Source: Gammaproteobacteria bacterium (lineage in GTDB: Bacteria > Pseudomonadota > Gammaproteobacteria > Pseudomonadales > Cellvibrionaceae). From it: DNA of 38,188 nucleotides. A program made the position numbers and the translations under genes. Shown in pieces: positions 1 through 38,188 of the stretch. The stretch covers positions 1 to 38,188 of the forward strand of contig JANYIO010000204.1 of NCBI GenBank assembly GCA_025362015.1, in the 5' to 3' direction. How positions within the stretch are numbered: the stretch's first letter is position 1; every line of letters begins with the position of its first letter. A model generated the notes under the pieces. It worked only from the letters and a program-made list of their open reading frames with translations. It was not told the origin of the DNA and searched no databases.

Positions 1-687
1 AATAAAAATCGCATGGGCTTGCTCATCACCAGCCACGGCGGCGTCCCAAACAAGCTTTGCCAATTGCGCAACATAACTACGAGCGGAAGTGGTATTTCCA
101 TAAATTGCTGAGCACAAGTCAAGATCAGAGTCTAATGAAAAATGCTGGCGAATTATTTTATGCAGTGCACCGCGTCTTGTACGACCGTCGCTCATTTTGG
201 AAAATAAATTTAAACCTTCGCGGGCAATCCAGTGTGCTGAACCTTCATCACTGAATAATTCGCCCCAGCCGCCAGCGCGGGCGTTTTTGCCGTTGTACTC
301 GCCGTAAGCAATTGAGCCTGTACCGGCGATAACACTAATGCCATCTGAGCAGGCGAGTGAACCTGCCCAGCTGCAAATCATGTCATTGCCGCATTGGTAA
401 TTATTATTCGCTAAAAATGTGTGCGGTAAAGGATCAAATTTTTTCTGTAACAAACTATCTTCGCCATAGGCGGGCATTCCGAAAAAAGCATATTTTATCT
501 CAGCGGATGTTGCGCCTGCTTTCGCCAATGCTTCTGCTGTTCCTTTCGCTAAAATGTCTGCAACACCTGTGATACCAATCTCAAGATGATAGGAACCGCT
601 TTCCTGATGGTGCGCGCGAATATTACCTGCATTATCCACAAGGATAAATGCTGTTTTAGTTCCACCACCGTCAACACCTAAATACAT
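1..687 (-). CDS. BadF/BadG-type N-acetylhexosamine kinase (3' end outside window)
   Basis: The reverse strand reads open for 229 codons from an ATG at 685-687 to the window edge, so the C-terminus is missing. The protein starts MYLGVDGGGTKTAF, the phosphate-1 loop of the BadF/BadG/BcrA/BcrD ATPase family (ASKHA fold), and later has a VIAGTGSIAYGE segment typical of the second phosphate loop. Family members of this type phosphorylate GlcNAc or related N-acetylhexosamines with ATP in the cytoplasm. It starts 17 bases after the AgaS-like gene and is probably in the same operon, so GalNAc is a plausible substrate (inference). GlcNAc or glucosamine kinase activity cannot be excluded. Confidence 0.85.
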   Translation of the reverse strand, partial: MYLGVDGGGTKTAFILVDNAGNIRAHHQESGSYHLEIGITGVADILAKGTAEALAKAGATSAEIKYAFFGMPAYGEDSLLQKKFDPLPHTFLANNNYQCGNDMICSWAGSLACSDGISVIAGTGSIAYGEYNGKNARAGGWGELFSDEGSAHWIAREGLNLFSKMSDGRTRRGALHKIIRQHFSLDSDLDLCSAIYGNTTSARSYVAQLAKLVWDAAVAGDEQAHAIFI

Positions 688-704
688 ATGATTTCTCTGA
701 AGCA

Positions 705-1883
705 TTATTTTTCTAATGGATAAATCGTTACGCCTTTTACAACGCGATTTACCGTTCCCGATATACTTGGCGTATCCGGTGTAATTCCGAGCGCAAGTGA
801 TTGCAGGAACGCAAACATCTGCGCGAAAACAATATAGGGCAGTGCTAGTTCAATGTCATTTTTTGTAGCGAGGCCACGCAAATAGATATTGCTGCTTTCC
901 TGGTCTGTTTGTGCAATGTCATCTTTTGCACTCAATGCCAGCACCTGACCTGCACGATTGTCGGCACGCAGCTCGCGCAATAAATCCAAATCGTATTGGC
1001 GGGTATAAGGATCGTTGGATACAAATAAAACGACCAGCGTTTTTTCATTTACAATGGTTTTCGGGCCGTGACGGAACCCCAATGGTGAATCAAATAAACC
1101 TACCACTTGGCCATCGCTTAACTCCAATAGCTTTAACGCAGATTCCTGCGCGAGACCTTTTAATTCGTTGCTGCCAAGATATACCACGCGTTCAAATTTT
1201 TTGCTCACGAGATTATTTAAAATCGGCAAAGCATCACTTATTAGTCCTGTAGTAGCCGTGCTAATTGATGCAATGCTTGTTACCGATGAATCTATAAGGC
1301 CAAAAATACTCGCCGCCGATAAAAACATCGAGGTAAAACTTGAAGTCATCGCAAAACCGCGATCGTGGGTTTCATTCGGCAACAATAACAGCAATGAATT
1401 TTTTTGTTGCGCCGATTGTTTGTACAGATGACCATCTTCGTTACAGGTAATAATTAAATGATAAATTTTATTCACACTTTGATCAGCAAGATCAACGGCA
1501 GCCACACTTTCAGGACTATTGCCCGAGCGCGCAAAAGAAACTAACAAGGTCGGAATATCTTTTTGAAAATACCGTTGCGGACCGGAAACCAAATTGGTTG
1601 TCGAAATTGCTTCAACGCGTTGGTTTAATTTATTAAGCATTAAAGGCGCAAGACATTCGCCAATAAAAGCTGATGTGCCAGCACCAGTTAAAATAATACG
1701 CGAATTTTTATCAATCAAAATTGCTGCGAGAAATGCTGTTATTTCATCGTTGCGATTTTCCAGCAACGTTTGTACATCGCCCCAGACTCTTGGCTGTTGC
1801 ACAATTTCGCGGGCGGTTAACAATCCGCTTTTATTTTCCAGCTCGCTTGCAGCTATTCCTAAAAACTTTTCGGTATTCGACAT
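705..1883 (-). CDS. agaS: AgaS-type SIS-domain galactosamine-6-phosphate deaminase/isomerase
   Basis: 392 residues with two SIS (sugar isomerase) domains, roughly residues 45-190 and 220-375. The first has the phosphosugar-binding segment LTGAGTSAFIGE (66-77). Length and layout match AgaS, which deaminates and isomerises D-galactosamine-6-phosphate to tagatose-6-phosphate in the cytoplasm. The start at 1883 is chosen over an in-frame ATG at 1916 because GGAAGAAG lies just upstream of it and the longer form would overlap kbaZ. It sits 17 bases after kbaZ and 17 before the kinase gene, consistent with one transcript. A GlmS-like glucosamine role is less likely because there is no glutaminase domain. 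Confidence 0.88.
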   Translation of the reverse strand: MSNTEKFLGIAASELENKSGLLTAREIVQQPRVWGDVQTLLENRNDEITAFLAAILIDKNSRIILTGAGTSAFIGECLAPLMLNKLNQRVEAISTTNLVSGPQRYFQKDIPTLLVSFARSGNSPESVAAVDLADQSVNKIYHLIITCNEDGHLYKQSAQQKNSLLLLLPNETHDRGFAMTSSFTSMFLSAASIFGLIDSSVTSIASISTATTGLISDALPILNNLVSKKFERVVYLGSNELKGLAQESALKLLELSDGQVVGLFDSPLGFRHGPKTIVNEKTLVVLFVSNDPYTRQYDLDLLRELRADNRAGQVLALSAKDDIAQTDQESSNIYLRGLATKNDIELALPYIVFAQMFAFLQSLALGITPDTPSISGTVNRVVKGVTIYPLEK

Positions 1884-1900
1884 TTTACTTCTTCCTGTCA

Positions 1901-3172
1901 CTAGCTTGCGGAGCACGCATTAATATATTGATTTAAAACATTGGCAACGCCGTCGATAAGAATTTCGGTTGGCTTATTGACGAGACGACCATCGCGAATC
2001 GCTGCATATTGCACGGGCAAATATTGACTGAGCAGTGTGAGCGGCACAGGTTCGCGCTCAAGATTGGACAACATAATCGCCTGTGCTTTTTGGATAGCCG
2101 GGTGCGGCCAGTAGTAGCGAATGCGGTCGCTCAAACTGAATTGCTTATCGAAATCCTGCCGCACTTCATCACAGTAATATTTTTTCCAATAATTGGGCTC
2201 TGCTGCCATCACTGCAAGCACAATATTTTTAAAATTCGAGCTGCGTTTATCGAGCCATTCAGTTTCAATATCCGCGAGTGCCCATAAAGTTTCGCGCAGC
2301 GCAAAAGTCACACCGGGGCCTACTTTTAAGATGGCAAAATGATCGCCGACAAGAGATTTTAAATTCGCCGGCGTTTGGTAATCCGTTGAATGGGCTTCAT
2401 AAACCAGCGTTGGTTCTGATTCAATAAATTGACTCAGCTCAATCGCTTTTGCGGGACGATAATCAATAACTTTATGATGATCAAATTCAACACCCGGTTG
2501 CACAACTAAACCAACAACGCGCGACCATACACTACCCAGGCCAGCAGCCATAAATGCAATGCGATGCGCTTTAATTGTTGCGGCAGCAGCAACTGGAGTT
2601 GTCACACTTAACTCCTGTAAATCTTCGTGTGCCCCGCCGGGCACGGGCACTTCAGTACCGACGATATACACCGGCGCTTCACCCCCAACTTTTTGCCAGG
2701 CCGCTTCGGCTACGGCACACAAACGTGCAGCGCGTGACGCAACAACTTCATCAGGCAAAGGTACTGAATCATCTTTGCATGACATTGAACAATCGAGATG
2801 AATTTTGCGGAAACCTGCGCTGACATATTGTTCGATTAACACATCTGATTTTGCCATCGCCTCTTCTGCAATTTCGCCTTGCCAGCAATTGGGACCAAGG
2901 TGATCACCACCGAGTAATAATTGATTGAGTGGAAAGCCAACTGTCTCAGCAATATCTACCACGAACTGGCGAAACAAATCCGGCGTCATACCTGTGTAGC
3001 CGCCGAATTGGTTTACTTGATTGGAGGTAGCTTCAATCAGGATCGGAATATCTTTCCCCAACCCCACACGCAGTGCAGCTTCGATAACAATGGGATGCGC
3101 TGAGCAAACCGAATAAATGCCGATGGGTTGTCCGGCTTTATGTTTTTGCACTACGTCGAGAATAGCTTTCAT
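1901..3172 (-). CDS. kbaZ: KbaZ/GatZ family D-tagatose-1,6-bisphosphate aldolase subunit
   Basis: 423 residues starting MKAILDVVQKHKAGQPIGIY, the hallmark opening of the GatZ/KbaZ family, with the conserved GGDHLGPNCWQ and HLDCSMSC segments. The family is described as the non-catalytic stabilising subunit of class II tagatose-bisphosphate aldolase; some members in GalNAc loci have been proposed to act in tagatose-6-phosphate phosphorylation. No kbaY/gatY catalytic partner is visible here. The start at 3172 has a TTGGAG ribosome site 8 bases upstream; the longer frame to 3211 lacks one. With AgaS it marks a GalNAc/galactosamine catabolic route. Confidence 0.9.
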   Translation of the reverse strand: MKAILDVVQKHKAGQPIGIYSVCSAHPIVIEAALRVGLGKDIPILIEATSNQVNQFGGYTGMTPDLFRQFVVDIAETVGFPLNQLLLGGDHLGPNCWQGEIAEEAMAKSDVLIEQYVSAGFRKIHLDCSMSCKDDSVPLPDEVVASRAARLCAVAEAAWQKVGGEAPVYIVGTEVPVPGGAHEDLQELSVTTPVAAAATIKAHRIAFMAAGLGSVWSRVVGLVVQPGVEFDHHKVIDYRPAKAIELSQFIESEPTLVYEAHSTDYQTPANLKSLVGDHFAILKVGPGVTFALRETLWALADIETEWLDKRSSNFKNIVLAVMAAEPNYWKKYYCDEVRQDFDKQFSLSDRIRYYWPHPAIQKAQAIMLSNLEREPVPLTLLSQYLPVQYAAIRDGRLVNKPTEILIDGVANVLNQYINACSAS

Positions 3173-3223
3173 GTAAAAAACTCCAAATAAATTTAGCGAG
3201 CGATTGATCAATGGGCAGACGCT

Positions 3224-4138
3224 TTAACGAATAGGCGCTAAAGGAACAGAATTAGGTTCTTCCGGTTGCAATGCGAGTAACAGCGCCGCGCAGAGCGAAA
3301 GTGCGATGCCCACCAGCTTGAAACCGGACGGCATTGAACCGGCAATCATCAAAGCAATAAGCGTCGTCAACAAAGGCGCGCCCGCATTCACCATGGGAGA
3401 CACCACCAACGCTTTGCCTTTACGGAATGCGTACACCAGCAAAAGTGCGCCGATGGAATTTAAAATTTGCGTTATCGCAGCGAGATACGGGCCATCGAAA
3501 TGTGTATTGATCGGCTGCGAGAAATCAGTCATCAAAAGTGCAACAGGAATTGTTAACAAGCCGCCGATCATCATGTAAAAGAAAATACTTTCTGCATCCA
3601 TAGTCGCGTTGGCAAGCTTGATAAAATAGGCCTGAATTCCCCACGCCAGCAGAACACCGAAGGCGAGTACAAACCATAAACCGTAGGCTACTGAATCCGC
3701 GCCCGGCGAAGCGCCGCCCGGAGAATAGTCAAACAACGGCAAAGCGCAGAGCGCGAGCAAAATTCCCAACACACCGAATTTACCGGTGCGCTCTTTCAGC
3801 AAGAAAAAGGAGAGCACTATAGTGATTGCGGGTGACATGGAAATGATCGGGAAGATCAAATAAGTCGGGCCTTGTTTAACCGCGAAGAACAACACAAGCT
3901 GTCCACCCGCTCCGAGCAAACCAATGATCAATCCTAAAGTGATTGAGCGTAAATCGTGTTTGAGTTTCCAGTTCGCGCGATGCATGGCGAAGATCGCTGG
4001 CGGAATCATGGTGAGCGCCCAGACCACATAAACTAAGGTTTCCGGAAAGCCATGTTGCGTAGGCAATCCGGCGAACGCGCCCCAAACTCCCCAGAGCAAC
4101 ATGCTTGATAACGCAAACACTAACCAGCCTGATTTCAT
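3224..4138 (-). CDS. EamA/DMT-type permease, probable sugar transporter
   Basis: 304 residues, almost entirely hydrophobic, with about ten predicted membrane helices in two five-helix halves, the drug/metabolite transporter (EamA or GRP-like) pattern. The second half ends in a run of small hydrophobic residues followed by a short polar tail. Substrate cannot be read from sequence. Its place between the glycosidase gene and kbaZ (51 bases upstream of kbaZ) suggests inner-membrane uptake of the sugar released by the GH27 enzyme, a job done by other permease families in known GalNAc loci. This assignment is inferential. Confidence 0.75.
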   Translation of the reverse strand: MKSGWLVFALSSMLLWGVWGAFAGLPTQHGFPETLVYVVWALTMIPPAIFAMHRANWKLKHDLRSITLGLIIGLLGAGGQLVLFFAVKQGPTYLIFPIISMSPAITIVLSFFLLKERTGKFGVLGILLALCALPLFDYSPGGASPGADSVAYGLWFVLAFGVLLAWGIQAYFIKLANATMDAESIFFYMMIGGLLTIPVALLMTDFSQPINTHFDGPYLAAITQILNSIGALLLVYAFRKGKALVVSPMVNAGAPLLTTLIALMIAGSMPSGFKLVGIALSLCAALLLALQPEEPNSVPLAPIR

Positions 4139-4189
4139 TAGGTTCTTCTCTTGTCGATCTTCGGGTGACTACTTACTATTTTGTGTTTT

Positions 4190-5467
4190 TTACTTAGCAT
4201 CTTTCACTTCATACACACGTATTACTTTGGTTTCGTGGCTGATCACTTCGGCGGTGTACGGAATGTCGTAAGTGCCGAGATCAGCGTGCTGCCACAAGTC
4301 ACGAATGCTGTATTTACTCCAGGGTAAATGTAGATCTTTGCGCAAACTCACTGTCATATCCGCTGTCGCGCTGCCGCGATTTAGCAAGGCGACCGCCCAG
4401 CTCCCATCGCTCAATTCTTTGGCGAAAATTTCCAAACCATTCACGCTGCTAATACGAGTTGCGGGCCTGCCAAGTGCATCCTGATTCAACGCAATCACTT
4501 CTTTATTGGTGAGAGTTTCTTTGGTGTAAGAATCCATGCTGCGAACATCTGTCCCCGTCAGCAAGGGGGAATCCATCATCGCCCACAAGCTGAAATGGGT
4601 ACGATATTCGACGTTGGATGCACCTGCGCCGACGAGATCTTTGCTGCGTTTACCGGCGAGGCCGACGACCATCATGTCGTAGTCATTCCAGTGGCCGGGG
4701 CCTGCGTATTGCTCAAGGCCGACACCGCGATCGAGCATGTCCAGGATGTCGAAGTAGTAGCCTTCGCGATTGCCGGGATAGTCAAAGTCGTCCGACAAAT
4801 CCTGCCCGATGCGCCAATGGTTGATGCCTAAATCCGCTGCCCATTCCCAAATATTGCCCCAGCCGCAGTGGCACGCGTGAAGCACAATGCCACGCTTTTG
4901 CGACATCAAGGCTTTAGACATATCGCCGAAGATGGTTTTCAACACAGGCACCGGTGCATCTTTGTGCGAGCAGCAGCTGTCGTATTTAAGGTGTTCAATA
5001 CCCCAGCTTGCGAACATGGCTGCGTCCTGCTTTTCGTGACCTTCGCTACCGGTGTAACCCGCACAAGTCGTTTGGCCGGGGCCGGAATAAATCCCTAATT
5101 TCAAACCTTTGCTGTGGGCGTAATCGCTTAAATATTTGATGCCGCGCGGGAATTTAACCGGATCAAACTCCAACGGATATTTGTTGCGCGCGCCTTTGTA
5201 ACGCTGCCAGCCATCGTCGAGATTCACGTAAGTGTAACCCGCATCGCGCATGCCGCTGCTGACGAAAGCATCGATGGTTTCAATCATCAACTGCTCGTTA
5301 ATGTGTTCGGCAAAGTTGTTCCAGCTGCTCCAACCCATAGGCGGTGTAAGTGCTAAACCGTTGCTGATTTTCGGCTTTTTCGGAGCATCCGCAGCCATCG
5401 CACTGTTTACGCCAAGCGCTGGCAAAATCATCATTACGAGCAGAGCGATCAGATTTTTCCTATTCAT
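4190..5467 (-). CDS. Secreted GH27 glycosidase, likely alpha-N-acetylgalactosaminidase (or alpha-galactosidase)
   Basis: 425 residues. A Sec signal peptide (residues 1-25, ending AMA) indicates export. The GH27 barrel starts at LTPPMGWSSWN (40-50). The nucleophile is Asp163 in LKYDSC and the acid/base Asp223 in HWRIGQD. Family members release terminal alpha-galactose or alpha-GalNAc with retention of configuration. At the position recognising the sugar 2-substituent, alpha-galactosidases have Glu (CEWG or CEWP); here it is Gly202 (CGWG), which leaves room for an N-acetyl group, as the small Ser does in human alpha-NAGAL. Together with agaS and kbaZ downstream this favours GalNAc. The C-terminal part (about 335-425) is the usual beta-sandwich. 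Confidence 0.9.
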   Translation of the reverse strand: MNRKNLIALLVMMILPALGVNSAMAADAPKKPKISNGLALTPPMGWSSWNNFAEHINEQLMIETIDAFVSSGMRDAGYTYVNLDDGWQRYKGARNKYPLEFDPVKFPRGIKYLSDYAHSKGLKLGIYSGPGQTTCAGYTGSEGHEKQDAAMFASWGIEHLKYDSCCSHKDAPVPVLKTIFGDMSKALMSQKRGIVLHACHCGWGNIWEWAADLGINHWRIGQDLSDDFDYPGNREGYYFDILDMLDRGVGLEQYAGPGHWNDYDMMVVGLAGKRSKDLVGAGASNVEYRTHFSLWAMMDSPLLTGTDVRSMDSYTKETLTNKEVIALNQDALGRPATRISSVNGLEIFAKELSDGSWAVALLNRGSATADMTVSLRKDLHLPWSKYSIRDLWQHADLGTYDIPYTAEVISHETKVIRVYEVKDAK

Positions 5468-5483
5468 AAACTCGCCTCTAAAA

Positions 5484-5531
5484 AATTACACCTAAAAAAG
5501 ATTGCACCTAAAAAAAATTGCATCTAAAAAT
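5484..5531 (-). repeat. Three A/T-rich direct repeats in the GH27 leader
   Basis: Three imperfect copies of an attgcacctaaaaaa unit, about 16-17 bases each, lie in the 75-base gap between the receptor stop and the GH27 start. Read on the coding (minus) strand each unit is T-rich and the two downstream-most copies carry AGGTG, a Shine-Dalgarno-like core. The true ribosome site (AGAGGCGAG) just before the GH27 ATG resembles a fourth, diverged unit. This looks like local slippage duplication of a ribosome-site segment. Confidence 0.6.
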
Positions 5532-5542
5532 AAAATGAATAA

Positions 5543-8323
5543 TTAAAATTTCATGCTCACGCCAGCAGAAACCGAACGACCCCAGGTTTCAAATCCATAC
5601 GCGGCATCACTGCGGCCAAGGTTGGAACGGCTGATCGCATCGCTCAGATTTTTGCCTTCGATAAAAATATCCACACCGCCATCGAAGGAGTAAGTCGCCG
5701 ATGCGGTGACCCACAACACCGGATCAACCTTGTCCGACAGACCCGCCACCGCATTATTGGTTTGGGTGAATTTGCTGGTGTAATCAAACGCAATTTGCGC
5801 GTTCAAACCATGCGCTTCATAAAGCAGAGCGATGGAGGACGCAGTTGGTGCCACACCTTCCAACTGACCGGTATATTTACCGGCGGAATAGGCTTTGGTA
5901 TTGGTTTTTGTGAACTTCGCATTCACACCAAAGCCGTTATCAAAGAAATGCTGCAGGCCAATTTCGAGACCGAATACCTTAGCTTTGTCGCCATTAATCG
6001 GACGCACCACTGTGTACAAATAACCCGGCACGCCAATATCCACATGCTCGTCAGTTTGGCTGGTGATGAAGTTTTTGATTTGCTTCGCGAACACCGCACC
6101 AGTCAAGGCCGATTTGGGCGCGTAGTACCATTCAAGGGAAATATCCTGTTGCAAGGCCGTTGCCGGCTTTAGGTTTGGGTCACCGGCAATGGTGATTAAA
6201 TAAGTACGATCCAGCGTGTTATCGGTACGTGTCGGGGCGAGCTTATCCAACGATGGCCGCGCCATGACTTCAGCGATTGCGGCACGGGCCACAAGAGTTG
6301 AATCTAACCAATAACCCAAGTTCACTGACGGCAACACTTTGGTGTAAGAACCATCCTGCGAAACGGGAACAGCGGGGCTGTAAGTAACCGTTGGGCTTGA
6401 GGTTGGAATATCCGGGGTTGGGTCATTAATCGCAATAATTTGGTTGATTGCGCTTTTCGATGTGGTCTCGGTATACACAACGCGCGCACCAAGATTGCCA
6501 AACCATTGCTCGCCCGCCAACTCAGCTTCAAGGTAGGCAGTCGTGGTTTTTTCGGAAACATTGTAAGAATTAGTCGGATCAATTACCGGCAAGGTTTTGG
6601 ACGCATCGTAAACCTCGCCAGTAGGAATGCCATTAACGATCACTGGTTTACCGTCCAGCGCTTTCAACGAATTAAGATAGGCGGGAACATCAAACTTCAC
6701 AAAGCTCGTGGGATATTTCCCTCCTGCGTTGCGCATAAAATTCGGCAGCTTCACGGTGCCCACCACATCCGCCCGTAAGGACGCAAAAGTCGTGTCGTAC
6801 ATATTGCAGTATTGGCAGGAACCGCCGGTCACATCGTTGCCGATAGAGTCGCGGGTCTTCTCGCGGTCGGTATCGTTCAGGCCGAAATTGAATGATGTCA
6901 CCATGGAATCATGGAACGCATATTTGCCGTCAATCGCACCGCCGGTCACCGTATCCTTGATATCAGAGCCGGACAAACCAACGTAATGCAAACCATAATC
7001 GCTATTACCCAAATCACCGTGAGCGAGAGATGTCGCGAGATCGCGGCCATCTTCGAGCGTAACGTGAATACTCGGCAACGCATCCTTGTTTGCGCTGTAA
7101 TAACCCGTGTTATGACCCGCAATACCCGACACCACGAAGGTATCTTTCCCGCCGGAATTACGCTCGGAGGTTGAGCGGTAAACATCACCGATTAACTTCA
7201 AATCATCAGTCGCATCCCACTCGCCCTTCCAGCCAAACTGCGCGGTATCCACTACGCGATGGTTGGTAATGGTGGCAATTTCAGGCGTTAAATCTTTTAT
7301 CGTCATGCTGGTGACGAGGTGATTTTTTACCACCACATCAGACCAGCGACCTTCCGCGCTTTCCACGTAATAAGCTTGGCTATAGCCGACCTGCGGGGAG
7401 TTCAGACGGGTGAAAAGTGCATCCACTGTCATAGTGAAAGTGTCCGACGGCGCCCATTGATACACACCGGACACTGCATAACGCTTTTTCTTTTCGAACA
7501 CTGAGCCGAAAGCAACGCAGCAGGAACCCAGCAGATTTTCTTCGTCTGCGGACAGCTGGCCATTAGCGTTCACATCGTAACTACCGGGGGAATCGGGGTT
7601 ATAAGTTTGGTAATTGAGGGAATCAGTACGCACGGTTTTATCGGAATAGACGGCGCCGAGCAAAACGCCCATGGTTTCATCGGCGAAGGTGTTGCTCACC
7701 ACGCCCGACAATTTGTAGCCGCTCTTTTCCGAGAGATCGTTGTACTCGCCTTCGCCGCGCAAAGATGCGTGAAAACCCGCCGCATCGAGTGGACGGGCAG
7801 ATCTTAAATTCACCGAGCCGCCGATACTGCCTTCAATTTGCGATGCCTGCGCAGACTTCATTACGTCTGCACCCGAGATCACTTCTGACGGCAATACATC
7901 AAACGCGAAATCGCGGCCATCGCCATCGGTCGCGAGGATACGGTTATTCAAAGTCACTATGTTGTAGCCCGAACCCAAGCCGCGCACACTAATATATTGG
8001 CCTTCGCCACCTTTAGTGCGCGTAACAGCAATGCCAGTGATGTGGGTGAGAGAGTCCGCAACGTTATCGTCGGGGAAGCGCCCGAGTTCGGTCGCAGAAA
8101 TGGAATCTTGCACAATGGTCGCATCGCGCTTCATATCCCGCGATTTCGCAAGCGCAGCACGCGTGCCGGTGACAATAACAGTTTCCGCTTCGCCACTTGC
8201 GGCAGGCTGGTCAGGCGCGACCTGCGCATAAGTAACGCCGCTCAGCCCACCACTAATCAGTGCGCATTTAACCGCAATGGCGAGCAAACTTCGCTTAAAA
8301 CTGTTCTCACGTATGGCTCTCAT
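5543..8323 (-). CDS. TonB-dependent outer membrane receptor (Xanthomonas/Caulobacter carbohydrate type)
   Basis: 926 residues from the ATG at 8323. This ATG is preferred over a GTG at 8329 because GAGGG sits 7 bases before it. A long signal peptide ends near TYAQ. The plug domain (about 45-170) has the TonB-box-like ETVIVTGTR and the conserved VRGLGSGYNIVTLNNR. The remaining beta-barrel ends in aromatic Phe (SAGVSMKF), the outer membrane insertion signal. Two cysteine pairs (GSCCV and CQYC) probably form disulfides in external loops. It is the first gene of the sugar locus and probably imports the oligosaccharide trimmed by the GH27 enzyme. The ligand is inferred from neighbours only. Confidence 0.92.
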   Translation of the reverse strand: MRAIRENSFKRSLLAIAVKCALISGGLSGVTYAQVAPDQPAASGEAETVIVTGTRAALAKSRDMKRDATIVQDSISATELGRFPDDNVADSLTHITGIAVTRTKGGEGQYISVRGLGSGYNIVTLNNRILATDGDGRDFAFDVLPSEVISGADVMKSAQASQIEGSIGGSVNLRSARPLDAAGFHASLRGEGEYNDLSEKSGYKLSGVVSNTFADETMGVLLGAVYSDKTVRTDSLNYQTYNPDSPGSYDVNANGQLSADEENLLGSCCVAFGSVFEKKKRYAVSGVYQWAPSDTFTMTVDALFTRLNSPQVGYSQAYYVESAEGRWSDVVVKNHLVTSMTIKDLTPEIATITNHRVVDTAQFGWKGEWDATDDLKLIGDVYRSTSERNSGGKDTFVVSGIAGHNTGYYSANKDALPSIHVTLEDGRDLATSLAHGDLGNSDYGLHYVGLSGSDIKDTVTGGAIDGKYAFHDSMVTSFNFGLNDTDREKTRDSIGNDVTGGSCQYCNMYDTTFASLRADVVGTVKLPNFMRNAGGKYPTSFVKFDVPAYLNSLKALDGKPVIVNGIPTGEVYDASKTLPVIDPTNSYNVSEKTTTAYLEAELAGEQWFGNLGARVVYTETTSKSAINQIIAINDPTPDIPTSSPTVTYSPAVPVSQDGSYTKVLPSVNLGYWLDSTLVARAAIAEVMARPSLDKLAPTRTDNTLDRTYLITIAGDPNLKPATALQQDISLEWYYAPKSALTGAVFAKQIKNFITSQTDEHVDIGVPGYLYTVVRPINGDKAKVFGLEIGLQHFFDNGFGVNAKFTKTNTKAYSAGKYTGQLEGVAPTASSIALLYEAHGLNAQIAFDYTSKFTQTNNAVAGLSDKVDPVLWVTASATYSFDGGVDIFIEGKNLSDAISRSNLGRSDAAYGFETWGRSVSAGVSMKF

Positions 8324-8361
8324 TGTCACGCCCTCTTTTGTATTTTTTGAACTGATTAGGC

Positions 8362-8412
8362 ATGTTAAAGCACATTTTTCGAAAGAACAAGTAATTTTCG
8401 AATGCTTTCGAA
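8362..8412 (-). promoter_or_regulatory. Candidate promoter and operator cluster for the receptor/GalNAc locus
   Basis: On the minus strand a TTGTTC -35 (8385-8390) and TAACAT -10 (8362-8367) are 17 bases apart. TTTCGAAA (8377-8384) directly abuts the -35 on its downstream side. Two further TTTCGAA copies (8396-8402 and 8406-8412) lie upstream with a 10-base spacing, placing them on the same helix face. Promoter hexamers are only 4/6 matches each, so the call rests on the operator pattern and its mirror on the other side of the gap. Confidence 0.45.
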
Positions 8413-8589
8413 TTTAACTGTGGATGATTGGCTCGCGTTAAATAAAAGGAAGGAAATTGCACCTGAATAAAGACTCATGCACCTTGAATACTAGCCGTAA
8501 ATGCCAGTTTAACAAGGAAGCTCGTTGCCTATTTGTGACGTAGATCTACAACCAAATAGGAAGCAGTTAAGAAATGTTACGAAAGTCGT

Positions 8590-8618
8590 TTGACATTTCG
8601 AAAGCAAAGCGTAAGCTG
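8590..8618 (+). promoter_or_regulatory. Candidate promoter and operator for the beta-helix lipoprotein
   Basis: A perfect TTGACA -35 (8590-8595) is immediately followed by TTTCGAAA (8596-8603), the same -35/operator arrangement as in the opposite promoter. The -10 is poor (TAAGCT, 16 bases away), as expected for a regulated promoter. The transcript would have a leader of about 240 bases. Confidence 0.4.
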
Positions 8619-8862
8619 AAATAGCCACATTGAAAGCGAATAACAAATATTCGATTGATAAGGAAAGCGCTTAGTCGCTTAAAGTTATACAACTGACTTT
8701 CCTTTGCATTACAAGACAACCGTTTCAATCGGCGCATAGCTTCATCCCAATAAATATAGCTTCGTCCTAGTATCGCTTCATCTTAATAACAGAGCTACTC
8801 GTCAATCCAAAATCGAGAAGCCCATCCAAATCCAGTAGTCCATCCAGCATCCAGGAGCCCAT

Positions 8863-11157
8863 ATGAATCTGCGCACATCATTCACATCGATACGCTCAAA
8901 CCTTGCGTCGTCCATTTTCCTTATCGCCGGCCTCACTGCCTGCGGTGCATCCTCAACCCAAGCCGCCAGCAGCACATTGGTGCCGACAAGTTACACAACC
9001 ACGGCCGGTAGCGACGGCGGACAAGCAGTTGCTACCTCTATCGCCATCCAGGACTTAACCGGCTCGCAAGACAGCTGGAGCAAATATGTAGAGTTCGGCC
9101 CCAATGGTTCGCAAAAATATGACGGATACCAATCATTTACCTTACCAACATCCATAACACCCGCAAGCATTACGAGTATTCAGGTCAAGGTGAATTACCG
9201 CGGCCCAGACAGCGTCACCCAAATTTGGACATGGAAAATTTACGATTGGACAACCAACTCTTACATGACCGTTGGAACCAACGCGACCGCGCCGAGCTGG
9301 GGAAATTGGACAGTATTAAATTTTAACGTGAACGGATCACTCGCCAATTACGTACGCAACAGCGATGGCAAAATCCGGATTGGTTTGTCTGCAAATAATA
9401 CGGCTGATTCAGCGGATATCGATTACGAAGCATTGATTGTAAACAGCGGAACCGGAACAATTTCTTCAAACGCTTCTTCAAGCTCTTCTTCAAGCTCTTC
9501 TTTAATTGCATCCAGCAAATCCAGCGCTATAAGTTCTGTAGTCGCGAGCTCGAGCAAAGCGAGTGTTGTGAACTCTTCAGTTGCCAACTCTGTAGTTAAA
9601 AGTTCTGTAGTTGCCAGTTCTGTAGTTGCTAGCTCTATGGTAGCAAGTTCCGTGGCTGCAAGCTCAGTACTCAGCTCAAGCAAATCGAGTGTTGCCAGCT
9701 CAGCTGCATCCAGCAATCCACAACTAGGTGGCAATTATTATGTTGCACCAATCGGTAGCGATTCAAATAATGGCAGCCTGAGTTCGCCCTGGAAAACAAT
9801 TCAATATGCAGCAACTAAAGCGATGGCTGGCGATACCGTTAATGTTCGCGCTGGTACTTATGCTGAAACAGTAACCATCACTCGCTCAGGTGCAGCAGGA
9901 GCAGGCCAACGTATTATTTTCCGCAATTATGCCGGCGAACATCCAGTGATTGATGCAGCAGGGAAATCTGTTAACAATGGTCAAAGCGGCGTGATTACCT
10001 TAACCGATGTAAGTTACGTAACTGTCGATGGTTTTGAAGCTAAAAATTTAACATCAAATAGCACTGCAAATGTTCCTGTCGGAATTTTCCTTACCGGTGC
10101 AGGCAGTTATGTTGAAATTCTCAACAATCATATTCACGACATTAAAACTTCAGCAAGCGGTTGCAGTGCCAACGCGCTTGGCCTTGCCGTCTACGGAAAC
10201 AAAGCACCTGCCTCAATCAACAATTTAACAATCAGTGGCAACGAGCTTGATCATTTAACATTGGGTTGCAGTGAATCTATGTCGATCAACGGCAACGTGC
10301 AATATTGGAAAGTGACTAATAATATTGTTCACGACAATAACAATATTGGTATCGATGCAATTGGTTTTGAAAATACCTCAAGCGGAACCTACGATCAAGC
10401 ACGCGATGGTTTAATCAGTGGTAACACTGTTTACAACATTACCTCATACGGCAATCCTGCTTACGGAAATGAATACGCGGCAGATGGTATTTATGTAGAT
10501 GGCGGAACCCGCATAGTGATCGAAAATAATATTATTCATCACACAGATTTTGGTATCGAATTGGCGAGCGAGCACAGCGGAAAATCTACCAGTTACATTA
10601 CCGCGCGCAACAATTTGGTGTGGAATAATAATGCAGCGGGTATCACCATCGGTGGTTATGCAGCAACAACCGGTTCAACGGATTTCTGCGCCGTCGTTAA
10701 CAATACCTTTTTGTTTAACGACAGCAAAAATACCGGCGCGGGTGAATTCCAAATCCAATTCTATGCAAACAACAACGTCGTGAAAAATAATATTTTCTAC
10801 GCAAGCTCACAAGGCGTGTTAATAAATAGTTTAAACAACTCTTCAGCAAACCCTGCCGATGTTGATTACAACATTTACTACTCGTCGGTAGGAACTGGCA
10901 ACGCACAATTTACCTGGAAAGGTACAAACTATAACGGCTTCGCCGCTTATTGGGCAGCAACAGGTAAAGACGCACGCTCACAATTTATTGATCCGAAACT
11001 TATCAGCACTACAACACCGGATCTTAAAGTGTCAGCGAGCTCCCCTGCCATTAATGCTGGTTTGACACTGGACGCTTCGGTTATCGGCACAGTAGATTTT
11101 GCAAAAAACCCACGAGTACAAGGTAGCAATGTTGATGTAGGTGCTTACGAGCAATAA
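8863..11157 (+). CDS. Outer-surface lipoprotein: N-terminal beta-sandwich, Ser-rich linker and parallel beta-helix
   Basis: 764 residues. A lipobox LTAC with lipid-anchor Cys27 follows a hydrophobic signal. Residues about 40-195 are rich in Trp, Tyr and Asn and look like a carbohydrate-binding or adhesin beta-sandwich. Residues about 200-285 are a Ser/Ala/Val linker. From YYVAPIGSDSNNGS (about 291) the protein has a DUF1565-like start and a right-handed parallel beta-helix with recurring NN and GI turns, ending in VDVGAYEQ, a common terminus of such proteins. Helices of this type include polysaccharide lyases and epimerases, but I see no decisive catalytic motif. The ribosome site AGGAG is 5 bases upstream. 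It is divergent from, and perhaps co-regulated with, the sugar locus. Confidence 0.85.
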   Translation: MNLRTSFTSIRSNLASSIFLIAGLTACGASSTQAASSTLVPTSYTTTAGSDGGQAVATSIAIQDLTGSQDSWSKYVEFGPNGSQKYDGYQSFTLPTSITPASITSIQVKVNYRGPDSVTQIWTWKIYDWTTNSYMTVGTNATAPSWGNWTVLNFNVNGSLANYVRNSDGKIRIGLSANNTADSADIDYEALIVNSGTGTISSNASSSSSSSSSLIASSKSSAISSVVASSSKASVVNSSVANSVVKSSVVASSVVASSMVASSVAASSVLSSSKSSVASSAASSNPQLGGNYYVAPIGSDSNNGSLSSPWKTIQYAATKAMAGDTVNVRAGTYAETVTITRSGAAGAGQRIIFRNYAGEHPVIDAAGKSVNNGQSGVITLTDVSYVTVDGFEAKNLTSNSTANVPVGIFLTGAGSYVEILNNHIHDIKTSASGCSANALGLAVYGNKAPASINNLTISGNELDHLTLGCSESMSINGNVQYWKVTNNIVHDNNNIGIDAIGFENTSSGTYDQARDGLISGNTVYNITSYGNPAYGNEYAADGIYVDGGTRIVIENNIIHHTDFGIELASEHSGKSTSYITARNNLVWNNNAAGITIGGYAATTGSTDFCAVVNNTFLFNDSKNTGAGEFQIQFYANNNVVKNNIFYASSQGVLINSLNNSSANPADVDYNIYYSSVGTGNAQFTWKGTNYNGFAAYWAATGKDARSQFIDPKLISTTTPDLKVSASSPAINAGLTLDASVIGTVDFAKNPRVQGSNVDVGAYEQ
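9571..9660 (+). repeat. Six 15-base coding repeats in the Ser-rich linker
   Basis: Six tandem 15-base units encode NSSVA/NSVVK/SSVVA-type pentapeptides within the lipoprotein linker. Synonymous third-base changes (agt/agc, gcc/gct/gca) show the repeats are old or under codon drift. Preceding bases about 9465-9505 are a poly-Ser stretch built from tct/tca/agc codons. The number of units is likely variable between strains. Confidence 0.8.
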
Positions 11158-11200
11158 TGACTACTTTCAATAAATGCCTACATAAGTAAAAAGTTGTAGC

Positions 11201-11230
11201 GAAAAAGCCGGGATTGTTCCCGGCTTTTTC
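11201..11230 (+). terminator. Rho-independent terminator after the beta-helix lipoprotein
   Basis: A perfect 12-base stem (gaaaaagccggg / cccggctttttc) with a 6-base loop, 44 bases after the stop codon. The T run is inside the descending stem (CTTTTTC), so it may also work on the opposite strand. Confidence 0.85.
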
Positions 11231-11338
11231 GCTTTTAAGCCGGCCACAAAATGACATTATTCAGCGACACAATGTGCTGAAAGGTGGTGAATTAATTACG
11301 GGCAAATTACTTTCCAATCATCTGAATTTTCCAGTGCC

Positions 11339-11455
11339 ATGCGCTCTAAGGCAGATCGTCAAGGATCGGTATTTGTGAAGTGGTTTTCATCCATTGCAAT
11401 TTTAATGAGTTTGGCGTTACATTATTTAATTTGGCAACGAAAGCATAAACAGTGA
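11339..11455 (+). CDS. Possible 38-residue single-span membrane peptide or gene remnant
   Basis: An ATG-initiated frame encodes a short polar start, one convincing hydrophobic span (about residues 15-32, WFSSIAILMSLALHYLIW) and a basic end RKHKQ. This is the topology of a small inner-membrane protein. The frame stays open for about 16 codons upstream of the ATG, and no ribosome site is visible, so it could instead be the 3' end of a decayed gene. Confidence 0.3.
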   Translation: MRSKADRQGSVFVKWFSSIAILMSLALHYLIWQRKHKQ

Positions 11456-11613
11456 ACGTCAATAGCACCTAGAAGAGCAATACGGTTTTATTCTCACTAC
11501 CAAGCTCCAGCTTGGTAGTTTAAATTTCAAATTTACATTAATTGCTCAATGTATACATTTGCAAGCTGATAGCGGCCAGATTTAATAGGGGCAAAAAACA
11601 ATTATATTACGAT

Positions 11614-12165
11614 TCAAATTTCTGAAATTTCCGCCGAGTATTTATTATATTTGTGGAGAATTACCCAGGGCATTGCAATACCAGTAACAATTGTCATGAT
11701 GGTTTCTTTAATGCCGTAAAAATCAATGTACCCACCTACGACCATTAAAGTCATTGAGGCTATTTTTTGGAGCCACTGCCAATTTGAAATATTCATTTGT
11801 TGAGTATGTTCATAAGCATTACGGAATATTTCATGGTCTGTAATAAGTTGGGTACCATACCCTGCGGCCCACAGAATTAATGAGCACAGGATGAATTCAA
11901 AATAATAATTAATCTCCTTGTCTCGAATACTGTAAATACGGATGCTAATAATTGACGCAGCAATGGTAAGTGGTGCGTTCTCGATAAGTACCTTTTTAGC
12001 TGCTTCTTCAAATTTCATACCAAAAAATTGGCTGAAAATCATTCCTCCAAAGCTGCTAATCAAATAGATTGAAAGAGCGGCCAAAGAGTATGCTTTCTTT
12101 AGCTTAGCTGAGGCAGCAACATCGTTATTTGGTTTCTCTGGTTTAGCTTGAATTTTGTTCTTCAT
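11614..12165 (-). CDS. Hypothetical multi-span membrane protein
   Basis: 183 residues from the ATG at 12165, chosen because GGA lies 5 bases before it; an in-frame start at 12201 gives 12 more residues without a ribosome site. A basic, Lys/Pro-rich N-terminus is followed by about four hydrophobic segments (near residues 27-48, 60-75, 93-110 and 135-165). I do not recognise the family. It is AT-rich and flanked by a broken gene fragment, suggesting accessory DNA. Confidence 0.55.
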   Translation of the reverse strand: MKNKIQAKPEKPNNDVAASAKLKKAYSLAALSIYLISSFGGMIFSQFFGMKFEEAAKKVLIENAPLTIAASIISIRIYSIRDKEINYYFEFILCSLILWAAGYGTQLITDHEIFRNAYEHTQQMNISNWQWLQKIASMTLMVVGGYIDFYGIKETIMTIVTGIAMPWVILHKYNKYSAEISEI

Positions 12166-12595
12166 AGGAGTCCTAATTATATTATTTGAGTAAGGCAGCA
12201 AAGATGGGCCAATATCTATTGGTGGATCAGCCTACGATGTGAGCACTTGTTTTTCCAATAGTATAGGAGAGTTCCAGAATATTTCCCCACATTTTTGTAA
12301 AGATAGGTACTTGTGCCTATTCATTCAGTCTTGCATTTGTTTAACTAGTTCGTCGCAGATGTTACAGTCCAAGATCAATCCATATGCTCCCCAGACCTGC
12401 ACGCGGCATTGAGGGCAGATATCGGCAATTCTTGTTGATTCTTTTTAGTGTGCTTCGCTTTTTGAAATGAAGCAGAGTATTTGGAATTTCGTTCTTCTTT
12501 ATTTTCCTCCGTAAAAGCATTTTTCCAATTTAATATAAAAAGGGGTCTGTAAAAAGGGGCTGAGCTCTTTATAGTTTGCTATGACAGCCCCTAAA
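12166..12595. other. Gap with decayed accessory DNA
   Basis: No intact gene. It contains the SprT-like fragment listed separately and a near-duplicate aaaaaggggtctgt / aaaaaggggctgag at 12537-12564. The rest (12202-12320) shows nothing I can name. Confidence 0.5.
12325..12560 (-). pseudogene. Frameshifted remnant of a SprT-like zinc-ribbon protein
   Basis: A minus-strand frame from 12444 to a TGA at 12325 encodes a clean zinc ribbon, ICPQC ... VWGAYGLILDCNIC, with the two CxxC pairs 16 residues apart. This closely resembles the C-terminal ribbon of SprT-like (COG3091) proteins common on mobile elements (typically CPxCxxxVWGKPGLxxxCGxC). The stretch just upstream is open in a different frame and reads NSKYSASFQKAKHTKKNQ, the basic linker expected before the ribbon, so a frameshift near 12440 joins the halves. 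The HExxH metalloprotease domain is absent. Family assignment is from memory of the motif. Confidence 0.5.
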
Positions 12596-12871
12596 TCATC
12601 CTCGTTTAATGCGTACTACTTTCATCACTTCAAACGTTAGACCCGCGATAGCTTCCTGTTCGGGGTAATAGGTAATATTCACCCTCGCGCCTTTTAAACT
12701 TTGGTACTTGCCTTTGCGTTTGAATTTAAACGGTACATCACAACCCTCAACCATTACCGTATGCAAAATCCATTCATCTTTCTCCCGTTGCACATGCGAC
12801 ACAACTTTCAACAATTCGGAGTGATTGAGCTTGTTATTGTTTTCTATTAATTTTTTTGGATCTGATTGCAT
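12596..12871 (-). CDS. Small conserved hypothetical protein downstream of hflX
   Basis: 91 residues from an ATG at 12871. This start lies in the 34-base gap after hflX; the longer frame to 12931 runs back into hflX and was rejected. The protein is soluble, charged and probably compact (KGKYQSLKGARVNITYYPEQEAI split over two strands), with a basic end VVRIKRG. No family recognised. Close spacing suggests co-transcription with hflX. Confidence 0.6.
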   Translation of the reverse strand: MQSDPKKLIENNNKLNHSELLKVVSHVQREKDEWILHTVMVEGCDVPFKFKRKGKYQSLKGARVNITYYPEQEAIAGLTFEVMKVVRIKRG

Positions 12872-12905
12872 AATGAATATTCGCGAATTAACAGCTGAGG
12901 TGCAT

Positions 12906-14285
12906 TTATCTAGCCCGACCTGCGCAGGCATCGTCTGAAAGTTTACTCAGCCGAGTGACGACATCAAGCGTGGCGCGGAAGCGAAAAAATGCACCCGCCG
13001 CATCAGCGCGTTCTTCAATTACATCGCAGGAGGCAAAAATCTCGCCGCGCAATTCTTGTGCGGACCAGGGTAAAAAAATCTCGGATTCAATCAGATCTTT
13101 TTGAAAAAATTGCACAATCGTTTGATGCAACTTTTTTATATCATCGTCACGCTGTGCACTCAGCACAATACAACCGGGATAATTAACTTGCAGCTCTGCA
13201 GTACGCGCTTCTTGTGCGGCGGCATCACTCAGATAATCAATTTTATTGAACACCCGAATGCGCGGCACAGTATCGGCACCAATCTCGGCCAGGACTTTAT
13301 CGGTGACTTCTAACTGCGCCTCAAACCCCGGGTCGCCAGCGTCAATAACGTGCAACAACAGCGATGCGCTAAGAGCTTCATCCAAGGTTGACTTGAACGA
13401 GGCGACCAAACCGTGGGGTAAATTTTTGATAAAACCCACAGTGTCAGTCACTAATACCTTAGGCACACTTTCCGGGTACAAGGTGCGTACCGTAGTGTCC
13501 AGCGTGGCAAAGAGTTTATTGGCGACTAGCACGTCTTTACCGGTCAATGCGCGCATCAAAGTAGATTTGCCCGCATTGGTATAACCTACCAGTGCCACTT
13601 GGGCGAGCGCCGCTTGCCCCTGACGTTGTGCTCGTTGGGTTTCGCGGTCGGCCACCATCGCATCAATTTCTTTTTGCAGCTCGGCAATACGATCACGCAC
13701 CTTACGGCTATCCATTTCGCTGCGCGACTGACCCGAACCGCGCCCACCAGTACCGCTTCGCTGCCGCCCGGACGGACCTTCGCGCTTGGCCGCTTCACGC
13801 AAGCGCGGCGCCATATAGCTGAGGCGCGCAATTTCAACTTGTATCCTTGCGGCGTGTGACCTGGCGTTGCGATGAAAAATCTCGAGGATAACCACTGTGC
13901 GATCCATCACCTCGCAACCGACTTCATTCTCCAAATTAAGTGCTTGAGATGGGGAAATTTCATGGTCGACAAGAATAAACTCCACGGCATCACTCGCCGC
14001 TTCTGGATCAGCCTGCGACAACCTATCCGATTCATCTTGCTGCCCTTGCACAAATGCGCGTATCTCCTCCCGTTTACCGACGCCTACATACGCCGCCGAG
14101 TCGAAAGAGGCACGCTTTTGGGTAAATTGACCAACCACCTCTAACCCTAAGGTCTTTGCCAAGTCAGCCAATTCGGCCAACGACGAATTGAATTCAGTAT
14201 CGCTAACACCGTCTAAGTGTACGGCGACGATCAGCGCACGCGGAAGGCGTGTTTTTTCGGGGTTTAACATGGGGTAATTTCTCAT
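12906..14285 (-). CDS. hflX: HflX ribosome-splitting GTPase
   Basis: 459 residues. The N-terminal HflX domain has the YVGVGKREEI and DHEISPSQALNLE segments and the signature ARSHAARIQVEIARL. GTPase motifs are G1 GYTNAGKS (234-241), G3 DTVGF (281-285) and G4 NKID (347-350). HflX binds the 50S subunit and splits stalled ribosomes under heat or antibiotic stress. About 17 acidic residues are inserted near 82-99, between the glycine-rich and ILVDHE segments, where most HflX proteins are shorter. It is not next to hfq or hflKC as in the usual gammaproteobacterial order, so it may be a second copy. The start could instead be the Met at 14270; neither has a strong ribosome site. Confidence 0.92.
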   Translation of the reverse strand: MRNYPMLNPEKTRLPRALIVAVHLDGVSDTEFNSSLAELADLAKTLGLEVVGQFTQKRASFDSAAYVGVGKREEIRAFVQGQQDESDRLSQADPEAASDAVEFILVDHEISPSQALNLENEVGCEVMDRTVVILEIFHRNARSHAARIQVEIARLSYMAPRLREAAKREGPSGRQRSGTGGRGSGQSRSEMDSRKVRDRIAELQKEIDAMVADRETQRAQRQGQAALAQVALVGYTNAGKSTLMRALTGKDVLVANKLFATLDTTVRTLYPESVPKVLVTDTVGFIKNLPHGLVASFKSTLDEALSASLLLHVIDAGDPGFEAQLEVTDKVLAEIGADTVPRIRVFNKIDYLSDAAAQEARTAELQVNYPGCIVLSAQRDDDIKKLHQTIVQFFQKDLIESEIFLPWSAQELRGEIFASCDVIEERADAAGAFFRFRATLDVVTRLSKLSDDACAGRAR

Positions 14286-14485
14286 AGGATTGGGGCTGGG
14301 ACGTTTACAAATAGTGCCACACCAGCTGAAGTGTACACAACATCTTGGACGAGCACTTATCTGCTGAAGGAATGCCCTTTTTTAGCGTCGATGAAGATTA
14401 AGCAAAGTTCCGCAGACAATCGCGGGCTCGGCTAAGAACAGACATTCAGTGCAGTCAAAAATTAAGACCCTAGCGTCCTAATAGA

Positions 14486-14513
14486 AATCAATAGAGTCTG
14501 ACCCCCATTGATT
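14486..14513. repeat. Inverted repeat around a GAGTCTGACCCCC motif
   Basis: AATCAAT ... ATTGATT arms of 7 bases enclose agagtctgaccccc. GGGGTCAGACTC-type sequences often accompany remnants of REP-associated or IS200-like elements in gammaproteobacteria. A related aaaaaggggtctg sequence sits at 12537 in the opposite orientation, so the pair brackets hflX and its small partner. No transposase is present. Confidence 0.35.
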
Positions 14514-14527
14514 CCGTAGTTTACCTA

Positions 14528-15787
14528 TCAATTAACTTGTAGATCTCTGACAGTTCGACGATCTGTCGCGGCGGGGGCTGATAACACATTGTTTCGACGT
14601 TCAATAAAACTCCTGTTTTTTATTGTCAGCGTGAATGTAGTGGATCCATTGGCGGAATAAACGTTAATTGTTCCGCTATGAGAACGTGCAATTTCAGAAA
14701 CAATAAAAAGCCCAAGTCCGAGTCCTTCAGTCGATAAGCTGTTAGATGCTCGCCAGAATGCTTTGAATAAATTTTTAATAGTGTCTTGCGATAATGTTGG
14801 GCCACCGTTAGTAACGCTGAGATGGAATAAACCGTCGGAAGTTTTGGTAACAACGTTTATGGGTGTTGATGTGTCGCCATGGATTAACGCATTTTTTATA
14901 AGGTTCGATAATAATTGTCCTAGCCTGCCACGATCGCAGTAAAGATCCACATTTGCTTCTACATCAGCCACAATCGTGCGGCTTGGATAATCGATAAGAA
15001 GTTCCGAAATAACGTGATTGAATGTTTCGGAAAGATCATTTTCATAATTAAGTTGTACCGCTATACCACCGCCCATTTTTCCGCGCGTCAAATCTACAAC
15101 GTCATTTACGATACCTGAAATTCTATCAGCGCTGTTATGAATAAGTTGAATCATTGACGCAACTTTTGGCTCTATTTCTTTTTTTGTCTTCAGCATCTGC
15201 GTTGCAGTGAGTATTGCATTTAACGGATTACGAATGTCATGGCCAAGAACGGCAATAAATTGTTCCCGGAACTCAGCTGTTTCACGCTCATGCTTTAATG
15301 CCCGCTGTGTTTCAGCTAATGATTTTTCGCTGGCAAGTTGATGCGAAATAAGCTCTGCGAACATTTCCATACTGGAAACTGTTGCGGTATTGTTCAGATC
15401 TAAAGGCGCCAAATCCAGGCCGCATAAGGTTCCAAAAAATTCTCCATTTTTTTGCACGATAGGAATTGATATATAACTTTCAAAGCCATACATTTTGGGA
15501 ATAGGATGATCGCGAAAAACAGGGTCTTCACTCACGTTATTAATAATAATGGCATTTCCAGTGCCGCAGACTTTTTCGCAAAATGTCGTGCTTATATCCA
15601 ACTCAGCTCCTGGCGCCAAACCAAAATTAAGTTGATCTAATACAGCACAGGTTACCCATTTATCGCTGGTAACACGTGACACACATACGAATCGTAAACC
15701 GGTAATAGACGCAACAGCATCTAGTATCGTAGGAATTGTTTTCATGGACTGGATCATGGCAACATCTGCCATTAAATTACTTTCCAT
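14528..15787 (-). CDS. Soluble GAF-domain sensor histidine kinase
   Basis: 419 residues without membrane segments. A GAF domain covers about residues 15-155, with the FCGTG-like segment CEKVCGTGNAI and ISIPI strand. The dimerisation helix has phospho-acceptor His183 in VLGHDIRNPLN. The ATPase domain has an N box (LLSNLIKNALIHG) and G box (GLGLGLFIV). It therefore senses an intracellular ligand or redox state and phosphorylates an unknown response regulator; none is adjacent. Ribosome site GGAGAG precedes the ATG. The Cys residues in the GAF domain (70, 74, 122) could be redox-active, but this is speculation. Confidence 0.9.
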   Translation of the reverse strand: MESNLMADVAMIQSMKTIPTILDAVASITGLRFVCVSRVTSDKWVTCAVLDQLNFGLAPGAELDISTTFCEKVCGTGNAIIINNVSEDPVFRDHPIPKMYGFESYISIPIVQKNGEFFGTLCGLDLAPLDLNNTATVSSMEMFAELISHQLASEKSLAETQRALKHERETAEFREQFIAVLGHDIRNPLNAILTATQMLKTKKEIEPKVASMIQLIHNSADRISGIVNDVVDLTRGKMGGGIAVQLNYENDLSETFNHVISELLIDYPSRTIVADVEANVDLYCDRGRLGQLLSNLIKNALIHGDTSTPINVVTKTSDGLFHLSVTNGGPTLSQDTIKNLFKAFWRASNSLSTEGLGLGLFIVSEIARSHSGTINVYSANGSTTFTLTIKNRSFIERRNNVLSAPAATDRRTVRDLQVN

Positions 15788-16028
15788 TTTCTCTCCGAAA
15801 AAATTATCGCGAACTGGTGAAATAATGGATGACTATAATAGAGCATTATTGCAGGCGCTATGCCGTAATAGTGTTGCATAAAAGAGATTTGCAGATTAAT
15901 AAAATGCGAGAAGCACAGATTTGACGATGGAGCACACGTAAGGCTAACAGCCGTCAATCTAATAATCTCCAGCTAATTGTAACGGCTATAACAATAATGA
16001 TCGGAGACACGATCAGAGGATAGCGGAG

Positions 16029-16118
16029 ATGAATTTCACATGCAAGGTATGTATTGTTAGTTACTTCCTGGTTTTATTCATCTCTTTTGGGAGCTTACAC
16101 GTATATTGGTATATTTGA
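16029..16118 (+). CDS. Possible 29-residue hydrophobic small protein
   Basis: ATG at 16029 is preceded by GAGGA with an 8-base spacer. The peptide has a short N-terminus with two Cys (TCKVC) and one hydrophobic span ending in VYWYI. It is too short to judge by sequence alone and overlaps the minus-strand candidate at 16061. Confidence 0.25.
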   Translation: MNFTCKVCIVSYFLVLFISFGSLHVYWYI

Positions 16119-16303
16119 ATGCGCGGGTCGTCAATTTCTTCAAGATTGATATAAATGGTAGGCAAGAATACTAGGTTTTCGTTGATTGCCGTGATGGTCT
16201 GCACCAGAGCGAATTTTTCTGTGTTCCAAAAAAATGCAAATGCTCCTGCAATGAATAAGGTAAATGGCGCCACGCAAATCGAATTTATATACCCGCAAAA
16301 CAT
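16061..16303 (-). CDS. Possible small membrane protein of unknown function
   Basis: About 80 residues from an ATG at 16303 (a GTG at 16330 would add nine). One hydrophobic span (about residues 6-24, ICVAPFTLFIAGAFAFFW) is followed by a hydrophilic tail rich in Ile, Glu and Lys. No family recognised and no strong ribosome site. It lies upstream of the histidine kinase on the same strand. Confidence 0.3.
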   Translation of the reverse strand: MFCGYINSICVAPFTLFIAGAFAFFWNTEKFALVQTITAINENLVFLPTIYINLEEIDDPRIQIYQYTCKLPKEMNKTRK

Positions 16304-16383
16304 ATCCGCTAATACTTTTGGAGACGACACACTTCAATCAAAAATATGCACTTTTTCTCGATAGAAAGCACTTGCCTGGAGCT

Positions 16384-17280
16384 TTAGGAAAGTGGATTTT
16401 TTTCAAAATATTGAATGCAAAAATCTCTGAAGGATCTTACTAAGGGTGACAAATATCGGCTTGGAAAAATCGCTGAAACTTTTGTTGCGGAAAATGCCCA
16501 ATTTGGCAAGACTTCAATAAGTCGTCCGTCAGTTAAACCTGGCTGACAAATAAAACTGGGCACCTCTGAAATACCAAATCCATCTAAAATACCTTTCACT
16601 ACACCAGCATAATCATTGATGACTAACCGTGGTTCAGGTTGAATGCTTATTGATTCGTGATTGCATAATAACGTCCATTGCACTGGTTTACCCCAGCGAG
16701 AAAATGCTACCACCACATGAGCCAATACATCATTGGGATGAATAATATTAACGATGGAATTTAAATAGTGTGGCGTAGAAATTAAACGCGGGCGATGTGT
16801 TGATACAGTGGTAGCGATAAGACTACTGTCTTTGGGCTCGCCGACACGGAGCGATAAATCTACACCGTCCGCAATGTGATCGACGTATCTTTCGGTGACC
16901 AGGCAACTCACCGCAACGTTAGGATACAACTCTTGAAATGCCGTTATTAGCGGCAATATAACGATGTCCGACATGCTTGGCGGGATAGAAATGCGCAAGC
17001 GCCCCGAAATTTCTTTATATCGATCGGTAACTAACGCTGCTGCTGCCTCAAATTCCATAACGCCGCGCTGGCAACTTTCAAAATAATCTTGTCCTATTTG
17101 GGTCAAGCGTAATTGTCGCGTAGAACGTTCAAGCAACCGCACCCCCAAGTCTCGCTCCAGCGCTGCAACCTTACGGCTTACTGTTGAAACTGGCACGCCT
17201 TCCCGCGTTGCCGCTTTTGAAAAACTACCGCTTTCTACGACCTTAACAAACAAGACCACAGCATTTTTATCTACGGCCAT
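16384..17280 (-). CDS. LysR family transcriptional regulator
   Basis: 298 residues from the ATG at 17280, where the family normally begins (MAVDKNAVVLF). An upstream frame to 17358 would add an atypical 26-residue extension. The winged helix-turn-helix (about 14-58) reads SGSFSKAATREGVPVSTVSR, followed by an effector-binding domain. It belongs to the large CrgA/DsdC-like branch with the LLERSTRQLRLT segment. It is divergent from the SnoaL-like gene with 119 bases between starts, the usual arrangement for a LysR regulator and its target. Confidence 0.9.
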   Translation of the reverse strand: MAVDKNAVVLFVKVVESGSFSKAATREGVPVSTVSRKVAALERDLGVRLLERSTRQLRLTQIGQDYFESCQRGVMEFEAAAALVTDRYKEISGRLRISIPPSMSDIVILPLITAFQELYPNVAVSCLVTERYVDHIADGVDLSLRVGEPKDSSLIATTVSTHRPRLISTPHYLNSIVNIIHPNDVLAHVVVAFSRWGKPVQWTLLCNHESISIQPEPRLVINDYAGVVKGILDGFGISEVPSFICQPGLTDGRLIEVLPNWAFSATKVSAIFPSRYLSPLVRSFRDFCIQYFEKNPLS

Positions 17281-17399
17281 CCGGACTATCCCAAATTTGA
17301 GAAATTGATTTGAATAATCGCAGTCTATTCGAAGCATTTGGAAATAGATAGATTTCACAACGCGGGTCGGCCGCTAAATCACACTGAGGAAATCCTACA

Positions 17400-17918
17400 A
17401 TGAAAAATTTTATTAAGTTTCATATCGCGTTAAGTTTTGTTTGTTTGTTCGCGCAAAGTGTAACTGCTGGTTCTTTTCAGCAACACCCATCCTACTGCAG
17501 CCAAAGCTGCAGTCGTTTTGATGCGCCACAGTGTGGCGAAATTGAAAAAGTTTTAAAGCAATATGAGCGATCATTAAACACCAGCAATGTTGAAGGTGTT
17601 ATTGATTTATATACTGCGGACGGAGTTCTTCTAGCGCCCAACGCACCATCAGCAGTGGGCACTGAATCATTAAGACAATCTTATACAGGTACATTTCAGG
17701 CCATTAGTCTTAATATTTTATTTGATATCGAAGAGTTAAAAGTCATTTCTCCCGAGTGGGCATATTTGCGCACTAACTCTACCGGCGTTATCAATATTTT
17801 AGGGAATGGAGCGCAAATTCCTGAAGGCAATCAAGAACTATTTTTGCTTCGTAAAAGCCGTGGTGTGTGGAAAATTGCGCGCTACAGCTTTTCAACTTTT
17901 TTAGCGCCTTCAAACTAA
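17400..17918 (+). CDS. Secreted SnoaL-like (SgcJ/EcaC, DUF4440-type) protein
   Basis: 172 residues. A signal peptide (about residues 1-23, ending VTAG) is followed by a short Cys-rich stretch with four Cys (SYCSQSCSRFDAPQC) and then an NTF2/SnoaL-like cone fold (about 50-168) with the family pattern LYTADGVLLAPNAP. Proteins of this fold bind small hydrophobic ligands or act as isomerases. Ribosome site GAGGAAA is 7 bases before the ATG. Its divergent LysR neighbour probably controls it. Confidence 0.8.
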   Translation: MKNFIKFHIALSFVCLFAQSVTAGSFQQHPSYCSQSCSRFDAPQCGEIEKVLKQYERSLNTSNVEGVIDLYTADGVLLAPNAPSAVGTESLRQSYTGTFQAISLNILFDIEELKVISPEWAYLRTNSTGVINILGNGAQIPEGNQELFLLRKSRGVWKIARYSFSTFLAPSN

Positions 17919-17921
17919 ACT

Positions 17922-18035
17922 ACTAGCGCCTCAGGAGCGCTAGTGGATTTTGAATAACCGTTAACTAAATATCCAAAATAGCAAATGTAGCAAATGCGAG
18001 TTGTCTGCCACATTTTGCATTTTGGACGTTTAGTT
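17922..18035 (+). terminator. Two successive hairpins after the SnoaL-like gene
   Basis: A perfect 8-base stem (ACTAGCGC / GCGCTAGT, 17922-17944) lies 3 bases after the stop. A second, longer imperfect hairpin (17972-18026; arms tccaaaat... and ...attttgga) is followed by a T-rich run (tttagtttttt). The second is the more convincing rho-independent terminator. Confidence 0.5.
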
Positions 18036-18110
18036 TTTTGTATAGCGGACGATCATCGAATACTGACGAGAGAGATAAGTTTATGAACATTCAATAGACA
18101 TCCCGCCCGA

Positions 18111-18515
18111 TCAATCAACTCGATAACGAAGTGTGATATTCCAATTCTGCGGGAAACGTGTAATTGCTACAAAATTTAAACAATAACGCCCCGCAGTCTT
18201 AACCGTATGATTGCCTGATGATGCGCGCGTTTCCTTGGGTCGCTCCAGCACCACTATATGGCGCTCTTTAGTAGTAGAAGTGTCCACATGCAGATCATAC
18301 TTTAGCTTGAAAGGTGCGGAAAATTGATAACTCAGGCGCTGGCCTTCAGCCAATTGAAAGCAACGCTCCACGGGCCAACTATCATCATGCTTCATCACTA
18401 GCACCTGTTTAACCCATACGCCAGTCTCAGCATAATCCGCATCACGAGAGAAAGCATAATTACACACTAGCAAACTACTCAGCAGTATCATTGAACGAAC
18501 TTTTATACAAACCAT
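18111..18515 (-). CDS. Small secreted protein of unknown function
   Basis: 134 residues with a clear Sec signal peptide (residues 1-22, ending NYAFS). The mature part of about 110 residues has two Cys (in VERCFQL and GRYCLNF) that may form a disulfide, and alternating strand pattern ending ITLRYRVD, suggesting a small periplasmic beta-sandwich. GAGGT lies 4 bases before the ATG. I do not recognise the family. Confidence 0.65.
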   Translation of the reverse strand: MVCIKVRSMILLSSLLVCNYAFSRDADYAETGVWVKQVLVMKHDDSWPVERCFQLAEGQRLSYQFSAPFKLKYDLHVDTSTTKERHIVVLERPKETRASSGNHTVKTAGRYCLNFVAITRFPQNWNITLRYRVD

Positions 18516-18821
18516 ACAAACCTCATGTTAGTGATGCACTAGAATCGCATTAACACTAGAGAATAGACGCTGCCCACGAAAACCTCAAAGACTTTGGTTA
18601 ATTTTATTGAACCAGTAATGCATTATTCCAAACAATAAACCGACTACTGGCACAATGAAAAATAACCTTCACTCCTGATACAATAATACCTCTGATTGCC
18701 TACTTCATTTTGGCTCCATTTTGGCTGCACTTTTGCGGCAACTTACAAAAAGCATTACTCGTTACGATAAAAAATCTTCGTCAGTACCTATTATCGAAAA
18801 GTTAAACAATGAGATCATATT
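18516..18821. other. Gap with no recognised feature
   Basis: This stretch separates divergent genes and should contain both promoters. A short direct repeat (cattttggct at about 18707 and 18718) is the only pattern noted. Confidence 0.5.
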
Positions 18822-19634
18822 ATGACCGCCAACTTATCCCCCGAATATTTATTGCGTTTTAGCGGTATTGGCAGGCTTTACGGGCAAGATGCATTAGTAG
18901 CTTTATCAAAAGCTCATTTTGCGATCATTGGTTTGGGCGGCGTAGGTACTTGGGCGGCCGAAGCTTTGGCGCGTACAGGTGTCGGTGAATTAACATTGAT
19001 TGAAATGGATGATGTGTGCGTTACCAACACTAACCGTCAGATCCATGCGTTAAAATCCTTCATTGGAAAATCAAAAAATCAGGTCATTAGTGAGCGATTA
19101 AAAGAAATTAATCCAGAAATTATTATTCACTCGATCGAAGATTTTATCGATCAGGATAATATGACATCACTCATTGGCAACCAACACCATGTGGTAATTG
19201 ATGCGATGGACGCAGCACACATTAAGGCTCGGTTAGTATCTTATTGCAGCGCACTTAAAATTCGCCTGGTAATGGTCGGCTCTTCCGGCGGTAAACGCAA
19301 CCCGCAATTAATTACGGTGGGCGATTTAGGCCGTACCGAAAGTGATCCCATGCTTGTAAAAATTCGCACGCAACTTTATCGCCATTTTAATTTTTCACGA
19401 GATAAAAATCGTAAATTTCGTGTTGATGCTGTGTATTCCACCGAACAAATGGCCTACCCAAAACCCGATGGTTCGGTGTGCATGAGCAAGCAAACTATGA
19501 CAGAAGGCGTAAAGCTGGATTGTGCCGGCGGCTTTGGCTCTTCCGTTATGGTGACGGGTAGTTTTGGTTTTTTAGCTGCATCGCGGGCAGTTGAGCGTTA
19601 CTTACAACAAGTATTACAACCCTCAACAATATAG
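18822..19634 (+). CDS. tcdA: tRNA threonylcarbamoyladenosine dehydratase TcdA (CsdL)
   Basis: 270 residues of the ThiF/E1-like superfamily. The nucleotide-binding glycine loop GLGGVG is at 37-42, followed by the family's Asp and Arg/Gln segment EMDDVCVTNTNRQIHAL. TcdA uses ATP to cyclise t6A at position 37 of ANN-decoding tRNAs to ct6A. The CsdA/CsdE sulfur-transfer pair supports it in E. coli, and a csdE-like gene is convergent here, 29 bases from its stop. Membrane anchoring at the C-terminus is weak (GSFGFLAASRAVERYL). Confidence 0.93.
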   Translation: MTANLSPEYLLRFSGIGRLYGQDALVALSKAHFAIIGLGGVGTWAAEALARTGVGELTLIEMDDVCVTNTNRQIHALKSFIGKSKNQVISERLKEINPEIIIHSIEDFIDQDNMTSLIGNQHHVVIDAMDAAHIKARLVSYCSALKIRLVMVGSSGGKRNPQLITVGDLGRTESDPMLVKIRTQLYRHFNFSRDKNRKFRVDAVYSTEQMAYPKPDGSVCMSKQTMTEGVKLDCAGGFGSSVMVTGSFGFLAASRAVERYLQQVLQPSTI

Positions 19635-19663
19635 TGTTTATTTTGCAGCAACGAAATTTCAAT

Positions 19664-20080
19664 TTATATAACGTATGCACACTCTGCTAACTCACAAGCG
19701 CGCCGAATAATTGCCCTTAAACCATTACTACGCGAAGGGTTGAGATATTGTTGCAACCCGGCATCCAGAAAAATAGATTTAAAATCTAGCTGAGCTAATT
19801 CACTCGTCATTTTTTTATCCATCAGGGATAACAACAATGCGGCAAGGCCATTGATAACGCGACTATCGCTATCGAACATAAATCGATGACAGTCTTGCTG
19901 TACACTGTGTGAAAGCCACGCAGATGTTTCACAGCCTTTAATAAGATACTGCTCTTGACGCAACTCTGGCTTATGAGTAATTAGTGCGCCCCACTGAATA
20001 ATTAAACGATATTGCACTTGCCAACCCTTGGCTTGCATAAGTTGCGCTACAGAAATTTCGGCTAAATTATCGCAATTCAT
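19664..20080 (-). CDS. csdE: SufE/CsdE family sulfur acceptor
   Basis: 138 residues with the SufE fold. Acceptor Cys50 lies in LIKGCETSAW, matching the V/I-x-GCxSxxW motif. SufE-type proteins take persulfide sulfur from a cysteine desulfurase (CsdA or SufS). No desulfurase or suf operon is visible. Its position beside tcdA favours CsdE over SufE, because CsdA-CsdE-TcdA form a known interaction set. It starts 11 bases after the TatD gene and is probably co-transcribed. Confidence 0.88.
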   Translation of the reverse strand: MNCDNLAEISVAQLMQAKGWQVQYRLIIQWGALITHKPELRQEQYLIKGCETSAWLSHSVQQDCHRFMFDSDSRVINGLAALLLSLMDKKMTSELAQLDFKSIFLDAGLQQYLNPSRSNGLRAIIRRACELAECAYVI

Positions 20081-20091
20081 AATCAGATTTT

Positions 20092-20898
20092 TTATAAACT
20101 CAAGCCAAATAATGTGTGCGCACTTTGTGTCGTTCTTTGCGCAATATAATGTATAGATTCAGAACGAATAGTTGCCAACGCTTGTGCAATGATAGGAATA
20201 TTTTCCGGGCTATTGCGCTGCCCTTGTTGCCCGTATAACGGCATATCCGGTGCATCAGTTTCTAATACCATCGCCTCAATGGGCAATTGTTTTACCGCAG
20301 CACGGGTTTTATTAGCACGCGCATACGTAATAGTGCCACCCACTCCCAAATAAAACCCTAACGACCAATACTGGTTGGCCAATTCAATACTGCCACTAAA
20401 AGCGTGAATAACACCGCCACGTATTAATGTGTAATTTTTTATTTGGCTGAGTAATTCATTGTGAGCTTTGCGGCAATGAATAATTAGGGGCAAGGCTAAA
20501 TCACTTGCCACTTGCAAATGCACGTCCAATATTTTTTGTTGCATCGGTAAAGGTGTTTTAATCATTGCATCCAAACCACACTCACCGACTGCTACACATT
20601 TTGGTGCAGTCAAGGTTGCGTATAAATCATGACGAATAGTTTCAAGATACTGCTCATTAAGATCACCTGCATTATTTTTTTCAATCCACAAGGGATGAAT
20701 ACCCGCAGCGAAAAAAATACCTTCATGTTTTTCGCTTAGCTGCGCAGCACTCTGCCACTGCTCAGGAGAGACGCCGGGAATAAGCAAGCCACTGACACCA
20801 ATCGCGGTACAACCTTGCCATATTTTTTCACGGTCTTCAGCAAAAGTTGAAAAATCGAAGTGGCAGTGAGTATCGAAAAATTCGTTGGGAGTTGACAT
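20092..20898 (-). CDS. TatD family metal-dependent hydrolase (YjjV-like)
   Basis: 268 residues from the ATG at 20898 with GGTGGA about 10 bases upstream; an earlier in-frame ATG at 20931 adds an atypical 11 residues. Metal ligands of the TIM-barrel family are all present: HCH in FDTHCHFDF near the start, Glu in VGECGLD, His in IIHCRKA, His in VIHAFSG and Asp in ETDAPDMP. Family members are 3'-5' exonucleases or phosphoesterases acting in DNA repair or on D-aminoacyl groups. It leads the csdE transcript. Confidence 0.9.
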   Translation of the reverse strand: MSTPNEFFDTHCHFDFSTFAEDREKIWQGCTAIGVSGLLIPGVSPEQWQSAAQLSEKHEGIFFAAGIHPLWIEKNNAGDLNEQYLETIRHDLYATLTAPKCVAVGECGLDAMIKTPLPMQQKILDVHLQVASDLALPLIIHCRKAHNELLSQIKNYTLIRGGVIHAFSGSIELANQYWSLGFYLGVGGTITYARANKTRAAVKQLPIEAMVLETDAPDMPLYGQQGQRNSPENIPIIAQALATIRSESIHYIAQRTTQSAHTLFGLSL

Positions 20899-21311
20899 CA
20901 ATAAAGTATCCACCGAAAAATTAAGGATCATTATAAATTATATCAACCTGAATGCACCCGACTGGTTTACCGCCGGTCGCGGTCCAACTTAATGGTCCAA
21001 TTTAATAGTCCAACTTAATATAGCCATAAAATCACTAAAATAGCGGTTCTGTACGCCATAAACAATGTGCGCCTTTCATATTCTAGATGCTACATTTTGT
21101 GAATCCTTAAACCAAAGGGTACCTTAATAAACACAGTGTTCCAGCTCGCAATTTTTCTAAATAGATGCACTAATTCCTCAAATAAACGCCCAGGCTATCG
21201 CATACCCGAAACAATTAGGTTATACAATAGCCAGACAACAAATGGCCATTCAACAACAGCCTATTAATAATCTACATTTTCTGCTCGCAAGCAATCCTCG
21301 GGGGCCAGGTA
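20899..21311. other. Divergent gap between tatD-type and mipA-type genes
   Basis: No gene is supported in this roughly 410-base stretch. It carries a threefold 13-base tandem repeat (listed separately) about 80 bases upstream of the hydrolase start. Confidence 0.5.
20981..21019. repeat. Three tandem 13-base repeats
   Basis: ggtccaacttaat, ggtccaatttaat and agtccaacttaat follow one another without gaps. Copies differ by one base each from the first. Too short for a CRISPR and without spacers; it could be a regulator binding array or slippage product. Confidence 0.8.
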
Positions 21312-22073
21312 ATGAAATTTACGCATGTTTTTCTGCTGCTGCTCGCATTAACACCTCCCCTCATGGCAGAGGAATCAACCTTACTAGGCTTGGCAGTGCA
21401 ACGCGATGCAGCTTACCTTGGCGCAAGTGAAAATAAATTATTACCAGTACCCTTAATTGATTGGCAAAAAGATAATTTTTTTGCCCGCTCAGGCCGAGGA
21501 ATGGAAGAGGCCGGTATCAATTGGCAACTAGGCAACGGCTTCGCCCTTGGCTCACAACTAGCATTAGAGCTAGGCCGCAGCACCGATGACTCAACCCAAC
21601 TGCAACAGCTACAAATGCCTGATGTCGCTTACGGCGTGTCAGTTGGAGTACATGCTGAGTATTTAACACAAATTGGCCCGGCACCGCTAAAGGGGATTCT
21701 TCGCTTACGCCAACGCAGCGGTGCCAGCCGCGGCGCATTAGTGGATTTGCGTTTCGATCTGGGTATTTATGATGCCTATACGATCGGCCTAAAGACTTAT
21801 CTGGAATTGACCTGGGCCAACAAAACGGCAATGGAGTCTGATTTTGGCTTAAAACCCGCCAATGCTGCCTACGGCAGACTTTTGCCCTATGAACCAGATG
21901 CGGACTTACGCGATGTTGTATTAGGCGTTGCAGGGAAAATAGATATCAGCCAGGATTGGATGGCAATAGCCGCTATCGAGCACAAACAATTAAAAGGCGA
22001 CGCAGCAGCAAGCCCCCTGGTAGAACAAAAAAACACCAATGTATTGACCCTCGGAACCATTTGTCGTTTTTAG
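21312..22073 (+). CDS. MipA/OmpV-like outer membrane protein
   Basis: 253 residues with a signal peptide (residues 1-19, ending LMAEE). The mature protein has amphipathic strands, the early DAAYLGASENKLLPVPLIDWQ segment typical of the MipA/OmpV family and a C-terminal Phe (LGTICRF). MipA-type proteins are barrel or scaffold proteins linked to murein hydrolase assembly; the specific role here is unknown. CCAGG lies just before the ATG. It precedes gspA by 111 bases but need not be co-regulated. Confidence 0.78.
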   Translation: MKFTHVFLLLLALTPPLMAEESTLLGLAVQRDAAYLGASENKLLPVPLIDWQKDNFFARSGRGMEEAGINWQLGNGFALGSQLALELGRSTDDSTQLQQLQMPDVAYGVSVGVHAEYLTQIGPAPLKGILRLRQRSGASRGALVDLRFDLGIYDAYTIGLKTYLELTWANKTAMESDFGLKPANAAYGRLLPYEPDADLRDVVLGVAGKIDISQDWMAIAAIEHKQLKGDAAASPLVEQKNTNVLTLGTICRF

Positions 22074-22184
22074 AAAACAAACAATCTGCTGTATTCCATC
22101 GCCAACTCAATCTAAGTTCTATTTTTACCCAAGTGTTTAAGGGTATCATCGCGCACCCAATTGACAATATTGACACTATCAAAC

Positions 22185-23828
22185 ATGTACCACACATTCT
22201 TTGGCCTCCAAGAACCAGCTTTTTCAATTGCTGTAAATCCGCGCTACCTTTATATGAGCAAACAACATAAAGAGGCTTTGGCACACTTGCTCTACGGTGT
22301 GGTCGGCGGCGGCTTCGTTATGCTCACTGGTGAAGTGGGTACGGGTAAAACTACCATTATCCGCTGTTTATTAGAGCAAATGCCGGATAACACCGACATA
22401 GCCATTGTCATGAACCCCATGTCGAACATCCCGGAGCTATTGTCAATTATTTGTGACGAACTAGGCGCTAGTTATATAAAAGATGAGCCTAGTATTAAAA
22501 ACTTAACTGATGACCTGCATCATTATTTATTAAAAAATCACACCAAAGGCCGTAATACGGTTTTGTTAATTGATGAAGCACAATTGCTTTCTATTGAAGC
22601 GCTAGAACACATTCGCTTACTAACTAATCTTGAAACGACTACACAAAAATTATTGCATATTATTTTAGTGGGACAGCCTGAATTAAAAACACTATTACTA
22701 CAGCCACAACTACGCCAATTAGTGCAGCGCATTACCGCACGTTTTCATTTAGAACCTTTAACCCTGCCTGAAACGCTGGAGTACATTCGTCATCGTTTAA
22801 AAGTGGCGGGCATGCTTGAAGGTCGCAACCCATTCCCTTATCACATTATCAAACGTATTCACTCATTTACCGGCGGCATTCCGCGGTTAATTAATGTTAT
22901 TTGTGAACGCTGTTTAATTGGTGCTTATGCTGGCGACAAACATTTAATTGATAATAAAATTTTTATTAGGGCACGCAAAGAAGTTATTGGCGGCTTAACT
23001 CAAACACAACAGCATCGTTTGAAGCAATATGGTTTAGGCCTGAGTATCGGACTTCTCTGTTTATTAATAGTCAGTATTTTTGTTAATAGTAATTTTTTGA
23101 ATGGCAGATTATCGAAGACTAGCGATTCCGAGAAAAGCGCCTCGACAACACATTCAACAATTTCTGCTGCGGCATCTTCTGCTAGCGCATCTACTATAAA
23201 TAACGCGTCCTCCTCACAAAGCAATTCATCTGCTGTCACCATGCAAATTCGCAACTACAAAACGGCTGAAGATGTACTTTTCACCTATTTAGGCTTGCCC
23301 TTGGCTGTAGATACTCGCCCTTGTGGAAAAAATTTAAACACAACTCTGCAATGTGAAAAAGTAGCGCTACACACCTGGACCGAAATTGCCGACACTAATC
23401 GCCCTGCCATAATTATGCTGGCGACCCCAGAAAAATTTTCTACTTACGTAGTGCTCATTGGCATTCATCAAGACAATGCATTAATACTGAATGAACAGCA
23501 TCAGCAAGAGATTTTGCCACTCACAAAAATAGGCTCTTCCTGGACTGGCGATATTTTTTATCTTTGGAAAAAACCGCAAGATTTTACCGAACCCTTAACG
23601 CTGGGTGATAGCAGCAGCACAGTTGCATGGTTGGCGCAACAATTTGCCAAATTGGATAAGCAAAACGATCCATTAACAGATGATTTATTTAATATCGCTT
23701 TACAAGAACGCATCAAATTGTTTCAGCGCTCTAAAGGTTTACATCCCGATGGTATCATTGGCCAACAAACGTTAATGAAGGTTAACGAAGCCTTGGGCAT
23801 CGACAAAACACTTCTAACAGATTTTTAA
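22185..23828 (+). CDS. gspA: GspA/ExeA-type secretion ATPase with peptidoglycan-binding domain
   Basis: 547 residues from the ATG at 22185 (a TTG at 22161 is an unlikely start). The AAA ATPase has P-loop GEVGTGKTT (49-57) and Walker B VLLIDEAQ (about 126-133). One membrane span (GLSIGLLCLLIVSIF) near 285-300 is followed by a Ser/Ala-rich linker, a protease-like C39-type region and a C-terminal peptidoglycan-binding repeat (LHPDGIIGQQT). With GspB it helps the type II secretin pass through the peptidoglycan. The secretion genes themselves lie elsewhere. It is 2 bases upstream of gspB. Confidence 0.93.
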   Translation: MYHTFFGLQEPAFSIAVNPRYLYMSKQHKEALAHLLYGVVGGGFVMLTGEVGTGKTTIIRCLLEQMPDNTDIAIVMNPMSNIPELLSIICDELGASYIKDEPSIKNLTDDLHHYLLKNHTKGRNTVLLIDEAQLLSIEALEHIRLLTNLETTTQKLLHIILVGQPELKTLLLQPQLRQLVQRITARFHLEPLTLPETLEYIRHRLKVAGMLEGRNPFPYHIIKRIHSFTGGIPRLINVICERCLIGAYAGDKHLIDNKIFIRARKEVIGGLTQTQQHRLKQYGLGLSIGLLCLLIVSIFVNSNFLNGRLSKTSDSEKSASTTHSTISAAASSASASTINNASSSQSNSSAVTMQIRNYKTAEDVLFTYLGLPLAVDTRPCGKNLNTTLQCEKVALHTWTEIADTNRPAIIMLATPEKFSTYVVLIGIHQDNALILNEQHQQEILPLTKIGSSWTGDIFYLWKKPQDFTEPLTLGDSSSTVAWLAQQFAKLDKQNDPLTDDLFNIALQERIKLFQRSKGLHPDGIIGQQTLMKVNEALGIDKTLLTDF

Positions 23829-23830
23829 CT

Positions 23831-24586
23831 ATGTCTTTATTACTCGACGCTTTAAATAAAGCTGATCAAGAGCGTAAACGCGGTGACGGCCCACCTAGTA
23901 TCGATAGCCATCACGATGCAGCATTTAGAGCACAAGATCATGCGAAAACACCGACATTATTAATTGTGTTGAGTGTAGGCGTAGCATTAATTATATTATT
24001 GTTAGCAGTATATTGGCTCGGCAAAAACACTCAGCAGCCCACCACTTCACCGACAATAAGTACGCCACAAACTATCGTACAAAAAGCTGAGACCAACTCA
24101 ACCAACGGCAATCAAAAAGATAGCACTACTGAAAAAAATAATTTGACTCAGAAAAACGATTACACTGAAAATACTACAGCAAAAAATACTAATAACATTG
24201 AAGCCACTTCAGAAGAGCAAGGCGTTGCTACTTTGTATCATCAGCAAATGGCTAACAACCCTGCGCCCAGCACAACCAATTCAGGCGCGGCTCCTTCAGC
24301 AGCTAAAGACTTAACATCACCGACATCCATCAATCAATTTGCCAACTTACCTGAGCTGCATGATTTGCCCAATAATATTTTGGAAAAAATCCCCACCCTA
24401 AAATACACAGAACACAATTACAATCAAAATGGTGGAAGCGTTGTTATCAACGGTACGGTAAAACATATTAACGACCAACTCTCTAACGGCGTATTCATAG
24501 ATAAAATTTTAATTGACGGAATGATTCTGCATTTTGAAAACTATTCATTTAAAATGCGTGCATTGAATACGTGGATTAATATGTGA
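23831..24586 (+). CDS. gspB: GspB general secretion pathway protein
   Basis: 251 residues. The conserved cytoplasmic start MSLLLDALNKADQERKRG is followed by one membrane span (about 43-64), a low-complexity Asn/Thr/Ser-rich periplasmic linker and the GspB C-terminal domain (about 175-251; VVINGTV ... LNTWINM). It works with GspA on secretin assembly. Confidence 0.92.
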   Translation: MSLLLDALNKADQERKRGDGPPSIDSHHDAAFRAQDHAKTPTLLIVLSVGVALIILLLAVYWLGKNTQQPTTSPTISTPQTIVQKAETNSTNGNQKDSTTEKNNLTQKNDYTENTTAKNTNNIEATSEEQGVATLYHQQMANNPAPSTTNSGAAPSAAKDLTSPTSINQFANLPELHDLPNNILEKIPTLKYTEHNYNQNGGSVVINGTVKHINDQLSNGVFIDKILIDGMILHFENYSFKMRALNTWINM

Positions 24587-24795
24587 ATCCGCCATGTAAT
24601 AGAACACCGCTGCTATAACAATTAATACCAATAATGATCCAAAGCGGCTCCAGAACCCTCAGCAGCTATAGATAAGCTGCAAATGAAGCAGCTCATTGAA
24701 TATAGAGGCTTCCGTTGTTATCGGCACACAAGAACTCTTATAGCTATAATCTGACATGCAATAATTTAAAAATCTAAGTTATCCCTTGAATTTAC

Positions 24796-24808
24796 AGACG
24801 ACTGGTCA
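24796..24808. promoter_or_regulatory. Candidate TetR-family operator, copy 1
   Basis: AGACGACTGGTCA ends 12 bases before the tetR-type start codon. AGAC and GTCA (near AGAC-N5-GTCT) form an imperfect dyad like those bound by this class of TetR repressor. An identical 13-mer lies upstream of the lpxR-type gene, suggesting the regulator controls itself and its neighbour. Confidence 0.6.
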
Positions 24809-24820
24809 TATAGTGAACCC

Positions 24821-25402
24821 ATGAGCAAACGCGAACTGAAAAAAGACTTTCTACTTGAGGCAGGCATTAAAGTAATGGCTACTCGCGGCTACAACGGCAC
24901 TAGTATCCAGGATATTGTCGATGCTGCTGACGTGCCTAAAGGTTCTTTTTATACTTATTTCAAAAGTAAGGAGGATTTTGCTCTAGCGGCTATAGACATG
25001 GTTGCAGAAGAGCGAATCAAGTCAACCAAACGCTTGGTTAATGACCGTAGCATAGCTCCTCTGGCGCGGTTAAAGATGTTCTTTGAAAGCAGCATTCCCG
25101 GGTGTGACTCCAATGTGAACGGAGGCTGCTTTATTGGCAATATGTGCCAGGAAATGTCTGATTCTAATGAGACTATTCGGCTTAAAGTGCGACAAATGAT
25201 GCGCAATAAAACACAAATGATAGAAGATTTATTGGACGAGGCACGCTTGGATGGCAGCCTTAAAAGTACTGTGCCATCGAGTTTGTTAGCGGAGTTTTTA
25301 TTTAATGCCTGGGAAGGTACGTTAATGCGAATGAAGGCCACTAAATGTCGCGAACCTTTAGATGCATTTATATCAACCTTACCCAGTATATTTGGAATTT
25401 AA
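24821..25402 (+). CDS. TetR family transcriptional regulator
   Basis: 193 residues. The DNA-binding helix-turn-helix (about 9-55) reads TSIQDIVDAADVPKGSFYTYFKSKEDF split over two helices. The ligand domain has the GCFIGNMCQEMSDSNE segment with two Cys, typical of the NemR/YxaF-like group whose members respond to electrophiles or hydrophobic compounds. No Shine-Dalgarno is evident before the ATG, so translation may be leaderless or weak. The shared operator points to the downstream lpxR-type gene as a target. Confidence 0.9.
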   Translation: MSKRELKKDFLLEAGIKVMATRGYNGTSIQDIVDAADVPKGSFYTYFKSKEDFALAAIDMVAEERIKSTKRLVNDRSIAPLARLKMFFESSIPGCDSNVNGGCFIGNMCQEMSDSNETIRLKVRQMMRNKTQMIEDLLDEARLDGSLKSTVPSSLLAEFLFNAWEGTLMRMKATKCREPLDAFISTLPSIFGI

Positions 25403-25514
25403 TACGTCGTAGATTTTTCAAGCCGCGCCTTTTTATAAGTTTATAGGTGCTGCGTATTCGTTCCAAATCCTTTTGATGGCGGCCAAGTTCCGTCTTATTT
25501 TTGGTCCAAAATAA

Positions 25515-25527
25515 AGACGACTGGTCA
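25515..25527. promoter_or_regulatory. Candidate TetR-family operator, copy 2
   Basis: An exact copy of AGACGACTGGTCA, preceded by AATAA as part of a possible promoter, 16 bases before the lpxR-type start. Two identical 13-mers within 720 bases upstream of two genes, one a TetR regulator, are unlikely by chance. Confidence 0.6.
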
Positions 25528-25543
25528 CTTTTTAGGTGTTAAT

Positions 25544-26845
25544 ATGAATATTGCAGTAAAAGAAAAACCATTTTTAATCCTGAAGGCTGAACATCAAGCA
25601 AATAATGACAGCAGACGAGTTATCTTTAACAGAACAAACGAGTTTCTATCTGTTCAAAAAAACCTGCAGATCAACGATATAGAAATAATAAAATTACCTA
25701 AAATCTTACTGGTGTTTCAAGCAATTTTCTTACAGATTTTTGCCATAAGTTTACTGCTAACATTTTCCAGTTTTGTAAGTGCGAATGAGTCTCCCTACAT
25801 TGAACTTGAACAAAAACCGCAATGGTTACAATTAGCTTCATTGATTGAAGAAGAAAAGCGCTCTGTGAATTTTTCTGAGCATAGAAAAATTCACAGTAGC
25901 TGGGCGTTTGCATTTGATAATGATTTGTTGGCACCCGGTCATCGTGATAGGGATTATACCTACGGCATGAACCTAACCTATTCCGGTATTAACGCAAGTG
26001 ACGCGGGTATCTCGTTAAAAGCACCTCTTGCAATAATTGACAGATGGCTCGGGCTTCAACAGCTAACAAACAATGTGCAAAATAATTACAGCGTAGAAAC
26101 TGGTTTGTATGGATTTACTCCTAAAAATATTACCCAAGAACAAATTAATGAAAGCGATAGACCTTATGCGAGCATTATCTATTTATCGAGCTCACATGAA
26201 CAACTTAATGCAGACAATAACATCGCATGGAAAACTACACTGACTATTGGTGTGCTTGGGCTTGGTATTGCTGGCGAATTACAAAATGTAGCGCACGAAC
26301 AAGTATCGGGGAAAGAAGCGCGTGGTTGGAATCATCAAATAAGTAACGGCGGCGAATTAACCGGCCGTTACGTTATTGCGCGGCAACACTATTTAGAAAG
26401 TTTTTCTGATTCATTAGAAATGAAAAGTACACTGCAAGCCTCAGTGGGTTATTTAACTGAAACTAGTTGGAGCTTGAGTTTACGCAGCGGAAAAATTATC
26501 AGCCCCTGGGTAACCTTTAATCCCGATTTAATTACCTATGGTGAAAAATCCACCTACAGTAATAATACATCCTCATCTAACGAGCATTATTTTTGGGCGG
26601 GATTTACTATCAAAGCACGCTTCTACAACGCATTTTTACAGGGGCAGGCACGCGATACTGATTTTTCTTACTCTTACGATTCTTTAAGACCCATGATTCT
26701 GGAGGGTTGGGCAGGCTACACTTATGCATTCAAACAAGGCTATCGAATGAGTTATGTTTTGCGCGCACAAACATCTGAAATTAAACAGGGCGATGGCAAT
26801 CGAAACCTGGTGTGGGGTGGATTAATTTTTGCTAAAACAATCTAA
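25544..26845 (+). CDS. LpxR-like lipid A deacylase family protein (DUF2219)
   Basis: 433 residues. The barrel starts at SWAFAFDNDLLAP with N126-D127, then DRDYTYG (136-141), SDRPYAS and ELQNVAHEQ, whose His251 matches the catalytic His of Salmonella LpxR. LpxR removes the 3'-acyloxyacyl chain of lipid A at the outer membrane. An unusual 53-residue hydrophilic stretch precedes the signal-like hydrophobic segment (54-79, ending FVSANE); no other ATG exists in between and AGGTG precedes the chosen ATG, so it may be a real extended signal or an upstream start. Probably under the adjacent TetR regulator. Confidence 0.82.
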   Translation: MNIAVKEKPFLILKAEHQANNDSRRVIFNRTNEFLSVQKNLQINDIEIIKLPKILLVFQAIFLQIFAISLLLTFSSFVSANESPYIELEQKPQWLQLASLIEEEKRSVNFSEHRKIHSSWAFAFDNDLLAPGHRDRDYTYGMNLTYSGINASDAGISLKAPLAIIDRWLGLQQLTNNVQNNYSVETGLYGFTPKNITQEQINESDRPYASIIYLSSSHEQLNADNNIAWKTTLTIGVLGLGIAGELQNVAHEQVSGKEARGWNHQISNGGELTGRYVIARQHYLESFSDSLEMKSTLQASVGYLTETSWSLSLRSGKIISPWVTFNPDLITYGEKSTYSNNTSSSNEHYFWAGFTIKARFYNAFLQGQARDTDFSYSYDSLRPMILEGWAGYTYAFKQGYRMSYVLRAQTSEIKQGDGNRNLVWGGLIFAKTI

Positions 26846-26856
26846 AAATTAAATAT

Positions 26857-26907
26857 CCTGCGTAACTAGTATCAACACGCTACGCAGGCATCAACACATC
26901 ACGCAGG
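26857..26907. repeat. Hairpin and 19-base near-duplication between convergent genes
   Basis: CCTGCGTA (26857-26864) pairs with TACGCAGG (26881-26888) across a 16-base loop and may act as a two-way terminator. The segment atcaacacgctacgcagg (26871-26888) is repeated with 15 of 18 matches at 26890-26907; the second copy includes the chrR stop codon. Confidence 0.5.
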
Positions 26908-27618
26908 TTTAATCGATAAAAAAGGATTAATAAAGTGCCCTATAAACCCCGTCACCTTCACTGGCGCGGCGACCACCGACAAACATAAACAATCCTGATT
27001 GAGGGTAGCCGTCGGACGATGTATCTCACCAGGAGTGCGAACTAGAAAATCTCCTCTACTATAAATACCTTGCTCATCCGAAAAACTCCCTTGCAATACT
27101 AACGTTATTTCCAAACCACGATGGTCATGCTCCACAATTTTCCCACCGCTGCTGATACGCTGAAATGCAACCTCATATTCATTTTGGCCGGCCGTTAAAC
27201 GCGCCGTTTTTAAAGCGCTGGATACCCGTTGCCATTTTAACTTTCCATTAATAGGTAATAGTTTTTCAATAATTTTTGGTAACCGATTTAATAGCGGATC
27301 ATGACTATAGGCATTATTCAGCCCCTCAGCCGCCGCTATTTTTGTAGCCTGTTCGCCTTCTGTCTTTTCCACTGCTGCTTTTTCTGTTGTTGTCTTTTGA
27401 TGAATGCGCTGCATAAGATTTTCAAAACTGTTTGGCGCGCAGGTTTCAGCAGCGCTAGTATTTAATATCACGCCGCCAATTTTGTTTAATGCAGATACTT
27501 TTTGACGGCAATGAGGACATAATTGAATATGTGCGCACACACTTAAACTCAATGCCCAGGCAAGGCTACCGCTGGAATATTCTGCCAGTAAATTTTCATC
27601 CGGATGATGATTAATCAT
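26899..27618 (-). CDS. chrR: ChrR-type zinc/cupin anti-sigma factor
   Basis: 239 residues. The N-terminal anti-sigma zinc motif has H5, H30, C34 and C37, with the same spacing as H6, H31, C35 and C38 of Rhodobacter ChrR. The C-terminal cupin carries H164, H166, E170 and H200, again matching the ChrR metal ligands (HxHxxxE and +30 His). All eight metal ligands are therefore kept. ChrR holds its ECF sigma factor inactive until singlet oxygen or organic peroxide triggers release. It overlaps the sigma gene by 4 bases. A linker with about 60 extra polar residues separates the two domains. Confidence 0.93.
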   Translation of the reverse strand: MINHHPDENLLAEYSSGSLAWALSLSVCAHIQLCPHCRQKVSALNKIGGVILNTSAAETCAPNSFENLMQRIHQKTTTEKAAVEKTEGEQATKIAAAEGLNNAYSHDPLLNRLPKIIEKLLPINGKLKWQRVSSALKTARLTAGQNEYEVAFQRISSGGKIVEHDHRGLEITLVLQGSFSDEQGIYSRGDFLVRTPGEIHRPTATLNQDCLCLSVVAAPVKVTGFIGHFINPFLSIKPA

Positions 27619-28250
27619 TGCCCATCTCCTGTTGTATCACTACGTTTCTTGCTAGCCACATCGATTAATACTTGCATCTTTTTCAACGCAATTCTCACTC
27701 GTGATTTCACGGTGCCCAAGGGCAGCCCCGTTTCAGTAGAAATTTGTTGATGGGTTTTACCCTGCATATAAACCTGAGTTAGCACGACTCGCTGTTCAGT
27801 GGGAAGTTGTTTAAATGCATTTTGAATAATTATTTCATTGCTGGCCTGTTGCAGGTATACATAAGCCTGATCATCGGCCGCTTCATCCCATATATCCTCA
27901 ATTTCAATAACGCCACTATCAGTAATCGTGCGCTTATTACGACGCATTACATCGATGCGGCAATTACGCATTACAGTGTAAATCCAGGTAGATGCCGCAG
28001 CTTTAGTCGCATCATAAGAAGGAGCCTTCTGCCACACTTTAAATAAAACCTCTTGCACAATTTCATCTGCTGCATCAGCGGGAAAGCTAGCATTTACATT
28101 CCCCAAACAAAAGCCTTTTATCAAGGGAGCAAAATGCGCAAACAATTGCGCAAATGCATTTTCGTCGCGCTCTTGGCCCACTCGCTCCAGCAAACGGCTC
28201 CAGGTGTCCTCACGCGCCCCTGAGGGCACCGCTGAAATAATATTAGCCAT
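27615..28250 (-). CDS. rpoE: ECF sigma factor of the ChrR-controlled (ECF11) type
   Basis: 211 residues with sigma region 2 (about 30-95; ADEIVQEVLFKVWQKA and STWIYTVMRNCRID) and region 4 (about 145-195; TEQRVVLTQVYMQGKTHQQI, LPLGTVKSRVRIAL). It is followed without a gap by chrR, and its own promoter lies in the palindrome at 28343-28357. It most likely directs transcription of itself and of the divergent lipid operon. Confidence 0.93.
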   Translation of the reverse strand: MANIISAVPSGAREDTWSRLLERVGQERDENAFAQLFAHFAPLIKGFCLGNVNASFPADAADEIVQEVLFKVWQKAPSYDATKAAASTWIYTVMRNCRIDVMRRNKRTITDSGVIEIEDIWDEAADDQAYVYLQQASNEIIIQNAFKQLPTEQRVVLTQVYMQGKTHQQISTETGLPLGTVKSRVRIALKKMQVLIDVASKKRSDTTGDGQ

Positions 28251-28320
28251 AGCGATTTTTAACCTAGAGTTAAGTGGTTACCAATTTTTACAATAGGATT
28301 TTTTTCATTATCCGACTCTT

Positions 28321-28348
28321 TTTACGACGCGAGCCGGAGTTTGGATCA
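28321..28348 (-). promoter_or_regulatory. ECF11-type promoter of the sigma/anti-sigma genes
   Basis: On the minus strand TGATCC (28343-28348) is followed by exactly 17 bases and GTAAA. This matches the published pattern for the Rhodobacter sphaeroides RpoE/ChrR system as I recall it (TGATCC, 18 bases, TA-rich -10). The element is about 75 bases upstream of the sigma start and implies self-activation. Confidence 0.75.
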
Positions 28349-28351
28349 GTG

Positions 28352-28380
28352 TGATCCATTTTAAGCTACACAACGTAAAT
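28352..28380 (+). promoter_or_regulatory. ECF11-type promoter of the lipid operon
   Basis: TGATCC (28352-28357) is followed by 17 bases and GTAAAT (28375-28380), the same spacing and -10 as the opposite promoter. The two -35 elements sit back to back in the palindrome ggatcagtgtgatcc. Transcript start would fall about 30 bases before the first operon gene. Confidence 0.78.
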
Positions 28381-28414
28381 TAAAGCACATCAACAAAAAC
28401 AAGAGCGTTTTACC

Positions 28415-28864
28415 ATGGATACCATAGCTGCAAAGTCATTATTCAACATCGAAGACTTTAAAATGCTCTACAAAAACTTTGACTCTACTATGCTGAATAA
28501 ACTATCAACACTCTATAGTACTGAGATTGAATTTAAAGATCCCATTCATGAACTCCAGGGCTTAGCGGCCTTGAAGTGTTATTTTGCCGGCTTTTTCAAT
28601 CGCGAAATGACTTGTCAGTTTGTATTTACTAATCAATTGGTCAACAGCGGACAAGTCTTCCTGCAATGGCAAATGCATTATAGCCATCCCCGTTTACAGG
28701 CAGGTAAAGCCTTGCTACTCAATGGCGGCACACTGATTAAGTTTAACAGCCACATTTATTATCACGAAGATTTTTATGATATGGGTGCCATGCTATACCA
28801 ACATATACCGGTGCTTGGGTATGTAGTTAAAAAAATTAACTCACGCTTGGTGACCGCAAAATGA
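28415..28864 (+). CDS. SnoaL/NTF2-like protein heading the lipid operon
   Basis: 149 residues. The fold is suggested by the ending pattern ...GGTLIKFNSHIYYHEDFYDMGAMLYQ, conserved in SnoaL-like proteins linked to ChrR-regulated loci. It carries no signal peptide, so it is cytoplasmic. Such proteins bind hydrophobic or fatty-acyl-like ligands, fitting the lipid-modifying genes that follow, but catalysis is unknown. Its stop overlaps the start of the next gene (ATGA). Confidence 0.75.
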   Translation: MDTIAAKSLFNIEDFKMLYKNFDSTMLNKLSTLYSTEIEFKDPIHELQGLAALKCYFAGFFNREMTCQFVFTNQLVNSGQVFLQWQMHYSHPRLQAGKALLLNGGTLIKFNSHIYYHEDFYDMGAMLYQHIPVLGYVVKKINSRLVTAK

Positions 28865-29631
28865 ATAAAATTATAGGTCGCTGCATTTGGGTCACAGGTG
28901 CCAGTTCCGGACTGGGCAGGGCTCTGGTTCAACAACTTGCGGAAGCAGGTAACTATGTCATCGCCAGCGCAAGATCACACACGGCGCTGGTTGATTTAGC
29001 ATTGCAATATCCCGGAAAAATAAAAGTCTTCCCGTTGGATGTAAGTCATCAGCTGGATATGGAAAAAGCCGCTGCGCAATTGCGCGAATTTACGGATTAC
29101 CTTGACATGGTTATTTGTGCTGCAGGTATTTGTGAATACGAAGATAACTTAAGCTTTGACCCAACTATGTACGAACGCACCATGGATGTAAATTTTCTTG
29201 GCGTAGTGCGAGCGCTTAACCTTGCCCTACCCTTACTGAGGCGAGCACAGCAACGCGCACATTTTGTGGCGATTAGTAGCTTATCCACTTGCGTTGGATT
29301 TCCGCGGGCCGAAGCTTATGGTGCATCTAAAGCCGCACTAAATTATTTTATGCAATCATTGCGCGCCGACGCAGTAAAACTCCCACTGGATTTAACCCTC
29401 GTGCGCCCGGGTTTTATCGCCACTGAGCTGGTTAAAAACAATGACTTCTCCATGCCATTTTTAATGACTCCGGAACAAGCTAGCCTACGGGTTATTAAAG
29501 GTATCAACTCGGGCAAATTTTTAGTGGACTTCCCCCGCCGACTCAGTTGGCCCCTCGGTATTGCGTCTTTCTTTTTTAATACATGGTGTAAATATTTTGC
29601 ACCCAAGCTCACCCGCCTACATAAATTATAA
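28861..29631 (+). CDS. Short-chain dehydrogenase/reductase of the lipid operon
   Basis: 256 residues, classical SDR. The cofactor-binding loop is TGASSGLG (near residue 13) and the catalytic pair is in YGASK. A hydrophobic C-terminal stretch (RLSWPLGIASFFFNTWCKYF) may associate with membrane. It likely oxidises or reduces a lipid intermediate; its substrate is not readable. It overlaps the SnoaL-like gene by 4 bases. Confidence 0.88.
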   Translation: MNKIIGRCIWVTGASSGLGRALVQQLAEAGNYVIASARSHTALVDLALQYPGKIKVFPLDVSHQLDMEKAAAQLREFTDYLDMVICAAGICEYEDNLSFDPTMYERTMDVNFLGVVRALNLALPLLRRAQQRAHFVAISSLSTCVGFPRAEAYGASKAALNYFMQSLRADAVKLPLDLTLVRPGFIATELVKNNDFSMPFLMTPEQASLRVIKGINSGKFLVDFPRRLSWPLGIASFFFNTWCKYFAPKLTRLHKL

Positions 29632-29642
29632 AAGGATATAGC

Positions 29643-30902
29643 GTGAAAATTGCAATTATCGGTAGTGGTATTTCGGGTTTAACTGCGGCTTATATGCTTA
29701 ATAAACAACATGACATTTGTTTATATGAAGCAGCTGATCGTTTGGGTGGCCACACCGCCACAAAAAAAATTACAGTTAACGATCAGGATTATGCAATAGA
29801 TACAGGCTTTATTGTTTTTAACGATTGGACTTATCCCAACTTTATTAAGCTCATGAATGAATTAGGCGTTGAATCCCAAGAGGCAACTATGGGCTTTAGC
29901 GTATTCAATCCCACCGACGGTTTCGAATATGCGGGTACAAATCTCGCCACTTTGTTTGCGCAAAAGCGCAATTTATTTTCTCTTAAGCACTGGCGTATGC
30001 TTAGCGATATTCTACGCTTCAATAAAGAAGCACTGCAGGATTTAGACGCAGATAACTTACAAAGCAACGAAACAGTCGGTGAATATCTATTGCGGAAAAA
30101 ATACTCCATCGCATTCAGAGAACGCTACTTAATTCCAATGGGTTCTGCAATCTGGTCTGCTACTCAGGGTGCTATGCTGGACTTTCCATTAGAATTTTTT
30201 GTGCGATTTTTCAAAAATCACGGCTTATTAAATGTGGTTAATCGCCCGCAATGGCGAGTTATTAAAGGCGGCTCAAAAAATTATATTGAACCTTTAATTG
30301 CCAGCTTTAAACATAAAATAAAATTGAACTCTCCGGTTGAATCTATAATTCGTAACAAAGAAGGAAAACCCGGCGTTAGTGTTACCGCCAAAGGTTTCAC
30401 CAAACACTATGACCAAGTCGTACTCGCCTGTCACTCTGACCAAGCTTTAGCGCTTTTGAGTGACCCAACTCCGAATGAGCTAGAGATATTGCAAAAGATC
30501 AAATATCAAAATAATTCCGTAATTTTACATACCGACGCGCGACTCTTACCGCGAAAAAAAGCGACTCGCTCAAGCTGGAATTATCTTCTGCAGACCAACA
30601 AGCAAGACAGCTTACCCATTCTTACCTATTCAATGAATATTTTGCAGAGCATTGAGAGCGATACAGAATTTTGTGTAACCCTCAACGCCGAAGATTACAT
30701 AGACCCACAAAAAATACTCGGCCAATACAATTATGCCCATCCCGTATTTAATCAAGAAGCAATTCAAGCTCAGCAACAATGGCACACCATTAATGGTGTT
30801 AATAATACCTGGTTTTGTGGAGCTTATTGGTTTAACGGCTTCCACGAGGATGGAGTAAATAGCGCATTACGTGTTGCTAAAGCCTTAGGAGTGAATGTGT
30901 AA
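29643..30902 (+). CDS. FAD-dependent amine-oxidase-like protein of the lipid operon
   Basis: 419 residues from a GTG start with AAAGGA 7 bases upstream. An N-terminal dinucleotide loop IGSGISGLTAAY (6-17) and E-x-x-D-R-L-G-G-H segment define the flavin amine-oxidase/phytoene-desaturase fold, and a C-terminal CGAYWFNGFHEDGV closes the flavin site. In such operons it is annotated as flavin amine oxidase or cyclopropane fatty-acid synthesis protein. It probably oxidises an unsaturated or methylated acyl chain in concert with the Cfa-like enzyme (inference). Confidence 0.88.
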   Translation: MKIAIIGSGISGLTAAYMLNKQHDICLYEAADRLGGHTATKKITVNDQDYAIDTGFIVFNDWTYPNFIKLMNELGVESQEATMGFSVFNPTDGFEYAGTNLATLFAQKRNLFSLKHWRMLSDILRFNKEALQDLDADNLQSNETVGEYLLRKKYSIAFRERYLIPMGSAIWSATQGAMLDFPLEFFVRFFKNHGLLNVVNRPQWRVIKGGSKNYIEPLIASFKHKIKLNSPVESIIRNKEGKPGVSVTAKGFTKHYDQVVLACHSDQALALLSDPTPNELEILQKIKYQNNSVILHTDARLLPRKKATRSSWNYLLQTNKQDSLPILTYSMNILQSIESDTEFCVTLNAEDYIDPQKILGQYNYAHPVFNQEAIQAQQQWHTINGVNNTWFCGAYWFNGFHEDGVNSALRVAKALGVNV

Positions 30903-31687
30903 TGTTTGATGAATTTGCCAGCGCAATTTATCAAGGCACAGTACGCCACCGTCGTTTTTCACCCAAAAAGCATGATTTTTCCTATCAGGTTTTTATGATG
31001 TATCTGGACATTCAAGAATTAAATAAAGTTTTATCGCTCAGCCGTTTTTGGTCAGTATCAACATGGGCACCCGCACGCTTTAAACGCAGTGATTTTCATA
31101 TCAATAAAAAGCACACAAATAACGGCAACGCTAAAGATCTACCTACTATTGATGATGCAGTCCGAGATACAGTAGAACAGGAAACTGGCGCGCGCCCAAC
31201 AGGACCCATACGCATGCTGGTTAATTTACGCTATTGGGGTTACAGCATTAATCCTCTAAGCACCTATTATTGTTTTGATGATGCCGGGGAGAAAATAGTT
31301 GCTATAGTGGCGGAAGTACATAATACGCCCTGGAATGAACGCCATGCCTATATTTTAACAGGCGAAGATTTTGACAGAAAACAAACATGTACTTTCAAAA
31401 AAGAATTTCATGTTTCACCTTTTAATCCGCTCGATATGAATTATCACTGGCAATCAACCATGCCCGCCAAAACACTTTGCATTCATTTAGAAAATTGGCA
31501 ACAAGATACAAAAATCATGGATGCAACAATGACCTTAACTCGAACACCCATCAATGAAAAAAACATGAACGCTATTTTAATCCATTTTCCCTGGATGACC
31601 GTAAAAGTAGTTATGGCAATTTATTGGCAAGCACTCAAATTATGGTTAATTGGTATACCCACATTTAATCACTCAAAGAAAATATAG
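30902..31687 (+). CDS. DUF1365 family protein of the lipid operon
   Basis: 261 residues, starting by TAATG overlap with the flavin gene. DUF1365 features present are YQGTVRHRRFSPKKHDFSYQ (early), NPLSTYYCFD and EVHNTPWNERHAYIL, with FHVSPFNPLDMNYHW. No catalytic role is established for the family, but it is found repeatedly between the flavin and Cfa genes. Hydrophobic stretches near the C-terminus (about 225-250) suggest membrane contact. Confidence 0.88.
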   Translation: MFDEFASAIYQGTVRHRRFSPKKHDFSYQVFMMYLDIQELNKVLSLSRFWSVSTWAPARFKRSDFHINKKHTNNGNAKDLPTIDDAVRDTVEQETGARPTGPIRMLVNLRYWGYSINPLSTYYCFDDAGEKIVAIVAEVHNTPWNERHAYILTGEDFDRKQTCTFKKEFHVSPFNPLDMNYHWQSTMPAKTLCIHLENWQQDTKIMDATMTLTRTPINEKNMNAILIHFPWMTVKVVMAIYWQALKLWLIGIPTFNHSKKI

Positions 31688-31704
31688 CTCATGCAATCAG
31701 GTAA

Positions 31705-32982
31705 ATGCAGATGAAATCTATAAGTATCATTGATAAAAAAACATCTTCCGTATTAAAACAACATTGGCTTGATAGTTTTGCACGCAATGCATTGCTAAAA
31801 CTATTGAATAAAATTGAGTTAGGTCACCTCACAATTGAAGATCAAGGTGAAATTTTTAGCTTTGGCGAGGCCAAAGAAAAGGCTACCCTCATTGCCCATA
31901 TCTCGGTAAACCATGAGTCCTTCTATCGTCACATTTTATTTGGTGGCAGCATAGGTGCTGGCGAGGCCTACATGTTTAAAATATGGTGGTCGCCTGATTT
32001 GGTGCAAGTTATTCGCGTTATGGCATTGAATATGAATGTACTGCAACAGTTAGATTCCAAATGGAGCAGTATGTTTAATTTTTTCTGCCGTGTAGCACAT
32101 AAACTTCGCCCTAATACAATCAACAAAGCCCGCGAGAATATTGCCGCCCACTATGACCTTGGCAATAATTTTTTCGCCTTATTTTTAGATAAAACAATGC
32201 TTTATTCTGCAGCAATATACCCGCATGAAAATGCCAGCCTGGAGCAAGCATCGCTGCATAAAATGGCCCATATTTGTAAACGCTTACAACTGAGTGAAGA
32301 TGACCATCTGTTGGAAATTGGTACTGGCTGGGGAGGTATGGCAATTTATGCCACGCAACAAACAGGCTGCCGCGTTACTAGTGTTACCATTTCGCAAGAG
32401 CAATTTAATTACGCGACCGCTTGGGTAAAACGTGAAGGTCTTGAAGACAGAGTTAATATCTTGTTACAGGATTATCGGCTTATTGAAGGAAAATTTGATA
32501 AGTTGCTTTCTATAGAAATGATCGAAGCCGTAGGCCATGAGTTCTATCGTGAATATTTTACTAAGTGCTCCGGTTTACTAAAAGCTGATGGCTTAATGTT
32601 AATACAGGCTATTACTATACAAGATCAACGCTTTGAATATGCTCACAAAAATACTGATTTTATTCAGCAGTATATTTTTCCAGGTGGCTGCCTACCGTCA
32701 AATGTCATTATTGCAAAACATATTAATGAAGACACTGACATGCAAATTATTGGGCTAGAAGATATTACGCTCGATTATGCGAAAACGTTAGAGCACTGGC
32801 GCTCTGCATTTTTTAACAATATAGCAAAGGTAAAAGATCAGGGCTTCGATGAAGTATTTATTCACATGTGGGATTTCTATTTGTGCTATTGCGAAGGAAG
32901 CTTTAGAGAGCGCGCCATAAGTACAGCGCAATTCTTATTTTCGAAGCCAGCAGCGCGCGTAATGCCGAATCTTTATGAGTAG
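31705..32982 (+). CDS. Cfa-like SAM-dependent fatty-acyl methyltransferase
   Basis: 425 residues. The SAM site is LLEIGTGWGGMAIYA (GxGxG) and the acyl-binding HYDLGNNFFALFLD precedes it. Compared with E. coli Cfa (my alignment, from memory), the bicarbonate-site residues corresponding to Cys139 and His266 are Ala (LYSAAIY) and Gln (LIQAIT), while Glu239 (IEAVG) and Tyr317 (LDYAKT) remain. This suggests an altered reaction, such as methylation or furan-type chemistry. The start could be 31705 or the Met at 31711; AGG is spaced better for the second. It overlaps the next gene by 8 bases. Confidence 0.88.
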   Translation: MQMKSISIIDKKTSSVLKQHWLDSFARNALLKLLNKIELGHLTIEDQGEIFSFGEAKEKATLIAHISVNHESFYRHILFGGSIGAGEAYMFKIWWSPDLVQVIRVMALNMNVLQQLDSKWSSMFNFFCRVAHKLRPNTINKARENIAAHYDLGNNFFALFLDKTMLYSAAIYPHENASLEQASLHKMAHICKRLQLSEDDHLLEIGTGWGGMAIYATQQTGCRVTSVTISQEQFNYATAWVKREGLEDRVNILLQDYRLIEGKFDKLLSIEMIEAVGHEFYREYFTKCSGLLKADGLMLIQAITIQDQRFEYAHKNTDFIQQYIFPGGCLPSNVIIAKHINEDTDMQIIGLEDITLDYAKTLEHWRSAFFNNIAKVKDQGFDEVFIHMWDFYLCYCEGSFRERAISTAQFLFSKPAARVMPNLYE

Positions 32983-33544
32983 CAATATAAGCTTAAAAGT
33001 AATCAATATTTTTAACGCTTTAGGCTTTCAAATTGGTTGGTTTATTTGTGTATTAAAAGGGAATTTTCTTGGTTTAGCCTTTGCGATTATATTTACTATT
33101 ACCCAATTATTTCTGCTTTATCTCTACTCAGATAAATTTCTACTAAAGAAGGAAATTTTCTGGTTGATGGTTATTATTATAATAGGCTTCTGTATAGAAA
33201 CACTATTTTTCAGCTCAGGTATTTTATACGAATATATCCATCCCGCAATGCCTATGCATTTTGTCGCTCCGCCATTGTGGATCATTTATTTGTGGCTCCT
33301 GTTTGCTACTGCACTGCGAACAAGCCTGTCATTTCTATTTAATAAACATTGGATTGTCTATTTAGTCACGGCAATAGCAGCACCCTCTAGTTATTTTGCG
33401 GGCGATCATTTAAATACAACCGTTAATATCAATGAGCCTATAGCGATTAGCTTAGTCATTATCGGCTTGGCTTGGGTCTTTACTTTATGGATTATTAAAA
33501 ATTTGAAACACTACTACTTCGAGGATATCTTCCATGGTTACTAG
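32975..33544 (+). CDS. DUF2878 family membrane protein of the lipid operon
   Basis: 189 residues with about six hydrophobic spans, typical of the DUF2878 family found next to Cfa-like and DUF1365 genes. The start overlaps the cfa-like stop (ATGAGTAG). No biochemical function is known; a role in presenting or moving the lipid substrate in the inner membrane is a guess. Confidence 0.8.
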   Translation: MSSNISLKVINIFNALGFQIGWFICVLKGNFLGLAFAIIFTITQLFLLYLYSDKFLLKKEIFWLMVIIIIGFCIETLFFSSGILYEYIHPAMPMHFVAPPLWIIYLWLLFATALRTSLSFLFNKHWIVYLVTAIAAPSSYFAGDHLNTTVNINEPIAISLVIIGLAWVFTLWIIKNLKHYYFEDIFHGY

Positions 33545-34280
33545 CATGGCACTAGCCATTGCGTTATGGCCTACACAAGTTACGCAATATTGCCCACCAT
33601 CAAACGATACACTTATTGTTGGCGTAGCATTTAACAACCAAAATGAATTTTTATATTGTGAATTGTTTAGTCAAATTTCTGAAAAAAAATTTCACTCAGA
33701 TTATATTCGCGAATCCAACACCTTTGCAACAAAGGACTTGGATTTCTCTAATAGCTTATTTTTACCCGATGTAACGCAACTAGATTTTCGCTCAGGAGAG
33801 TTACGCGAAGCAACCATCAACAAGCATCAAGTGAATCTCAAGTACCGCGAAGAAAAAAACAGAAAAGATGAACAGGTAAACTTAGCCCGCAATGAAATGG
33901 ATGCATTAGATGCAGGTTTTAATGATTTTATTCGTGCGCACTGGGATGAGTTAATTACAGGAAATACACTAACGATTAATTTTGGCTCTATAGCACATCA
34001 AAAAACATTACCGCTCCGCATCAGTCAACGAAGTTCAGAAAAATGCGGAAATATTCTTAACAAAGAATGTAGCCCAGCGCCATTTTGTTTTATGATTGAA
34101 ATTGATAATATGTTTTTACGTTTGTTGGTCGGGAATATTAAATTAACCTACGATAAACAACATCGGCTACAGGAGTTCAACGGAACAGTAAATATTCAGA
34201 ATAACAAACAGAAATCACAAAATGCAATTATCCATTATTATTACATCAACGATTACCTTCCAGTTCCAAACATAAAATAG
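33534..34280 (+). CDS. Last lipid-operon gene, unknown function
   Basis: 248 residues, overlapping DUF2878 by 11 bases. A short hydrophobic start (MALAIALWPTQV) may be a signal or anchor. The rest is soluble with a conserved-looking patch DALDAGFNDFIRAHWDEL and alternating strands near the end. The terminator follows at once. I do not recognise the family, but the gene clearly belongs to the operon by its overlap. Confidence 0.7.
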   Translation: MVTSMALAIALWPTQVTQYCPPSNDTLIVGVAFNNQNEFLYCELFSQISEKKFHSDYIRESNTFATKDLDFSNSLFLPDVTQLDFRSGELREATINKHQVNLKYREEKNRKDEQVNLARNEMDALDAGFNDFIRAHWDELITGNTLTINFGSIAHQKTLPLRISQRSSEKCGNILNKECSPAPFCFMIEIDNMFLRLLVGNIKLTYDKQHRLQEFNGTVNIQNNKQKSQNAIIHYYYINDYLPVPNIK

Positions 34281-34286
34281 CGACAT

Positions 34287-34316
34287 AAAAAAGCCCACTC
34301 ACTAGTGGGCTTTTTT
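34287..34316 (+). terminator. Rho-independent terminator ending the lipid operon
   Basis: A perfect 13-base stem (aaaaaagcccact / agtgggctttttt) with a 4-base loop and a T tract, 7 bases after the final stop codon. It sets the right boundary of the operon. Confidence 0.92.
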
Positions 34317-34453
34317 ATTGATACATTCTACAAACTTAAACTTTCACTTTCCTTCTTATAAAACATAAACTCAACAACCTATTTGAGTAGACTGACCATT
34401 GGCCAACAATATGATCAGCTAACAAGCCGCCGATCACAAAACCATCAGCCCGT

Positions 34454-34960
34454 TCAATTTTTATAAGGCATTGCGCCCAAAAAATCTTTTTTACCCAGAT
34501 CAACACCGTTATGACGGAGGATGGCATAAGCGGTAGTTACGTGAAAGAAAAGATTCGGTATTGAGTGTTGAATCGCAAACTCAATACCTGTCAAATACTT
34601 ACCTTCCCAGCGTGGTTGAGTTATATGACGCTCTTCTGCGCCATTGAAGTCTTGGGGAGTGAAAGTATTTAAGTAGGCTTGAACAGTTTTAATCCGTGCT
34701 AGCAACTCTACCAACGTTTTTTCGGTATCTGGATGGCTCGGTGCCTCTTTACCACATAAACGAGCCGCGCCAAATTTTGCAGTATCGCAAGCAATTTGTA
34801 CCTGACGAATCAAGTTGAACTGGTCGGGAGCGAGGCGTGAATTAAGCAGAACCTCAGCATCAATCTTTTTTAGTTCGGCAAATTGTGCTGCTTTTTCCAG
34901 GAAAACAGATAAGTTATCCAAAGTTTTACAATATTGAGTTACGGTAATGGCATAAAGCAT
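34454..34960 (-). CDS. DUF1993 domain protein
   Basis: 168 residues with the DUF1993 layout: helical start (LDNLSVFLEKAAQFAELKKI), central RLAPDQFNLIRQVQIACDTAK and late HSIPNLFFHVTTAYAILRHNGVDLGKKDFLG. The family resembles the DinB-like four-helix bundle. No specific reaction is known. Convergent with the lipid operon and monocistronic. Confidence 0.88.
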   Translation of the reverse strand: MLYAITVTQYCKTLDNLSVFLEKAAQFAELKKIDAEVLLNSRLAPDQFNLIRQVQIACDTAKFGAARLCGKEAPSHPDTEKTLVELLARIKTVQAYLNTFTPQDFNGAEERHITQPRWEGKYLTGIEFAIQHSIPNLFFHVTTAYAILRHNGVDLGKKDFLGAMPYKN

Positions 34961-35096
34961 AAAAAACTCCCAAGTTATAGACGTTGATGAATGTCGCTAT
35001 ACATGATTGGGGGGATAAAGTTGTGTTTCAAGCGCAAATTAACATTATCTTTTAGCCAAGGCAATTCGTTAATTATGATAAAAGATACGCTTTAAG

Positions 35097-35582
35097 TTAC
35101 AGCTGACTGGCCATTAACAATGCGTCTTCATTGCCATTAGCTGTAGGATAATAATTTTTGCGGTGTCCCACTTCAAAAAAACCTTCCTTAGAATAGAGCT
35201 CAATTGCTTTGCGGTTAGAGACACGAACTTCTAAAAATAACATATCGGCGTAACCGCGCACACACTCAATAGCATGCTGCAACAAACACGAACCAATACC
35301 TTTGCGCTGGAACTTAGGCAATACAGAAATATTGAGTAATTCAGCATCACCTCCTCCGTGAGTAACGACAACATAACCCACTAAATTATGATTATGTTCA
35401 GCCAGCCAACAACGTTGCCGGCCTTTCAAGCAATCTTCAAAACTGGATTGTCGCCAGGGATGCGAATGCGCACTACGCTCAAGGTCCATGAGCACAGGAA
35501 TATCTTGCTCTGTTAATAAGCGTAATGACAATTGAATGCCGGATACGCTAGTGATTATTAAAGGCAGCGTAAATTCATTCAT
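35097..35582 (-). CDS. rimI: RimI ribosomal-protein S18 N-acetyltransferase
   Basis: 161 residues from the ATG at 35582; the longer frame to 35654 would overlap the gene upstream. The GNAT acetyl-CoA loop QRKGIG is in the middle, with LNISVLPKF and EVRVSNRKAIELYSKEGF as typical flanks. RimI acetylates the N-terminal Ala of S18. The start is 4 bases after the HolD-like stop, a conserved pairing in gammaproteobacteria. Confidence 0.9.
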   Translation of the reverse strand: MNEFTLPLIITSVSGIQLSLRLLTEQDIPVLMDLERSAHSHPWRQSSFEDCLKGRQRCWLAEHNHNLVGYVVVTHGGGDAELLNISVLPKFQRKGIGSCLLQHAIECVRGYADMLFLEVRVSNRKAIELYSKEGFFEVGHRKNYYPTANGNEDALLMASQL

Positions 35583-35586
35583 GATT

Positions 35587-36396
35587 TTATAAGTGATACT
35601 GCTCGAACGCGTAATACAATTGACGTTTTTGCAACGGCTGCTGAAGAAGCTCATTGCAGCTCGGCAAAATTAGCGCACCGAATAAAGAATCAGTTAGCAA
35701 TACAGACTGCCACAGACATTCACTTCGCTCAATATCCAACGGCAAAAAATAAGTGGTCGCATTAGCACCCATTAACCACAAATATTTAATCGGACGAATT
35801 TCACATTGAACTGAAAGCCAGGTTTGTAATTCAGTTCTAGCATCAACGATAGTATGTTTTGCAAAACTGTTTTCAAGCATCGGCCAGCGTAAAACCTCTT
35901 CCTTTAAATCAAGTACACATTTTGGGAAAAAACTACGCAGCATATTATTAAGTAACAATTCTGTCGGAAGCGCTAATTTCGTATTCCGCGAATCAATAAT
36001 CATTAAATTTTCAATAGGTCGCCAAACACTTAGATTAAATGCATCTATGACTGGAGAAATATTTTGCGATGATTTAGAGTTTAATTGCGTTTTTTTATCG
36101 TCAACAACGCTTGGGAATGGAGAGTTTTTATTAATTTTTTTGGCTTGCAGCAAATCGATTATTAAATTATTAATAGGTGTAACCGTAGGTGGCACATCCA
36201 AAGTTTCAATTTTCGATGAAATGCTAGATCCTGCGTCGAGCTCAAGACGGATATTATTTTCAGTTGGTGTATTGAGCTTTTCTACAACAGGAATTTTACA
36301 CGGGATAGACATAGCCGCAAAAGGTAAATGCCAGCGTGGCATGTAGGTGTCTACACCCAGCGCGGATAAATACATTTGCCTCTGCAATTCATTCAT
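35587..36396 (-). CDS. HolD-like protein upstream of rimI (putative DNA polymerase III psi)
   Basis: 269 residues. The start MNELQRQMYLSALGVDTYMPRW matches (split) the N-terminal peptide of gammaproteobacterial psi-like proteins that bind the chi subunit. The C-terminal part (about 135-260) may be the domain, with LIDSRNT and LMGANATTYFLP-type strands. A low-complexity polar linker lies between. Position upstream of rimI matches holD-rimI. Annotation as psi rests on context and the short N-terminal match; sequence divergence in this family is high. Confidence 0.6.
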   Translation of the reverse strand: MNELQRQMYLSALGVDTYMPRWHLPFAAMSIPCKIPVVEKLNTPTENNIRLELDAGSSISSKIETLDVPPTVTPINNLIIDLLQAKKINKNSPFPSVVDDKKTQLNSKSSQNISPVIDAFNLSVWRPIENLMIIDSRNTKLALPTELLLNNMLRSFFPKCVLDLKEEVLRWPMLENSFAKHTIVDARTELQTWLSVQCEIRPIKYLWLMGANATTYFLPLDIERSECLWQSVLLTDSLFGALILPSCNELLQQPLQKRQLYYAFEQYHL

Positions 36397-36404
36397 ATTG
36401 AAAA

Positions 36405-37955
36405 TTAAATTCCGTCATGCTGCGGATGTGATTTTTGCGTGCGCGACGACAGTATATTTAGCGCATGTAAATATGCCTTGGCTGAAGCCGTAATAATATC
36501 CGTATCGGCACCGACACCATTTACAATATGACCGTCATGCTCCAAGCGAACCGTAACATCACCCTGCGAATCGGTCCCTTGAGTAATCGCATTTACAGAA
36601 TAGAGCTGTAAATGCGATCCACTGTTTACAATTAATTCAATCGTTTTAAATGTAGCATCAACAGGACCAGAACCTATTGCGGAGGCAGCAATATTTTTGC
36701 CATTCACGCACAAGGTTATTTTTGCGGATGGAGCTCTGCCCGTTTTACACAGTACTTCTATCTCAACCAATTGATAAATTTCCTTTAGGTCTTGTGGATG
36801 CCCATCGCTCATGAGCACTTGCAAGTCTTCATCAAAAATTTCGTGTTTTTTATCTGCTAGTGCTTTAAATCGCGCAAAAGCTGCATTCAATTCGTCTGCA
36901 TGTTCGAATGTAATTCCCAAAGATTCAAAGCGTGCTTTAACTGCGGCACGACCTGAATGTTTACCTAACACTAGTTTGTTTGCATGCCAACCTACATCTT
37001 CAGCGCGCATTATTTCATAGGTTTCACGATGCTTTAAAATACCGTCCTGATGAATACCTGATTCATGGGCAAACGCATTAATACCAACAATCGCTTTATT
37101 GGGTTGCACAGGAAAACCGGTGATACTTGATACTAAACGTGATGTTGGAACAATATGGCTAATATCAATATTTGTTTTTACCGGCATTAAATCTTTACGA
37201 GTTTTAATTGCCATGACAATTTCTTCTAACGCGGCATTACCTGCCCGCTCGCCCAAGCCATTGATTGTGCATTCAACTTGACGAGCGCCGTTCATAACAG
37301 CAGAAAGGGAGTTAGCGACAGCCAAACCTAAATCGTTATGGCAGTGCGTAGAAAAAATTGCCTTATCGGAATTAGGAACATTTTCAATTAAACGGCGAAA
37401 CATATTTCCATATTCATTTGGCTCACCATAACCAACTGTGTCTGGCAAATTAATTGTACGCGCACCTGCATTAATGACCGATTCAATGATGCGGCACATA
37501 AATTCGAACTCAGAACGACTGGCATCCTCAAGTGAAAATTCTACATCATCCGTAAATTGGCGTGCTAATTTAATAGCCGCAACTGCTTGGTCAAGAACCT
37601 TTGCTGGATCCATTTGTAATTTATATTGCATATGAATTGGCGAGGTCGCAATAAAAGTGTGGATCCTGCCAGAATTTGCAGGTTTTAGTGCCTCGGCTGC
37701 GCGCTCAATATCGCCGCGAATTGCGCGGGCTAGACTACAGACAGTTGAATCTTTAATCACTTCAGCAACCGCGCGAACAGATTCAAAATCGCCAATACTT
37801 GCAATGGCAAAGCCAGCTTCAATAACATCAACATGCATTTTTTCAAGCATCTTCGCAATACGAACTTTTTCATCGCGGGTCATTGATGCACCCGGACTCT
37901 GTTCACCATCGCGTAAAGTTGTATCAAAAATGACTAATTTATTTTTTGATGTCAT
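36405..37955 (-). CDS. leuA: 2-isopropylmalate synthase
   Basis: 516 residues. The DRE-TIM HMGL-like barrel has [16 protein letters not shown] at the start, THCHNDLG metal ligands and [10 protein letters not shown], followed by the regulatory domain (about 390-516) that binds leucine for feedback inhibition. It condenses acetyl-CoA with 2-ketoisovalerate, the first step of leucine synthesis. Gene order leuA then holD-like then rimI on the minus strand has gaps under 10 bases and may be partly co-transcribed. A TATAAT -10 lies at 38003-38008. Confidence 0.96.
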
Positions 37956-38002
37956 GGTGAGTCTCGATTAAAAATAATAAGGTTACTGAAAAATATTGAG
38001 TA

Positions 38003-38008
38003 ATTATA
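38003..38008 (-). promoter_or_regulatory. Candidate -10 box of leuA
   Basis: A perfect TATAAT on the minus strand about 48 bases upstream of the leuA start. A matching -35 is poor (TTTAGG or TTAGGT, 17-18 bases away). The AT-rich inverted repeat ctaaatttag at 38046-38055 lies further upstream. Confidence 0.4.
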
Positions 38009-38059
38009 AAGCAAGCTTGAGGTAAACCTAAATTTAAATCCACATCTAAATTTAGTCAT

Positions 38060-38096
38060 AAAAAAACGCCCCGACAGTTATCTGAAGGGGCGTTTT
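38060..38096 (-). terminator. Terminator of the rRNA operon
   Basis: A 10-base stem (aaaacgcccc / ggggcgtttt) with a 14-base loop. On the minus strand it ends in a run of seven T, directly downstream of the 5S rRNA gene, so it most likely ends the rrn transcript. Weaker T content on the plus side. Confidence 0.88.
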
Positions 38097-38104
38097 AGAT
38101 TTAA

Positions 38105-38188
38105 GAGCTTGACGATGACCTACTCTCACATGGGGAAACCCCACACTACCATCGGCGCTAAGTCGTTTCACTTCTGAGTTCGGGATGG
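38105..38188 (-). rRNA. rrf: 5S ribosomal RNA, 3' part
   Basis: The reverse complement reads CCATCCCGAACTCAGAAGTG ... GGTAGTGTGGGG ... GAGAGTAGGTCATCGTC, the conserved 3' two thirds of Pseudomonas/Cellvibrio-type 5S rRNA. The 5' third and the rest of the rRNA operon lie beyond the right edge. The exact 3' end (about 38105) is judged from pairing of related 5S molecules. Confidence 0.95.

Follow-up and report, generated by a model that had tools for sequence, protein, structure and literature searches.

A putative switch and lipid operon in one divergent locus

Seven tightly packed genes beside an ECF sigma factor and its ChrR-type anti-sigma factor raise the question of which membrane lipid they would produce, under which signal, and which of them are new. 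We addressed this in a stretch of 38,188 nucleotides, referred to as the window. The genes occupy positions 28415–34280 of the forward strand, with junctions that overlap or nearly touch and a strong hairpin at the 3′ end. The first two encode a SnoaL_2/NTF2-like protein (28415–28864; PF12680, 36.9 bits, cut-off 27) and a short-chain dehydrogenase/reductase (SDR, 28861–29631; PF00106 adh_short, 124.8 bits). They are followed by a UfaD-like FAD-dependent oxidase gene with a GTG start (29643–30902; PF01593 Amino_oxidase, 87.4 bits), a gene for a DUF1365 protein resembling the furan-forming oxygenase UfaO (30902–31687; PF07103, 267.8 bits) and one for a UfaM-like SAM methyltransferase of the Cfa family (31705–32982; PF02353 CMAS, 277.5 bits). 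The sixth gene encodes a DUF2878 protein with six predicted membrane helices (32975–33544; PF11086, 85.9 bits, gathering score 27), and the last gene, which we named TERM (33534–34280), a protein that is rich in beta structure, probably secreted and part of a conserved family without a name. From SnoaL to TERM, the junctions are, in order, an overlap of 4, a gap of 11, an overlap of 1, a gap of 17 and overlaps of 8 and 11 bases. The intrinsic terminator hairpin (34285–34318, forward strand) has 15 pairs and a stability of −19.9 kcal/mol (z = −6.7), which none of 200 shuffled sequences equalled; a consensus terminator scan did not list it, we think because its T run belongs to the stem. The seven linked genes and the strong terminator that the initial annotation of this DNA had described are hence confirmed.

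The genes for the sigma factor (27615–28250) and for the ChrR-family zinc anti-sigma factor with a cupin C-domain (26899–27618) lie on the reverse strand, divergent from the lipid operon. The sigma factor is of the ECF11 type, contains Sigma70_r2 and r4_2, and has R. sphaeroides RpoE as its top PDB match (2q1z_A, E = 1.5e-36). The anti-sigma factor matches TIGR02451 with 162.4 bits (cut-off 124.5), and in the alignment to R. sphaeroides ChrR (2z2s/2q1z) it keeps an N-domain histidine, the HxxxCxxC motif, the cupin H-x-H...E and a further cupin histidine, which we take to be the metal-ligand positions. Both the zinc-binding N-domain and the cupin ligands of the ECF11/ChrR type are thus found. 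In the intergenic region, two predicted ECF11-type promoters of the form TGATCC-N16-CGTA stand back to back, one ahead of the sigma/chrR operon (28323–28348, reverse strand) and one ahead of the lipid operon (28352–28377, forward strand), which were absent from the initial annotation.

Among 57 intergenic regions, this motif is found in 36 in the forward direction (lipid operon), in 54 in the reverse direction (sigma/chrR) and in 33 in both, with shuffle means of 1.4 for forward and 0.075 for both. Upstream of the mapped start of Shewanella rpoE2-chrR, TGATCC and CGTATT have been reported, and RpoE2 induces the first gene of a Shewanella operon containing cfa and phrB (PMC4336711). The paired predicted promoters support the earlier proposal that the neighboring sigma/ChrR pair controls the operon, and the view that the seven genes form one operon wired to this pair is supported at the level of sequence. 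The six genes upstream of TERM recur together with a divergent ECF–ChrR pair in 43 of 64 named loci that have at least 8.5 kb of upstream sequence and were picked by likeness to TERM. Across the genome, a loose form of the motif gave 31 sites against 4 in a reversed control, and further sigma targets appear possible; the strict form gave 5 against 3. Outside the window there are three strict sites. Two have no start of an 80-codon frame within 250 bases; the other sits inside an open frame, and 155 bases further a truncated frame begins at the end of the sequence available there.

A probable furan fatty acid triad

The genes for the FAD oxidase, the DUF1365 protein and the Cfa-family methylase, found together in the window, correspond in content and order to ufaD-ufaO-ufaM, which are proven furan fatty acid genes. 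In R. palustris, RPA2571-2570-2569 (ufaD-ufaO-ufaM) are consecutive and were proven by deletion and expression, and UfaO contains DUF1365 (PMC7380195). The link to the furan fatty acids of Rhodobacter that had been drawn from the window alone was therefore a correct lead, but not a new one. In an even survey of the class, the three genes share strand and order in 48 of 52 DUF1365 loci; together with the 43 TERM loci mentioned above, this recurrence led us to reject a chance neighborhood. In Azospirillum sp. B510, Rhizobium daejeonense and Mesorhizobium terrae, the triad is likewise preceded by a divergent ECF/anti-sigma pair. Such syntenic alphaproteobacterial relatives served for the sequence comparison of the triad, in which the window proteins show 42% (FAD oxidase) and just 31% (DUF1365) identity to those of Azospirillum. 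The closest solved relative of the FAD oxidase is the amine oxidase LkcE (6f7l), and a search for a solved relative of the DUF1365 protein gave no convincing match.

Halomonas ufaM, when expressed in E. coli, is reported to yield 11-methyloctadec-12-enoate; this strain also yielded cyclic acids, and its host carries its own cfa (PMC12089945). Marinomonas communis produces furan acids according to a review (PMC3528120), and all nine genes are present in 14/14 Marinomonas loci of the TERM set, which does not include M. communis. In an R. sphaeroides strain lacking chrR, deletion of RSP1087, 1088 or 1089 is described to leave the fatty acids unchanged (PMC7380195), and the accessory genes may therefore have other tasks. 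Judged from these relatives, the most likely task of the operon is to supply the membrane with furan fatty acids that act as antioxidants.

We thus favor, with a probability of roughly 0.8, a self-contained stress module in which a ChrR-held ECF11 sigma factor switches a lipid operon making furan fatty acids. ChrR would hold the sigma factor until an oxidant, such as singlet oxygen or an organic peroxide by analogy to relatives, inactivates it; the freed sigma factor would then read the two back-to-back promoters and activate both the operon that encodes it and the lipid operon of seven genes. The furan lipids would be consumed by membrane oxidants and may feed back on the turnover of ChrR. 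SnoaL, SDR, DUF2878 in the inner membrane and TERM in the periplasm would be accessory proteins whose roles are a guess; TERM probably acts beyond the inner membrane, on the lipid or on products of its oxidation. Having switch and pathway in one divergent locus would make this a compact system for testing oxidant sensing by ChrR.

TERM, an undescribed family of beta-rich, probably secreted proteins

Two parts of the operon had been considered undescribed. DUF2878, one of the two, is not, since it is already known in such clusters from Aeromonas (PMC10012899) and as VC1123 (PMC12971978). Its AlphaFold2 model has a mean pLDDT of 91.9; two chance-like matches to solved proteins by sequence (E = 0.017 and 0.094) and PDB fold matches (best E = 1.6) were rejected. 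The terminal gene, in turn, is the sole undescribed part and the novelty of a gene set of otherwise known kind is confined to it: TERM gave nothing above cut-off in Pfam or NCBIfam and no solved relative by sequence at E up to 1, and represents a conserved family that has neither a name nor a model in these databases. Literature searches brought up no report of a TERM-like protein from such an operon; as the family lacks a searchable name, this is weak evidence of absence. The genome collection holds 262 TERM loci, and the 80 inspected are nearly all from Gammaproteobacteria, where TERM mostly closes this operon.

The AlphaFold model of TERM is confident and beta-rich (pLDDT 90.8, pTM 0.87). 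Among the best 50 of 924 Foldseek matches, the lowest E belongs to Brucella EipB/DUF1849 (6ntr), described as a periplasmic beta-spiral (PMC10787603), beta-rich like TERM and secreted, as TERM probably is. TERM differs from it in having no sequence match, with a TM score of just 0.39–0.43, an rmsd of about 10 Å and 6–8% identity, and none of 50 TERM members scanned matched DUF1849, so that neither sequence nor a clear common fold places TERM in this family. The axonemal chain 9fqr_Xh (E = 1.5e-3, TM 0.43/0.34) is as weak a match as EipB and was discarded, as were PCNA-like matches among the same best 50 (low E, yet TM 0.12–0.18) and matches to phage Mu Gam and DUF1573 (Pfam E = 0.016 and 0.069, below cut-off, each in 1/50 members).

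The likeness to EipB, weak as it is, raises the question whether TERM is a mere passenger of the operon, e.g. an EipB-like envelope-integrity protein with no role in furan lipids. DUF1365 is absent in 4/12 TERM genomes of the class survey, and in loci without the lipid genes (L048, L051, L125) TERM is retained beside photolyase or SnoaL genes, which makes this a minority possibility to be taken seriously. The position of TERM in the operon, with DUF2878 upstream in 57 and Cfa in 58 of the 64 loci, argues against it, as does the enrichment of DUF1365 in TERM genomes (8/12 versus 46/173, p = 0.006; p = 0.014 minus the window genome). A role within the stress module would perhaps be lipid handling in the periplasm. 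The more specific proposal that this new secreted family takes the place of the chalcone-isomerase-like operon closer of other bacteria and, beyond the inner membrane, deals with phospholipids carrying furan or methyl groups or with what their oxidation yields, is distinctly doubtful; if true, TERM could carry an oxidized-lipid signal back to ChrR and thereby link membrane oxidation with sigma release.

Comparison with known systems

Related sets linked to ChrR are known from the literature on Rhodobacter, Shewanella, P. syringae and Vibrio. The RpoE-ChrR core regulon and furan genes of R. sphaeroides (RSP1087-1091, RSP2144; ufaD, ufaO, ufaM) served as the named comparison; they share with the window the ECF11 sigma/ChrR pair, FAD oxidase, DUF1365, Cfa-family methylase and SDR, whereas their host is phototrophic and the available excerpts of the reports mention neither DUF2878 nor TERM for it (PMC7380195, PMC6852236, PMC5507510). 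Its ufaM is also reported to be distant from ufaD/ufaO (PMC12089945). The window genome contains no Photo_RC gene, in line with the probably non-phototrophic host assumed before, and the ChrR-linked furan lipid programme would thus extend to an apparently non-phototrophic Cellvibrio. The S. oneidensis RpoE2-ChrR regulon (SO_3374-3386), likened here by its description, has an RpoE2-dependent cfa operon and the promoter TGATCC/CGTATT (PMC4336711), but this lipid operon, which includes phrB, lies away from the sigma gene SO_1986.

An Aeromonas cluster, NTF2-SDR-FAD-DUF1365-cfa-DUF2878 (PMC10012899; plasmid locus L229), has six genes in identical order, with identities to the window proteins of 52% (FAD oxidase), 49% (Cfa), 39% (DUF1365), 38% (SDR), 38% (SnoaL) and, over 73 residues, 32% (DUF2878). 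It differs in having MerR-phrB in front and genes for TIGR02450, Chalcone_3 and DUF3833 following in place of TERM; the coordinates given in PMC10012899 place the A. salmonicida ChrR gene away from the cluster. The initial annotation had named consistent occurrence of these genes apart from an ECF/ChrR pair as evidence against its proposal, and this is partly what we see: 47 of the 52 DUF1365 loci lack the pair within 9 kb, an upper bound as some stretches stop at contig ends. The converse holds, since all six genomes with ChrR over the cut-off, two of which share one genus, have DUF1365, within 6.5 kb of ChrR from start to start in 6/6.

This raises the alternative that the true trigger is light, not oxidants in general, with the lipid operon forming part of a light-response set and ECF/ChrR being one among several interchangeable switches. 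A MerR or photolyase gene is present in 15 of the 52 mapped DUF1365 loci, MerR-phrB precedes the shared six genes on the Aeromonas plasmid, and in Cellvibrio relatives (L043, L131) the order is MerR-SnoaL-photolyase-SDR-FAD-DUF1365-Cfa-DUF2878-TERM. Moreover, of 222 blue-light genes of V. cholerae, ChrR/sigma-E is reported to govern 159 and a MerR protein 63 (PMC5241685). The single photolyase gene of the window genome, however, lies on another contig without TERM, and we consider light as the signal here rather unlikely. Such a signal would be compatible with the stress module.

Ligand pattern of the Cfa-like enzyme

The window enzyme is the sole strong CMAS match in its genome (279 bits; the next reach 40 and 27 at a cut-off of 27). 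Among the bicarbonate ligands of canonical cyclopropane synthases (C139, E239, H266, I268 and Y317 in E. coli numbering) it keeps E239, I268 and Y317, while C139 is replaced by alanine and H266 by glutamine. Glutamine occupies the His266 place in 114/114 DUF1365-adjacent enzymes, whereas the single lone canonical-looking relative retains Cys and His. A housekeeping cyclopropane synthase was rejected for this gene on its differing ligands and the scores of the other CMAS matches. A Cfa tree parts the operon enzymes from E. coli Cfa, but its node support is weak (0.43) and we give it no weight. Cotton cyclopropane synthases likewise have Gln for His266 (PMC3132707), and the ligand pattern is therefore compatible with a cyclopropane product; the enzyme departs from the textbook cyclopropane synthases, and we deduce its product from relatives.

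A cyclopropane fatty acid, or one with no more than a methyl branch, as the product of the operon, with the FAD and DUF1365 enzymes using another substrate, would fit the three kept ligands, the cotton enzymes and three loci (L068, L085, L122) with DUF1365 and Cfa and no FAD gene by profile search, but is very improbable given the invariant glutamine, the identity with the proven furan triad (PMC7380195) and the furan precursor made by Halomonas UfaM (PMC12089945). By the Gln-for-His mark, these methylases can be told cheaply from the textbook cyclopropane synthases of bacteria, as which several of them are currently annotated.

Operon architecture and regulatory wiring

The operon at 28415–34280 is a well-preserved example of a known ChrR-linked furan lipid set, for which PMC6852236 and PMC5507510 already name a core regulon that comprises about eight genes and spans both photosynthetic and non-photosynthetic species. 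It runs rightward through seven genes, which Pfam and NCBIfam assign in order to SnoaL_2, SDR, an FAD-dependent amine-oxidase-like protein, DUF1365, a CMAS/Cfa-family methyltransferase and DUF2878, followed by a last gene, here called TERM (33534–34280, + strand), for which the same scans returned no family. Neighbouring genes overlap by 1–11 bases or are spaced 11 or 17 bases apart, and a 15-pair hairpin lies 3′ of the operon (−19.9 kcal/mol, z −6.7). To the left, on the opposite strand, are the genes of an ECF sigma factor, with RpoE of R. sphaeroides as its best match among solved structures, and of a ChrR anti-sigma factor that scores above the TIGR02451 cut-off. These data bear out the initial annotation in its proposal of a tightly linked seven-gene operon with a terminator beside a sigma/ChrR pair. 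In an alignment with 2z2s and 2q1z, ChrR keeps the residues that we take to be the zinc and cupin ligands.

The space separating both operons contains two ECF11-shape promoters of the pattern TGATCC-N16-CGTA, placed back to back: one reads into the lipid operon (28352–28377, + strand), 37 bases 5′ of the SnoaL ATG, and the other into sigma/chrR (28348–28323, − strand), 72 bases 5′ of the sigma ATG. TGATCC and CGTATT are reported upstream of the Shewanella rpoE2-chrR genes with a mapped start (PMC4336711), and the motif described for V. cholerae is TGATC-N18-CGTAT (PMC5241685). The exact motif has five sites in the 4.5-Mb genome versus three for a reversed control, and the two in the window are the only ones shortly 5′ of a complete reading frame; a looser motif gave 31 sites versus four for the control, so that further sigma targets are possible. 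A wider comparison covered 57 intergenic regions, one from the window and the others from 56 of the 80 TERM loci kept (near-duplicate species included); they were extended into the flanking genes because gene starts had been assigned mechanically. TGATC[CTA]-N15-18-GTA pointed toward the sigma gene in 54 of them and toward the lipid operon in 36, and 33 had it both ways. With the same motif, 200 block shuffles yielded a mean of 1.4 (maximum 6) for the lipid direction and 0.075 (maximum 2) for both directions. The gene adjoining chrR encodes an LpxR-family outer membrane protein (25544–26845; PF09982, 128 bits) and is a possible second envelope-lipid gene candidate; no site of the ECF11-type promoter pattern was found ahead of it.

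The probable furan fatty acid genes and their switch across genomes

The R. palustris genes ufaD, ufaO and ufaM, which lie consecutively as RPA2571, 2570 and 2569, are described as necessary and sufficient for a furan fatty acid; UfaD is an FAD enzyme, UfaO has DUF1365 and UfaM is a SAM methylase whose substrate is cis-vaccenate (PMC7380195). The window carries the same three genes in the same order. In a class-level survey of 185 genomes, DUF1365 was detected in 54; the 53 places outside the window genome were retrieved and a DUF1365 reading frame was found in 52. FAD, DUF1365 and Cfa genes stand in this order on one strand in 48 of the 52 loci. An ECF and ChrR pair is nearby in 5, a MerR or photolyase gene in 15 and neither in 32, some of the stretches ending at contig ends; this indicates a widespread pathway with an exchangeable switch. 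Regular occurrence of the same genes without the pair, which the initial annotation had regarded as speaking against its proposal, is thus partly what we observed. Seen from ChrR, all six genomes of the survey with a match above the cut-off have DUF1365 (p = 0.0005; 5/5 and p = 0.0017 without the window genome), on the same contig and at most 6.5 kb away start to start, two of the six belonging to one genus. Some ChrR match at E 0.001 was present in 52 genomes, mostly to the cupin part only. A divergent ECF/anti-sigma pair also directly precedes the three genes in Azospirillum sp. B510, where the anti-sigma gene is annotated as a cupin protein, Rhizobium daejeonense and Mesorhizobium terrae. 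Three loci from other genomes (L068, L085 and L122) hold SnoaL, DUF1365, Cfa and TERM beside ECF/ChrR, and the profiles found no FAD (UfaD-like) gene there, so the second step is supplied from elsewhere or the product differs.

The Cfa-like enzyme and its product

Compared with E. coli K-12 Cfa at the five ligand positions of PMC3132707, the enzyme of the window keeps E239, I268 and Y317, whereas C139 is replaced by Ala and H266 by Gln. The same Gln is present in all 114 DUF1365-adjacent relatives, in the syntenic enzymes of Aeromonas, Azospirillum, Rhizobium, Mesorhizobium and Shinella, and in five of six Cfa genes not adjoining DUF1365, the one canonical-looking enzyme having Cys and His; it is the mark of a subfamily. 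Since cotton cyclopropane synthases are reported to have Gln at this place as well (PMC3132707), the mark leaves the product unproven. A furan product is supported by the complete set of three genes, the formation of the furan precursor by Halomonas ufaM in an E. coli strain that also contained cyclic acids (PMC12089945), and the furan acids that Marinomonas communis is reported to make (review PMC3528120). All 14 Marinomonas loci in the TERM set have the seven operon genes and the sigma/ChrR pair. The window genome (96% complete) encodes a single strong Cfa-family enzyme (279 bits; next 40 and 27). On Shinella plasmids, a second Cfa-family gene, a divergent one, follows ChrR and DUF1295 (L233:2520-3557 and L220:6423-7460). 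It has retained His at the ligand position, in contrast to the DUF1365-adjacent gene, and possibly serves a different lipid controlled by this sigma factor.

DUF2878 and TERM

Of the two parts initially annotated as undescribed, DUF2878 has already been reported from this cluster in Aeromonas salmonicida (PMC10012899) and as VC1123 of V. cholerae (PMC12971978), which leaves TERM. DUF2878 is confidently predicted to be a six-helix membrane protein (pLDDT 91.9), and the PDB searches gave it no convincing counterpart. It occurs in 34 genomes of the class survey, 33 of them above its cut-off, and accompanies DUF1365 (24/34 versus 30/151, p = 3e-8).

The TERM family is the part that deserves a bench test. 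Judged by eye, most relatives have a hydrophobic N-terminal leader, which in some carries a lipobox-like pattern that ends in Cys; the protein of the window is likely exported, though not certainly, because basic residues are missing ahead of its leader. Its AlphaFold2 model is of good quality (pLDDT 90.8, pTM 0.87) and beta-rich. The lowest-E structural match is Brucella EipB/DUF1849, a periplasmic beta-spiral protein whose task is given as unknown and which has been likened to LolA/LolB (PMC10787603); at a TM of 0.39–0.43 the likeness is too slight to argue kinship, and an axonemal chain reaches a similar score.

The 57 related genomes include 42 with a TERM relative, the window genome among them, and a search of a genome collection via one peptide pattern gave no fewer than 262 loci; the best 80 come from Microbulbifer, Marinomonas, Halioglobus, Cellvibrio and others, many further Gammaproteobacteria and one Leptospirales MAG. 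Among the 64 of these with at least 8.5 kb upstream, a set skewed to window-like loci because the best matches were retained, Cfa, DUF1365 and ECF precede TERM in 58 each, DUF2878 in 57 and ChrR in 56, and all six genes plus the divergent pair in 43. TERM does not always close the operon: of the 71 loci with sufficient sequence beyond it, 31 have DUF3833 directly behind. In the class survey, TERM occurs in 12 genomes, two through partial matches (7/162 among more complete genomes); it is associated with DUF1365 (8/12 versus 46/173, p = 0.006; p = 0.014 without the window genome), weakly with DUF2878 (5/12, p = 0.05) and not with ChrR (1/12, p = 0.34). A Chalcone_3 gene, sought with a profile built from one sequence, is absent near all 71 TERM loci. 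It does occur at 11 of the 52 class loci, all of them lacking TERM, a count that by itself says little, since only three of the 52 have TERM. The two counts are at most a hint that TERM and the chalcone-isomerase-like protein occupy the same place.

All 21 genomes of the genus have a TERM-like match: a close one in six (own or 45–48% identity) and a distant one (21–29%) in 20, that is, all except the window genome. Where neighbours were read, the distant copy lies behind MerR, SnoaL and photolyase genes (L043, L048, L131) or behind photolyase (L051). In the Cellvibrio relatives L048:8749-11483 and L051:8339-10674, photolyase is followed by TERM, and the lipid genes found between them in other species are absent; L125:8644-10693 combines ECF-ChrR, SnoaL and a TERM frame, and no lipid enzymes lie in between. 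The Leptospirales MAG (L087:4934-11453 onward) holds TERM, MerR, FAD, DUF1365, Cfa, a second Cfa and a DUF1295-like gene (by eye), through either transfer or a binning error. Elsewhere in the window, 705–8329 holds a sugar-use cluster of phosphosugar isomerase-, GatZ/KbaZ-, permease-, alpha-galactosidase- and TonB-receptor-like genes, as read by eye from the sequence.
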